Shown piece after piece: positions 1-64,000 of a stretch of 64,000 nt of DNA. Under the pieces are notes generated by a model. The model saw only the letters and a program-made list of their open reading frames with translations, was not told the origin of the DNA and did no database searches. Location of the stretch: contig VCMS01000089.1 of the NCBI GenBank assembly GCA_022539475.1, positions 224,288 through 288,287 of the forward strand. The letters are read 5' to 3'. A program made the position numbers and the translations under genes. The stretch is from Gracilaria domingensis (taxonomy: Eukaryota > Rhodophyta > Florideophyceae > Gracilariales > Gracilariaceae). Position 1 is the stretch's first letter. Each line of letters starts with the position of its first letter.

Positions 1-897
1 CAACGCCCGAAGGAGTCGGAAACCGAGTACTCGGTACGCCTGAATAAGGCATTCCACCGTTGTGGCAATGTTTACTCCTCAAACGAGCGCTGCACGCTGT
101 TTATCAACGGATTGAATCCGGCTATTCGCACTCTGGTTGCCCAGCGACGGGAAGACCGGAAGAAGACTACCTATCTGGAGTTAGTGCAGTACGCGAAGGC
201 GGAGGGAGACGCCTTGCGCGCACGCACCGGATACCGGGTTTCAACCAAGGCGTTGCACCTCGAAGGAGGGTCGTCATCGGCTTCACTGCTACCGCAGGAC
301 TTTTCTGGCCACGATGTGGATAACTTACATCTCGCACAGGTGGACCTGAATTCTATTCCGACTACGGAGTTGCCTTCTACTTCAGAAGCCTCGTCGAAGA
401 CGGAAGATGCGCTGCTTTACGCAGACCGTCCACGCGTTCGCGGTCCTCAAGTACCCTATTCAGGGAGTCGTTACCAGCGACCTGGTTGGGTAGACCCGCG
501 AACGGTGAAGTTCCAAGACCCACGGAGTTCCGGAAGACCACCCCTGATCTGTTTCACGTGTTACAACCACGGTCATGCAGCTCCGAACTGCAACCTCTCG
601 ATGAGGGAAATGCCCACGGTTGTGGCGAATTTTGAAGCGCTGACCCCCGCCGAACAGGCGTCAGTGCCGGTAACCGCATATCTGCGTGCGAAGGCTGAGT
701 ACCCCCGTAGGGTGTCTGCTGCAGAATTGGCTGCGTTACTGCACTCTGGTTCGACCCAGGTCAATGTTTCACCGGCTCAAGCCGTGGCGGCAACCGCTGT
801 TGCGGGTAGTTCTGTCGCTGTTCCACAGGAATCTGTGAAGATGCCTGCTGCACAGGACGCCGTTCCCGTTAGAACGGATGGAACTCAGTTAAACTGA
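1..897 (+). CDS. Ty3/gypsy element 1 Gag, C-terminal part (runs off left edge)
   Basis: Structural Gag protein that would coat element RNA. The frame is open from base 1 to the TGA at 895-897, so the N-terminus lies outside the window. A retroviral zinc knuckle CX2CX4HX4C is encoded at 550-591 (C-F-T-C ... H ... C), as expected for nucleocapsid. The segment before it (residues matching RLNKAFHRCGNVY) is nearly identical to element 2 Gag around 11880, which confirms the family and the frame. No stops or frameshifts are visible, unlike element 2. Pol follows in the -1 frame with a short overlap (873-897), which suggests ribosomal frameshifting. The identification as gypsy Gag rests on the knuckle, on position upstream of pol and on homology to element 2. 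Confidence 0.9.
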   Translation, partial: QRPKESETEYSVRLNKAFHRCGNVYSSNERCTLFINGLNPAIRTLVAQRREDRKKTTYLELVQYAKAEGDALRARTGYRVSTKALHLEGGSSSASLLPQDFSGHDVDNLHLAQVDLNSIPTTELPSTSEASSKTEDALLYADRPRVRGPQVPYSGSRYQRPGWVDPRTVKFQDPRSSGRPPLICFTCYNHGHAAPNCNLSMREMPTVVANFEALTPAEQASVPVTAYLRAKAEYPRRVSAAELAALLHSGSTQVNVSPAQAVAATAVAGSSVAVPQESVKMPAAQDAVPVRTDGTQLN

Positions 898-3800
898 GTA
901 CGGGAGTCTCCAATGGAGAGGCGCCCGAGTCGAGGTCTACGGCGCCCGAGGCGTCACCGCCTCGCTCCCAGGTCAAAATCCTTTCGAGGAAACAGACCGT
1001 CTTAGACGTGGACTCTACCACCATCGGTGTGTTACGTCGCCCGTGGATACGGTTCAGGAACAACCGGATCCCGGATCGAGTCATGGTGCTGGCCAAGCGA
1101 AACTACAAGATATTTGCTGACCTTGGCCTATCCACCCAGTATATGGTGCGTCATCTCTCTGTCTTGGATACAGGTGCTGGCCCCAACTTCATTGTTGAGT
1201 CGTTACTACCGCCGGAAGTCCGTTGTCGAATCCGCTCTGGACCCGTCATGGACGTGGCAGATGCTAACAATAACCCGTTACAAACGGCTGGAATGGTTTC
1301 ACTGATTGTCAGGATTGGTAACTGCATCGAGCAGGTAGAATTCATCGTCTGCAGGACGCTCGCTGCCCCTGTCATTCTAGGGTGTGACTTCTGCGACAGA
1401 TATGTCGAAGCCATACGACCGCGTGCGCGTGAAGTGGAAATGGAAGATGGTTCGGTTGTACCGATTGTTCGTCGCTCATTACGCCGAGCGTCAGCTAAGC
1501 TGGTACCACTACCCGCTCCTCTACAGGATTCCTCACCTCCGAAGGAGTCGCCGAAGCTCCGCGTAGCGCGTGCAATTTCTATTCCGCCAGAATCCCAGGT
1601 TTGGGTTGATGTTACTGCCGCACCGCGTGGTTTGCGGGTTGTTCAACCATTGAACTCGTTATACGAGAAGTATCAGGTCGCGTTGGCGAACGGAGTTGTT
1701 CAAATCAACAGCGAACACCCCTTTCGGGTTATGTTGGCCAACTTTGGCAAGAAGCCCCAGTATCTGGTGAAGAACCAAGTAATTGGTACTGTCTTACCGC
1801 ACCCTACGGCGCTTATCCCTACAAAGGTGACTGCCGCCGAGATGCTCGGGCTTGCTGAAGAACGCACTGGGGTGCTTCACCCTAAGGAGGGGGAGGGAGA
1901 ATCGTCGCGCTCGTCTGCGTCGGACCCGTCCCAGACGGTTGAACACCCGTCCCAGACGGTTGAACACACGAATGACTCGGAAGCTAGGACCGTTCCTACG
2001 AGTTATGACAAGATTGACCCTATCAAGGAGTTAGAAGAATTGAATCTCGGTCATGTACCGGTTTCACACCGTGAGAAGTTGCGCAACATGTTGCGAGAGT
2101 TTACACCAATGTGGGATGGTTCCCTCGGAGAGGTTTCAACTACGGAACACCGGATTGACCTCCTGCCGGAGACCAAGCCGATTGCTCAGCACCCTTACAG
2201 GGCAGGCCCGAAAGCACGGGAAGAGGAAGAGTTTCAGATCAACAAAATGCTCCGCGCTGGCGTGATAGAACCGGCTCAGTCGCCGTGGGCATCTCCAGTT
2301 GTACTGGCTCCGAAACCCGACGGGTCCTGGCGCTTTTGTATCGACTATCGTCGCTTGAACGATGTCACCGTCAAAGACGTGTACCCCATACCTCGTATGG
2401 ACGAGTATATCGACTCGCTTGGCGATGCTACTGTTTTCTCCACTTTGGATGCAAACTGGGGTTACTGGCAAGTACCAGTTAGACCGGAAGACCGTGACAA
2501 GACCGCGTTTACCTGTCATTCAGGACTATACCGCTTTAAGCGTATGCCGTTCGGGTTAACGAACGCCCCCGCTACGTTTCAGCGTGCTCTGGACATTTTG
2601 TTAGCTCGCTTCAAATGGCGGAGTTGCTTGGTATACCTCGATGACATCATCGTGTTTTCCAACAGTTTGGACGATCACCTCGAACATGTTCGGGAGATAA
2701 TGACCGCTTTGCGGGATGCTGGAATTACTCTCAAATTGAGGAAGTGTGAGTTTTTCACTCACTCAGTGAAGTATCTGGGCCATGTCATACGTCCAGGACG
2801 GTTACTGATCGAGGAAGCTCGCGTGAAGTCCCTCAAAGAGGCGAAGCACCCCACTACACAGACAGAGCTACGCTCCTTTCTAGGGCTATGCAACGTTTAT
2901 AGACGGTTCATTTCTCGCTTCGCGAAGATCGCGGGACCGCTCAACGAACTCCTGAAGAAGGGACAACCGCCCAAATTGGGACCACTTACCCCCACGCAAG
3001 TGGAGGCCTTCAACTCTCTTAAAGAGGCTGTTACCACGGCACCCGTGTTAGCGTTACCAAAGAACGGGTTGCCGTACACCGTGGATACGGATTCGAGCGA
3101 TTACCAAATTGGCTGCGCTCTCTTTCAGACTACACCCGAAGGGGAACGCAAACCAATTGGCTATTGGTCTCGTACACTCAACGTGCACGAGCGCAATTAC
3201 TCGGTATCCGAGAAGGAGTGTCTCGCCATGGTATGGGCTTTGCAGACTCTACGACCATATCTTATGGGTGTGCACTTTACCGTCAATACGGATCATTCCG
3301 CCTTGCGTTGGTTAATGTCAGTCACGGAGCCTTCCGGACGCTTAATGCGTTGGCGTCTTCGGCTTGCCGAGTTTGACTACGAGGTCACCTATAAGAAGGG
3401 TTGTTTAAACGCGCAAGCGGATGCTCTTTCACGTCTAGGAACTGAAGGTGAAGCTTTACCCGTCGATGACGAGGATGAAGATATCCCCTGTTTCCTCATG
3501 GAGGAGGGTGATGAAGACTACGACATCGTGTCGGACGACATCTGTGATGATTTGCTCGTCGCAGACGGTGAAGACCCGGAATCCGGTACATTCGTCCTTA
3601 TTACTCCAGAAGAGCTGGTGCGGGAACAGCAATCTGACCCGTTCTGTACGAGGATACGCTCCCAAATTAATGGTGGTGCTAACATCCCGTTCGGGGTCAA
3701 CACACAAGGTTACCTCGTCAGAGTGGTTCGTTCTACCCCACAGATTGTGGTTCCTCACTCCTTACAAACAAGGGTATTGCATCTCTCGCATCACTCGCGG

Positions 3801-6449
3801 ATGGCTTCCCATCCGGGTGCTAAGCGGTTATACACGACACTGCGTCGGGATTTCTACTGGCCCGCGTTAGCGTTGGACTGCTACACCACCGTGAAGGCGT
3901 GTACACATTGTGCTCGCGAGCGAGTTAAACAGCGTCGCCATGCGAAGAAACTAACACTTTTCCCCGCAAGGGCGCCGTTGGAGTTTATTGCCATCGATAT
4001 ACTCGGCGAGTTCTTGCGTACTTCCCGAGGAAATCGGTTCTTACTCGTTATTACGGATAGATTCAGTAAGCTAGTCCGGACAGTTCCGTTGAAGTCGATT
4101 ACAGCACGCAGTGTTGCGGAGGCATTCGTTCGCCATTGGGTTATGGTCTACGGTCCCCCGGTCAATCTCCTCTCAGATAATGGTCCGCAGTTTACTGCAC
4201 GTTTCTTCCAGGATTTCTGTCGGATACTCGACGTGAAGAATCTCTTCACGACGACGTATCATCCCCAATGCAATGGGCAAGTCGAACGGTTTAACCGGAC
4301 AATGCTCTCCGCGTTGCGGGCTTATACAGTTGAACACCCGAAAACTTGGGATCTCTACACGGATACCGTGACGTATGCGTATAATACGCAAGTTCACAGA
4401 GTAACTGGTTTATCGCCCTTTGAGCTCGTGCTCTCACGGACACCACCGCCAGTTGCGGTTGAACCATCAGCAAAGCTGGATACGTCACCGTCAATACGGG
4501 ATCACTACTTGCAATGGAAGCAGTGGTTATCCGCAATGGTACCTGTCGCCAGGTCGTCAATGGCGAAAGCACAACACGCTTACAAGCGGAACTTTGATGC
4601 CCGGGTACGGAGACCACTACCGCCACTGAAAGTGGGAAACCTCGCCTTTGTCAGGAAGGAGTACTACAACCCTGAAAAGGAGCGGCGCCACAAGCTTTCA
4701 CCCATCGCTGATGGTCCGTACCGCGTTGTCAGCGTGAACAAGGACACAGCCGTACTGGAAGTTGGTGACGCTCATGAGCGTTTCTCCCGCGATCGCGTGG
4801 TAAGAGGTCCAACCGTTCACACGGAAGTACTTTCGGACACACAGCAGGAAGCTGGACAGACAGAGAACCGAGGAACCTCGTCGCAGAACACTACACCCAC
4901 TGTGGGGCTCCGTCACCCAACACGGGGTCTCGCAGATGTACCGATTATATCGTCGCAAGCCGAGGTATCGGAACATACACCGCTGGTGAAATCGCGTTTC
5001 ACAGCGTCTGTTACACCGTCAACTGACGTGATGACTGCTCCCCGTAACGCTCCACCTAAGGAGGGGGAGGGGAATTCACGCGTTGTCGCGGAGAGTGAGT
5101 CACCGGTGTCGCTACCGTCGCAGCACCGTGATTCACGGGAAAGTAATGAAGCAGAGGCAGAGTCGCCTCAGGACACCGTCGAAGACGTAGTTGCTACGGA
5201 CACCACTGTCAGTGGGAAGGATCACCCGCTGTCGCGTGTTGAAGTCGCGAAGGACGCGCCGCAGTCGGCCGCTGTCGCGCAGAACTCTGCGGAGGATACA
5301 CAACCTTCCACGAAGGATCGCGACCTTCAGGAAGGACACCGCACGCAACGAACGGACTCAAGGTTGTCCCAGGATACTGGTATTGCTCACCCATCTGGGG
5401 AATTGTCACAGGAACACGCGCCCATCGTCGCACGGACGCAGGACGCGGAGCATGCTCTCGTTCGCGAAGTTTCCACGGCAAGGCCGGAAGTTGATCAAGA
5501 ACACCCGACTTCTCGGCAGAGCAAGGCTACAGCGAAGCTGGATACTGTATCACGGAGTATTCCGGACGCGCAGTCGCCGCACTCCGCCGCTGACGACCGC
5601 CGCAAACCGCCTTCGCAGGCGCGCTGTAGGGTAGTCACGGCAGATCCCGGTATCGTTGACACTGCAGAGCAGGAAGAAGAGAAGACGCTCGCTGAAGCGA
5701 AGATCAAGCACCCCGGTTCGGGTAATGGTAGTGTACCGTTGCACCCAGCTTTGGGGAAGTCGCAAGTCGCACGTCATGACGTTTCGATAAGTCATGACGG
5801 CGCACCGCTCGCTGGAGATACGGATTACAGCCCTGATTTAGGGAAAACGCACACTGCATCTGCAGGAGCGCTTGCGCACCACAAATCTTGGGGTGCGCAG
5901 CGCGCGCCACACAATGGGCCAATCACAACTCGTGGCAGTGCCACCACCGCGAAACGTCGCGTGTCGTCACGTGAACCGGCACGTGCCGTGGTGAACAATC
6001 CGCCTCCGCGTTCGCCTTCACCGTCAAGACGGGAACTGCCGCATGAACTAGCCGTTCGCGGACCCGCCGAAGCGGCGAAGCTGCTTGAGAAGACCCGGAT
6101 TCCGGAAGCGACCACTCAGCGGAGGACACACTTACCGCCGAAGGCGTCAGGAGAAACTCACAGCACCGCTGGTGACTATGTAACGGCACCGCCGCGACAC
6201 GCTGACGACCCTTCGCAGGAAGAGCTCGAGCGGGGAGTTTACTCGAAAGAGTTCGTTGTCGACCACATAGTGGGGCACAGTTGGAACCCGAAGGGGTATG
6301 TTCAGTACCAGGTACGCTGGTATGGCTATCCGCCGTCGCGGGACTCGGACGAACCCGTGGAGCACCTACCCCGATCGAAGATCGTGCAGTACCACCGTCG
6401 TACTAACACGGCGTTGCCGGCTAATCTACATCAAGCGATGGTCGGTTAA
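873..6449 (+). CDS. Ty3/gypsy element 1 Pol with C-terminal chromodomain (apparently intact)
   Basis: Polyprotein for reverse transcription and integration. The frame is open from 873 (overlapping gag) to the stop at 6447-6449. The first ATG is well inside, so expression by frameshift from gag is likely. Residue numbers below count from the codon at 1008. Aspartic protease: LDTGAG at 53-58 and ILGCDF further on. Reverse transcriptase: YLDD at 543-546. RNase H follows, with TDSSDY, an E in SEKECLAM and NTDHSALRW. Integrase: an HHCC-like zinc region, then catalytic D997, D1057 and E1093, a DD35E spacing. A GPY/F module (DGPYRVV) lies near 1235. A disordered Ser/Thr/Glu-rich linker of roughly 450-500 residues precedes a chromodomain at about 1748-1800 (YQVRWYGY, EPVEHL). 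Chromodomains of this kind steer integration to marked chromatin in chromoviruses. No interruption is seen, so the copy is young. Confidence 0.93.
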   Translation, partial: NGWNSVKLSTGVSNGEAPESRSTAPEASPPRSQVKILSRKQTVLDVDSTTIGVLRRPWIRFRNNRIPDRVMVLAKRNYKIFADLGLSTQYMVRHLSVLDTGAGPNFIVESLLPPEVRCRIRSGPVMDVADANNNPLQTAGMVSLIVRIGNCIEQVEFIVCRTLAAPVILGCDFCDRYVEAIRPRAREVEMEDGSVVPIVRRSLRRASAKLVPLPAPLQDSSPPKESPKLRVARAISIPPESQVWVDVTAAPRGLRVVQPLNSLYEKYQVALANGVVQINSEHPFRVMLANFGKKPQYLVKNQVIGTVLPHPTALIPTKVTAAEMLGLAEERTGVLHPKEGEGESSRSSASDPSQTVEHPSQTVEHTNDSEARTVPTSYDKIDPIKELEELNLGHVPVSHREKLRNMLREFTPMWDGSLGEVSTTEHRIDLLPETKPIAQHPYRAGPKAREEEEFQINKMLRAGVIEPAQSPWASPVVLAPKPDGSWRFCIDYRRLNDVTVKDVYPIPRMDEYIDSLGDATVFSTLDANWGYWQVPVRPEDRDKTAFTCHSGLYRFKRMPFGLTNAPATFQRALDILLARFKWRSCLVYLDDIIVFSNSLDDHLEHVREIMTALRDAGITLKLRKCEFFTHSVKYLGHVIRPGRLLIEEARVKSLKEAKHPTTQTELRSFLGLCNVYRRFISRFAKIAGPLNELLKKGQPPKLGPLTPTQVEAFNSLKEAVTTAPVLALPKNGLPYTVDTDSSDYQIGCALFQTTPEGERKPIGYWSRTLNVHERNYSVSEKECLAMVWALQTLRPYLMGVHFTVNTDHSALRWLMSVTEPSGRLMRWRLRLAEFDYEVTYKKGCLNAQADALSRLGTEGEALPVDDEDEDIPCFLMEEGDEDYDIVSDDICDDLLVADGEDPESGTFVLITPEELVREQQSDPFCTRIRSQINGGANIPFGVNTQGYLVRVVRSTPQIVVPHSLQTRVLHLSHHSRMASHPGAKRLYTTLRRDFYWPALALDCYTTVKACTHCARERVKQRRHAKKLTLFPARAPLEFIAIDILGEFLRTSRGNRFLLVITDRFSKLVRTVPLKSITARSVAEAFVRHWVMVYGPPVNLLSDNGPQFTARFFQDFCRILDVKNLFTTTYHPQCNGQVERFNRTMLSALRAYTVEHPKTWDLYTDTVTYAYNTQVHRVTGLSPFELVLSRTPPPVAVEPSAKLDTSPSIRDHYLQWKQWLSAMVPVARSSMAKAQHAYKRNFDARVRRPLPPLKVGNLAFVRKEYYNPEKERRHKLSPIADGPYRVVSVNKDTAVLEVGDAHERFSRDRVVRGPTVHTEVLSDTQQEAGQTENRGTSSQNTTPTVGLRHPTRGLADVPIISSQAEVSEHTPLVKSRFTASVTPSTDVMTAPRNAPPKEGEGNSRVVAESESPVSLPSQHRDSRESNEAEAESPQDTVEDVVATDTTVSGKDHPLSRVEVAKDAPQSAAVAQNSAEDTQPSTKDRDLQEGHRTQRTDSRLSQDTGIAHPSGELSQEHAPIVARTQDAEHALVREVSTARPEVDQEHPTSRQSKATAKLDTVSRSIPDAQSPHSAADDRRKPPSQARCRVVTADPGIVDTAEQEEEKTLAEAKIKHPGSGNGSVPLHPALGKSQVARHDVSISHDGAPLAGDTDYSPDLGKTHTASAGALAHHKSWGAQRAPHNGPITTRGSATTAKRRVSSREPARAVVNNPPPRSPSPSRRELPHELAVRGPAEAAKLLEKTRIPEATTQRRTHLPPKASGETHSTAGDYVTAPPRHADDPSQEELERGVYSKEFVVDHIVGHSWNPKGYVQYQVRWYGYPPSRDSDEPVEHLPRSKIVQYHRRTNTALPANLHQAMVG
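888..926 (+). promoter_or_regulatory. Candidate -1 ribosomal frameshift signal between gag and pol
   Basis: The heptamer GTTAAAC at 888-894 reads G_TTA_AAC in the gag frame, fits the X_XXY_YYZ slippery pattern and lies directly before the gag stop TGA (895-897). Pol is in the -1 frame and is open from 873, so a slip here gives Gag-Pol. A small stem (907-911 with 915-919), with outer GGG/CCC pairing at 902-904 and 924-926, lies 12 nt downstream. Element 2 keeps a 6-bp stem at the same place (12772-12777 with 12782-12787) but lacks the heptamer. GUUAAAC is an established slippery site in arteriviruses; its use here is inference. Confidence 0.5.
1881..1899 (+). other. Internal polypurine tract (PPT-like copy 1) in element 1
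   Basis: CTAAGGAGGGGGAGGG matches the core of the 3' polypurine tract at 9129-9144. It lies between protease and reverse transcriptase coding and encodes PKEGEG. It could prime extra plus-strand synthesis (central PPT). Alternatively the peptide itself may be what is conserved. Confidence 0.4.
5055..5074 (+). other. Internal polypurine tract (PPT-like copy 2) in element 1
   Basis: A second internal copy of the CTAAGGAGGGGG core, in the linker between integrase and chromodomain. It again encodes PKEGEG. Element 2 keeps eroded versions at equivalent places (about 13750 and 16961). Confidence 0.4.
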
Positions 6450-6631
6450 CACACGTCGCTGGAGACGGAAGCTTATCGCGTACCGCGCACGAACGGTTCT
6501 ACGAACCACAACACTCAATCGAGGAACGCTGCGACAACCTCCAGAGGAGTACTGTACCGCTACTCGCGTGGTGAGGAGACACTCTATTGAGAGGACAGTT
6601 GAAGTTCGAATAGTAACGCCCTCAGGAAGAG

Positions 6632-6835
6632 GAGAAGTTAAGAAGCACTCGCAAGAGGAAGAAGACTCTATGAAGAGGAAAAGGAAGCTCAGAAGAGGAA
6701 GAAGCACTCGCAAGAGGAAGAAGACTCTATGAAGAGGAAAAGGAAGCTCAGAAGAGAAGAAGCACTCGTAAGAGGAAGATGAACTCGTAAGAGGAAGAAG
6801 CACTCGTAAGAGGAAGAAGCACTCGTAAGAGGAAG
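6632..6835. repeat. Purine-rich tandem repeat in the pol to antisense-ORF spacer of element 1
   Basis: A unit of about 60 bp (AAGAAGCACTCGCAAGAGG followed by a GAAGACTCTATGAAGAGG-like part) occurs twice. Shorter copies of about 18-19 bp based on AAGCACTCGTAAGAGG follow. The strand is almost entirely A and G. Element 2 has no matching array in its spacer, so the expansion is specific to element 1. Confidence 0.75.
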
Positions 6836-7019
6836 ATCACCCCGGAAGGGAGAAGTTAAGAAGTATACACCTTGGAAGAAGGGAAGAAGTCTTGAGATCA
6901 AGAGAAGTTCACAGTTTACTGGTCAATGTTACTATGTTGTGGCTCGCTAGTCGAGCACACAACGGCCAAGTTATTGGGTATCAGCTAGGAAGGACTCCCT
7001 AGAGGAGAAGCTGCACGAG

Positions 7020-9065
7020 TTACTCGGATTCCTGCTGGTCTCCAGCGTTCGCAAGCTGCGCAATTAGCGCGTCGCGCATCTGCGAGACGTCGCCAGATGT
7101 CGAGTCGGAGATACCAGCCTCGCTGAGGAATTGAGCTATCACGGCAGCCCGTGCTTCGTCGGTAAGTCCCGCGTTCGCGGCTTCGTTCGGCGTAGCCGAC
7201 GCCGCCATCGCAGGCGAAGCAACATTCTCCGCTGGAGTCGGAACCGCCACAGGCGTAGGAACAGGAGCCACTACGGGCCCAGGAGCCGCTAGCGGCGCAG
7301 AGGGAACATTCACCGGAGTCGAGAAGATCGCGTCGACACCCGCTTGGGGACCTGGCACTGCTGAAGCAGGTACTGCCCCCTCCACCGGAGCTGCTGCGAA
7401 GTTGTCATCGCCATAGTCGTCACCGTCATCGGGAGCGTCATCAACCATGATGTTTTGATCCCCGACAGGGTGAAAGAACTCATCAGTCATGATGAAACCC
7501 GTTGGGTGCCCCGGAGGGATGACTCGCTCGGCATTCCGAAGAAGTTCCGCCTCGGCGTTGGTAATCGGCACCCGTGTCCAGGGGTCGTAGTAGATGTAAT
7601 CACCCGACAGTGGGGACCTGCGACCCGGAGACCGGTCAATGGCAAGATCGCCTTCGTCGCGCGCGCTCTGCGAACGAGGAACCTGGTTCCAGTCGACTCC
7701 ATCAATCACTCGCAAGAGGCACATGACTTCCGAGAAGTTTCCATTACCGCCAAGCGGGATAGTGAGATCCAAGGCTCGGATGAGTTGCCGCAAGCGCGGG
7801 GGAATGAACCACAGTCGATACTGGTCATATACCTCGTTGAGGAGATACACCGCTGTTCGCGCCGCCCACTCCGTGAGGACAACGCTCCACCATCCCGTAA
7901 ACGGGTTTGTCACGAGCCTACTACCCACATACGTGAGACAGGGGGGGAGTTCCACGTAACAGCCACGGCAGACCTCCACGGACGCCCACACAAAGGGGAG
8001 AGGAACATATCTCCCACGCATGTGGCGCGGACGAATCCGGTTTGACTCCGTGTTTTGATACGGGATGAGGTAACCCCATCGGGAGCGGGCACGTCGTTCG
8101 GGACGGATCATTGTTTGAAGGTAGTTGGACCGCGGTACGCGTGGGAGATATCGAAATTCTGCACGCAGAAGCGGACGGGTCCAGCACAGGAGATCCTGGT
8201 GAACGGGGACGTTCTGGTAACGCTCCACCACACCGGCGAGCCGGGCAAGATTCTCTCCATATTGGATTTCGCCGAGTGTTCGGAAGAAGGCCACGTCGAA
8301 ACGGAAGTTCGCCGGAATCGGGCGCTCTGAGTACGTGCGAAACATGCGCATGTGCGCTACGCGAACCATGGCCGCTCGGGCGGAGTTGTGCGACTGACCA
8401 CGATGGTGGACGAGCGCGTTGGTAGGCACGGTAATCCGGTAATGCCAGTCGAACGTCACCGTCATCCAGACGTGCACGCCTCCTGGGAGGTGACCACTGC
8501 CATCGGCATACGCCTCGACGAGGGAACGATTGGTCACGCCTTGCGGATGAAACCACGGAGCCCGTAAGAACGGTGTGGGATTGCTGCGAGGGTCGACGTT
8601 GTCGAGTTCGTCATACGACGCCCACGCGCCCGCATACGGGTTGACTACCGGTTGGACCGGAACAGCAGGAGCGATCCAGTTCCACTGCGGTACAGACGCC
8701 GGGGGCGGAAGTTGACCACCCGTCTGGGGAAGAGGAGCCGTGTGAAATCCCGGATTGACCGGTTGCGGAAACGGAACGCCAGCGGAAGACGGCTGTGAGA
8801 GAGGCACTCCAGAGGAGGAAGGGTGTGAAGGCCCAGCGAAACCACCAACGTATTGGTTCTGAGACCCGCCAGGCGGTTGGTTGCTACCCTGATTCGGGTT
8901 CGGCATCGCGGGAAGCGCGCGAGGAAGAGACGAAAGCGCTGGAAGCGAGAGAGAAGGGAGAGCGCGCCGAGGTATCGGAGGAGACACTACCGCAGTACGC
9001 GTGGAGAGGGGTGGACCGGAGTCGCCGTTAGAAGAGACCGGGGAGGCCGGATTGGAGACCGTCAT
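7020..9065 (-). CDS. Antisense ORF of gypsy element 1, unknown function, conserved in element 2
   Basis: A 681-residue open frame runs against pol. The first ATG is at 9065; the frame is also open upstream to 9128 from a non-ATG codon. The N-terminal 150 or so residues are Pro/Ser/Gly-rich. A folded-looking core follows with many aromatic residues and clear blocks shared with element 2 (CWTRPLLRAEFRYLPR, YRLWFIPPR). A later acidic stretch (DDAPDDGDDYGDD) leads into a Pro/Ala-rich tail. I recognise no domain. The start lies 80 bp from the 3' LTR, so a promoter on the minus strand of the LTR is the simplest way to express it. In one 14-codon block (8145-8186 against 19640-19681), 8 codons differ between elements and 7 of these changes are synonymous on this strand. 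That supports a real protein. Confidence 0.8.
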   Translation of the reverse strand: MTVSNPASPVSSNGDSGPPLSTRTAVVSPPIPRRALPSLSLPALSSLPRALPAMPNPNQGSNQPPGGSQNQYVGGFAGPSHPSSSGVPLSQPSSAGVPFPQPVNPGFHTAPLPQTGGQLPPPASVPQWNWIAPAVPVQPVVNPYAGAWASYDELDNVDPRSNPTPFLRAPWFHPQGVTNRSLVEAYADGSGHLPGGVHVWMTVTFDWHYRITVPTNALVHHRGQSHNSARAAMVRVAHMRMFRTYSERPIPANFRFDVAFFRTLGEIQYGENLARLAGVVERYQNVPVHQDLLCWTRPLLRAEFRYLPRVPRSNYLQTMIRPERRARSRWGYLIPYQNTESNRIRPRHMRGRYVPLPFVWASVEVCRGCYVELPPCLTYVGSRLVTNPFTGWWSVVLTEWAARTAVYLLNEVYDQYRLWFIPPRLRQLIRALDLTIPLGGNGNFSEVMCLLRVIDGVDWNQVPRSQSARDEGDLAIDRSPGRRSPLSGDYIYYDPWTRVPITNAEAELLRNAERVIPPGHPTGFIMTDEFFHPVGDQNIMVDDAPDDGDDYGDDNFAAAPVEGAVPASAVPGPQAGVDAIFSTPVNVPSAPLAAPGPVVAPVPTPVAVPTPAENVASPAMAASATPNEAANAGLTDEARAAVIAQFLSEAGISDSTSGDVSQMRDALIAQLANAGDQQESE

Positions 9066-9128
9066 GCCGACGTGCTTAAATACACTCCAGAGGAGGAAAA
9101 CGAAATCGCTCGCGTGGTCGTCTCGCAC

Positions 9129-9144
9129 CCTAAGGAGGGGGAAA
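9129..9144 (+). other. Polypurine tract of element 1
   Basis: CTAAGGAGGGGGAAA ends directly before the TG that opens the 3' LTR at 9145. This is the normal place of the plus-strand primer. Element 2 has the counterpart AAGCAGGGGGAGA before 20539. Confidence 0.8.
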
Positions 9145-9960
9145 TGTAGTGCAACGCGATTGCGGGACTCCTTCGCTGATGCGATTCATAACATGCACGG
9201 CGATGCCGGGAGGTGGTGGCACACAGTATGAGTAACTGGTGAGATCAGCCCATTCTTGGGTATACTTAATATTAGAATTAGTGTTATGAGGCGCACGGCT
9301 TAGCCGGTGGGTCACACACGTGTGGGAAGTTTGCACCCATTAGTTGAGGTATTTTAGATGTTTATTCTAGATATTTTCGCTACACCGCTTGACAGTGGGT
9401 TGGCACTCTACACTACTTAGTAGGTTGAGCTGCACCCATTGTCGGGGAAGTAAACGGACCAACCGAGTGTTCGGCTCTGATGTTTCACCCTTGGTGACCG
9501 ATATCCTCCTCCCGGAGAGTCGACACCTTGTGCAGGGCTCATCATCCGCCTCGCGGCATCATTAACACCACTACCGCTTTCGCGTGTTTACTTTGTGTGT
9601 GTTTTCTTTATTTCTGTCCCTGTTATACAGGTAGCACTACTTGGTGTACCGGTGCATACCGTTCGTGGCTCGACACACTCGCGTGGGTTATTACCGCTCT
9701 CGCGTGTCATCGCCACACTCGTGGGTACCGCGTGCTACGCACGTGACGCTACTGCCGACTTGTGTCGTGTGTTCTCTACCGCTGGACGCTTCTTCTTCGC
9801 CGCTTCGCTCCCTCCATTACTTGGGAAGGGTCGACCCCGGTCTTACACCCGGCATTGCCGTGTCGTACCTGTGGGAGCGCTCTACTGCTGTGCTCGCCTC
9901 TTGAGAGAGGGTCTGAACCGCCTTTGCGTGTCTTTCCCCATCGCTGGGTTTTGCACAACA
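9145..9960 (+). repeat. 3' LTR of gypsy element 1 (816 bp)
   Basis: Begins TGTAGTGCAA right after the polypurine tract and ends TTGCACAACA, giving the TG...CA ends and near-complementary 10-bp tips. Its start resembles the start of element 2's 3' LTR (TGAAGTGCAA at 20539). A shared stretch, CTTACACCCGGC near 9842, also occurs in that LTR (near 21165), so both are versions of one LTR family although most of the sequence differs. The 5' LTR is outside the window. Confidence 0.75.
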
Positions 9961-10454
9961 GGCGTCGCCGCCTTCGCACCAGTGAAGTGCCCCAACCAGG
10001 GGTGATCTTAGTTCAAGGATCTTGGCTCTACCCACTTTCGCCTTCGGCGGTGCACAACTCCTTATGGGAGGGACTCCCGGTGGTCACGGTGCCGCTCTCC
10101 ACCCTGCGTCCCAGCAGAACCCAACTTTGGGAGTGTTTCACCTTTGTTGTTTGTGTTCGACCATGTATAGGGAGTACCCTGGCGATACGCCGTACCTCTA
10201 TTATCCCTCTCCCTATCCCTCTCTATTTTCCTTTCCCCAGTCTGTGGTTTCGTCCCTCTTTCGAGGCTGCTACACTCACGCGTGAGTCACCCTTCCCTGC
10301 TCAACTCTCAACGCCCCGTCCTGACGGTCTAGCCCCGGTCTTACACCCGGCTAGTCGCGCCAGCCCAGAGAGGCTCGGTTCACTGGGTTGCGCTCAGTAG
10401 AGGAAGATCCCGAACATCTTCGTGGTGTTTCCTGCTCGCAAGCATTGCACTACA
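9961..10454 (+). repeat. 5' LTR of gypsy element 2, truncated by element 1 insertion
   Basis: These 494 bp match 20785-21278 at roughly 94-95% by eye, ending GCATTGCACTACA. The first 246 bp of the LTR (equivalent of 20539-20784) are missing here and should lie left of element 1, outside the window. The break falls exactly at the end of element 1's LTR, and the first five bases, GGCGT, are a candidate target-site duplication. A primer-binding site beginning TGG may start at 10458, but I cannot assign a tRNA. Confidence 0.75.
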
Positions 10455-10562
10455 AAGTGGTCTCCCGGCCTAAAGGACAGAAAGCTTGACGCGCTTTTGT
10501 GTACCCTCTTTGTGGTTCGTTTTCTTTTGGAAGTTTCCGTGTAACGGTTGGATTGGATACCG

Positions 10563-12762
10563 ATGTCTCGGAAGCCCTCCGATGCGGAGCCTGCCATCAC
10601 CCTCAGTCGTTCTACCAACGGTGGTAATCCAACGGAAGGTCGGCCTCCTTCGAGGATACTAGTTCGCCCTGGATCGACCCTGGGTAACAGGCCGTCCTTG
10701 CGGACGTCTAACCCGCCAGCGCGCTGGACACTTCCTTTTTCCCCGTTGATCCCTCCCACTGATGGGATTGCTCTGGCATCTGCCGTCGCCGAACCGGCTC
10801 CTGTCGGGCAGGTCAAGGCTACCGCCGAGGCGTCTCAGTCCCGTCGGGAGAGGGTTGAAAACCGCCAGGGTACAACCCTGGAAGAGCAGGTTCGCATGTT
10901 GCGAGCTGCTCACAATTCCCTTATGGGAGCCGATGATTCCCTCGCGGGAGAAGTCCGGAATCTGCGGGAGGAAGTTGGCACATTTCCTGTGAAGCATGTC
11001 GCAGAGGATCTCCGTACCCTACGGTCCGATGTCAACTCCGTGCTGGAATGCATTGGAGGACCCGCTGCCTTCGTGGAAGGAATTGAGACCCGATTCGATC
11101 GGATTCGAAGCCGTCTGGAGACGTTGGAGAAGGCCGCTATCGCGGAACTCACCACTGCGGCGGAGCCGGGTACATTGTCGCATCGCGACAAGAACAGCGG
11201 TCGTGACAAACCTCGCCGCAGGCGGAATGTCAAGGAGGACAATCAGTACTCCGACTCGGACTCGAGTTCGTCAGACGACGCCCCAGATGTTCCGTATAGT
11301 TCGGATTCATCCGATTGCTCATCCGACAATGATCGTGCAGGGCACTCATCACGCTCTAAGCGGTCATCGGTCACCCAAGGTGTTGTTCGTAAACGGTCGA
11401 AGGGACGGAAGCACTCCGGGCTGAGGGAGCTGAAGCCGACGAACCCGATTTATCGGAAGTTACTTTCATACCGGTACTACCGTTTGGAGGATTCCTCATT
11501 GGATCGCACACCCCGTGGGACGGGTAAGGTGAAGGACTGCATCCGCCGTATGCAGCTCTCACTCGTAACCAGACATTTTCTGGAAGCGACCCAGTCCTGG
11601 TGCTTGTTTTTCTCGCCTGTTTCGTGGCGGAGGCCGATGTTCTCGGGATGAACGAAGGCCAGGCCTACATTGCGCTACTGCACTTCTTATGGGGAGTGGC
11701 AGAAGACCAGTTCAACTCTGTGAGAGGCTCATCTCCTGCCTCCAAGAAGCGGTTTCGTGCTGGCCGGAAGCGGTCCAGTACTTGCTGCGCTCGTACGCCA
11801 CCAACGATGCAATCGGCACGGCCATCCTGGCACTCCGGGACACCCGGCAGAAGTCTGGAGAGACGGAAACCGATTATGTGGTACGCCTGAACAAGGCTTT
11901 CCACCGTTGTGGTAATGTCTACCCCGCAGGGGAACGTTGTACGATGTTCATCGATGACCTCGGCCCTGCCATCAAGACCTTGGTCGCCCGCTACCGCGAG
12001 GATAAGCGGAAGATCACCTACCTCGAGTTAGTCCAGTACGCTCGAGCGGAGGGTGATGCACTTCGTGCGCGAGGTCCTGTCCCCAGGTCGAAGTCTGCAA
12101 AGGCGTTGATGATGGAGACTGGCCCCCCATCGTTGTCGCTGCTAGCGAGCGAGGCCTCCCTAAGGGAGTATGACAACGTTCAGTTGGCCCAGGAAGGCCG
12201 GAGTTCCATTCCAACCACGGAACTACCGTCGACGACGGATGCTTCCTTCGACACCGCTCGGAACGATACGCTGCTTTACGCAGATTCCAACCGTGTGAAC
12301 GGACCAAGAATTCCGTATGCGAACGGAGCAATCCGTTTTCAACGGCCTGGATGGAAGGAAACACGCCCCAGGGTATGGTTCACCGATTCTCAGAATGGTA
12401 CCCTGCGTTCGGGAATGGCAACGCCGATCTGTGACCTTTGCTATACGCATGGTCACATCTCGCCGCTGTGCTTCCTCTCGATGAGGGATATGCCCATGGT
12501 CAGGGTGAACTATGAAGCTTTGACTCCGGAGGAGAAGAAAACCGTCCCTTTGACGTCGTACTTGCGTGCGAAGACGGACTACTCTCGCGCTGGCGCAGCA
12601 CCACCGCCGCAGCGGAATGTCCAAGCACCGCCTGTGCATCCAAACCCTCGGCCTATTGCCGAACACCACACCGCTAACGTAGAACCCCGCGGCCAGCGAG
12701 CCCAAGCACTCGTCGCCGAGGAGCCTGAGCAGCCGCCGCAGGCGGATTTTCAGGACACCTGA
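10563..12762 (+). pseudogene. Gypsy element 2 Gag, frameshifted
   Basis: Starts at ATG 10563, about 110 bp after the LTR. An N-terminal Ser/Asp-rich, low-complexity segment is followed by a capsid-like helical region (RELKPTNPIYRKLL). Frame changes occur near 11575 and near 11710; the frame beyond is restored to the stop at 12760-12762. The part after 11860 matches element 1 Gag closely (RLNKAFHRCGNVY). A CX2CX4HX4C zinc knuckle (CDLC...H...C) is present near 12430-12475. The two or more frame breaks make this a dead copy. It also shows what the missing N-terminus of element 1 Gag should look like. Confidence 0.85.
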
Positions 12763-12800
12763 ACGACGGAGTCTCCCTTTCGGGAGAGGCGTCCTCAGAC

Positions 12801-15800
12801 TTGAGGCTGTTGACGCCCGAGGCGTCGTTGCCTCGCTCCCCGGTGAGAGTCCTCTCGATTAAAGACGCCACAGACACGGATTTGGAGCACCTCGGTGTTC
12901 TGCGTCGACCGTGGATACGGGTAAGGAATAACCGGATCCCGGACCGAATCATGGTGATGGCCAAGCGACACTATAAGGTGTAAGCTGACCTTGGCCTGAG
13001 CCCTCAGTTTATGGTGCGTTACCTGACTGTATTAGACACAGGTGCAGGTCCGAACTTCACCGTGGAGTCCCTTCTCACACGGCACTTGCGGGAACTTATC
13101 CACCACAGCGTGCTTCCTGATGTCGCTGACGCGAATAACAACCCGTTAACAACGGTGGGAACAATCGACTTAGTCATGCGTTTGGGAACTTCCGTGGTGA
13201 GGGCCGACTTCATCGTTTGTCGGTCATTGGCTGTCCCAGTCATTTTGGGTTGCGATTACTGCAACAGGTTTGTCGATGCAATCAGGTCCCGCCTCAGGCG
13301 TGTAGAACTCGACGATGGTTCATCGGTACCGATCGTCCGTCATCCGCCGAAGCGGTCATCGCGGAAGCAAGTTCCACTCCCTGCTGCGCAGGCCCCGTCA
13401 CCGGCGTCGCGCGAGTCCACCAAGCTCCGCGTCGCTTCGTCGATTCGCATCCCGCCTGAGTCCCTCGTTATGGTGTCAGTTAATTCCCGTCAACACGGTC
13501 TTCTTTTTATTCAACCACTTACCTCGTTGTACGAGAATTGCCAACTCGCTGTCACGAATGGTGTTGTGCAAGTCACACCGGATACTCCGTTTCGGATACT
13601 CGTTGCCAATCTTGGCAGCACCCCCCAGTATCTGGTGAAGAACCAAGTCATTGGGTCTGTGACATCGCACCCACTCGCGATGCTTCCGACGAAGATGACG
13701 GCTGCCGATGTCCTCGGACTAGTTACCTCCGAAGAGGACTTCGCCCCATCTAAGGAGGGAGCTGCAGTTCCTGCTGTTTCCGCGGGTACCAATACCGTCG
13801 CAACGGAGAAGAAACCGACTGACTCTGAACCACAGCCTGTGTCGGGGACAGAAGAGCGTAAGCCCACGAGCTACGACAAGGTTGACCCCTTGAAGGCGCT
13901 TGAGGCACTTGATCTCGGTCATGTACCGGAGTCGCACCCTGAACGTCTAAGAGGCATGTTACGGGAGTTTACCCCAATGTGGGATGGCTCTCTTGGAGAG
14001 ATAAATGCAACGTAACACCGTATCGATTTGTTACCGAACACGCTTCCGGTTTCACAACCCCCTTACATGGCAGGACCGAGGGCTCGGGAGGAAGAACAGT
14101 TCCAAGTAGACAAGGTGCTGCGCGCAGGTGTCATCGAACACGCGCAATCGCCGTAGGCATCCCCAGTAGTACTGGTTCTCAAGGCTGACGGAACTTGGAG
14201 GTTCTGTGTCGACTATCGCCGGCTCAATGCCGTGACGGTAAGAGACGCCTACCCAATCCCTCGTATTAACGAGTGTATCGATTCGCTTCGGTGACGCTAC
14301 CGCGTTCACGGCGTTGGATGCCAATTGGGGATACTGGCAAGTCCCCGTCAGGGAGGAAGACCGCGATAAGACTGCGTTCGTGTGCCACTCGGGCTCCTAC
14401 CGCTTCAAGCGGATGCCTTTCGGCCTAACCAACGCACCCGCTACGTTCCAGCGTGCCATCGACATCTTGTTGAGCCGCTTCAAGTGGCTGAGCTGTCTCG
14501 TCTACCTTGACGATATCATCGTGTTTTCCAGTAATCTGGACGATCATCTCACCCAAGTCAGGGACGTGATGACCACTCTGCGTGATGCAGGAATAGCCCT
14601 CAAATTGAGGAAGTGTAAATTCTTCACCGACACCGTCAAGTATCTTGGACATATCATCCGTCCAGGACGGCTGACGATCGAGGACGCTCGCGTCAAGCAA
14701 CTCGCCAAGGCGAAGGAACCGTGAACCCAAACGGAATTACGCTCCTTCCTAGGGTTGGTCAAGGTCTACAGACGGTTTGTACCGAACCTTTCGGACATTG
14801 CGGCTCCCCTCAACGCTCTCTTGCGAAAGGGTCAGCCACCGAAACTGGGCCCCTTCACGCCCGCACAAGCGGAGGCATTCAACTCCTTGAAAAAGGCTGT
14901 TACATCAGCACCGATCCTATCGTTACCAAAACTGGGATTGCCGTTCTCCGTGTACACGGACTCGAGCGACTACCAAGTAGGCTGCGCGCTGTTCCAAACC
15001 ACTCTCGAGGGTACTGGTCACGTTCGCTTAACGTTCATGAACGGGACTACTCCGTTTCGGAGTAAGAGTGCCTTGCAGTCGTATGGGCATTATCCACCCT
15101 CCGTCCCTATTTGCTAGGTGTGCGCTTCATCGTGTACACGGGTCTTCCTCGTTGAGGTGGTTGATGAATATCTCTGACCCATCAGGCCGCTTCATGCGGT
15201 GGAGGCTCCGCCTAGCGAAATTCGACTTCGACGTCGTATACGAAAAAGAGACCCTAAACATTCAGGCGGACGCGCTGTCGCGCTTACCCACGAATGGAGA
15301 AACTCTGGCTGTTGACGACGATGACATTCCTTGCTTCGTCGTCGACGATGATGAACCGGAACCCCCGGAGTGGCGGCTTGACGAATGGCCAGATGACTGG
15401 GACGATATGGACGCTGAGTTTGATGAACTGCTTGTTGCAGGCAAAGCCGAGGATGTAAAGCTCCTACCGGGAAATTTTGTACCGGTATCACCCGAAGAAA
15501 TGATCCGAGAACAACATGGAGACCCGTTCTGCATCACGATCCGTGCCCGACTTAACGGTGAAGCCACCCTCCCATTCGAGGTCAATGACATCGGCTACCG
15601 TGTAAGGACAGTCGAGTCACACCGACAAGTTGTGGTACCACACTCGCTGCAGACGAGGATCCTACACCTTTCGCATTACGCAAAGTTAGGTGGCCGCGCA
15701 GGTGGAAGAAAGTTGTACCTCACCTTGAGGATAGACTTCTACTGGCCCGCCATGGCGGTGGATTGTTAGGCTACGGTACGCTTTTGTACCGATTGCGCGA

Positions 15801-18163
15801 GAAAGCGTGTGAAACACCGAAAGAATTCGAAGAAAGTGAAACTATTCCCTGCCAGGGTGCCGCTTGAATTTGTGGCAATCGATATTCTCGGACGATTGCT
15901 TACCGCTCGGAGTGGAAATAAGTTTCTTCTCGTTATCACGGATCGGTTCCCGAAACTGGTTCGGACAGTACCTCTAAAGAGGATCACCGCTTTCACAGTC
16001 GCGCAGGCGTTCGCCACACACTGGATCTTCGTGTACGGTCCTCCTGTGGAGTTGTTATCCGATAACGGAAAGCAATTCGCATCCCAGTTCTTCCAGGATG
16101 TATGTCGCATCATGGACGTGAAGAACCTCTTCACGACCACTTACCATCCCCAATGTAATGGGGAAGTTGAACTGTACACTCGTACGATGCTGGCATCTCT
16201 CCGTTCTTACGTTGTTGACCACCCAAAAACATGGGACTTATACACCGACGCCTTAACCTTTGCGTACAACACGCAGGTACACAGGACTACTGGTGTTTCC
16301 CCATTGAAACTGGTTTTGTCACGAACACCCCCGCCATTGGCGTTAGAATCACAAGCTACCTTGGGCAATTTCACATCTGTGGGTGATTATCGCCAACAAT
16401 GGAAGGCTTCGCTAACGAAGTTAGTACCGGCTGCCCGGAAATCGATGGCGAAAGCCCAAGCCGCTTACAAGCGCGATTTTTATGCTCGCTTGCGAAGAAG
16501 AACCCCTGAACCACTTACTGTGGGCAACCATGTCTTCGTACGGAAGGAACACTACAACCCTGAGAAGGGCAAAAGTCATAAGCTCTCGCCTGTGGCAGAT
16601 GGATCTTATAAGTTAATCTCGCTCACACCGGAAACTGTGGTGGTCGAGATCGATGACGCACATCAGCGAATCTCCCGCGACCGCGTGGTATTGGCCCCTC
16701 CATCCTCGTCTGAGGTTCCCCCGCCTGGTACAGAGCCCGTGTCTACAGAGTCAACAACGCCAGTAACACCGGAAATAAATATGGTGACAAGACCCTCCGT
16801 CCTGCCCCACCCCCATCGAGACCTTACAGACCTCCCGGTAGAGTCGGCCCCGCCGACTGTGTCGGAAAATGATCGCCAACATGGCACCCCCGTTTCTGTC
16901 CCATCGCTGGGTTCACCTCCCTTCAATGCTGGACATTCAAATACTCCCCACGCCGCTCCATCTAAGGAGGCGGAGGAGATTATCAGCCCTGCTGAGAGTC
17001 CCTTGCCGACGTCGCGTCGTGAGGACAACCGTGAAGCACGGACTGTACGGAGCTCTCCGGATGTTCCGGCCTGTGGGCCGGCTTCGCCTCCGCAACGCAC
17101 GCTCGCTAGTCAGACACACAGCCCCGTAGCCGGGAAGTCTACACCGTCGAAGGGTAAGAACACTCACGCAGAAGCGGATTCGCTTAAGTGAACAGAGCCT
17201 CGTGGCCTACCAGCCGCGCTGGGTAAGGCGAAGTTGAAGGATGCCGTCGCCACCGGGGCGACGTCGTCGGAACGAAGCCCCACTGGAGAAAGCGCAGCGA
17301 GATCGCGACCCACCGCGCAACGGGATGCAGAACATCCAGGAAGTCTGGAAAATCCTGCGGAGAGGCACGAGCTGAGGGAAGAGAAGTCCCGACTGCCTCG
17401 GTGGAAACCGGCAGCACAGCCGTGGGAATACCGGACACTGCGGGAAGATTTCACGTCATGGACGGTACTGCACCAAATACTGGAAATGAAATATCGGCAC
17501 AAGTGCAGCCACGTGGGGAGATCGCGAGATCGGAAGCGGCCGGCGGTGCCGATAACCCCGGTAACCCGGAAGTAACCGTTCAGGACGGAATTTTGAGCAA
17601 ATAAGCTCAAGGGCCAACGGCGCAACCGTTGGAGGACACCTGTAACAGGGAGGCGGTTCTTCTGAGGGAGCTTGACAGCCAACCGTAGCTACAATCTCGT
17701 ACACGCACGGTTGTAAAGCCACCCGAGGTGGAGCCTCCCGCCGCAAGTGGTGAGCACGCAGCTTCGCCAACACCGCTGAACCGGAAGGACCCACGCCGAC
17801 TGGCGGTACGCAGCGACATTTCGAACGCGCCTCGACGGGAGGAAACTGGCCACGCAGAGACAGGCTCGCTCTGCTACCCCCGGCACGGGAACCGCTCCCC
17901 CACAAGGGTTGTCAGCCGATGAAGTAACCATAACACGGCAAGGCCGGCAGGTGTACGTTCAAGAGTACATCTTCGACCGAATTATCGGGCACTTCTGGGA
18001 CCAGAAGGGCATTTTACAATACCACCTCCGTTGGTACGGCTATGGCCCATCGTGGGATACTGAAGAACCAATCGAGCACGTACCGCGCTCTGAGGTCGTA
18101 CAGTACCCCCGCCAAGCGGGAACGGCCACACCAGCGACGCTGGACAATGCTCAAGTGGGATAA
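12801..18163 (+). pseudogene. Gypsy element 2 Pol with chromodomain, multiply broken
   Basis: Same domain order as element 1: protease (LDTGAG near 13033), reverse transcriptase (YLDD near 14508), RNase H, DD35E integrase (IDILG, SDNGKQF, CNGEVELY), a GPY/F-type module (DGSYKLI) and a C-terminal chromodomain at about 17950-18110 (HLRWYGYGPSWDTEEP). Visible lesions include stops at 12981 (TAA), 14013 (TAA), 14155 (TAG), 14722 (TGA) and 15767 (TAG), a frameshift near 14290, a frameshift or deletion near 15010-15060, and several breaks in the linker at 17190-17900. The chromodomain keeps the aromatic WDTEEP motif, where element 1 has a Ser/Asp variant. The number of lesions shows this is much older than element 1. 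Confidence 0.9.
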
Positions 18164-18546
18164 GGTTGCCGTGGAAACGGATGGACATCATGTTGGTAAC
18201 ACACGTAGTGCGACGGGAATTGAGCCCACACCACCTTGGTGAGATGTCTGTCGAATTGACGATTCGACCGGCTCGCGCCGCGAGAACACCGATTTTCGGA
18301 AGGAAGGCTCATGCCTCAGGTTTTTTCATCCAGCTCGCTGGTAACGGCATTACCGCCACACCATGAGCATGGTTTTTTCCCTCGCAAGGGTGCGTTTTTT
18401 GCAGCGCATCGCATCGCATTAGCTGGCTGTGCTGGAAAAGAAGGAAGAAACCGTCGAAGACGAGTATGAAGCAAAGGATCATTTATCTCATGGCTATACT
18501 ACTGTGAACAGATAATTGCCCACGCATGGGGAAGCTCGGCTCCCAA
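18164..18546. other. Spacer between pol and antisense ORF of element 2
   Basis: Corresponds to 6450-7019 of element 1 but lacks its purine-rich tandem repeat. I see no ORF or RNA gene here. Confidence 0.6.
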
Positions 18547-20495
18547 TTACTGGCCGTCGCCATCGCCCTCATCCTGATGAGGCATACCGCCGAGGCGTTG
18601 AGCTAAGGCGTCCGCCATAGCGGTGACGTCGCCAGAGGCTGCGCTTGCACCTAAGTCCGCGCCGCGGAGGAAGCGAGCGATAATCGAACCTTCGTTGACA
18701 CCCGAAGGCGGGGGATGAGCTGCAGCAGCGGCAGCCGCAGGAGTCGGCTGAGCCGGAATCGGAACCGGAGTGGGTACCGGAATGGGAACCGGAGCGGGAG
18801 CAACGAAGTCAGCCGCCGAGGCGGAGCCGACAACCGGAGCAGGGCCCGCGTTCTCCCCCGCAGGGGTTGCGTCGGCTTCTTCGATCATCTCGAAGTCGTC
18901 GCCTCCCTTGTCCTCGGGCTGATTGTCCACCATTGGATCTCCCCCGAGGTACTCTCGGTAGTACTTATCATAGATCACGAACCCAGTTGGGTAATCGGCC
19001 GGCACGCGCCGGGGAGCAGAACGGAGCTCACTCGCTTCCTCAGCGGTAATCTCCCGATAATCCCACGAGTCGAAGAAGACAAAATCGCCCGCGAGAGCGG
19101 TATTTCTTCCCAGACCTGGGCCATAACCACCAGAGTTCGGGGAATCACCACGACCACTCTGAGACAGAGGCACCTGAGTCCAGTCGACACTATCGATGTA
19201 ATCGAGAAGGCTCAGCACCTCGTCGTTGTTGGCGACCGCGACCCCCGAGGAGCACTTCCAAGTCCAAATTTCGGATGGCCGCCCGTACGCGGGGAGGGAT
19301 AAACCACAGTCGATAATGGCCGTATGCCTCAGCGAGGATAAATGCCGCAGTGCGGACCCCCCACTCGGTGACGACAACCGACCACAACCCAGTTCTGGGA
19401 TCCGTGAGCAGGTATGACCCTAAGTAGCTGAATATCGGGGGCAGCTCGATGTAGCTCCCCCGGCATGCCTTGAGGTAGCTCCACCACTCTGGTAGAGGAA
19501 CATACCGACACTGTTGGTGCGCCGCCGCGATGTGGCGGATTTCAAAGTTCTGATACCGAGCGAAATACCCAAGTTGGGACCGAGACCGCCTCTCATGGCG
19601 GATGAAGTTCTGAAGGAAGTTGGACCGCTAGAGGCGCGGAAGATATCGAAACTCAGCCCGAAGAATCGGTCTTGTCCAGCACATGGCTTCCTGCCGTGCA
19701 ACAGTCATACCTCGCCAGGCGAAGGTTTCCAATTCCGCTAAGCGGTCGCAGTAACTGATTTCCCCGCGCATGCGGTAATAGGCCACGTCAAAGTCCATCC
19801 CCGGTGGGATCTGGAGCTCAAAGGGCACCCGGCCTTGCCGTTTGTAGGCCACCGACACGAAGTTCGCGTGAGGCTCTTCCCAGGATTGCCGGTTCTCTCG
19901 TGCGACCTGATGAACAGGGATCGCGATTTGAGTACGCCAATCCCACGAAGTGGTCACCATCGCTGGGAGGTCCCCCGGAAGGGTGTTGCGCCCGTCGGCA
20001 TACTCAGTAATGAGGCTTTCGTTGAACACCGCAGTCGGGTGAAACCACGGCGCAAGCCCGAGAAGCCTCGCATGTCGCCGGTTTTGCCGGGTTGAGCCCT
20101 ACAATGGAGTTGAAAGATGGCCAGAACGCGCCCGGGTGAAAGCCGACGACGGGCCCCGCGAGAGCGGCATGTTGCGCAGAGGACCCAGCGCCGTTGTTCT
20201 GTTGCCCCGCGGACGGGTTGGAGCCCTGTTGAGAGAGTGGAACGGATCGGAATCAGGTGAAGCCCCCTTGGGGGAATGGCGGCTGGTTCGGAGACCGGTT
20301 CGGTGGAACGCCACTCATAGTGAGGTCTAGTTCCGGTGTCGGAGGAGAGTTCACCGCAGAAGCGAGAGCGCGTTCGGTACTCTGAGGAGGTACGGCTACT
20401 ACAGGAGCAGGGAGCACGTCGTTGACGGCAGAAGGAAAAAGAAATACTGGAGGGCCGGGGAGCGCTGCACTTATATCCTCTTGGCTCGGCTCCAT
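18547..20495 (-). pseudogene. Antisense ORF of gypsy element 2, frameshifted homologue
   Basis: Homologous to the element 1 antisense protein and in the same position. The ATG is at 20495, only 44 bp from the 3' LTR. The Pro/Ser-rich N-terminus, the core blocks (CWTRPILRAEFRYLPR near 19640, YRLWFIPPR near 19300), an acidic stretch and an Ala/Pro tail occur in the same order. At least four frame changes (between 20030 and 20253, near 19628, near 19400 and near 19230) break it. Protein similarity persists across frames despite large DNA divergence, so the ORF was under constraint before this copy died. No known domain is recognised. Confidence 0.8.
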
Positions 20496-20538
20496 CCTGC
20501 CCTCGTCGAGGTTGTATTACCGCCTAAGCAGGGGGAGA

Positions 20539-21278
20539 TGAAGTGCAACGCTCATGTAGGAGGAATTTCGCTGGACTTAGTCATAATTCCCGTTCACGGG
20601 TTTGCCTGGTACACACCAGTATATGACTAGTAGTAACTAGTGGTTGCCATTGAGATGGTTTAGACAGATCGGACACGGTGGAGCTGATCGGAGGTTGGCT
20701 ACTACACGTGGGCGTTTGCCACAACTATTGGGATGTTTAGTTAATATTGTTTATTATTTTTAGTGAGGACAGACTAAGTGCGACGGCGTCGCCGCCTTCG
20801 CACCAGTAAAGTGCCCCAACCAGGGGTGATCCTACTTCAAGGATCTTGGCTCTAGCCACTCTCGCATTATGCGGTTCACAACTTCTTATCGGAGGGACTC
20901 CCAGTGGTCACGGTGCCGCTATCCACCCTGCGTCGCCGCAGAACCCAACTTTGGGAGTGTTTCACCTTTGTTGTTTGTGTTCGACCATGTATAGGGAGTA
21001 CCCTGGCGATACGCCGTACCTCTATTATCCCTCTCCCTCTTCCTCTCTATTTTCCTTTCCCCAGTCTGTGGTTTCGTCCCTCTTTCGAGGCTGTTACACT
21101 CACGCGTGAGTCACCCTTCCCTGCTCAACTCTCAACGCCCCGTCTTGACGGTCTAGCCCCGATCTTACACCCGGCTAGTCGCGCCAGCCCAGAGAGGCTC
21201 TGTTCACTCTGTTGCGCTCAGTAGAGGAAGATCCCGAACATCTTCGTGGTGTTTCCTGCTCGCAGGCATTGCACTACA
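20539..21278 (+). repeat. 3' LTR of gypsy element 2 (740 bp)
   Basis: Starts TGAAGTGCAA after a polypurine tract and ends TTGCACTACA, near-perfect 10-bp inverted tips. Bases 20785-21278 are duplicated at 9961-10454. The intact sequence across 20780-20795 shows the empty target into which element 1 would have inserted in the 5' copy. Confidence 0.85.
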
Positions 21279-22340
21279 AGAAAGACCAGATCCAGGCCGT
21301 GCAGAAAATTATGGATCTTGTGGCCTTTGATCCTCCAATATCGATGGTTAACCGCCTGACCCTGTCGCTTAATCTTGTTTCGAGCTGCAGTCATAGGAAA
21401 AACGAGGAACTGGTGGCTTTCGTTCTCATGCAGCATTTCATGCATGCCGGATTCGAATCTTCGACCCACATCGGAGAGGTTTTCGCAACAAAGTTGATCG
21501 ATAATGCGAACTTGCCTGAAAACACACTTCACAATGCTGTTTTGCAGCTCTTGTCTCAAGCACAGTCTCGCGCCGAGCATGGTCAGACTGCAGTCAATGG
21601 AGATCTCGTTCCTTTTATTCTCATTCAGAAGATAAAGAACATCTCTGATTCGCTTGTGCAGACTTTGGAACCGATGGAAATCTCGGAAACGCTTGAGACG
21701 ATGCAGTCACATTTTCAAGACTATCGTCGAAAGGTCAAGGACGCGTATGATGCCCTGGCCGTGCAACTCTTTCGACTTCCTGAACGCAAACGGGACAGCA
21801 ACCCGGAGAACATCAAGAATATTGCCAAGCCCGCAGCTCCTCGTGTGGTCCTTCATCTTCATGACGCCGTTTGCGTCCTCTACTCTTTATCTTCAGCGAG
21901 GAAGCAGGCCACAAACAAAATTTCCCGCAATGACATCGAGGCCATGGTGCAGCAACGGGTGCACAAAGCTCTCCTCTCTGATGGAGTGCATCCTTCTGAA
22001 CCTCAGCAGTCTGCGGAGGATACGGCTGCTGGAGGTAACAAGACGAAAACCAAGAAGAAGGGTGGCGGAGGTGAGTCCTCAACCCGTGGTGGTGACCCAT
22101 CTAGCCCTCCTGCAAAGCGCCATAATTCTAAGAAAGAGTTCTGTTTCGACTGCGGGTCCAACCAACACTATCGTAGATCTAAGTAGTGCAAGTACGAGGA
22201 CGGTGAGACGTACATACAGAGGATGGTTCGCATGGAGAAACAGTCGTCCCAGAAGAACTCTCAATCTTATGGTTCTTTTCGCCGAGGTTCCACACCTTCG
22301 AACGCCAATTGAGCTCGATATGTAAACGGAAAGGTGAAGC
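21279..22340 (+). pseudogene. Ty1/copia element Gag, interrupted at its 5' side by element 2
   Basis: Coding similarity begins directly after element 2's LTR (KKDQIQAVQKIMDLVAF), so element 2 appears inserted in this gene and the upstream part is off-window. A helical Gag-like region of about 270 residues leads to a Lys-rich segment and a zinc knuckle CX2CX4H (CFDCGSNQH near 22140). The last cysteine follows a TAG stop at about 22184. The reading continues with further breaks. The assignment as copia rests on the integrase-before-RT order downstream. Confidence 0.65.
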
Positions 22341-23893
22341 CGAAGACCCGAACCCGATCCTTGACATTGGCTGCCCCCGTAGCGTTCGTGGTGTTCATGC
22401 TGCCGTCCGAATCGCTTCTTCACTCGGTATCCTATTTAAGCTTCGTCCCCTCTAACGTGAGCCATTCTACCATGGCTACAGAGTGAACTGCGATGAAACC
22501 GGTTTGGCATTCGCGATCTGGGACCTCCTTCTACCGGATACCGATGGCCATCCGTGTTCCCTCCCGATCTATGTAGTGGAAGGAGATGATCTGCTCGTTA
22601 GTAGCTCCGTCCTACATCAATCGAACCTGCTGGGAAATGATCGGCTGATGGTAGTCTCCAAGGGAGTTCTATCCAGTTCTGAGTTTCGACTCCAGATGTA
22701 CAACACGCATCTCCCTGGCGATCCGGAGGACACCATCAGATTGAGGCTGCTGGTTGTATGTAGCGCGAAAGAAGCAATTTGATCGTACTTCGCTGCCCAA
22801 AGAGGTCTCTCGTTACGATCGACTGCACGAGAGCTCAAGAAGATGTACTCCGACCACAAGGTGTGCCATCCGTTTGCTACTGAGTTGCACGGCTTCACCC
22901 ACATGTCAAATTATGACATGAAAGAAATCTGTCGACGTGCCGACGCCCTCGCACCAGTACTTCAACAAGCACTTCAAACCGTGGTGGATAAATGTACAAC
23001 TTCCCGGTGTACTGGGCGCCCATCGTCTTCAGGGAAGGTTTCATTTCGGCGACTTCTAGTCCGGATCAACAGCCATGTGCAGATTGACTTCTTTTTTATC
23101 TCTGAGATGGAGAACATTCCGATCTTGCATATGGTCGACATTTGTTCGGGGTTCTCTGTCACTGCTATGTTGGAGACGAGGGAACTCAGTGACGTCAAAA
23201 TCGCTTTCGAGCAACAGTTGGTCAATGCGCACGGCTCTCAGAGTTCACTATCAGAGGACCCGGAGTTCGACAAGGGCACATTCAAGAACTTCCTTGGTGC
23301 CCATTCCATTAGGTTTGAGCCCCGTTCTGCACGGAGGCATAATAAGATCGGCGTGGTGGAGTCGAAGAACGAAATTGTGAGGCTTATTGCTACCAGGCTC
23401 TTGCGAGATGCGAGCTCTTTTTCAGCAATGCGCAACACTCAGTTCAGCTACGCAGAGATCCTCTCCCGCGCGACACTCTTAAGCAATTGCATGTATTGAG
23501 GTCGCAAGATGAGCAGTTTCGAACTTGTTAGGGGTTACCCCTCGAGCCTGATGAGCTTGCCACAATCGCATACGACTGTGGAACTTCTCGACGCCTTCAA
23601 GAGCAGGTGGCCAGGAGAACAATACAAACACTTGACAAGACGAGGAACCCTCATGTCCTTCTTCAATCTCACTTCCCAAAGGACACCTTTGTGTACTACT
23701 TCAAGCGCGGACCCAAGTTTGGTGTCTGGAAGGTGGGATACGTACGCGAAGCCCAAGAACATTCGCTCCTTTTGTCCTCAAATGAGCAACACCATGGTCC
23801 AAGCATTCGCGCGGCGTACGAGGATGTGAGACTCGTCCCCAAGTCAACCCCCCTCGAGGAGCTGGATCAAATGGGTTACACCTCGCCACTATA
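22341..23893 (+). pseudogene. Ty1/copia protease and integrase remnant
   Basis: A degenerate protease motif (LDIGCP near 22360) is followed by coding fragments 22483-22782 and 22843-23499. The latter is an integrase core: D in HVQIDFFF, D in EDPEFDKG and E in NKIGVVESKN, in the proper order. The C-terminal region continues in other frames to the stop at 23891-23893 (PKDTFVYYFKRG, GVWKVGYV). Stops near 22455, 22780 and 23497 and frame changes show decay. Integrase precedes RT, which defines Ty1/copia and separates it from the gypsy elements. Confidence 0.75.
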
Positions 23894-25756
23894 GCACAGC
23901 ATTGTCGAAGTACCGTAAGTGACGGAGGTACCGAGCGGAGATGCAGTCCAGCCGCCCGTTGTTTCAACAGCAGAAGTGAGCGAGAAACCACCAAAGCGGC
24001 AGCAGCTGCGTAAGGATTCCATCGACTTCTTAATTGACGATGAACCCACTCTATGGTCTCACCACCCCAACTTATGCTCTTTGCTTGCCGGTTAGAATCC
24101 GAAGTTCATTGAACTTCCTGAGAGAGACATAGGTTCCCCGTACGATCCTCCTAGACCAAAGAAGGATATCGGACCAACCAAAACCATCAACATACTTCCT
24201 CCGGCACAGTTGAAATCTGCCGACCTAGAGATCCTGTCTAATGCTATGAATGTGATGGTCAAGGACCATGTTTTCGAATCTCGAACGGGGTTCCTCTCAC
24301 GACGGGTCGTTGACCAAGCGATTCCCAAGGAGAAGGAGGTGTACCATAGTCGTTACCCAGAAGTTCATCGCTCCGCTTTGCCGAAGTATGCCAATGTTGT
24401 AACGACCCACCACTTCTTCCACAGTAAGGATGATGGTGAACGTGGTTCCTTTCGCCTCAAATGTCGCTTGGTCCCACACGGCAACCAAGATAAGGAAAAG
24501 GATGGTATCCGCAAGGATTCTTCTTCGGCCCAGTTCCCGATAATTCGGACGGTTCTCTCTCTTGCGGCCACGTTCGGCCTACCATTGGCCACCCTCGGCA
24601 TCAAGGGTGCATATCTTCATGGTTTCCCCGAAGGAATGAGCGAAACCAAGCCATGTTTGGAAGCTACTAGCCCCAAAGTAGGGCCTCGTGGAATCGGGAC
24701 GTCTGTGGCAACTTGCTGTTGAGAGGTGGCTTTCTGACGAAAAGTTTGGAACCATTCTGGGATTGCCTCAGCTGTTCGTTCTTAGAAATACTGATGGCAC
24801 CATCAAGATCGCCATCGCCAAAGTCGTGCACGATATGCTCCTTGCTGGCTCAGTACCCACCCTGGAGAGCTTTCATAGTCCCATTGCGAAGCGGTTCACA
24901 GTCGGAAAGTTTGAAACTTCTCGCAACCTCAACTTCAATTGCTTACAGATAAACCGTCAGGGTGATGGCCCTATCTCGCTGAATATGACTGAATTCATGG
25001 CCAGCATCCACGAGCTTGACATCGGGCGCGAGTCCCGCAAGAAGTATGATTCCCCATGCACAAGCGAAGACAGAACTCGGTTCCTTGGCCTAACCGGATC
25101 CCTGAATTTCCTTGGCCACGGTATACTTCCTTAAGCCTCCTTCGCCACCAGGTACCTGCAGCAACGCACCGCGAAGCTAATTGTTTCTGACTTGATTCTC
25201 GCCAACCAAATTTTGGGCGAACTTCAAACCCTCGAGCCCGAACTGTTGTATCGCTGCCCATCGTGGCTCGAAATTTCCCCCCGATACCTGGCATTCTCAG
25301 ACGCGAGTCAAGGTAAGGGTTCCTGTGGGCAAACTGGCTACTTATCCAGGCTCTTCATGCCTGCGGGGAGGTGGAGAGGCTATCTTTCATGTTCTCGATT
25401 GAACGAGCACCAAGCAGTGAAAGGTTTCGTTCAGTTCGATTGGTGCTGAGATTCTAGCTGCCGCCTATTCTGCAGATAGAGATTCCTCGATATCTTCGGC
25501 AATTGCCGCGATGTACAAAGAACCAGACGATCTTCCGTTTATGTTAACCGTTCGCTCTGAAGGCCTTTATTCCACGACGACCACCTTGCACGAAGGCAAA
25601 AAATATATCTTAGGCCCACGGTGGCAAGACTTCCTGACTCCTTCGAAACGGGTGAGATCTCCGTGCTGCAGTGGATACGCGGACCTCAAACCCTCGCGTA
25701 TGCGTTGACGAAAAGGAACGTTGCCTTGTTCCGCAAGCTCAACGAAGCCCCATAAG
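23894..25756 (+). pseudogene. Ty1/copia reverse transcriptase and RNase H remnant
   Basis: RT fragment 24210-24722 has the copia signatures RLKCRLVPHGNQ and LGIKGAYLHGFPEGM. The palm region continues in another frame (24688-25134). RNase H at 25192-25700 shows AFSDASQGKGSCGQTGYL and ends in a region resembling IRGPQ...ALTKRN, the usual copia C-terminus, with a TAA stop at 25754-25756. At least four frame breaks are visible. A YVDD-like motif was not found intact. Confidence 0.75.
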
Positions 25757-25798
25757 AAAATTTTTCAAAATTGTGAACCTAACATGAAGGCGATCGGA

Positions 25799-26000
25799 TG
25801 TTGTAGACCCTCATATTACATTCATTAAGCCTTCAGCGTGACCTCCATTTTGGCACGGTGCATATTAAGTTATCAATTTTTTCAGTTTTATGAATGTCAT
25901 ATGAGGGTGTGCTGAGGGTGTTCTCATTGCATGGTAGGCTGTTTTGAGTGCGTTATGACACTTGCACTATCCTTTCCCACTCCTCTTACAATTACAGCAC
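25799..26000 (+). repeat. Probable start of the copia 3' LTR
   Basis: TGTTGTAGACCC at 25799 begins about 45 bp after the copia pol stop and follows a weak purine stretch (GAAGGCGATCGGA). Position and TG start fit an LTR. I cannot locate its end, as the 5' copy is outside the window. Confidence 0.35.
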
Positions 26001-26016
26001 ATTCTCTTTTGGAACC

Positions 26017-28060
26017 CTAAATGAGGGCACAGGAGGCGATTTTAATCCTCCATTCCACCACATAGTGCGCGCCTATTTTTGAAAGACCATCCAATTTACA
26101 TCTGCGCTTGATCCGCAAGCCGCAAAAATTTCTTATAGGGAAGCGATGTGCACGAGATTCTTGATAGACATCGTGTTGCAAAATGCGAAGAGAGTTTTCC
26201 CCAAGAACTAAACAGCCGAATCGTACTGATAAGATTGTGCACTCCGGCTTTACGCAGTTCATGAGGAGCGTCTAGCACGCCCGTGATCACCTCTGCTCTT
26301 GGCGAAGAATGCCAGCTTTCGAATCCCCATGGCTCTCACTGCTTCCTCTACTCCGCCGATACAGGCATACAAGGCCTAGTACGAGCATTGCAGTGGACAT
26401 GGCTCTTGTGCGTCCAAAATCTGCTTCTTTTCGGCATCCACACAAAGTACGTGATCCAGGTTTGTGGCTCGGATTCGCATGATATACATGCCCGTAGGTT
26501 GTTTTACTACCCATTGCAGCTTGTTCGCATCATGAGGCAGACCTCTCACCATGTTGAGTTTTAGATGCGCAGTCGATTTCTGCAGCCAGGTTTCTACGTC
26601 GGCGAAATTCATTAGCGGAGGAATGTGGGCTGATAGTAATGTACAATTTGTGTATCGCGGTCCTGCAAGACGTTCTGGCCCATTGATGATCGAAGCTTGC
26701 ATGCAGAAATTCTGCTTTTCCGATATCATCATGTGATCATCATTTAGCCGATGCTTCATAGCCAGTTCAAAGTGCGGTCGATGGCCTGGACTGGACACTC
26801 GGACTGGCCGGCGGGGATTTGCTATGAAAAAGTGGTCTAGGGCGTCAACCGCAAGGTGCGTTCGTTGCGGCACTAATGACACAGGGCCACCAGAGCGCTG
26901 AACTATGCAATCCATCGGCCCGTTCCGTATACCCTGGCTTATCAGGGACGCATTGAGACCCGGTCCATCCAGGCTGTTAAGGCTGACCTCGCGCCAGTCC
27001 CAGTGGGGCTCTTCATGGTTGCGGGCAAAGCAGCACGGTCCTCGCTACCGCCTCGCCCCGAAAGGACCCGGTATCTGGCAGTCCTGCTCGATGAACTGTA
27101 TTTCATCGATCGAAGACAGTTCCCCATCCTGATCATCGTAGATACCGTATCGTTGCGCAATGTCATGATTCAGGGGCACCGCCGGCCTTACCCAGGCAAA
27201 ATTCGTGAAGGGAAAACTAAAAGCGTTTTCAGTAGACTTGCAGACAAGATGGCTGGTGTAGTAAGGTAATATAGCCAACGTCATTGAAAAATAAGTAAGT
27301 TTTTGTTTCACTGACATTTCCATGAGTGTGATTTTTTGAAAAAATTAAATTCCTCGAAAGTGCCCTTACATTTTATTGAAAGTCATCAATTTCATTTACA
27401 TCCTCATGATGATTCAATGAAAAAGGGTTTTGCTAGGGACACCAACTGTAGAGTGCTTCCCCGAGCACAGCTCTGCATTCGCGGGCGGGAAACACACGCT
27501 CTGCCGTTGTAACGTGTTCAATGCGATACCTATTGTCGTCTTTGTATGGGATAAGTGTGATTCCGAAAATATTCTCAAGGATCCAAATCGCTTCCGAAGT
27601 CACCCCATAACGCTCATTCTCTTGATCGCTCTCCGGATAATCCGTAACGAGGAAAAATCGCGACCTGCGCTTTCTTCTTGGGTACATTATCATACGTCCA
27701 ATCGCCGACATTTCTGATGGTTGCTGCTCTCTGCGGCTCTGGTTTAGGCCTGACGTACTGTGGTTAGCCCCCACAGTGTGGTTGGATATCGTTCTATGAG
27801 AGCGTTCAACTTTTGCAAGATGCTGAGTGTTATCAACCCGGAGAGGCATATTGCGGTTTTCTCGACAACGCTGGCAAACGCCCGTTGTTTCAAGGTTTCC
27901 GCATTTGAACGGCCCGTCACATGGCCACCCTCGGTTCTCTTTCAGAACCGTACAGGAGTTCGATGTTAATCACCCGCTTCAGACACCGGTTGTGATGCTG
28001 CCGGCCTCGAATCCGTGTTGTACGCGGTTCTCGCTGTCTCGTCCGTTGCACTCGCCTGCA
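26017..28060 (-). pseudogene. Degenerate minus-strand coding region, family unknown
   Basis: Read on the minus strand, protein-like stretches occur in several frames. Near 27900 there is a cysteine-rich segment (WPCDGPFKCGN ... VCQRC), possibly a zinc-binding domain. It is followed by an Arg-rich segment and SRFFLVTDYPE (27433-27849). At 26376-26915 is a 179-residue frame containing WVVKQPTGMYIMRI and DHVLCVDAEKKQILD. At 26017-26290 are short fragments. Many stops and shifts lie between. The pattern is that of an old transposon gene, but I do not recognise the family. Joining the fragments into one gene is inference. Confidence 0.35.
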
Positions 28061-29427
28061 AAGGCCTGAGCGCACCGAGAGACGCCGATCGATTGCGTAT
28101 TAGGTGGGCTAGACAGTGGCTTTGCCCTTGCCTGCCCCCAGAAGCCTCGGTGTGTACACGGTGACGGAGGTGAACTGCGGAGTTGGGTGTGCTACAAGGA
28201 ACAGAGCACTCTAGAAGGAAGACTTTCTTAGTACAGCCTCTGATGACTACCGTTTCAAACTGGCGCCGGAATGCTGAGACGTTTGGGAAATCGCCGAGGC
28301 TCGCAATATTTCGGGCGCTGTGCTCGTTGCCGCCCTCGACGAGGGGGTCCTCTTTGTTCTTCTAGAATTCCCGCAGCACCGCCACTCTGAGATATTTCTA
28401 TCATCACTGTGTCCTTTCTCCACGTAGTATCGGACATTTTTCTTTACTGTGTTGACTACTGTTTGGCTGTGGAGGAGTAGTTGTGGTTTAGACCGCTGCT
28501 TGCTGGAATCGAAGCTCGGCCCGCCTCTACGTCCGTTTTTCTGAATGCTTCGTATTCGTTTCGATCGCTTTCTAATTTGGCATTCGTTTCGTTCACGATC
28601 GCTTGCTATCGTCGCTGCTCTGTTCTGCTCGCTTGCGATCGACGTTACTCACCGTCGTCTAAGGGCTGTCTACGGAAAGCAATTGGTGTGTGCTACGTTG
28701 CACTTCTGGGCGCGTGGCCCAAGTGTGCATTCGCTTCAGACGCCGAACGCTTCGCGACGCGTTGGTCCGCTGAGCTCGCAGGAGCTCGCGGTAGCTCCCG
28801 GCAGGGAGCTTGCGGAACGAACAGTTGACAGTTACGATAGGTTTCATGGGGATCTTTACAATAAATGAGGCGCTGCCCGGCCGCAGTGGAGGTCTGCAGG
28901 ACCGGACAGAGGGGACGCCTTCTTCTTCATTTTCTCGTAGTTCGCCCACGACAGCGAAGCGTTCACTCAGCTGCGCCGTTGCTTGAAACGCGCCAAACAG
29001 GTCTGTCTGCCTCAAATAGATACCACTTTTGAACAAAAACTTTTAAACAAGGCAGAAAGCTTCCATTTTCTTTGGTTTGTCTCGACAAATCAAAATTTGA
29101 CAAGTCACACCAAAACATATTGAGATCACAATTCAAAAACCAGTAAAGAAATTGGGATGACAATAGATTAGATTGACACCCCAAGCTTGACATTAGTGGG
29201 ACATTTATCGATCTTCTCCACGCAAATCTCGAAAAACGTAAGAAGGCAGATTTGGAGTAACTTACGTTTTGGAATAACTATATTATAGTACTTCATCTAC
29301 AACCACTAAGGATTGGAGTGGTTACTAGCGAAACCCCCTCAAAAAAATGAAGGCAAATCAGGCGTGGCTTCGTTTTAGCGGGAGCACGTGTGAAAAGAGA
29401 AATAAGAAATTTTTAGTGCCATCGCGG
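28061..29427. other. Region without supportable genes
   Basis: Short open frames on both strands lack family resemblance. Near 28770-28815 the words GAGCTCGC and GGTAGCTCCC/GGGAGCT form small direct and inverted repeats. Base composition falls to AT-rich after 29030. Confidence 0.5.
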
Positions 29428-29485
29428 ATTTGGGACGTCCAAAACGTCTGACCAATCAAAATCAAACGTTTTGGACATCCCAAAT
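29428..29485. repeat. Inverted repeat, 20-bp arms (foldback)
   Basis: ATTTGGGACGTCCAAAACGT and its reverse complement (one mismatch) flank an 18-bp loop. It may be the tip of a small non-autonomous DNA transposon or a lone foldback. Confidence 0.7.
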
Positions 29486-30130
29486 ATATGCGCACAGACT
29501 TTCTGTTCACAACGAGATCCAGTCGTAGTACCACTGCACCCGGTGCAGTCATGTCACGGCCATATATATATTGCACTACGTAAACAAACTGATTTTTAAT
29601 AGCGGCAACCAAATTTGTACTGAACCATCTAGATAAAGTGGTTTTTCATAGAGTCGACCGCAACTTTCAAGTGCCAAATAGAATTCCAGAATTAGGTTCC
29701 TGTGCTTTTTCCGATAAAATTGCAAGTAATTCACATCCGTATTGATGCCCATCTTCTAGAACTAACGATTAGGTTCGATACGAGCTCCCGGGGATTCGTG
29801 GTCTCTGGGCGCTCACGGGTAAAAGGCAGCGCTGACGACCCCGTCAGCGCTGCTCATTACGCACAACGCCGAGCAATTCGCGCAATATTGTAATTTTTCA
29901 GCAGCAGCAGCAGCAGAGCTCGCTACTGATTGGCTGCTGCCCCTGATGCTGCTGCTGTTGCTGCTGGTCTGTAGCATTTGCACACGTGTGCAACAGGAAC
30001 ACCACAAAAACATGTCTGCCAAGTAGTTTTGATGTAAAACAATTGACCGCTACAGTAGTTCATATAGTGCGGCGCGCAAGTAAACGAACCTACATACTCA
30101 ATTGGGCGGCATGCTGATTTTTTTCCCTTC
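29486..30130. other. Non-coding region with hairpin and CAG/CTG inverted repeat
   Basis: An 11-bp perfect stem (GCAGCGCTGAC) sits at 29826-29853. At about 29899-29962 a (CAG)n run and a (CTG)n run face each other and could form a long hairpin. No gene is seen. Confidence 0.6.
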
Positions 30131-30141
30131 GATATTCCGAG

Positions 30142-30700
30142 GTGGAGAGCTCGAATAGTTCAGGCATCCCGGCCACGAAACACTTGGTATGGTCTCTTCC
30201 GGAGCTATCGTACAACTATACACCAAACGGCATTCTACATCATAAGCTTTATTTAAAGCTGGGTGTTTCTGTCATAATCATTCGAAACGTGCTACACCCA
30301 CATTTGGTCAACAAAAAGCATTTCATCATTACGAAAATAGAAATTGGAATAATTCGCGTCTCGAGATACTACAAAGCTGATGCTGTGGTGGAGAATCGGT
30401 TGCTACACCGCATCAACTTTCAGTTCAAGCTCGCAGATGTGAGTATGATACGAAGACAGTTCCCAATTCGACTCGCATTTCCTGCGACGGTTTCATAAGG
30501 AACAAGATCAAACTTTGTCTCGATTGACAGTGGATGTGACATCAAACTTCTTTTGTGCCGGAGAGCTGTACGTCGCACTATCTAGAGTTCGGAAAAGAAA
30601 TGATTTGCTTCTACTTCACGACGAGGAGTTGACTCTGCAGGGTGTGCCTGTAGTTCACTCGATGGCGGCGCTGATATCTAATCCGGTCTTACAATTATGA
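30142..30700 (+). pseudogene. Helitron (Pif1-type) helicase, C-terminal remnant
   Basis: In a rolling-circle transposon this helicase unwinds DNA during transposition. The visible part is the end of the RecD/Pif1-like domain: LYLKLGVSVIIIRN, then RRQFPIRLAFPA at 30445-30485. After a one-base frameshift near 30497 comes a segment equivalent to the SQGQTL motif (here EQDQTL), and then GELYVALSRVRKRNDLLLL, helicase motif VI. The stop is near 30698. The Rep/HUH part and most of the helicase are absent. A host Pif1 gene is less likely, because RRQFPIRLAF with LYVALSRV is the usual Helitron combination. Confidence 0.75.
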
Positions 30701-31158
30701 CCCACCACAACAATAAAGTGACTACACTACTTTCTCTTATATATATTATTAAATCAGAAATAAACACATAACAAACAAAACAATTGGTTTGTTATAGCTT
30801 ATAACAAGTCATCATAAAAGGATCCCACTTTGTGATCAAAATACTAACCACATAATACAAAACAAATAACTATCTTCTGACACCACTAACCATATTTGAT
30901 CAACGATAGTAGAGGTAATGCCATACACTTAGTGCTCATGCACTCCATTTGCAACAGGATGATTCTCGAACACTCCAGGAGGATTCGGGAAGAGGACCAT
31001 ATCGGAGCGGGTCTCAAACTGCAGAGAAATATCGGTGTCATCCGGAAACTCTTCGATGTGCACGACAGCGGCTTCGACCTCACCCATGAATGTGTCTTCA
31101 CGATCGGGAGCCAAATGACCGAAATGAGCCAGGATCCAACCGTAGAGATACAACTGAA
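30701..31158. other. AT-rich region after the Helitron remnant
   Basis: Contains runs such as TATATATATTATTAAATC. A minus-strand reading (VQLYLYGWILAHFGHLAPD) at 30929-31160 resembles an out-of-frame continuation of the next ORF. No other feature is seen. Confidence 0.4.
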
Positions 31159-31443
31159 CTAGTCGTGCGCATCTGCCATCAGGCCATCTTCGCAGGCAAT
31201 GAACAGCTTCCTGTGGACCAGTGCAAGCTGCTCGGTCAGTAACGGCCCTCGAAGCTGCATGAAAGAGAATATGATGTGAAACGACGCCCACATCAGACGA
31301 TACTTCTCGAATAGGTCGTCGGTAACATCCTCAAACCACACCAACATCCTCTGGCCCCCCAATTCAATACGGCCGTAGAATTGGTGCGCTATATCGAGAG
31401 CAAGCGTGTTGTGGAGGCCATCGGGGTTTTTCTTGTTATCCAT
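31159..31443 (-). CDS. Small hypothetical protein (94 aa)
   Basis: ATG at 31443 and TAG at 31159-31161. The sequence is rich in aromatic and acidic residues (RMLVWFEDVTDDLFEKYRLMW), without a signal peptide or clear membrane segment. Similar-quality sequence continues on the same strand in another frame down to about 30929, so this could be the front of a longer gene broken by one frameshift near 31160-31200. No family is recognised and coding is not certain. Confidence 0.4.
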   Translation of the reverse strand: MDNKKNPDGLHNTLALDIAHQFYGRIELGGQRMLVWFEDVTDDLFEKYRLMWASFHIIFSFMQLRGPLLTEQLALVHRKLFIACEDGLMADAHD

Positions 31444-31929
31444 GTAGATTGAGTATGAACACGGAAGGGAGAATCGGGGGAAAGGAGGCGGTTGCGGAGA
31501 AGGCAGCGGAAGAACGCGGGGGGGGGGTGCGAAGAAAAGGGAGGTGAAAGGGAAGATAAAGAGAAAGTAGAAGAAAGAGAAGCAGAGATGCGGCAAAACG
31601 TCTACGGGGTGAGGCTGACGAAATGACTGACTAGTTGCTGGTTCGAGAAATTGATGAGGTTTGGGCATCGATCCAGTAATTCATGGCCTCGTAGTTCTTC
31701 TTATAGGGCACAAAATAGTCGAGGAGGCTAGTGTTCAAAGCGTAGAATGCCATCACGACATACCTCATCATGTGCTAAGGTTCCAATAAGCTATGGAATG
31801 TGCAGTATCTACAACGCAAACAACGTTCTCTAGAATTAAATTAATCCAACCATCTTCCACTTTCAAAAAAGTCTCATCTGAAATCTTCATACACACGATA
31901 GCTTTGACATCAAACTGTGCTCATTCTAT

Positions 31930-33000
31930 ATTGTAGCTGCAAACGGCACCGTAAGCAAATTTAACCAAATGGTCTACAGTTATTCTCCTCTTCAACCTGG
32001 CTGTCTCGTCTCACAGTTTGTTTCAAAAGTTATTTTACGGTTGAACACGAACGCATGGAATGCGGTGATTATAGTGTGAGTTGATTTTGTCTCACAGTTT
32101 ATCTCAAAACTTATTTCACCTTTGAACGTGAACGCTGTGAATGCCGGGCGCATACGGTGAAATGATAGTGCATTATATAGATAAAGTCGTTTCGATTTCT
32201 CGGTTTCATTGGATTGTCGATGACCGAGCATGATACATTAAAGAAAAAGAGACGACCACACATTTCATCACCACGGTGCAGAAAGACACTAATTGGAATG
32301 TCATCATGGAACGGCGATAGTAGAGAAAACTAGTAAGGGTTCTCGAGCGACTTCATAATACGTGCAAAGCATACAGTGTGGTACAATTCACAACAAAGTC
32401 ATTGAGTCACAGATGCCACTCAAGAATCCGAAATGAATCTCAAAAACTATGTACCATAAGCATGATGAAACAAGGAGTGTTTAAATGTCATGAGCATACA
32501 GTGTACTACTGTATCGCAAATCAATGAACATGTAATTGGGCAGATGTTACCATTATGTTTCTACTCAAAAGTAAGTGAGTAGTAGAAACCTCTTGGCAAA
32601 GAGCGCAACCGAGATCTCCATATGTTTAGGTGATTTGGAATCAAAAATAAATGATGCGGCATTACCTCGGTAAACAAAACCGAAAGAAAATCACACAGAT
32701 GGTCTGCAGCAAATTTACTCTTCTCTTTCCACCATTGTTCTTATCTTTGCGTTTTCGTTTCATAAACTATTTAAAAAAGTATTCTGCCGTTAATCAGGAA
32801 CCCATTGAATACAGTGATTACAACTTGAGTTCACGTTGCTCTATATTAAAAGTAGTCGTTGATAGTTATGAATACGATTGCATTCTCGATGACGAAATAT
32901 GATACAACAAAGGCAAAGCGTCAACCACACATTTCAGTACCCAATTTTAAAAGCATTTTTACTGGGATGTCGGTAGAGAAAAGCAATTGTCTCCAAATGC
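31930..33000. repeat. Diverged repeat of about 330-400 bp in two copies
   Basis: Copy 1 (about 31930-32330) and copy 2 (about 32650-33000) share, in order, AAATTTA...ATGGTCTAC/GC, TTTCATAAACT/GTTTCAAAAGTT, GATACA followed by CCACACATTTCA, and GGTAGAGAAAA-like ends. Copy 1 contains an inner duplication of about 75 bp starting GTCTCACAGTTT (near 32008 and 32089). Unit ends could not be fixed. This may be an old non-autonomous element or solo LTRs. Confidence 0.5.
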
Positions 33001-33039
33001 GCACAACGGTAAAGATTTTTACTTATGCATTTCTAGACG

Positions 33040-33101
33040 TGAAAGACGAACCGTTCGGCCGCGGCGCGAAGCGCCGCGTGCGGCCGAAGTCCGCCTTTCA
33101 C
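33040..33101. repeat. GC-rich imperfect palindrome in AT-rich DNA
   Basis: GTGAAAG...TTCGGCCGC on the left faces GCGGCCGAA...CTTTCAC on the right with a GGCGC/GCGCC core. Arms are about 25-28 bp with a few mismatches. The base composition is far from that of its surroundings. Confidence 0.65.
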
Positions 33102-34640
33102 TTGTTATATAGTAAAGATTATAGAATATTTGTTCTACCTGACGCTTGGAACTCATCAGGCTCACTTCTTCTCGCTGCTGAAGTAGCTGAACGAGAACAG
33201 GGGATTCCAGGGGAGTTGCTCCTGCTTCCAAAGGAAAAATTCAGAGTCAATTCATATAGAAAATCGAATCATCCTTAGTGAGACACAATCGCCCATCCAC
33301 TGAACATCTAGAATAGGAAGTCATATGAGTAGTAAGAACTTTTCTATTCTACGACTGATGTCGTTTCACATAGCTATCTTAATGGGCCCTCTCAGTCAAC
33401 TTCGGTTCTACAGTTCCTTTCTTCTTCGCATTGATAAAAGGGCTTCTCTTTCGATAATAAATTTATCACCAAATTTATGCTAACTGTATTTGTTCTTCTT
33501 GTTTCCTCGTTTTTGCCCTTCTGTTGTTTTTCTTCTTTTTATTTTTGTTGCTTTGCTACAATTTAGTACTTGAGTACTAGTTCAAAATTTTCCTTTAGCA
33601 TTGTCAGATAACTATGATATAAATTTAGAATCATATCTTTGTAGTTTTCGAAGAATAATGGTCCATTTAATTTGTATTATCTTAAGCACAAATTAAATAC
33701 TGTATATATTACCTGTTCTGTATATATTGGTTTTCTTCGATTCTGGAGATATGAAACTTTAACGTTTCTCCTCCAAACTCAAGATTACGTAGTTCATTCT
33801 TGTCCCCACTCATTGTCGTTGAGGGGTTAGATTCTTCTTGCTTCCTCATGGGTCGAGGGCTTCTTTTATATCTGAGAAGTAGCAGGTCAATCCTGACCAG
33901 AAAAGCTCGGAGACATCGGTGGATAACTAATACGGGGGTGTCCATCTTTTTCGTGTATAATGAAAGTGTTGATCGCCTATTTGTCTCCAAGTTTTCGTAT
34001 TTTATCACGGCTTATTTCAAGATAGCCTCCCATTCGTGTATAGTACCAAAAATTGGATAACACCATGAAGTATATCTGTACCACAAACTCCTTATCACAT
34101 TCGAAAAAAAGTTGTCGAAGATATGCTTTTAGTAATATGTATAGTTTTATCATATTCTTTCGTTCTACACGAGAGCCTATGGCTTGGTAGAACTGTGATA
34201 TAACCGATCGGTGCCGGCTGTCAGTGGGGAGCCCAGGATGGGCTCGACCCGGCGGAGCTTGAAACACGTGAGACCTAGTAGGTCAGCAGCATCGATCGTT
34301 TCATATAGTGCACGCTACCAATAGGTAAATACGCCTGCGCTGGTGTGCTGCAGGCACGTATAACCCTTGAGGTCGGCAAAACTAATAAAAGACTTCTATA
34401 CTTACCAATTGGTTGCTGTAGAATCAAACCGGTTTCCCTTTAACCTAGTTGGTGCTTGACTCTACTATTTGGTGTGGGAGGCTGGCGTCTCGGGTTCTAG
34501 TACCCCCGAGTGCCTTTGTGGCTCTCACGGGCCTAGTGCCACGTGAGCCACCGGGAGCTGCAGTTGTGGTCCTCCACCCCGGCCATATATGTACACTACT
34601 TAGTCAATATTAGTTCTAAATTTATAAAAATAAACTAATC
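33102..34640. other. AT-rich region; possible left LTR of gypsy element 3 near its end
   Basis: 33300-34200 shows no supportable gene. 34200-34640 is GC-richer and lies where the 3' LTR of the minus-strand element 3 should be, but no second copy exists in the window to prove it. Confidence 0.35.
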
Positions 34641-34650
34641 AGTCCCGTCC

Positions 34651-36175
34651 ATGCCGATACAAGGCAAAGCCTTACGTGTTACACCATCCACAAGTGCCTT
34701 GGGGCCCGTGAAGGGCCGTTATGGTGGCGATTCTCGCCCTTCAGGCATCCGTGTAAGGTGTAACCTGGGGTACACGATGTCTTCACAAGGCCGTCCGTAT
34801 CAGCGGCCCTCAACCAGTTGCTCGTATCTTCCTCATCCCCACTGATGTCATCGGAGACATCCGCGCGATGGGGCTCGCCGCCATTGTGAAAAGTACGAAG
34901 TACACTGCTCAGCAACTGGACAATTACCTCATGGCTGTGGGTAAAAACAACTGGAGAGACCATCAAGTTTAGGACTTCTACGATCCTGAGGTTCAGAGTA
35001 TCGTGCCCTTGCAAAACGAGCATGTGGCTGGCGAAGACCCTTTTGGTGATCATGATACCATGATGGTGGCCGCCGAGAACTATGAGTCCCCTGCGTTGCC
35101 TCCGTCGGCACCAGTGCAGGCTACCCTCCCTAACAGTCTGGCAGCTCCCGTCCCCAGTGGTCCTCCCAACCCTCAAGCGGCTGCGCATCCTCCCGGTCGG
35201 AGGACTCATGGTCCTCTCCGTATTGGTTTTCACTCACTTTCGGTGAATCCGGTACCTTCAGGTGGTGATAGAGGCGCGATACGGAGCACTCTGGCTTGCG
35301 TTAGCAACGCCTCGATGGTGCACTTCAACCGTCCTGGTCCGAACGATATCACCACCGCTTTGGCTACTTTGACGAACTTGCTCCGAGTGGTCGCTCACCA
35401 TGAGCGGCGCAATAATCACTTGCGACAGTTATGCGACTACTTCCTGCGCAATCTCTACTGTGAGGTGACTGCCTATGTCGGTCAGTTGAGCAACCTCGTG
35501 TAAGGCCATGCGCCTCTACATCGACAGCCTATGGAGAGTTCCAACCCGTACGCTCCTCCGTCGCCGACGTCTCCGACCGAAATGGTAGTCTTTTGTGGCC
35601 GCCGTACGTATCAGCTCCTGGTGCAGACCCTTCAGCACCGTTCCACACTCTTCTTGGTCCTCATAACATTTCTCTTCCGCCTGCGGGTGCTAGGACGCGA
35701 GCACCAAGTTGTTACCATACTGATTTCCGCTCGGCTCCGCTTCCGTCGTCGTCCGGCGCTCCGGTGCTACCTGCGGGTTCTGGACCTTCGGGAGTTGTCA
35801 CACCTCTGCTCTGATTCCTGGAGCAGAGCCTTCCGGAGGTCTTGCTCCTCCACCAACCTCTGATGGTATCCCTCCGACTAGCTAGCATTCTTCCTTCCAT
35901 CCACCCACTGGTCCTGCGAACACCATGCCGTTAGTTAGCAGCGGCACCCCAGTAGGACCTGCTGCCTCTACTCTATTACCGAGTGATGGTGTGCCAGCAA
36001 GCGCAGCTAGCGCGGAGGCTGAAGCTCCGCCGGTCCTATGTCGGTGTCCTCTGGCCGTCGAGGTTCCGCGTCGTCTCGCGGCATCTTCCGTGGACTTGGT
36101 CGCCATCGCGGGACTGGTCGTTGTCGCGGACGTGGCCATGGTTTCTCCAGAGCCTTGTAGATCACCTAGCGGTTA
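34651..36175 (+). pseudogene. ORF antisense to pol in gypsy element 3
   Basis: It runs opposite to element 3 pol and lies past its 3' end, the same position as the antisense ORFs of elements 1 and 2. ATG at 34651; a frame change near 34830; the reading IFLIPTDVIGDIRAMG, with one TAG near 34970, then leads into the open frame 35003-35503. That frame has an acidic patch (GEDPFGDHD), a Pro/Ala-rich segment and a helical part (HHERRNNHLRQLCDYFL). Pro/Ser/Gly-rich fragments continue to 36175. An AATAAA signal follows at 36199. Sequence similarity to the other antisense proteins is only compositional by eye. Confidence 0.5.
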
Positions 36176-36570
36176 GCTCTTGTGTGCCCGTATCGTCTAA
36201 TAAAGTATCTTGCGTTGTGATCCCCTTCCATTTTTTGTTAGGTTTGTTACCTTTCTATATGGAGTTCAACAGCTTCAACAATCCCCCCTTCTCACTGGGG
36301 ACGCGTACCCTGCCAATCAATACCAGTTAGTGTGGGCATTCGCCTTTTTTTATGCCAGTATCTAATAATAAAGTTGTTGGAAATATGACCAAGTGGTTCT
36401 ATGGAGTCATGTTCTCGTCACCATCCGTACAGCCTTACCCTGTAGCGGATACCTTCTGTCCTGTGTTCGTGACCTACAATGGTGTCGATAGCACACCTCT
36501 CGGTGTCCATTCGAGGGTATGAATGTGCCGTTCTTTCTTGGAGAGTGCGACTCCCCGTAAGCAGCGTGAC
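36176..36570. other. Spacer between converging ORFs of element 3
   Basis: Two AATAAA hexamers on the plus strand (36199 and 36367) could serve as polyadenylation signals for the antisense ORF. No ORF is supported. Confidence 0.4.
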
Positions 36571-39500
36571 CTATTGGTCGTGCTGTGGCTCGTTCTTCTG
36601 TGCCGCCGGGGTCGTTGGGGCGGCCGTTACGGATCTCGTGGGATATTGATCGCTGGGTGAACTCATCAGAGAGGGGGCTGTTGGAAATGCTTCCCTCCTC
36701 TGCTCCTTTCGATGAGTTGTCCTAGCAATTGGTTGTGTCAGCGATGCGATAGCTTGGGCGGCCTTAACAATTCTATCAATGAAGACGTTGTTCCCCAAAA
36801 CGCCCATCATGACCGTAGCGGTATGCTGATCGAAGCGAATGACCTTATATGGTCCCGTTGACTTCGGTAGTAGTTTGGAATTAATATCCTCATCAAGGTG
36901 GAGGTCTTCTTCCTTCTGCACCTGGATCGATCGGTTACCTTTTGGTGGTACATCTAGGAAGACCATCTCCCCTGCAACCACTTTGGTTATTCTGCTCACC
37001 ACTCGGTCGTAGTCTGCTTTGTACCCTTCCTGGACCGCCGTCCTTTTGACTTTGGCGTACGCCAAGGCGGCGCGGTAACTTCTGGAGTATGTTGCTCTTG
37101 ACTTTCGCAGGTGTGAGCGTCCCCGCCGCTTCCGGGCGGTCAGGTCCGGGCTGGAAGATAATCCCGTGTGGTGTTCGTGACAGTCCCAGATCAAACAGGG
37201 TTGTTTGAATGAACTTGTGAACTTCGAGGTTATACGCAAATGTAAGTGGTTTTACATATTCCGAACACGTTGTTTGTGCTCTTCGACATAGTGCAGTAGG
37301 CGTGCCACCAGAGTCTTATTGAACCGTTCCACTTGGTCGTTGTTTGCGGATGTTAGGCCGTGGTAAAGTAGTGTATGATCCCTACCACCGTACAAATTGC
37401 TTCGAAGAACTTAGAAGCTAATTTCGAACCATTATCCATCAGTAGGTACATATGAGCACCATGCGGGTAAACCCAGATCTCCAGGAAGGCTGCCGCCAAT
37501 GTGGTTGTCGTTTGTTTCTTCAGGGGTAATGGCCTGGTGAGCTTTTGTGACCCTGTCGGTTATGACTACTACGAAGCAATAAACCTGCGAGGTCTTGGGC
37601 AGGTGTCCCAGTATGTCTACAGCGACAGACTCCACGGGTCCCGCCGCTGAGAATAGCTTCAGGTACTTTCTACGCTTCCTAACACCACCCCGCGTCTTAA
37701 TGCACGAATTGCAATGCGCCACATAGGTATATACGTCGTTAGCCATATGCGGTCAATAGAACTGCCTCCGAAGGGTGTAAAACAACCATGTGGCTCCGGA
37801 GGGACCCGATAACCGTGGGTTGTGTGACAGGTACAACAGCAATTCAGGTACGACGTTCTGAAGTGCTCCGTCTAGGGGTGAGTGTCGGATCGAATACCCG
37901 TTGTAGTCAATGTCGAACTGACAGTCTTTCTTCCCCAGTACGTCAGCGAGCGTCTTGCAGAACCTATCGGTCGATTGCTCTCGGAAGAACTCCTCAAGCG
38001 TAATTGGGGATTGTTCCCCTTCTTCGACAGGAAGGAGAGTTTCGGCTACCACTTGGTAGGAAAAGTCATCATCACAGTACCCCTTAATCACGTCTTTGAC
38101 CTCTTGGTTGGCTGGTTATATGGTAAAGCATGTAATGACTTCCTCCACTGGGCCAGTGTCCAGTCCTTTCGTGTTCAACCGGAACATTGCGTCCGCCACT
38201 CGGTGTTTGACCCCGCGTCGATTCTGCACGTCGTATTCGAACTCTGAGAGTCTTAGATGCCATCCGGCTAAGCGGCCGGATGCGTCTGCGAGGCCTAAAA
38301 TCCACCTCAAGGAGTCATGGTACGTTTGGAACATGAATCGTACACTATATAGGTAAGGAAGAAGCATAAGCATGCTCCATACTACAGCTAGGCACTCTTT
38401 CTCCGTTACGCTTTAATTCTGCTGCGCTTGGTTTAGAGCTCTGCTCCGGTAGCCTATAGGTGCTAGAGTCCCGTCTTCCTGCTCCTGCATGAGGCAGCAA
38501 CCTATTTGGGCGTCTGACGCATTCGTGTCCAACGTATACGAGAGACCCGTTTTGGGTAATGCCAGTACCGGTGGGGATAGTAGTGCTGCTTTCAGTCGGA
38601 AGAAGGTCTCTACTTCATCATCTTCTAACTCGTCGCAGTGAGAGAGTTGCCCCTTCTGTAACCGTCAGTTCAGGGGCGCCGCTGGTTTCGAGAACCTCTT
38701 GATGAATACTCGCTAGACTCTACAAAGACCTATAAAGGATCGTATGTCCGTCTGTGACGTGTGGAGCTTCGCTTCCTGTACCGCTCGGATATTCCTTTTG
38801 GTCACTTCTAGATTTCCAGGGCTTATGGTATGCACTACGTACTCCACCTCTTGGTTGAAGAACATGCACTTTCTTAGCTTCAGAGTTACAATTGTCTTCC
38901 GCAGTAGCTCTAATAACACTTGGACATGTGCGCAGTGCTCTTCGATCGATTTCGAATAGAAGTCTACGTCATCTATGTAAACCAGTGCAGTTTTCCACTT
39001 CCCTTTCAGATAGTATGATGTCCTGTACCATTTGGAAGGTAGCCGGCGCGTTTCGTAAATCAAACGGCATACGTAAAAAGCGATAGAGTCCAGCGTGGCA
39101 TGTGAACGCAGTCTTGTCACGAACACCTTCTCGTATCTCGATTTGCCATTAACCGCAGTTCGCGTCAAGTGTGGAGAAGATGTTCGCATCTTATAATAAG
39201 TCAATGCACTAATCCATCCTCGGGATAGGGTGGGAATCCCTCACTGTTACGGCATTTAATTTTCTGTAGTCAATAAAGAACCGCATACGGGTCCCTCCAC
39301 GTTTCTGGACTAGCACCACAAGGCTAGAACATTCCGAAGTAGCGGGTTCTATCACCTCTTCCTGGAGCATTCGCTCCATCTCTTCCAGCTCTACCTCACG
39401 GGCTTTATGTCCCGCACGGTATGGCTGTTGGTGGATGCGGCAAAAGTCCGGTTCCAAGTCGATCTTATGTTGGGTGGCCTCAATGGTTCCCAACTACGCC

Positions 39501-40705
39501 GACTACATGGTACTGAATGGCTCCAGAAGTCCTACGATGCGATCCTTAAGCTCCTTCTCTTCGAGGCCAATATTGACCTCCATCTTTTAGTTGGTGACTG
39601 CGTCTAGCTCCAGCGTCTGGTCGTTCTAGTCGCCTGGGGCCTGTACCACTTGGTTTGTTGGCGTCAAATTGGCACTGCCTCTCCCCTTGGTAGCGTCCAC
39701 GCCCTCATGTGACCACGCTAGTCTGATCGTAGAGATCGTGCGCGCGGCTGGTAGGACCAGAACAATGACTGTAGGCTTTGGCAATTTGACCGGACGGTTA
39801 CCGAAGTTGCTTATGTAGACCTGGTTTGGTGTTATTGGAATGCTATCGACTATCCCTTTTTCCATCAAGGTCATATGTCGCTCAGCTAAACGTGAGTGGT
39901 TTTGAATGGATAACACGCCGGGTTGTTGGCATGTTAATTTCGCTACCACGTAGTTCATAGGCGGAATGACCACCGCCTTTGTCAACCGTACCTTAATAGA
40001 TCGCGTATTCTTCGCAATCGGTTGGTGTTTGTGCTTCTACTGCAACCGGGAAGCTCCTTTGTGGTGCCCGCAATAGCGATTCATGAACCATTATAGAAAA
40101 GAACCGTCTTCGAGGGGGGGGAAATCGCCCGAACATGATGGTCAATGAATGTCGTCCCCAGAATAAAATCGTTGCCAGCGGTTTCACGAGTATAAATCGA
40201 ACTTGTACCTTTATGGTGCCAATTAATACCATAATGGTCAACATCCCCATGACAGTTAGTGACCTGTTATTAGCGTCAACCAGTGAGTTTGTTAGTGTAC
40301 ACCGCTGAAGCTTGTTAAGCTTAGTAGTTTGGCATTCACCGGATTAGGTCCTGCCGCGATATCCACGACAGTAACACATGGTACCGAGTGGATAGAAGTA
40401 ACCTCGAGGGTGACATTTACCTTATAGGTGCTATGCGTGAAGAAGTTCATTGGTTCGGAGTCGTCCGTCAGGCTCTCCTCACCTCTAACCAACGCGTAAT
40501 CGTCCATACTTGCATCATTTGTTTTTGGAAGGCCTTCCAGATTTGGACAGTTGGGGAGGGTCTTTATCCCAACTGTTCGGCGTCTTCCGCCTGTGGGGCT
40601 GGATCTATTTGGTCCTGCTCCGCAACTAAGTGTCCTTCTGCGGTGTCGAGGTGCTTGGGCGAGCGTTGGCGTACCCAGTGCCAGCTCTACGCGCCGTGCG
40701 CCCAA
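36571..40705 (-). pseudogene. Gypsy element 3 Pol, multiply broken
   Basis: Domains read right to left. Protease near 40365 has DIAAGPN in place of D-T/S-G-A, a lost active-site motif. RT fragments at 39209-39493 (FFIDYRKLNAVTV) and 38713-39204 (YIDD in LVYIDDVDFY). RNase H tail near 38116-38373. An integrase zinc region near 37710-37760 (HCNSC) is followed by a core (VAVDILGHLPKTS). The catalytic region between 37432 and 37240 is disrupted. The GPY/F module is STGPYKVI at 36571-37239. No chromodomain is evident. It is more distant from elements 1 and 2 than they are from each other. Confidence 0.8.
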
Positions 40706-42168
40706 ATATATTCTGGTGGTCCTGCTGGCAAGCGTTGAGGAGCGTAGCTCTGTTCTGCGGAGCCATACTCTGGCAAGCCGTTGCCAAGTGGTGAGGTGAC
40801 AAACAGAACCAAGAGAGAAGATTGCCCGTTGTGGGGTCCTTCATCGCAAGCAACGGTGCGCGCAGTGAGGGACGTACTCCAGTAGATGTTGCGCTCCGTT
40901 GCTGTGTGGTTATACTCCTTCCTCCATACTGGGTGAATGGCACCGCCAGGACGGGGCTGACCGTAACAGATACCTGTGATGATGGAGTGGAGGTCGGCCT
41001 CGAGGGTGGCATGCTGGATACCGAGCAGGACCACGAGGTGTTTCCCTGCAAACGAGTAGCCAGCTGAGTGTTCACCAAGTGGATGCGCTGACCGACGCTG
41101 AGAGGCATGCTGTGTGGAGGCCTCATCCGTAGTGCTGTCATCCTCCCCCACATCGAAAACTGACCGTACAGTCAGACGCGTCTGGTCTTCCCTTTCTCCT
41201 CTTCCTTCGGTGCTTTGCCAAGTGGTGCGGAGTCTCTCTCAGATCCTGACAAATTGGTATCGCCTAGCTCCTGTGCGTGGGGGGCTAGAGCGTTGTAGTC
41301 AGCCGTGCGGTTAGTAGCCAAGTAGTTGCGGACCTGCGATCGGATAGACTTCGCCACATGATCGGCATACATAGATTTCAACCTCTTCGTCGTAAAAACC
41401 CTTCCACAGCGGGATGCTAGTGCCCCTAAGGAGCGAGCAAAGTCCAATTTGGTTTACCCAGCACGTTAAGGAGTGGCGAGAAATTCCGCGTACGCCTCCT
41501 AGATCACCTCATCGGTAGCATAGGTTTCCAGTAGGAAGTTAACCTCTTGTGGGTACTTTGTCATATTTCTGTTTGGTCTTCGTCCACCGCCATAGCGTTA
41601 AGTTGGAGACGGCTGTGGAGCAGAGCTCCAGCCTGACCGGCTAGGTAGAATTGAAACAACCACATGACCGCTGCCTCTGAAAATCCATTTTGGTCAGACG
41701 CGATCTTGAACCTTTGAAGTAAATCAATGATCGCAATGAGATTATCACCGCTGAAGCGAGTTTCACCCAGTTGGAAACGAAGCTTCCTGTGATGCTTTGT
41801 TACCTTCTGAGCTACCTCTTTGGTATTCTCAGCCTGTCTGTTCTCGAATCTGTACGTACGATAGTCGACTGCTTTGGTGAACAAATCATTGAGCGGCCTA
41901 AGTACGTCTAGGTCAGCTTCTTCGTCGGAAGTTGAGTCCGAATCATTATACCTTATGGTCTTACCCTCACGGGAATTCTATCCTTTCTTCAGACGAGAGT
42001 CCTTCCTCTTGCGTCTAGAACCTGTACGATCGTCGTCTTTTGACGAATCGGAATCGGTCTCCAAGGACGGAGAGTTTGAGTCTGACCGGCGACTCTTCTT
42101 CTTTCTCCATTTGTTCTTCTTCTTCTTACCATTTGGTTTACGTCGACGCTCGTCACCGTCGGATTTGA
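40706..42168 (-). pseudogene. Gypsy element 3 Gag
   Basis: The capsid-like region at 41561-41884 (FSGDNLIAIIDLLQRF, WLFQFYLAGQAG) is followed on the left by fragments at 41172-41447 and 40626-41153. The N-terminal part at about 41950-42165 is Lys/Arg/Ser/Asp-rich (KKKKNKWRKKKSRRSDSNS), like element 2 Gag. The gene stops abruptly at about 42170 against the NOL10-like sequence with no 5' LTR visible, so the 5' end of the element is lost. Confidence 0.65.
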
Positions 42169-42173
42169 TGATT

Positions 42174-43250
42174 CCGACTCTGTTTCGTTCGCCGCTGGGT
42201 GCAGCACCGGCTACACTTTGCTGTTTGACTTGCGCTCGTCACAGACTACATTGGTGAGAGACCAGGTAAATGGGCTACTCGTCTGCAGCATACGACTGCA
42301 TGAAGACGGGAAGCATTGCGTGACTGCAGATGCACGAATTGTGAATGTGTGGAACAGGAAAAATGGCATGAACATGGTGGCGATCGAACCGGCTTCAAAA
42401 GTGAACGACGTTTGCGTCATAGCCGGCTCCGGCACGATGTGCACGGCGTTGGAGACGCAACGCGTAAAGACGTACTAGATACCGGCGCTGGGCACGGCGC
42501 CAAAGTGGTGCACGTTCCTAGTCTCGTTCACGGAAGAACAGGAAGAAGGGCGGGACGTGAGAAAGAGCTCCACTCTGGACGTCGGCGACGTGGAAGAAGT
42601 GTACGAGAATTACCAGTTTGTTGCGCACGACGAAGTAGGATGCGTAGGGTTAGGTCACCTGATTGGCACAGAACTGCTCAAACCGTGCATGCATAGATAC
42701 TTTGTGAATCAGAAACTATACAGAAAGGCAGTAAAAGTGTCTGAACCGTTCGCGTACGAGAGGTATCGAAAGGAGAAGGCAAGAGAGAAGGTAGAGGCAG
42801 AACGACAAAACCGAATCAGCAAGGAAAGACGAAGAGGGCGAAGAAGGTGGAGGTGAACTAAACGGTGGTGGAATCGTTGTGGGCGCAGCGCTGCGGGATT
42901 AAAGCGAAACGCAGACGGTCTATGCTGGAGGACGAGTGCTTCAAGGCCATGTTCAGCGACATGAATTATGGGGTGGATGAGAAGGCGGAGCGAGTTTACT
43001 TCCTCAACCCGTCTGGATTGCGGCGCGGCAGCAGAGCGAGAGAGGAGCAGGAGAAGGAGGAAGAAAGCGATTCTGACGAAAACCATCTGGAACAGTTTGC
43101 CGTGGTGGAGGGCGGGAGAGATCAAGGAGGGCAGCTGTGGAGCGAGGATGAGGAAGAGCAGGAACAGCAGTAGAAGGAGGCAGACGAAGAGACTTTTGGC
43201 AGCTCGAATAGATGACGACGGTCCAAACGCGGACTGAAGATGTATGAGAT
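42174..43250 (+). pseudogene. NOL10-like: NOL10/ENP2-like nucleolar protein, truncated and inactivated
   Basis: NOL10/Enp2 is a WD-repeat protein of the small-subunit processome. Recognisable parts are the end of the propeller (FAAGCSTGYTLLFDLRSS, HCVTADARIVNVWN, IEPASKVNDVCVIAGSG), the family signature IPALGTAPKWC, HDEVGCVGLGHLIGTELL, the charged region with YRKEKAREKVE, and FKAMFSDMNYGVDEKAE with an acidic tail. The N-terminal half is missing. There is a TAG at about 42476 (one residue before IPALG), a frameshift near 42835 and a TAA near 42860. No introns are seen. This is a decayed duplicate or a disrupted gene; a functional copy elsewhere would be expected since the protein is essential in yeast. 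Confidence 0.85.
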
Positions 43251-43446
43251 CGGCGCAGTGGGGGAGGTGAGCGGGCACAAGGTATGATCAAGCGCAGCAA
43301 CGGCAGCAACTCGGCCGACAGGAAGATTCGCGAGTAGGTGAGCCTGGGCGCCCGTAGGGCAATACAAAAAACAATAAGAACGAAGAGAGGGGTTTATTGA
43401 CAGGCATCGAAAAGCGCACGTTGCGGGAAGTAATAGAAACACATGA

Positions 43447-43685
43447 TCAAAAGCCTATTTGCGGATGTGGTGTTTCTTCGTGCGCATGTTGGGCTTCAAC
43501 ATGAACGTCGTGAGGATGGCTTGAGCACCTGCCCCTGCCCGGTCTTCTCGTTCTTGGTGTCCTCAATGAAGGCGCGCAGGTCTTGCGCCAACTGTTTGAG
43601 TTCTTGTAACTACTCGTTCGCACTTATGCAGGCCGCCTTATTGCCCTTCCAGAGCCAAAATGTATTACGCGATGTATGAGGAGAG
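43447..43685 (-). pseudogene. Possible degenerate coding fragment, unknown
   Basis: The minus strand reads FWLWKGNKAACISANE, a TAG, then LQELKQLAQDLRAFIEDTKN, and after a shift a basic tail (MRTKKHHIRK) and stop. It looks protein-like and would converge with the NOL10-like gene. I recognise no family. Confidence 0.25.
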
Positions 43686-43689
43686 CAAC

Positions 43690-44512
43690 TTCAGAACGTA
43701 AACCCGTATCGACGGTCACATGGCAGCAAAGAGAGCTAGGAGGCGTCAAGTAAACGGCAGGGATATGTTTGTGACAGTCAGAGAGCATTGAAAGAGGCAA
43801 GAAATAGCAGTATTAAAAAGATATGCGACCTCGCGTGACAGGAAGTATTTCTCAAAAGATATCACTAGCGGATAAAACTATGGATAAATAAAGAAAAACA
43901 GCCGAATTCGCTAAGCACCGCACGTTCACTTCACTACTAGTATATCCAACGCCCATCATTATCGTACAGAGGGCATCCGACGGATATCCGAAATAGAGAA
44001 ATAAATCGGAGAAAAATGTTTTGAAATATCTTGCGTTTATCATGGGCATATCCAGAACATCTACTGTATATGTTCTGCATATCTCTACTACATCCAATGG
44101 ATATCTACATGCTTGTCTGGGATTGAATAGTAAATGTTGAACGCAATGTTTGGTTGAGTCGAGTCACCACTAGGCGTCTCTGCGACCCTCTATATAGAGT
44201 TCTGAACCCTTCTACATCAGCTCTAAAGGCAATAAAGTATAACAGTTACTAGTGTAACGCAGTAGTACTCCTACATATATCGCAGTAGGCACTACTGGAG
44301 TGCAGAAAGAGCCCATTGGCTGATTTAGTACACGTGTGGTTGCGTCAAAGCAATCCACGTGCGCCAAGTCACGATGTGCTCTCTGCTGTATTGCCACGTG
44401 TACAGTTTCTGTAAGAATACAAACGTGGAAAAATTCGTAATGAAGTATCAACGCGCACATGCAGTAATATCCCACTTCACACACTCCCCCACTGAACGGT
44501 CGGTACGCCGCA
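43690..44512. other. Region without supportable genes
   Basis: AT-rich with scattered short words such as GGATATC repeated near 43980-44105 (for example CGGATATCCG, GGGCATATCC, TGGATATC). No ORF has family resemblance. Confidence 0.4.
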
Positions 44513-44790
44513 CTAACCGAATCGAAACAAATTACTGAGAATCACTATTCGTCTTGAGATGCATCGGACGAGGGTGAAACGATACGAGACGGCGGGAATA
44601 GATAGCCTTCCTGGTGTAGCTGTTTCTACGAGAGAAGAGAGTGTAACGGGGATGGGCTGCTTTGACCACCTTGCACGGTCCATAGAACTTCGATATGAAT
44701 GGAGGCCACTTCTGTGGAGCAGTCCCAGGAAGGGAAAAGACACCGAGGCAGTTCGAATCCCCGCTCTCAATAGAGGTTTGCGCAGCCACA
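44513..44790 (-). pseudogene. Gypsy element 4 integrase C-terminal (GPY/F-like) fragment
   Basis: Reads KWPPFISKFYGPCKVVKA and IYSRRLVSFHPR, the pattern of the integrase GPY/F module and tail. It fits as the continuation of the integrase ending at 45647. Some 850 bp, including a palindrome, lies between the two. Confidence 0.5.
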
Positions 44791-44806
44791 GTGCACCCCG
44801 TATCCT

Positions 44807-44882
44807 CTGGTGTGAGTGTAAATCTAGGAGGACTTCAGGCTATATATAGCCCGAAGTCCTCCTAGATTTACACTCACACCAG
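44807..44882. repeat. Near-perfect 76-bp palindrome
   Basis: CTGGTGTGAGTGTAAATCTA begins the left arm; the right arm is its reverse complement with one mismatch around the centre GGCTATATATAGCC. The arms are 38 bp and there is no spacer. Confidence 0.95.
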
Positions 44883-45646
44883 GTATATACCACAGGGTTT
44901 AGAAAGAATGCCCGAAGGGAAAAAGGGCCAGAAAAGGCGGACACAGTGGTGCAGATTGTAGGTGACCAATGACGATATCCGTAGCCAAATGTAGATATCC
45001 AAAGGTGAAACAACCAAATAAAAATAGGCGGTAATGAACCAAACCAAGGGGAAAAATAAAAGAAAGACAGAAACAATCCCAAGTACTGGGGCGGAGAGAA
45101 AGTACCGGTCGGTAAACAAATATATGTGCACTCCACGAGTCACAAGGAAAACAAAAGAAAAACAAGACCAATGACGGTATGCACTGCGTGCACTCTCCTG
45201 GTTGGAGCCGGGAGATAACTAGACCGTGCTGCGGTAACTAGCTCCGCGAGGAGTTGGAGTCGTCGCGCAGGCGAAATAGCTAGAGCCGCACACCGGGTTG
45301 CCTTTACTAGGTTGGTGATGGCGGTGAGCCATCACCTAAGTAGTAGAATTAGCGGCCCTGTAGAGGGTTATTAAAAATATCTAAATAATAGATTAATCTA
45401 GCACCTCGTGTGCACCTCCCGTCCCGGGCAGTCCTGACAGTGTCTGACCAAAACACACAGGGGGTATTTCTAAAAGTTATGAAAAGATTCACTCCATCCA
45501 AACAACTAAATAGTGGTACACATGTACACATTCTGGGTCCGGATCCACGTCACTGTGCTACTCCTAACCTCGAGTTCCCCATCGATGGGAGCCTCAATAA
45601 CTTATGATTGCCACTACCGAAACGGTATCTCTGAGGAGGGCTTGCT
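44883..45646. other. Probable insert splitting the element 4 integrase
   Basis: Non-coding. It contains a 9-bp stem GGTGATGGC/GCCATCACC near 45315-45338. Together with the palindrome it separates the integrase core from its C-terminal module. It may be a solo LTR or non-autonomous element; no terminal repeats or target duplication could be proved. Confidence 0.4.
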
Positions 45647-46800
45647 CTACAACTTCACTGTACGATTCAGAGCTTTCCCAACGGCGACAAGGACTTCATC
45701 TCCGACATTGAAACGACGAGCATGCTCTGAGTCATCCTGGCGACTAGGCTGCATCGCAACACGCGTAGCAGGCTGAAGAAGAATGGCTAGTAACTCGAGA
45801 CGGCGTTCGAACAGCATGGCATCTTCAATCGGAGGAATAGGATCCGTAGGGTGCATGCGGGGAATTGTACCGTACATTAACAGACACGGAGAGAATCCTC
45901 CAACCAATTGGCGGCGGCGGCAGCCATAAACGACTTGATCTAAATCCATGTCCCACTCTGAACCTTCGTTGAAGATAGTTTTAGCAATGGCGCGTTTGAT
46001 CGTTCCAACCATCGTTTCGGCTCTGCCATTCGACATTGGAGCGTACTCGAGAACAGGCTTCAGTTGAATTCCATACTTTTTAATAAGTTCTCGAATCGAA
46101 CCAGGCAGAAAAGAGTTAGCGTTGTGAAACACAATGACACGGGGCGGACTAAAGTGAATGATGATCTCTTTCTTCACGAAATTGAGAACGACTTCTGAGG
46201 TCGAATCTGGGGTAGCAATAGCGATAGGCCAACCAGTCAAATGTTGTACTTCATTGAGAAAAAAGCGTTTTCGAGAAGTACTAGTAGGAAGAGGCCCGGC
46301 AAAGTCCATTGAGAACGTATCGAAGATGTTTGTCAGCGAAGCTCTCTGATCCGCTGGGTTCAAGATCACTGGAGCCATCAACTGATATTCTACGCAACTC
46401 TGAACATACTTGTGAACATATTCATGGATGGTGGGATCCAAGAGAAGCGATCAACTAAGAAATTACTTGTGGCGTCCTTATCCCAACTTCCGACTTCGTC
46501 ATGGAACATTCGAATCAACGCAACACGATCACGAATCGGGGAAGAAGACGAATTCCATCGTTCGTCCTGCAAAACAGGACGTCATTTCAAACAACAGAGT
46601 GCTTCGCGGCACGCTTGACACCACTGCGAAATTTCGTGTCTTTCTCATCCATCTCTAGGATGCAAAGGTAGCGGTCAATGTTCGCATAGTAGAGCTCGAT
46701 GCCTTCGAATTCCGAGAAGCCAATCGAAGCGACCAAATCCACTTCTTCAACGGCGTTCTCTTCTTCTTGAGGGTCTAATGCATTACGAATACAGGTTGGT
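45647..46800 (-). pseudogene. Gypsy element 4 integrase, zinc region and core
   Basis: An open frame of 264 residues (46441-45647) holds a retroviral integrase core. First Asp in SMDFAGPLP; the second position reads FHNANSF where SDNG is normal, so the second catalytic Asp is replaced by His. The Glu is kept in SNGRAETMVGT. Upstream (46390-46800, other frames) are NDVLFCRTNDGIRLLP and FHDEVGSWDKDATSN, the usual lead-in and HHCC region, with a stop. It belongs to a gypsy lineage distinct from elements 1-3. The lost Asp and the upstream breaks make it inactive. Confidence 0.75.
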
Positions 46801-47325
46801 TACTTATCTTCGACTGAAATAAAGAAAGTTACTTACGTTCTTTATGTAGTTACTTACTACATCCTGTTACATTTCAATTACTTATACGAACAACAGCAAT
46901 GCACGTTGTTAACGTGCAGTGTACGTCGTAGACTCCTCGCCTCGAGCTCAGAAGCACAGAGCAACTTTCTCAGGCCCTGGGTGGGCTTCGTGTTCACTGG
47001 TACATCATCGTAAGCAGAACGGCTTCTTCTGCTGTTCAAAGGATGAGGAGGGAAGACGTGCCAGAAATTTGTACGAAGACCATCTCAAGCTGTCCAAGAA
47101 CACCTATTATCATCCAACCGCAAGTCGCAGCAACAGCCAAAACCGCTACCGAGCGAAAAGTCTCATCTTCAACCAGGCTCCTACGTCGAGTAGATCTCAC
47201 CGACGCACCTTAGAGTGATTCATTCCTCTTATCACGGTGTAACATCTTCAGAATGTACTCATCTGAGCAGTGCCATCGTGGCACCACACAGACTGAATCC
47301 CAGACCTCTCACCAAGAATAACGCT
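46801..47325. other. Region without supportable genes
   Basis: Contains a TTACTTA-rich stretch at about 46798-46885 (TTACTTA repeated five times). Otherwise nothing recognisable. Confidence 0.4.
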
Positions 47326-48900
47326 CTACTGCCAATCTGTCTCATTGGAAATTGCTGTTTCATCGATATCGCTAATACTCAATACGTGATCCAGTAGCGA
47401 TTGCAAAACAAGCTCTTTCTCATCTACAGTATCAGCTTCGATATTATCTCCTTCCTGCTCTGGTGGTACCACATCTTCGCTTAAGTTAGTATGGCTCGCT
47501 GTTTCAGCCAGATTCAACTGTTAGATAACGCTAGCAATATGCTTCTCGAAGCCTTCCATTCTCGTCTTTTGAACCTCTTTCTTCAGCATTGCGAAATCAT
47601 GAGCTATTGCAACCTGTCTTTCTACTTTTAATTCTCCCGTTCTGCCCCTGCGGCTCGTGAAGATGTGTTCGGCCACCTTTTGGGTTGCGTTCTACGCCGA
47701 CGGATGATGGAGGAGACTTAAAAACCTTTATCAGAGCTTTCGAAAGATCCGGAATATTGACTTGAAGTTGCCCCCAAACAAAGAATGGGTGCCAATTCTT
47801 TAGACGCTGTAGAAGAATATGAGGTGATACGCCATGATTCATAAGGTTATTCACCAGCCGCGTATGGTGCCAATCATCACTAGCCAGCAGCTCCAGAGCC
47901 AAATGACACTGTTCCAAGATACTTCCGTTTCCCATACCCGCAAAGTCTTCCCCGTATTTTTGAATCACTTCCTTCCTCATAGTATCATAATATGGTTCAG
48001 AAAAGAACGCCAGAGCGATCACAGGAGAGTAAATGCGATTCCACTGATAAATGACACGTTCATCTCTGGCACTCATGGTTTGTGGTTCACTTGTTGTACG
48101 CAAGTGTATACGTATGAAGAGAAATAAGTCGAAGACGACAGATATTGGTGTGTATTCTCCCTTCAAGATACTAATACATTTACAGTTGGGTCAAGTGTAT
48201 CGCTGGCGATCGACATATGATTCCAAAATTGCGTGTCGGTGATGATTTCCAATAGTCTAGTTGGGAGTTCATAGCTTTCATCTAGACCGAGCCGCTGTTC
48301 TGTTCTCCGTGCATGACTGCGTAAGGGATATAGGTTATTACTTTTTTACCAAGTATGAGGCGTTTGAACAAGAAGTTCACTGTAGACCATCTCGTTCTAG
48401 AGTACATTACAATTGCATATGATCTGTTAAGTCGTTCGATACACAACTCTTCGTATACTTTGCGAAGGAACCCATTGGTCTTAATTGTTTGCGAAAACAA
48501 CAGACATTCCGGATCGTGCTGGCAAAGACCTGACTCCTCCCTATGTCTTCACTCAGATTGTGAAGCGCATGCGTACTGCATCCATAAGCCAATAAAAAGA
48601 GTTTCTTCTCCAGACAAATCTCCCGTAGCTTGTTCATAGCGTTGCATGAGTCCGACATGAAGCCATGGCAGCATGGAAATCCCATCAGGTTATGAACACG
48701 GTCGACTAAATCTTTGAGCTTGATAAATAAGTTTTCAGAGGTCTCTCTCCGCAACATAGAACGAAGATATTCTATGAAAAACGGTAGTGGAGTATGGAGT
48801 ACTACATTGCTCATTGACTTGGAAATAACGTTTGTGGCGCCATCGATGAGGGCTTCTTTGGCGTTTTGAGGTTGTTGAATCGGAAAACGCCCCAAGAATT
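47326..48900 (-). pseudogene. hAT-superfamily transposase (DUF659 type), broken
   Basis: Cut-and-paste transposase remnant. Read right to left: 48407-48895 has the DUF659-like core (HGFMSDSCNAMNKLRE, LLAYGCSTHALHNLSEDIG). Next is a segment with TRWSTVNFLFKRLILGKK (48282-48500). Then 48166-47597 has the helical region and the hAT dimerisation motif (PPSSVGVERN). After a frameshift near 47690 the tail continues (EHIFTSRRGRTGEL) with one TAG near 47521 and an acidic end to 47326. The D/E triad was not fully traced. The order of motifs is convincing for hAT. Confidence 0.7.
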
Positions 48901-48923
48901 TCGAGTTCCAACGAAATTGAACG

Positions 48924-49148
48924 TTGTTTCCAAAGTCGATAATGGCCAGGCCACAAATCTGTGAGGGCAGATTTTATGCAGATGGGCTGGAAGTGGCGAT
49001 AAAGAAGTTTGGAACAATGGAAAACATTTGTCATGTGACTAATGATAACGCAAGCAGTTGGGCCAGTGCCAAAGCGGAATTGAAGATTAAAAATGACTTT
49101 CTAATCTGCTGTCAGGATCAAACCCGTCTTGCCAACCTTTCCAGATAA
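48924..49148 (+). pseudogene. Possible second hAT-like fragment on the opposite strand
   Basis: A 74-residue frame with LEVAIKKFGTMENICHVTND and NASSWASAKAEL resembles the DUF659 pattern of an Asp followed by Asn-Ala-Ser. It abuts the minus-strand hAT remnant head to head. The match is short. Confidence 0.3.
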
Positions 49149-51065
49149 GACTTAGGCGGACGGAAATCGTTTAAAAACGCTGTAAAGCAGACCGAAATGG
49201 TTAGACCGCAGTACAAAAAAGGTCTAAGCTTGACAATGCTCCGAAAATGCTCTAAGTATGAGAAGCCATCACAATTACTCTCTTTTGCTCTTCGACTGCT
49301 TTGTACTAGTCTGTCTTCTGCAAATGCCTAGCGCTGTTTTAGTCCCCAGCAAAGAGTCCGAACTCAAACTACAAACCGGTGTGCAGATGAGAAATTTCAA
49401 ATGCTGGTTTTTTTTGCTATCAACGATTGACGTTCTTACTTCAAGTCCACCGGGAATGAAAGAAAGTGGAGAAAGTGCTTGGGAGTGATGTGGGAACAAA
49501 AGTTGGTAAACACTTCTGCTGGTCTGGTATCCGAAGACGACCAATCTAGCATCGAAGACGCGTGGGACGAATGGTCGATTCTTGCCTAGAATGAGGAGGA
49601 TCGCATTTTACGTCTTACTGCAATGAACGTCAATGATTCTATATAGTTCTGGGAAATGTGTACCATATTCAACCATAGTACTTTGGTGACCATCACAGCG
49701 TTGAATAAGCACCTGAAAAGTACTCGAGTGTAATAGAAGTAAGATGATCACAGCAATTCTAAGCAGGGAACTGAAATCGCTAGGATTCACTCTTTTGAGG
49801 AGGAGTCAAGTGTTGTGCCATGGGATGTTGTGTCGTAATCGGATTTTCGCGTCAGGACTTGAATCATTAACAGTAGATCAAGTGAAACGCGGTCTTTGGC
49901 CGAACGGTTCTCCTTTTAGGTCTAAAAAGGCCTAACTGAAGAGCTATGCCACTCTGCGTTTTTAAGACAGAGGTGCTCTATTTATCCAAACCAAAAAATT
50001 TCTATCATTCTTTCTCATACCAAGGCAAGGTATTCAATGTCCTCTTTTTGCGAGCGAGCTACACTAGAACAGAATGATCGGACGAAATTGGTCAGAAAAT
50101 ATGCAAATTTTGCGTATAAAACTTTTAATATGCAAGCAATTTAGTTCAATTTTTTGTATAGTGCGCTTTCATTTACTAGGGCTTTTTCAGCTTTGACTCA
50201 GAACAGTTGAAGTACGCCACAATTGTTAGTATACGTGCACGAAATGAAAGTGTCAGACGTATTATCTTTCGTCATTTGAGGACATCATGTGATGACCACC
50301 TGTGCCACCATATTTACGTGGGCTAATTTTGTGCAAGTACTCTAGAATAGTCATCATTACTACGACTACCTAGTACAACATTCACTTTATGGAACCGCGC
50401 GCCGCGCATCTCACCACCCTCATACAACTACAAGTTGCATCCTACTTAGGACCGTCCACCGCCACCACCTTCCTCTATCTCCGCATCCGCGAAAGAAAAC
50501 GGCCCAGTTGAAGATGGTGAGTTATGACTAGGACAAATGAGAGAATCGTCATGAACCTGACGGGGACAGTCGTGGACTTGATAAGGATTGTCGTAGACTC
50601 TGCCGTTATGTTCAGGACTGGAAAGGATCCGGTTCGGATGTGACAACACAGTCCGCAGGATGATGACGTGTACTGTGCATTCTCTTTCTGCATGCTTCAT
50701 GCATGCATGATGATCATGTTTTATTTTGCCTGACGCGTATGCTATTTTCTTGATCCTTTGAACGTACTACATGCGTATTGTGAGTTTAGACTGTCAAAAT
50801 CCGAATGAGTATATAATTAAAGAGTCAAGCGAGCGTTGACTGATGAGTTCAGAGAACCTAGCCCTTATTCAAATTTCTAGTGGTTATGGGCCCATCCCTC
50901 TTTGTCTAGCTACTATTCTATCCTGGTGGGTTTCTTTCCTGTGTGACGTACTTGGAATCTTGTTGCACACTGCAGTTACTGATCATTGCGATATTGAAGT
51001 CCTTCAAATATACAGCATAGCTCTACAGTTGTTCTCTAGGAATTATGTTCTTTTGTTCCATAACC
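49149..51065. other. Region without supportable genes
   Basis: AT-rich to mixed sequence. The words CATGCATGATGATCATG near 50700 form short inverted repeats. The open frames present are short, compositionally biased and resemble nothing I recognise. Confidence 0.45.
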
Positions 51066-52280
51066 GCAATGGAAGAAACGAAGAAGATACAGAAGTTTCA
51101 CGGGCGGAGCGGGGAAGACTTCATTTTGTGAAAAGCGGGAATCAAAGCAGTGTTACAGGCAGAATGCGTTATTCGTTTTGTAATTGTCAATGAAGTGGGC
51201 ACCCATGATAAAGAAATGACGGACGATCAGAAGGTGGAAGTGGCGAAGGCACGTGCACTACTGAGGCGCGGGCTGGGGAATAAGCCACTGCGGTTGTGTT
51301 TATCCAATCAGCACAACCCGTTCCTTAGGTGGAATAAGTTGCAAGATCGTTATGCTGTGTAAACGTAACGACTAGGGTGCAGCTTCAAACGCGATTGACG
51401 TGCATGAAGTATTCAGGGCAGCCTATGCAAGACTACATTGATTCGTTCGAAGAAAATTTTAATCGTCTTGACGCCATGGGCACGGCGCTGGGATGCGAGC
51501 TTCAAGTGGCTATTTTCCTTGCATCTTTTGGAGAGAAGAGTACATCTAGCTACGGGAGTACTGTCGCTGCAATGCAAACTTTGAACAAGGGGCTATCTTT
51601 GAGGTTGTTTCTGCGAGAATGCTGCAGAAATACGAGAACAAATCTGTGTACGGTGTGACAATGACCGTCAACGTGAGCGAGAATGCTTTGCAGGCATTTC
51701 AACAGACCTTCGCATGACTGCAACCAAAGAGAACCGAAGGGGAACTTGTTACAATTGCCGCAAGAAAGATCCCATCGCCAGGAATCGTCCTTCCAAAAGT
51801 TATACCCCAAGTTGTGGTGGCAGGATAGAACGAGGAAGTGCAAACGTCTGGGCTTGAAGATGCCGCTCATCAGGCAAGGCTTCTGATAGCAACAAAGCGA
51901 AGTGTAGCTAACCCGTCTAAATTCGTTTTAGATTCAGGTGCTCACAAAATACATATACGCGACGAAATCGTTCTTCACTGCCTCTTCCTATAGGGTCATA
52001 TCACCAACCCCCCACTCTCCTACCGCCTCGTTGAGAAGCTTCTGACCCTGATACGCAGCTTGCCAGAACACAGCATGATGTACTTATTTAAAGTCCCTCG
52101 GTTGGAGCAAATGGCCTCGGTGCTCCTTCCGGAGATGTATCGTATCCATCCACGGATATACAGACTTAATCCCGTCCACTCCAGCAAGCCAGTTGGTAGG
52201 AACTGCTTTCAAAAATTTGAACCACGAATCACTCCTCTCGTAGGGTCCTTCATCTGCTTTGTTCAGCCCTCGGGGTAGAA
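51066..52280 (+). pseudogene. Second Ty1/copia element, Gag and protease remnant
   Basis: The copia Gag (UBN2-type) pattern reads in pieces: MEETKKIQKFHGRSGED at 51069, a middle part, then the frame 51377-51658 with QLQTRLTCMKYSGQPMQDYI and LASFGEKSTSSYGSTVAAM. A degenerate zinc-knuckle region follows (NCRKKGHRARDCP near 51745). The aspartic protease motif FVLDSGAHKIHI is at about 51924. TAA near 51360 and several frame changes interrupt it. Integrase and RT are absent downstream, so only the 5' third is present. It is unlike the copia element at 21-26 kb. Confidence 0.65.
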
Positions 52281-52788
52281 ATTCCGGGACTATGTCGTCA
52301 AAAGGATCCGTGTCGTCTCCCCGCGTCTCAACATTCGGCGCTGAATCAGAGTCCGTGTCGCTGCTGAAGGATATTTGACGTCTGTCTCTTGCAGATGCTA
52401 GTTTTTGGCGAGGGTCGTTCAGTAAAATTTTTGAAAAAATATCGAGATCAATTATTTCAAAATTTGAAGATAATTGCTTGGGGCGTCCAGAATCGCTGTG
52501 CAGTAAATACTGGTGGGTTTTCCACTCGTGCTAGTTCTTTAGTCGAGGGCTACCTGAACGGTATTTCGCGAAGTCTAGGTTCAGTTTCCTTTAAGGTGCA
52601 CATTACACGATACCTTCTGCGGAATGATACCCTGCAACGCATGGAATACTGTTGCTAGTACAGATGATGTCCATTATGAAATCATACCGTTTTATTCTTA
52701 TCTATTCTTCTATCGACCGCTTTTGCTAACCACTACTTCGCTATATTACATGTACCATTTCCCCATGATGAAGCGGGTGTAGGCGCAA
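52281..52788. other. Region without supportable genes
   Basis: Short frames without recognisable family. An AT-rich tail is seen after 52670. Confidence 0.35.
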
Positions 52789-52941
52789 TCTGCGGCAGAT
52801 GCCGCAGAGGGCACCTGCACCAAAGTGCGGTATCGGTAGAACAAATATGCACTCCGAGAGGATGAGGCTCGAAGCGCCTCATCCTCTCCGTTCCTCATGT
52901 AGGGAACCATGCCCAGATGCATGGTTCCCTACTTGAGGAAC
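52789..52941. repeat. Cluster of three strong hairpins
   Basis: Hairpin 1 at 52789-52808 has 8-bp perfect arms (TCTGCGGC). Hairpin 2 at 52856-52888 has 13-bp perfect arms (GAGAGGATGAGGC). Hairpin 3 at 52890-52941 has 23-bp arms with one mismatch (GTTCCTCA...GGGAACCATGC). Hairpins 2 and 3 are separated by one base. Confidence 0.85.
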
Positions 52942-52982
52942 CTGCACCTGCAACTCGTGAGCTACGTCCGCATCAAAAGTCA

Positions 52983-53725
52983 TTTACCTGTATACGCAAG
53001 CAGAAAGTATCCATAAGTTATTCAATGATCCGTTGGATACATTTGAAATGCGATGGAATGTACCATTGATAAAACAAAACAGAAACGTTGCGCTAGAAAA
53101 GTCGAGGGACCTAGTAACTCGCAAAAGGAAGAAGAAGCAGGAAAGGGATCGGTTAGATTACCAGCCCACCATCATCGTAAAGCGCGAAAGGTGTCGAAGC
53201 GAGAACTCACAAGCAAGGACACCAAGAATGCCCATGCAGCAAACATACCGCAAGATGCGATAAACGAAAGAGCAGCCTATGTCCCAACCAAGCACCAGAA
53301 TCGCCTATCCCGAACAGTCAGACATCGATCTTGAGAGACGAAATGAAATTGGTCGTTTACCTGTATACGCAAGCAGAAAGTATCCATAAGTTAGTCATTG
53401 CTCCGTTGGATACATTTGAAATGCCATGGAAGCTACAATTGATAAAGCAAAACAGAAACGTTGCGCTAGAAAATTCGAGGGACCTAGTAACTCGCAAAAG
53501 GAAGAAGAAGAAGGAAAGGGATCGGTTAGATTACCAGCAATCCATTCAGCATAAACCGCGAAACGTCTCGAAGCGAGAACTCACAAGCAACGACACTGAG
53601 AATGTCCATGCAGCAAAAATACTCCAAGATGCGATTAACGAGAGAGGAGCATATGTCCCAACCAAACCAAAATCGTCCATCCTGAACACTCAGAGATCCA
53701 AGATCGCCAAGAAACCAACTTGGTT
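52983..53725 (+). repeat. Direct tandem duplication, unit about 370 bp
   Basis: Copy 1 (about 52983-53337) and copy 2 (about 53356-53725) both begin TTTACCTGTATACGCAAGCA and stay alignable throughout, with some indels. The offset is about 373 bp. Copy 2 keeps an open frame of 135 residues (53331-53738), rich in Lys/Arg (RKRKKKKERDRL). Copy 1 is open in different frames over its parts, so protein coding is doubtful. Confidence 0.8.
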
Positions 53726-53726
53726 T

Positions 53727-53811
53727 GTTGCGCAATAGGCTCTAGCTTCTCGCGTCTTGCGCTACTTTTGAAAAGTAGCGCAAGAGGCGAAGCTAGAGCC
53801 TATGGCGCAAC
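53727..53811. repeat. 85-bp imperfect palindrome
   Basis: Arms of about 41-43 bp: GTTGCGC(A)ATAGGCTCTAG..., a 5/3-base internal mismatch, then TCTTGCGCTACTTTT meeting AAAAGTAGCGCAAGA. It lies directly after the tandem duplication and contains the stop codon of its copy 2 frame. Confidence 0.9.
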
Positions 53812-54408
53812 GAAATGAACCATTGTTCGCGTACTTACAGCCGTCGCTTTGGGTTACCGAATTTCCGTTTTCACCCTTCAACTCGTTCTATATCTTGAAC
53901 AAATGGAAGAAGTTGAAGGTCATTAGCTTATTTCCTGCCGTTTACATGTCGCAGAGCGCGAAGAAACGCGGTGAGGATTGGTTAGTTTAGAGCAAAGATA
54001 CGTGGAAGGATATGGAAGAACGTACGAATAGACTGCACGGAATACATCCGTGAGATACGGATGACTCCGTCCTACTTTTTTCCGCCCTCTGCTTTAAGGA
54101 GCCTCCATAAAGTAGAGGGAGGAAAAAAGAAGGACGGAGCGGAGTATAACGCGAGGATGTGGATGGCACGGATCACGACGGTAGCGGCAGGTCGGACGTC
54201 GCAGGCGCGGCGGCGGCGGCGGAGGGAAGAGATTTATTTTTCTGTGTGAGATTGGACAGGTGTACAGCGTATAACGTTGGAAAACCACAGGTTTATAAAC
54301 GGTGGTAGATATTACGAGAAGTACACCCTTGTATTGAGGTCGACGTGTACCTACGTTCCTTTTTGAAAGCACGTGATTTAAACTCAAAATATATTCTCCG
54401 TTCTCAGC
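53812..54408. other. Upstream region of the transposase gene with long hairpin
   Basis: At 54067-54139, CTCCGTCCT.CTTTTTTCC.CCCTCT.CTTTA faces its near reverse complement across an 11-bp loop (arms about 31-33 bp). A (GGC)n run lies near 54208. This is the expected place for a promoter or the left end of the transposon. Terminal repeats matching the right-edge repeats were not found here. Confidence 0.55.
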
Positions 54409-57400
54409 ATGACGTCGATCTTGACTGTCGCTCGACCTCCTTCTCCCTTCGGACGACCTTCCCTTGCAGTCTTTGTCATCGTTTCTCGTTCATTTCTTCT
54501 TCCTATGGTCTACTACTGTACACATAAGAAGCGTGGGTGCCCCTTCGTTACTCGCCGAGGAGTCTTATCTCTTCAACAGCATGTCAACCATTGCCCTTTT
54601 CGTCTGAAAGCAGCGCTGGAAGACGACAATAGGCGGCCCATTCGGAGAAGCAAGCGTCTCAAGCTTTCCGCACCCGCGCCCGCATCTTCCGAAACGGTCA
54701 CTGCCCCTTGTCGCCTTCCCGAGCCTCCGGTGTCCGAGGACATCGTCGACCCCACTCCGTGCGCCCGTCCCATTCCGGACACTTCCCATTTTGTTTCTCC
54801 TTCCTTGGGTCCCGCGTCATTAGAGCGAGAACACGGAAGCAGTTCCCGCCCAGTGCCTTCTGAGGAGGCCCTCGGTGATTTGCATATGGATTATCTCACG
54901 GTTTGTCTGGCTTCAGTAGCTTCCAACCTTGGTCATCGTGAGGCAGACGAGCTAATTGGGCTACTTCGGGACCCGCGATTCTCGCAAAAGCGATTCAACG
55001 AGACCATAACAAGTTCCAAGCGCTGGACAGAACTGAAGAACGCCACTTTCGAACGATACGCCTCAAAGGACGGTTTCAATCGAAGAACTGTCTCGCCAGA
55101 AGGATGTAAGTTCAGCGCCACCCTCTACACGAGAGACCCCGTTCAGACACTTGTGAAACAGCTCCAGTTGGCTAACAACGAAAACACATTCTTCCACCCT
55201 ATACCTCGGACCCACTCCACGAAAATATCTCACCCCATGTCCGGCTCTCTCGCAAGAGACGCCACCTCAAAACTTAACGAAATGGTCATGGGCTCTTTGG
55301 ATAGTAGAATAGTGTGGTACTTCCAAGAAATAAGTTACAGTGAATCTTTCGTAGGTCTTCTGCAGGTATACACCGATAAGTCTTCAACAACTCTAAAGCA
55401 AACATCGGTTACCGCCTATCCTCTTCACCTCATATTTCTCAACTTCTCCGACGAGCTACGCCGTAAGTGCATCCGTGATGACCTCACAGTAGTGGCATAC
55501 TTCCCTACTACACTGATCGAGGTTTCCGCATCTGAAGCAGACGCAATGCCATTTGTTTCTAGCAAGTCTCTACGCGAGTCCAGGATGCAAATCCTTCAAG
55601 AATCTCTTCGTCAAGTCCTGGAGCCCATTCTAAATCTCACGCAGAAAGGTTTTCAGTTCATCGGGGAAGACAAACTAAGTCGAGTGTGCCATCCTCTGCT
55701 TGCAAGTTATTGTGCGGATATTCCTGAGGCTAAGGACATTCTGTCCATTCTTCATGGGACCAAAACGGAAAGCCCGTGTCATAGATGCAAAGCCCCTCGC
55801 TCATCTTTATGCAGTCCTATTCCCACCTCATTCAACGGACGTTCTCAAAAGCACACGAAAAGCATCCGAAAGACATACACAGCTATCTTGCAACATGCAC
55901 AAAAAGACGAGGCGGAAAGACGTCCACGTCGTGCGAGGGAGAGGAGATCTCAAGCGGATACTCTGATGCGTTCAAATTCCATATCTCTCATTCCTTCGTT
56001 CCTCGAAACTTCCGTAAGCCTTGGAATGATCCCGGGATTGTCTCCATACAGTCTGTTCTCATTCGAACCATTACACAACTTGCATCTCGGCATCTCAAAG
56101 TTGATAAAAACGGCCACAATCGAGAGACTGCAGTCAGACACCCTGTGCACCACAATAGGAACATCTGCATCGCGTTTATTTCGAACGATACGCACCCAAC
56201 TCCTCAACCATGCAAACGCAATTCTAGCTGCCATAGAACGCGATTCTCCTGCCAAAGGTTTACATATCGATTCCTCCACGCAGGAGGAAGGCAAATCTTT
56301 GAATGGTATCTTCACGAAAGACGGTCTCCGTGGAATGCTGGAGGCCAAAAACTACAAAGCACTTGACATGGTCTTTCCCTTCATAGGAGCATTCTTTGAC
56401 ATATGCTGTGGAGAACAGGACGTTGCCCCAATCACAACCGTTTTCTCTCAGTACTCGGACTTGCTCTCGACCTTATTCAGATACAATCGTGACCCGTATT
56501 GGACTGAAAGCTCTCTCCTGTGTTTTAGTTCGGAGATTGAAGCCTTCAAGCGTTCCGCAACAAAGACTCTGGCGGATTTTCATCCCTCCAGACTGGGAAC
56601 TCTGAAGTTTCATCTTCTCGATCATCTCGTGGATGATATTCCCCGTCTGGGAAGTATCAAGTACTACGACGCAGGCATATACGAACATGCACACCTGCTA
56701 TTTAAGAGACACTACAAAAAGACGTCGAGAAGAACAGCAACGGCTGTGGAGGAGACTATTCGCTCCATTGAGCACGGACATGTTAGAAAGCAATTGAATG
56801 GCAATGCTCCTTACCAGCGTAATCCAGGTTTACCAGGAACTTCCACACAGCTTCCTCGATTTGCAATCAGAGGGAGTTCTTTCACTTTACGAGCTCTTCA
56901 ACATTGTTTTCAAGTATGTCCAGTTCAAAAACATGGACTGCTGCTAGAGAGATGTTGTCAAGTACAGACACAAGGTCGATTCTTGACCAAATTGGTGAAC
57001 AGGCCCTTCCTCCTTTCCTCAGTCTCGTGAAAGAAACATTGGATGAGCACTCTATTACATACTTCCCAGAAAAGATAAGGATAACTTTGGTGAATTCGGC
57101 CCTCGTGAAAGGCGGTTTCGTTCCGACTCTTGAACACTTCGATTCGTCTTCTAAGGCACTTAAGCTGGGACGACCCAAATACCCCATCATCCAACGAGTC
57201 TTCGCTTCTCCAGCATTTGGTCCCAGTAGAAAGCCAAAGTTTTCCACTGTATTGGTAAGCGGAGAAGATTCAGAGACTTGGGTTGCCCAGGTAGTCGCTC
57301 TGATTCGAATATCGCTCCTTGATTCTGCACTTACCGCACCAGAGGTGGCATTCGTCCGGTATTTCGAGGTTTTACCCCCCGCAACAAACACCGACCACAT

Positions 57401-57683
57401 ATTGAAATGCATATCTTTACGGTGGGCTACAAACGATGAAAAGAACGACACTCTTCTGTTCCCTCGTCATTCCAAAGCGGAGACTATCGTAGAGTTAACT
57501 CCTTGGTACGGGATGGTTCCGGCTTCTGCACTACAGGGAACTGTCCATGTTGTTCGATCAAACTACCCTGCTCCACCTTTTTGTCCTCCACTTCAATGGT
57601 TTCAACACCAATTCTACATAAATCGATTCTATCATGATTCAGATGAAGGACCAACTGAGCACGTTGATCCTGTACAGCCTTAA
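54409..57683 (+). CDS. Plavaka-like (CACTA-related) transposase, with frame changes near its 3' end
   Basis: DDE-type transposase. The frame from ATG 54409 to 57030 encodes 873 residues; an alternative ATG at 54505 starts just before the zinc finger. The N-terminal C2H2-like finger (C37, C44, H58/H61, C62; QQHVNHCPF) is typical of the family, and a basic stretch RRSKRLK follows. Core signatures: LLQVYTDKSSTTL at about 317-329 (first catalytic Asp probably D323), AYPLHLIFLNFSDELR, ADIPEAKDILSILHG followed by CHRC (457-460), and FEPLHNLHLGISK (552-564). Around 56810-56960 the best reading moves to another frame (LYELFNIVFKYVQF) and then to 56904-57683, ending RFYHDSD...VDPVQP. Introns or frameshifts must lie there. 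It converges with the minus-strand gene ending at 57680. No stop interrupts the first 2.6 kb. Confidence 0.8.
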
Positions 57684-59843
57684 ACATTAAGGGCTCCATC
57701 CTCTACATGTTCACCTTGTGGTGTCTTTCCTTGTGATCCTGTGCTACTTCCGAAATCGTTCATGTCCATTTCCTTGAACTCCATATCCCCTTCGTCGCAT
57801 TCACCAACAAAACAATCGCTAATAGAACCCAATCTTCGGCTCACGCTGTCAATAAAAAATTGTTCTTTCACAGTAAGGTAAAGTCTTCCGTTCGACGGCA
57901 TTCGATATCCAAATGTAGCCTCTCTCATGTCATTACCAAGAACCTTAGTCCAATCATCCGTTGTCGTTCCAAAATTATGAAACTCGCTGGAATTGGTCCT
58001 GAAGACACGTTGCCTAACATCCCCCAGAACATTCTTTAAGCACAGAGGTAGCAGTTGGGCAAACTTCTTTGTAAACAGTTTCTGTCTCTGGCCACCCCTT
58101 GACACATCCGTACTTAGAAGGCTCACAACCGTCAACACCCAAGCATCCAAACATGCGAGCAACAGTATTGTGCCATCTAAAAAGGTGCCCGTATCCTTGT
58201 CTTTCACATCATACCCATTAAACTCCTTCAGTAATTGTACCCCGACACGGTTTCGGAAGAACAAGTCTTGATCTTCCGTCGGCATATCCTCGACATTGTC
58301 CGCATTGGAGTACTTTAGACGAACAAATGGGGCTTTTCTCCACCATAAAGTGTTCGGTACACCATTTTCGTCAAGACGCAGTATGTTCTCCTGCGCTTCC
58401 TTCAACTGCATTGTGAGTTCGTCAGTATTCTCTTCTACCAGCTTTGTTCTTCTCCAAATCAGATCGTACCCCAGGAGCAGAAATAGTTTATCCCTCGTAT
58501 TTCTCTTCCGAACGCCCACGACGTCACTCATGGTCTGCCGCATTCTCTGCCTAAGGCACATATCTGCACAAAGTCCCAGTATACACCTGTCAGTAAGAGA
58601 TGCTTTTCTAATACCTTCCCAGCTCAACTCCTTCAACTCGCTTTCAACCATTTTCTTCAGCAAAGCATCTGGCCCCCCCCTCTACCGACAGTGTGAACAT
58701 GCCAAAACTGCCCAAGAGCTCCACGGGGGTTTTAGGAACCATGTATGAACCACCTTCCTCCGGCTCAATAAGCCCTTCCCCACTCTCAGTTGCGTCTTCC
58801 ACCTTCTCGGCACGGTTACCTCAATTTCGGGTGAGCGACTCACCTTCGAGCCATATCTCACTTGTTTCTCTCCTTGCCCACGTCAGCATGTTGTGATACA
58901 CTGCTCGAGAAACCCCTCGAAACTCGTCGCACACCTCAATTTTATGCTTCTTTCGACCTGTCTGCACAGGTTCACCAGCACGTGTACTCCTATCTCCCTC
59001 CTGTTTCAGTGCCCCCCTTAGCCCTTCAATGACTAGATCCTTCTCTTCAAGCCTCCTTTTCAAAGCCGTACTCTGCTCTTGGGCGACCTTCACTAGAATA
59101 CCCCGAACCATCAAGTCCTCTTGTACCGTCTTAACCATTTCTTTCAAGCAATTCAGTTCATTTAAAAGATCAAGTCTGTTCATAGAGGTTGAATTCACAC
59201 CAGTGTCGATATCTTCCGGTATTTCCCTAGCCTCTTCGGCGACAGGCCCCGGTAATGCCGCATGATTCGGTGTTATTTCGTTATCGGAACTATCCTCATG
59301 TGCCATACCCTTAGACACGAGAGGCTGCAGGCGTTCTGTGTCCACCCTTGGCACGGCTCCGACCTCCAACTCCCGTGTCTGTCCTCCTCCATGGCATCGT
59401 ATATCAGATGAATTGGGCCTCGTACGAGCTGCAACGGCCCCCGTTCTGGAAAGAGAGAAAGGTCGAGGAGTAAATCGTCTATCAGTTGTCTTTCGATTTC
59501 TTATTGTCTTCCTCCCTTGTCCGCACCCATTGCGAGGCATAATACGATTCAGAGCGGCCCCAGTTCTAGAAGAAAGAGAGGGACGTGACGATCTTAATAT
59601 ACTAGGGCTCTCACGACTTCTCGTCATTGTCTCTTGTTGTCCAAATCCACTGGGCGGCGTAACCCGCGCCCCAGTAGCTCCGGTCTTCGATATCGGCCGG
59701 GGACCTGAAGATTTTGGTGTCATAAGAACCTCTTCAGTTCCAGTTGTCATGCCCTCCTGTCCTGACCCGCTGGTCCGAGTTATCTCATCTTCTGGAGGAG
59801 CAGAGACAGATGCACGATTTGCATTATCGGCAGTTGACGGCAC
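57680..59843 (-). CDS. Repeat and coiled-coil protein of the transposon, probably one intron
   Basis: Two minus-strand frames, 59843-58821 and 58663-57680, can be joined by an intron at 58843-58669. The donor is AAG|GTGAGT and the acceptor CCAG; it is 175 nt long, removes a TGA and restores the frame (WLE then DALLKK). The N-terminal part has three tandem 40-residue repeats (59771-59412; each starts S/N-G-x-G-Q and has RP...S.TGA). A coiled coil follows near 59190-58980 (LNELNCLKEMVKTV, ALKRRLEEKDLVIEGL). The C-terminal part is helical and acidic at its end. No known domain. The true start is uncertain: 59843 is not an ATG and the frame is open back to 59990. It may be an accessory DNA- or transposase-binding protein; that is inference. 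Confidence 0.55.
59412..59771 (-). repeat. Three tandem 120-bp coding repeats
   Basis: Three 40-codon units with the common pattern G-x-G-Q ... RP-x3-S-x-TGA-x3-R-x2-P. The repeats are strongly diverged in between but exactly equal in length. Confidence 0.8.
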
Positions 59844-59994
59844 GACATCGTTCGCTGATCCACGAATTCTTGACGCAATCCCGGAAGACGCTCCGCTGAG
59901 AGATGGGCGAGAGAGTACTGTAGAAGGACGCCCACTGACTCTCTCCTTCGTCGAGGACGACTTCCGTTTAGGAAGTGCGGTGCTTGTAGCCTAA

Positions 59995-60315
59995 TTCGCA
60001 TCATCCGATGCTCTTCTCTTCTTCTGTCCACTCTTGTTCCGCTGCGTACTATTTCGCTTTCTCGGCTTTATACCTATGTTGTGGAGATAAACGGGGTAAT
60101 GAAACGATATTGTTCGGGGGTGGGGGGGGGGTGCATGGTTCAGATATTCCGGGAGACTCCGCAGTTCCTGCTTTTTAGGAATTTGAGGTGCCCAATGGGT
60201 CGCAAATATCGCCGCTACAAATAGATGAAGAGCTCCAATGTACATGTACAACGCGTATTGCAGGCAGCTGCAACATTCACAACCATATTTACTTTCTTTT
60301 CGGTACTGACCTCAT
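59995..60315. other. Intergenic region between the two minus-strand units
   Basis: Contains a G-run (GGGGTGGGGGGGGGG near 60117). On the minus strand an 86-residue frame (60251-59991) ending in a Lys/Arg-rich tail lies in the same frame as the downstream gene across one TAG and could be its first exon. Promoter elements are not evident. Confidence 0.4.
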
Positions 60316-60981
60316 CTATTGCTCCAATGTCAGAGCCCAGTCCGAGGCGTACTGCTCTCCGTAGTTGAAATACAACTCTTCGCTCCTCTCAATATCTCGT
60401 ACTGCTCTACAACGAAGTAGAGCATAGTTAGAAAGGCCGGACTTAAACTGTATCACGGACTTCGCTTCCACCATCTGCACATTGGCACTTCGAGTCCTGT
60501 TTGAGCGGGGCTGCGATAAATCGGGATCCCCGGCATGATATCCGGCGTCGTTAATGTAACCCCCGATACAAAAAGGCGCCGGGACAATGTACACTTCGCT
60601 CTCCTTTCTATCCTGAGCCTGTCCTGGTCTGTTCCTCAGGTGCAGAAACTCCGTACCAGTCACAGTGACCATCATAGAAAACAACTTGTACCGCACTGGA
60701 GTTGCTCCGAGACAGCCACTTCCATACGTTAAGTGTCTTTCCTTCCGGTTCGTCAGATCCGTGTATAACAAAGTTCCATAAAAATGACAGATAGTTTCCC
60801 CAGCCAATATCTTATGTTCCGTGAACACCCCCATACCAGCACGGGGATGTCGAATCTTAGAAGATGCTACATGTAAGCGATTGGCTTCAACAGTCAACAG
60901 CATATGCATATCCATTAGATTCAGAGCTCCTCGGTACTTCTTCTCCCAAAGATCTACAGTATGCTGTCCACTTGTCGACAA
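60316..60981 (-). CDS. SET-domain methyltransferase module
   Basis: SET domains transfer methyl groups from S-adenosylmethionine to protein lysines, usually on histones. Visible motifs: AGMGVFTEHKILAGETI (SAM-binding G-x-G, residues 48-64 from 60981), GYINDAGYHAGD (place of the NHS motif, here NDA, 141-152), and EELYFNYGEQY (catalytic Tyr region, 201-211). The first ATG in frame is at 60915; 60981 is a TTG codon. The module overlaps the end of the DNA methyltransferase frame by 29-95 nt in another frame. An intron beginning GTAGAT near 60964 and ending TTGAAG near 60892 (about 73 nt) would fuse the two in frame (TAY then SNRLHV). So this may be the C-terminus of one protein rather than a separate gene. 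No post-SET cysteines are seen. Confidence 0.8.
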   Translation of the reverse strand: MSTSGQHTVDLWEKKYRGALNLMDMHMLLTVEANRLHVASSKIRHPRAGMGVFTEHKILAGETICHFYGTLLYTDLTNRKERHLTYGSGCLGATPVRYKLFSMMVTVTGTEFLHLRNRPGQAQDRKESEVYIVPAPFCIGGYINDAGYHAGDPDLSQPRSNRTRSANVQMVEAKSVIQFKSGLSNYALLRCRAVRDIERSEELYFNYGEQYASDWALTLEQ

Positions 60982-61963
60982 AGTCCCAGTCCTTCCAGTA
61001 TCTTCCTAGGAACTGAGTAATATGTGCAGGCATAACTTGGTACTGGGGGTATCCAAATGGAGCCTCCCATTCAAGCCGACCTCGGTCCCGATGTGGAACC
61101 CGTTCATAAGTCGTTGAAGCCGCATCCAGCACCTCCTGTTCAACCAGGATGTCATTCTTCCCCCCGCGAAGAACTTCGGCCATAAGAGTCGTTATATGAT
61201 GCTTCGCATGGCTGAAAAATGGCCTATTCTTCTCGCACCCCAAGAACTTCCTATGCTTTGTCAGCGATAGGCACGCCATACTCGTAGAAAAAGTTCCCGC
61301 GAACATGTCCATGACAAGATCACCCGGTCTTGTGAAGCGACATATCAACTCTTTCATCAACTCCCTGGACTTCTGCTCCGGTCTTATGTACTGCCCACTT
61401 GGTACTGAACTACCTGGCTCATTTACCTTCCATGTCAACCACTCCCCCGCTCTCGGTTTTGGCACCCGGTCAATTACATTCCTGTTAGCCGGGAAAGTAG
61501 AAGGAATGAAATTGTTCTCCTGAAATGGAGTAGGACTGGCTTCCTCGGATGGTCGCAATCCACGCTTCACCCCATGAACGGCGTACTCCGTTACGGGCTG
61601 TATCCCAAACTTCCATGGATTCCCTCCAACATTACTTCGATCCCGGATGAACACTAGTGGATTCGCATCCACTTTAAACAAAGGCATGAGTTCTGATTTA
61701 CCTTCGCTTCCAGCTTCATCTTTCGTACTCGCCGTTTCCGAAAGTATCCTGTGCCAAACATGAAACTGTGCCATGGCACAGAATATAATGAAGTGCCCAC
61801 CTGACCGAAGCGCGGAACGTATTAAGTCAGCCGTACGGATCATGTCATCCTCACTGAAGACATCGTGAGCACTATTCCGTTTGTTCCTCTTCTTTCGAGT
61901 GTTAAAGGGAGGGTCTGTTAGGACAAGCTGTGCCTCACCCCATAAAATCTCACTCTTACTCAC
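60887..61963 (-). CDS. Beta-class DNA amino-methyltransferase (N6-adenine or N4-cytosine)
   Basis: Bacterial-type N6_N4_Mtase fold. Catalytic motif IV, TDPPFN, is at residues 16-21 from 61963. The SAM-binding motif I region DLVMDMFAGTFSTSMACL (215-232) follows, with GCEKNRPFF after it. The order motif IV, target recognition, motif I is the beta class. EQKSRELMKELICRF before motif I is the usual KP..L...I region. DPPF suggests an exocyclic amino group as target; the choice between adenine and cytosine cannot be made. 61963 is a GTG codon and part of a perfect donor-like GTGAGTAAG, so it is probably not the start. The frame upstream is continuous except for two TAA codons that an 84-nt intron (62041-61958) would remove, joining MDK to SEILWGE. 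Typical eukaryotic DNA methyltransferases (DNMT, MT-A70 with DPPW) look different. Confidence 0.8.
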   Translation of the reverse strand: MSKSEILWGEAQLVLTDPPFNTRKKRNKRNSAHDVFSEDDMIRTADLIRSALRSGGHFIIFCAMAQFHVWHRILSETASTKDEAGSEGKSELMPLFKVDANPLVFIRDRSNVGGNPWKFGIQPVTEYAVHGVKRGLRPSEEASPTPFQENNFIPSTFPANRNVIDRVPKPRAGEWLTWKVNEPGSSVPSGQYIRPEQKSRELMKELICRFTRPGDLVMDMFAGTFSTSMACLSLTKHRKFLGCEKNRPFFSHAKHHITTLMAEVLRGGKNDILVEQEVLDAASTTYERVPHRDRGRLEWEAPFGYPQYQVMPAHITQFLGRYWKDWDFVDKWTAYCRSLGEEVPRSSESNGYAYAVDC

Positions 61964-62038
61964 AAACGTTTAGTGTGTGTGCTTCAGGTCCTTCATGTCA
62001 CAATTGTACGCTACAAAGTGTGACTTTCTCATCCCCTT

Positions 62039-63151
62039 TTACACCTTGTCCATATTCATTCGAAGGAGACTGGATATCCCCTTCATGGGCGGCTCAATAC
62101 CAGTCTTTTGGATGTTGTACCCGGCAACCCGAGATTCATGCTCCGCAATATTCATCGGCTTCTCGAAGTCGTCGCTATCGGAGCTCACGAGGTTCATATA
62201 CTCTCGACGAGGTGGGGGTGGGGCAGACTTGGGCGAAGAAGGTTCGGCATTACCGGAAGTTTTAGGGGTTTTCGTCAGTTCAATATCAGGTTTCGCGTGA
62301 ATGCCGACATGGAACCCTGCCGCATGACGCATATCCTGTATCGGTTTCCATAGCAACTCCGAAAACTTCTGAAATCGAGCAGGCAACTCACCGGAGTCAG
62401 AACCAGATACGGTATCCATCCGTATCTCCGAAAACTCTATCCAGGTCCTCATCTGATCAGCTCGTAAGCTATAGAGGCTATCGTGGGTGCATATGGTTTT
62501 GAGGTCTGTCAAAAATTCCTTAGCCAGTATTCGGAGGTTTGTATCGCATTCATCACCCAAGGTCTCCACCGATCCACTAGTACTGCTCTGTGGCACATCC
62601 TGTGTGTTGAATCGAGTACTCTGGCTCGGCGGGGCATAACCAGACTCCCGTGTCTCTAGTGCTGTATACTTCAACGTCTGCATATTCATGTAAATGTATG
62701 GTTTCACCATGTGCTGAACGTTCGTGTATCCAAGATGAGCCGCAAAACAACTCCATGCCCATACGACTTCACTGATAGCGAATCCCAGTCGATCACAGTT
62801 GTCTTTGGAGAACGACGTAAAAGTGGGTATGTACAAAGATGGTGCATGGTTCACTTTTCGTTTCTTTTTCGGTTGTTTCCTCTTCATCATTCTGATGTTG
62901 TCGTTCTTTCCCATTATGTGGCCGAGGTATGATAAGTATATAACGACCTCAAATGGGTTCACAGCTGTTGCTGGGATGAACACTGTCGTCTTCAGAACCT
63001 GCTTTCCCCTGGTCATGAAATAACCAACCAGGCATCGCACCGGTAGGTATATACCCATATCCATAGAGAGAAGGAAAAAATCGCGGAGTCTCTGGTCCTC
63101 ATCCCCGTCCTTCTTTTCAAGAAGCTTCGTTACAAGATATCGTTGTTCCAA
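62039..63151 (-). CDS. N-terminal region upstream of the DNA methyltransferase, unknown domain
   Basis: A 370-residue frame; 63151 is a TTG codon, so the frame probably continues from the preceding ORF. It contains hydrophobic helices (VLKTTVFIPATAVNPFEVVI), a nuclear-localisation-like cluster (MMKRKQPKKKRKV), a helical middle, and a Ser/Pro-rich acidic stretch (SPKSAPPPPRREY) before the methyltransferase. It is in the same frame as the methyltransferase. No domain is recognised. It is most likely the N-terminal half of the same polypeptide. The basic cluster suggests nuclear action, as expected for a chromatin or DNA methyltransferase. Confidence 0.6.
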   Translation of the reverse strand: MEQRYLVTKLLEKKDGDEDQRLRDFFLLSMDMGIYLPVRCLVGYFMTRGKQVLKTTVFIPATAVNPFEVVIYLSYLGHIMGKNDNIRMMKRKQPKKKRKVNHAPSLYIPTFTSFSKDNCDRLGFAISEVVWAWSCFAAHLGYTNVQHMVKPYIYMNMQTLKYTALETRESGYAPPSQSTRFNTQDVPQSSTSGSVETLGDECDTNLRILAKEFLTDLKTICTHDSLYSLRADQMRTWIEFSEIRMDTVSGSDSGELPARFQKFSELLWKPIQDMRHAAGFHVGIHAKPDIELTKTPKTSGNAEPSSPKSAPPPPRREYMNLVSSDSDDFEKPMNIAEHESRVAGYNIQKTGIEPPMKGISSLLRMNMDKV

Positions 63152-63447
63152 ACAAACATGTTATTCACAAAACTCTTTCGCAGCTGTTGCAGTGTCAAGT
63201 TCTGCAGGTTCTCGGAGTTAGTGGCCTCCTCAAACATCTTCCTTGCCTCCGGAATATCTTTATAGTTCTCGGCGCAGAACTCTATCAGCCCTCTAAACCC
63301 CACCTCCCGTGGCCGATCAGGGCCTCCATCGCTGTTTGCCAAAGCATCGCGAAAAACCAAGAAAAGTCTGACATATGCATGGAACGCCGGAGGCGGAGCA
63401 CTCATGTCGATAGGATGTATCTCCTCTCCATCATCGGTGGAATCCAT
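63130..63447 (-). CDS. First coding segment of the methyltransferase unit
   Basis: ATG at 63447; 105 residues, acidic start (MDSTDDGEEIHPIDMSAP) and helical body. It overlaps the next frame by 22 nt. A 44-nt intron, GTGAAT...CGAAG (about 63171-63128), would join KSF to LLEKKDGDEDQ in frame. A basic, Arg-rich frame upstream (63737-63450; RRYRTRSKRHGHRPQ) may be 5' leader or a further exon. Confidence 0.5.
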   Translation of the reverse strand: MDSTDDGEEIHPIDMSAPPPAFHAYVRLFLVFRDALANSDGGPDRPREVGFRGLIEFCAENYKDIPEARKMFEEATNSENLQNLTLQQLRKSFVNNMFVWNNDIL

Positions 63448-63743
63448 CGCTTCAGCGCAAACAACGGAGGCAAGCCTTTAAATGGCGACTTACGCTGGGC
63501 ACTCCCGCTTTCGGCAGCTCCTCCCAGGGCACTGCCAGTCTCGTCCGTGTCCGTGTTAGCTCCCTTCTGAGGTCGGTGTCCGTGGCGCTTCGAGCGGGTG
63601 CGATATCGTCGCGTGTCGGCCACGTCGCGATTCGGAGCTATTGCAAAGGTCGCGTATTGTGCTAAAAGTAGCGGATCAAGTGGGTGTGAAGCGCTAGTTT
63701 TCTCTAGTTTGATATATGTGCACGGCGTGTGCAGCAAAATCGC
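63448..63743. promoter_or_regulatory. Probable promoter/leader of the methyltransferase unit
   Basis: It lies between the first ATG (63447) and the terminal inverted repeats. No TATA box in a convincing position is seen. Assigned by position only. Confidence 0.3.
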
Positions 63744-64000
63744 TGCCGGAAGTGCCGGGAGGAGTGTTTTGGGAGGTCTCCGGAGGGTGCCAGAATGTGG
63801 CCAGAACGTGCCGCGGGCGGGTGGGGTCGGTCGTGTTAGGGTAGACCTCCCAAAACACTCCTCCCGGCACTTCCGGCACCCACCGCGTCACCTCAGTGGA
63901 CCATCCCGGAAATTAGGGAGTGTCTGGAGGGTGGAGATGACGGGATGGTGCACTAAGGTGACGCAGTGGGTACAGGAAGTGCCGGGGGAGTGTGTTTTGG
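63744..64000. repeat. Array of inverted repeats at the right edge, probable transposon terminus
   Basis: Arm a at 63744-63779 (36 bp, starts TGCCGGAAGTGCCGGGAGGA) has a perfect reverse complement at 63843-63878. A second pair, 63879-63908 and 63941-63970 (30 bp, 27 matches), follows at once. At 63973-64000 a further copy of arm a in its original orientation (27-28 bp, imperfect) is cut by the window end. The layout is a, a', c, c', a. It is typical of subterminal repeats bound by transposases, or of stacked miniature elements. Confidence 0.8.

Follow-up and report, generated by a model that had tools for sequence, protein, structure and literature searches.

Transposons that carry single epigenetic enzymes are already known. 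Fungal Plavaka and KDZ transposons bearing TET/JBP genes, as described in the available portions of the report on them, resemble the element studied here in their Plavaka-type transposase, their epigenetic DNA-modifying cargo, and their 2-bp target duplications; they differ in that the present element resides in a red alga, encodes a methyltransferase-SET protein, and gives no Tet_JBP Pfam match (PMC12730594). The same source mentions SET-carrying HarbingerS and MuDR transposons of Phytophthora, which are likewise DNA transposons with a SET histone methyltransferase but belong to other transposase families, and the accessible part of its text mentions no DNA methyltransferase beside the SET domain (PMC12730594). 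The DNMT retrotransposons of dinoflagellates and charophytes are also eukaryotic mobile elements with a DNA methyltransferase, but their enzymes act on C5 of cytosine, and SET goes unmentioned in the available sections of that paper (PMC5890265). Plavaka giant repeats of Amoebidium, whose database matches include red algae, have tyrosine recombinases as their named cargo, and the part of that account at hand makes no mention of a methyltransferase-SET protein (PMC11244446). Finally, bdelloid N4CMT, according to the portion of the paper available, is a eukaryotic PF01555 amino-methyltransferase fused to a chromatin domain, which deposits 4mC at transposons and for which silencing maintenance has been proposed; it is a host gene with a chromodomain (a reader), whereas the protein here is transposon-encoded with SET (a writer) (PMC8885841).

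The window, by which we mean the whole 64,000-nucleotide stretch analyzed here (contig VCMS01000089.1), contains a truncated and decayed copy of a large, cargo-bearing family of Plavaka-type DNA transposons, a conclusion that is well supported. In all probability the element resides in the red alga Gracilaria domingensis; the fungal context considered earlier for the locus was wrong. No report of a methyltransferase-SET fusion in a transposon was found in the literature searched. To our knowledge, no other single polypeptide joins a DNA-writing and a histone-writing enzyme, and the element's, if it does so, would be the first. Such a fused writer would form a direct physical link between two chromatin-marking layers and would illustrate how epigenetic machinery is devised and disseminated by transposons. 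Bacterial-type DNA amino-methylation is contested as a eukaryotic epigenetic mark, and long reads could address this question directly in a seaweed whose multicopy element keeps several enzyme frames open and apparently under constraint.

Extent, ends, and layout of the element

Table 1. Features of the transposon copy in the window
Feature	Position	Strand	Remarks
Element portion within the window (3' part)	52379..64000	-	aligned with copies C164, C257, C465, C171, and C597
3' terminus, + strand reading CGTCTGTCTCTTGCAGATGCTAG	52379..52401	-	pairs with the 5' terminus CGTCTGTGTTCTGCAAAGTGG as a short, imperfect inverted repeat
Subterminal direct repeats, two copies of ~349 bp, 88.8% identical	52979..53698	.	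self-match W_rc 10303-10649 and 10675-11022
Plavaka-type transposase gene	54409..57683	+	two frames here, 54409-57030 and 56904-57683; PF18759
Third gene, two pieces (57680-58663, 58824-59990)	57680..59990	-	no Pfam domain found
Methyltransferase-SET gene, decayed to four pieces	60316..63447	-	one 1055-codon frame in intact copies
SET domain	60316..60981	-	PF00856
Beta-class DNA amino-methyltransferase domain (TDPPF, then DMFAGTFST)	60887..61963	-	PF01555
N-terminal half, ~500 residues, no known domain	62039..63447	-	pieces 63130-63447 and 62039-63151
Intergenic inverted repeats, varying from copy to copy	63448..64000	.	separate the methyltransferase-SET gene from the divergent DGxHR/dioxygenase-like gene

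The main blocks of the window element are ~95 to 97% identical to the five copies with which it was aligned (Table 1). The first-pass annotation had placed the element at positions 57680 to 63447, with dense inverted repeats as its right border. Its real 3' end lies at 52379, and its 5' part is absent because the contig, 288,287 bases long, ends at window position 64000; the inverted repeats are internal and form no border, since other copies run on through them.

The ends of the family read CGTCTGT..ACAGACG. With up to one mismatch allowed, the 3' end (as a 19-mer) was found at 546 places in the genome and the 5' end (as a 21-mer) at 559, while reversed patterns, used as a control, gave 0 matches. 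Among the first 100 places listed for each end, 46 pairs within 30 kb stood in the proper order, versus 11 same-strand neighbors in the wrong order. Assignment to Plavaka follows from the PF18759 domain and the 2-bp target duplication found for the family, the length expected of Plavaka elements (2 or 3 bp in PlavakaB). PlavakaA and PlavakaB have been given the termini TGT..ACA and CATCA..TGATG, respectively (PMC12730594); as the termini here are unlike those of either published class, we file the element under neither.

Long copies carry the methyltransferase-SET gene, the convergent Plavaka gene, the third gene, the divergent DGxHR/dioxygenase-like gene, and metabolic-looking cargo, which includes HAD-hydrolase-like frames. 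The element frames scanned matched PF01555, PF00856, PF18759, and PF08282, and DIRS-type domains (tyrosine recombinase, reverse transcriptase, Dam-type methyltransferase) were absent among the frames tested. The window frame at 54409-57030 matched the PF18759 Plavaka profile at 6.9e-19, over the curated cut-off. We infer that the two Plavaka pieces are one gene, the match in other copies sitting within a 1100-codon open frame. The two pieces of the third gene are presumably one gene as well, and in stop-free copies its C-terminal part sits inside open frames that reach 869 codons.

This arrangement recurs across the genome and is thus not due to chance. We scored 114 of 770 candidate methyltransferase matches, 123 of 672 for Plavaka, and 122 of 631 for the third gene. 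When the scored methyltransferase matches were compared with the scored Plavaka matches, at least 17 of the 114 had a convergent Plavaka match 4.1 to 5.3 kb downstream, as the first-pass annotation had described for this locus; none had a same-strand match within 9 kb downstream, and 4 had, instead or as well, a Plavaka match within 12 kb upstream. On contigs C1 to C65, 20 of 26 methyltransferase matches were followed within 12 kb by a 3' end on the same strand, and none by one on the opposite strand. The 3' flanks read for 11 methyltransferase- or SET-bearing copies were all different (11/11), which, together with these 3' ends, supports the original claim of a Plavaka-type element carrying a methyltransferase and SET unit.

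Three candidates for the element's outer limits were set aside. C42 had looked like a full element with long terminal inverted repeats, but its left end proved to be the 3' portion of a different copy, in inverted orientation and including the Plavaka region. C38, whose left 200 bases match the 3' end, was judged likewise by analogy; its 5' end was located at C38:41482. A break common to C171 and C164 is not the 5' end, as other copies extend further upstream. Scanning the window for Rfam families and tRNAs gave no hits.

The methyltransferase-SET protein and its proposed role

The first-pass annotation had placed a methyltransferase and a SET domain back to back. Both domains are there, on one strand, but not as two genes: the N-terminus, methyltransferase, and SET share one frame in 6 distinct intact frames among the 27 loci examined, in which ~500 N-terminal residues precede a beta-class methyltransferase (PF01555), with SET at the C-terminus. 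Profile searches bore out both domains in the window, with PF01555 (N6_N4_Mtase) at 4.9e-17 and PF00856 (SET) at 1.6e-7, each over its curated cut-off.

The methyltransferase profile matched solved enzymes named DpnA, MboIIA, CcrM, and RsrI across ~40 to 65 positions, and the names of the closest enzymes of known structure describe them as adenine-specific methyltransferases, simply as methyltransferases, or as modification methylases. In amino-methyltransferases, DPPY/F is the catalytic motif and FxGxx the SAM-binding motif. Here TDPPF lies ahead of FAGTFS, as for the beta class, and among 28 aligned copies of 30 loci TDPPFN is retained in 28 and FAGTFS in 27. The product is tentatively predicted to be 6mA rather than 4mC, from the adenine-specific names of some matched enzymes and from the DPP motif. 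The SET profile matched EZH2 and SETD8/KMT5A chains best, over ~37 to 65 positions, and the C-terminal tyrosine motif reads ELYFDYG or ELYFNYG in all six intact frames. Across these frames (15 pairs, not independent of one another), pN/pS was 0.17 for the methyltransferase, 0.26 for SET, and 0.51 for the N-terminus; the methyltransferase value was 0.35 across a set of 24 distinct cores that also took in decayed ones. The intact frames thus appear to be constrained. In-frame stops were counted by eye in 36 of the 114 scored methyltransferase matches.

That the element carries a methyltransferase joined to a histone-methyltransferase-like domain suggests possible marking of element DNA and chromatin by the element itself. 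On balance, we favor the reading that the fused protein marks element DNA with 6mA, and also its chromatin, and so escapes silencing, with the Plavaka transposase moving the unit. The methyltransferase would put N6-methyladenine on element DNA, the SET domain would methylate a histone lysine of the same chromatin, and the paired marks would keep the element expressed and mobile despite host silencing, while the transposase would mobilize the whole unit.

Methylation might instead time or target transposition. In bacteria, Dam methylation regulates Tn10 transposition through methylated versus half-methylated ends. A transposase or host factor could similarly distinguish methylated ends from newly replicated, half-methylated ones, and the enzyme is indeed of the bacterial amino-methyltransferase type and shares its element with a transposase. 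Such timing, though, could do without the SET domain to which the enzyme is joined, and we consider it rather unlikely. The unit could also be a silencing writer in the manner of N4CMT, repressing older copies and limiting host damage or competition. The resemblance of SET to EZH2 and SETD8 speaks for this, as does the precedent, in the available part of its description, of a bdelloid PF01555 enzyme with a chromodomain that puts 4mC on transposons (PMC8885841). Here, however, the coding gene belongs to the element and not to the host, and constraint seems to act on its intact frames; we regard a silencing role as unlikely.

The divergent DGxHR/dioxygenase-like gene

In the product of the divergent gene, D-G-x-H-R is invariant across four aligned sequences, and P0008, outside that alignment, reads DDLHG. 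Matches to the DGxHR region were all subthreshold: DndB at 0.042 (2/4 sequences), BrxA at 0.005 (1/4), and GmrSD_N at 0.16 (1/4). DndB and GmrSD_N both belong to the ParB/DndB superfamily. In the dioxygenase-like region, compared for the HxD..H..R residues of 2OG-Fe(II) dioxygenases, H, D, F, a distal H, and R are invariant in four sequences, but the region had no Pfam or meaningful PDB match. A TET/JBP identity for this region was unsupported, as neither Tet_JBP nor any other Pfam family matched it at a maximum E value of 10, and PHROGs and NCBIfam searches of the protein returned no informative match. Its role may be to alter or erase marks, as is thought for the TET/JBP enzymes of other transposons. 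We suggest, tentatively and with less confidence than we place in marking by the fused protein, a two-sided system in which one protein writes 6mA and a histone mark and the divergent one edits DNA marks, the two together maintaining the chromatin state of the element.

Target duplications and relatives of the fusion

A 2-bp target duplication was present at 11 of 25 tested end pairs (P of ~1e-7 against 1 in 16), including 6/6 of those shorter than 11 kb. The first-pass annotation had looked to further copies with the same gene set, ends, and duplications; gene set and ends do recur, but where methyltransferase or SET is known to lie between the paired ends, the duplication was seen at 1 of 8 pairs (in C8) and not found at C34, C50, C41, C38, C164, C51, or C23. 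At least one in eight is expected by chance alone with P of 0.40. If present, misassembly or recombination between long near-identical repeats would explain the missing duplications in unit-bearing pairs.

The copy at C8:278212-298361 has both ends and the duplication AC. Its 80-base slices match the dioxygenase-like region, the fused-protein N-terminus, methyltransferase, SET, and the third gene, and it also contains a Plavaka match. The unit was not seen in the three other slice-sampled copies: C8:427896-438223 and C6:458664-480015 skip it, and 6/10 slices of C41:35032-48790 are without a match to any reference. Listed methyltransferase matches fell inside 0 of 34 end pairs of up to 15.4 kb versus 5 of 12 longer pairs, and shorter copies therefore probably lack the methyltransferase-SET unit. 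This partly bears out what the first-pass annotation had named as counting against its proposal, namely transposase copies lacking these genes.

A sampled short copy that has the duplication and is without the unit is what one would expect if the unit were a passenger, a set of genes of host or foreign origin that a cargo-carrying transposon had picked up and kept with no role in its life cycle, and the other apparently metabolic cargo (the HAD-hydrolase-like frames) fits as well. We nevertheless hold this to be improbable, the least likely of the readings considered, given pN/pS of 0.17 and 0.26 over both enzymatic domains in intact frames and a fused architecture preserved in distant homologues.

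Five such homologues (P0001 to P0005, 28 to 42% identity) were found. The SET domain is recognized by Pfam in 2/5, and P0001 and P0003 retain the fused architecture. P0002 and P0004 have a SET-like end that Pfam does not recognize and that is without the C-terminal tyrosine motif, and P0005 has no SET. The N-terminal half aligns in P0001, P0002, P0003, and P0005 and is mostly missing from P0004. Viral contigs yielded three weak relatives, matching in the methyltransferase part only, and bacterial genomes yielded two, both from Phycisphaerales.

Membership of a Plavaka-type mobile family

The first-pass annotation placed a methyltransferase and SET unit in a Plavaka-like transposon, and the alignment of copies, the convergent Plavaka gene, and the 3' ends agree with it. 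It is very probable, and well supported, that the unit is a member of a Plavaka-type mobile family. Alignment with five other copies showed that one repeat comprises the Plavaka gene, a third gene, and the methyltransferase-SET gene. When the 114 methyltransferase matches listed for the assembly (77.9 Mb, 680 contigs) were compared with all 123 Plavaka matches listed, at least 17 had a convergent Plavaka match downstream, none had one downstream on the same strand, and 4 had one within 12 kb upstream. On contigs C1-C65, a same-strand 3' end lay within 12 kb of 20 of 26 methyltransferase matches, and an other-strand 3' end of none.

The window spans C89:224288-288287, and its right limit is the end of that contig; the host is a red alga, very probably Gracilaria domingensis. 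The 3' end is sharp, with matching that breaks off at the identical base in three copies; the 5' end is also sharp in three copies. With a query of 298 bases from the end and 2 from the flank, 21 of the 40 matches listed left at the end and 10 one base on, the other 9 (the query's own site included) reaching the query's last base and so being uninformative on end position. The termini, CGTCTGT..ACAGACG, form short imperfect inverted repeats. Genome-wide, there were 559 matches to the 5' end and 546 to the 3' end, and none for the controls. In the copy on contig C164, both ends and the unit fit within ~18.8 kb; this copy carries a deletion relative to other copies.

Two further stretches bear terminus-like sequences. 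In L070 (C164:43501-49500), an inverted stretch resembles the element's 5' end at ~72.6% identity and has a similar terminus; it may represent a sister family that has diverged. At positions 3785-3808 of L047 (C171), a further end, of ...ACACAGACG type, directly abuts an internal site of the element, apparently from a related family inserted there.

Transposition and derivative copies

Matching ends and target duplications had been proposed as a check on other copies. A 2-bp direct duplication flanked 11 of the 25 end pairs whose flanks were read (P ~1e-7), but only one of the eight pairs in which a methyltransferase or SET is known to lie, C8:278212-298361, the content of which was confirmed by 80-base slices and a Plavaka match. 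By length, duplications occurred in 6/6 pairs under 11 kb, 3/7 at 13-15.4 kb, and 2/12 above 16 kb, the last being within chance (P 0.17). Chimaeric assembly or recombination, to which long near-identical repeats are prone, may lie behind the falling rate in longer pairs. In 11 copies with a methyltransferase or SET, each 3' flank began with a different 8 bases, which argues for dispersal and against segmental duplication.

Copies without these genes, which the first-pass annotation had named as evidence against its reading, do exist alongside copies that carry them. Among the 46 end pairs found in proper order on contigs C1-C63, a listed methyltransferase match lay inside 5 of the 12 longer pairs but in none of the 34 of at most 15.4 kb. 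Because the lengths of the 46 pairs cluster at ~10.1-11.2, 12.4-15.4, and 19-23 kb, we suggest that particular shorter derivatives were amplified independently. C8:427896-438223 (10.3 kb, with a duplication; ten slices) is an internal-deletion derivative: it retains the stretch at the 5' end together with a portion of the Plavaka gene, no longer has a stretch around the HAD-like and dioxygenase-like genes, and runs from a point just upstream of the methyltransferase gene straight into sequence for the Plavaka C terminus. For C41:35032-48790 (13.8 kb; stretches L125-L134), 6 of 10 slices had no match to any reference, and the same family ends possibly surround other cargo. A 21.4-kb copy on C6 skips the unit and has a retroelement insertion, as judged by eye from slice translations.

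The fused protein and its neighbors

Pfam recognized N6_N4_Mtase and SET in adjacent minus-strand frames of the window, as first annotated. The description of two domains back to back holds for the window, but in the C164 copy they lie in a single 1055-codon frame (methyltransferase, 516-753; SET, 883-1042), the ~500 residues N-terminal to the methyltransferase containing no known domain. Examination of 27 loci gave six distinct intact frames; in the window copy, the frame is split into four pieces. A profile of six sequences matched eight solved chains, including DpnA-named, MboIIA, CcrM, and RsrI methyltransferases, with only ~40 to 65 positions aligned. The best matches of the SET-part profile were EZH2 and SETD8, across ~37 to 65 positions. 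Five relatives of the fused protein share 28 to 42% identity; at their C-terminal end, SET was recognized in two, a diverged SET-like region in two, and neither in one.

For 15 pairs among the six intact frames, pN/pS was 0.51 in the N terminus, 0.17 in the methyltransferase, 0.28 in the linker, and 0.26 in SET (36 non-synonymous and 41 synonymous counts, summed across pairs); given the shared ancestry of the pairs and the low counts, these values are an indication rather than a test. When decayed copies were included as well, giving 24 distinct methyltransferase cores, pN/pS was 0.35, and by-eye counting found stops in 36 of the 114 methyltransferase matches listed.

In several copies, a gene divergent from the methyltransferase gene joins in one frame the end of a DGxHR-containing protein and an HxD..H..R-motif region. 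Both regions are kept in three full-length distant homologues (P0009-P0011). Three Gracilaria domingensis proteins match an element frame at 86 to 94% identity; the annotated models P0007 and P0008 of this species both lack a portion of the dioxygenase-like region, and the DGxHR residues are absent from P0008. Library and structure searches with the divergent protein gave at most sub-threshold matches, and the names DGxHR and dioxygenase-like therefore rest on motifs. Further upstream in the element are HAD-hydrolase-like frames. In the 5' half of the C164 copy, these occur on both strands, along with a frame that by eye resembles an oxidoreductase and had no Pfam match; together they look like metabolic cargo in a transposon.

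The role of the unit we can only infer, and it is most likely one of self-marking or anti-silencing. The nearest systems found in the open-access literature searched are fungal Plavaka elements with TET/JBP and SET in other transposons (PMC12730594), DNMTs carried by retrotransposons (PMC5890265), Plavaka giant repeats in Amoebidium (PMC11244446), an EnSpm-Plavaka family in a green alga (PMC12633428), and bdelloid N4CMT (PMC8885841). Among the titles and starts of abstracts listed by searches of an open-access library, none described a transposon with a methyltransferase-SET fusion.

Other mobile sequences

The window holds further retroelement sequence, of which the integrase-core matches are probably older remains.

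Retroelement features in the window
Feature	Position	Strand	Details
Retrotransposon polyprotein, presumably Ty3 type	873-6446	+	1858 codons, no stop; reverse transcriptase, RNase H, integrase, chromodomain
Integrase-core match	15770-17188	+	Below Pfam cut-off
Integrase-core match	45650-46450	-	Below Pfam cut-off

The assembly also contains a second Plavaka group (e.g., C12:68428-69198 and C22:687175-687954), which differs in profile coverage (~106-317) and has frames reaching 1110 codons.
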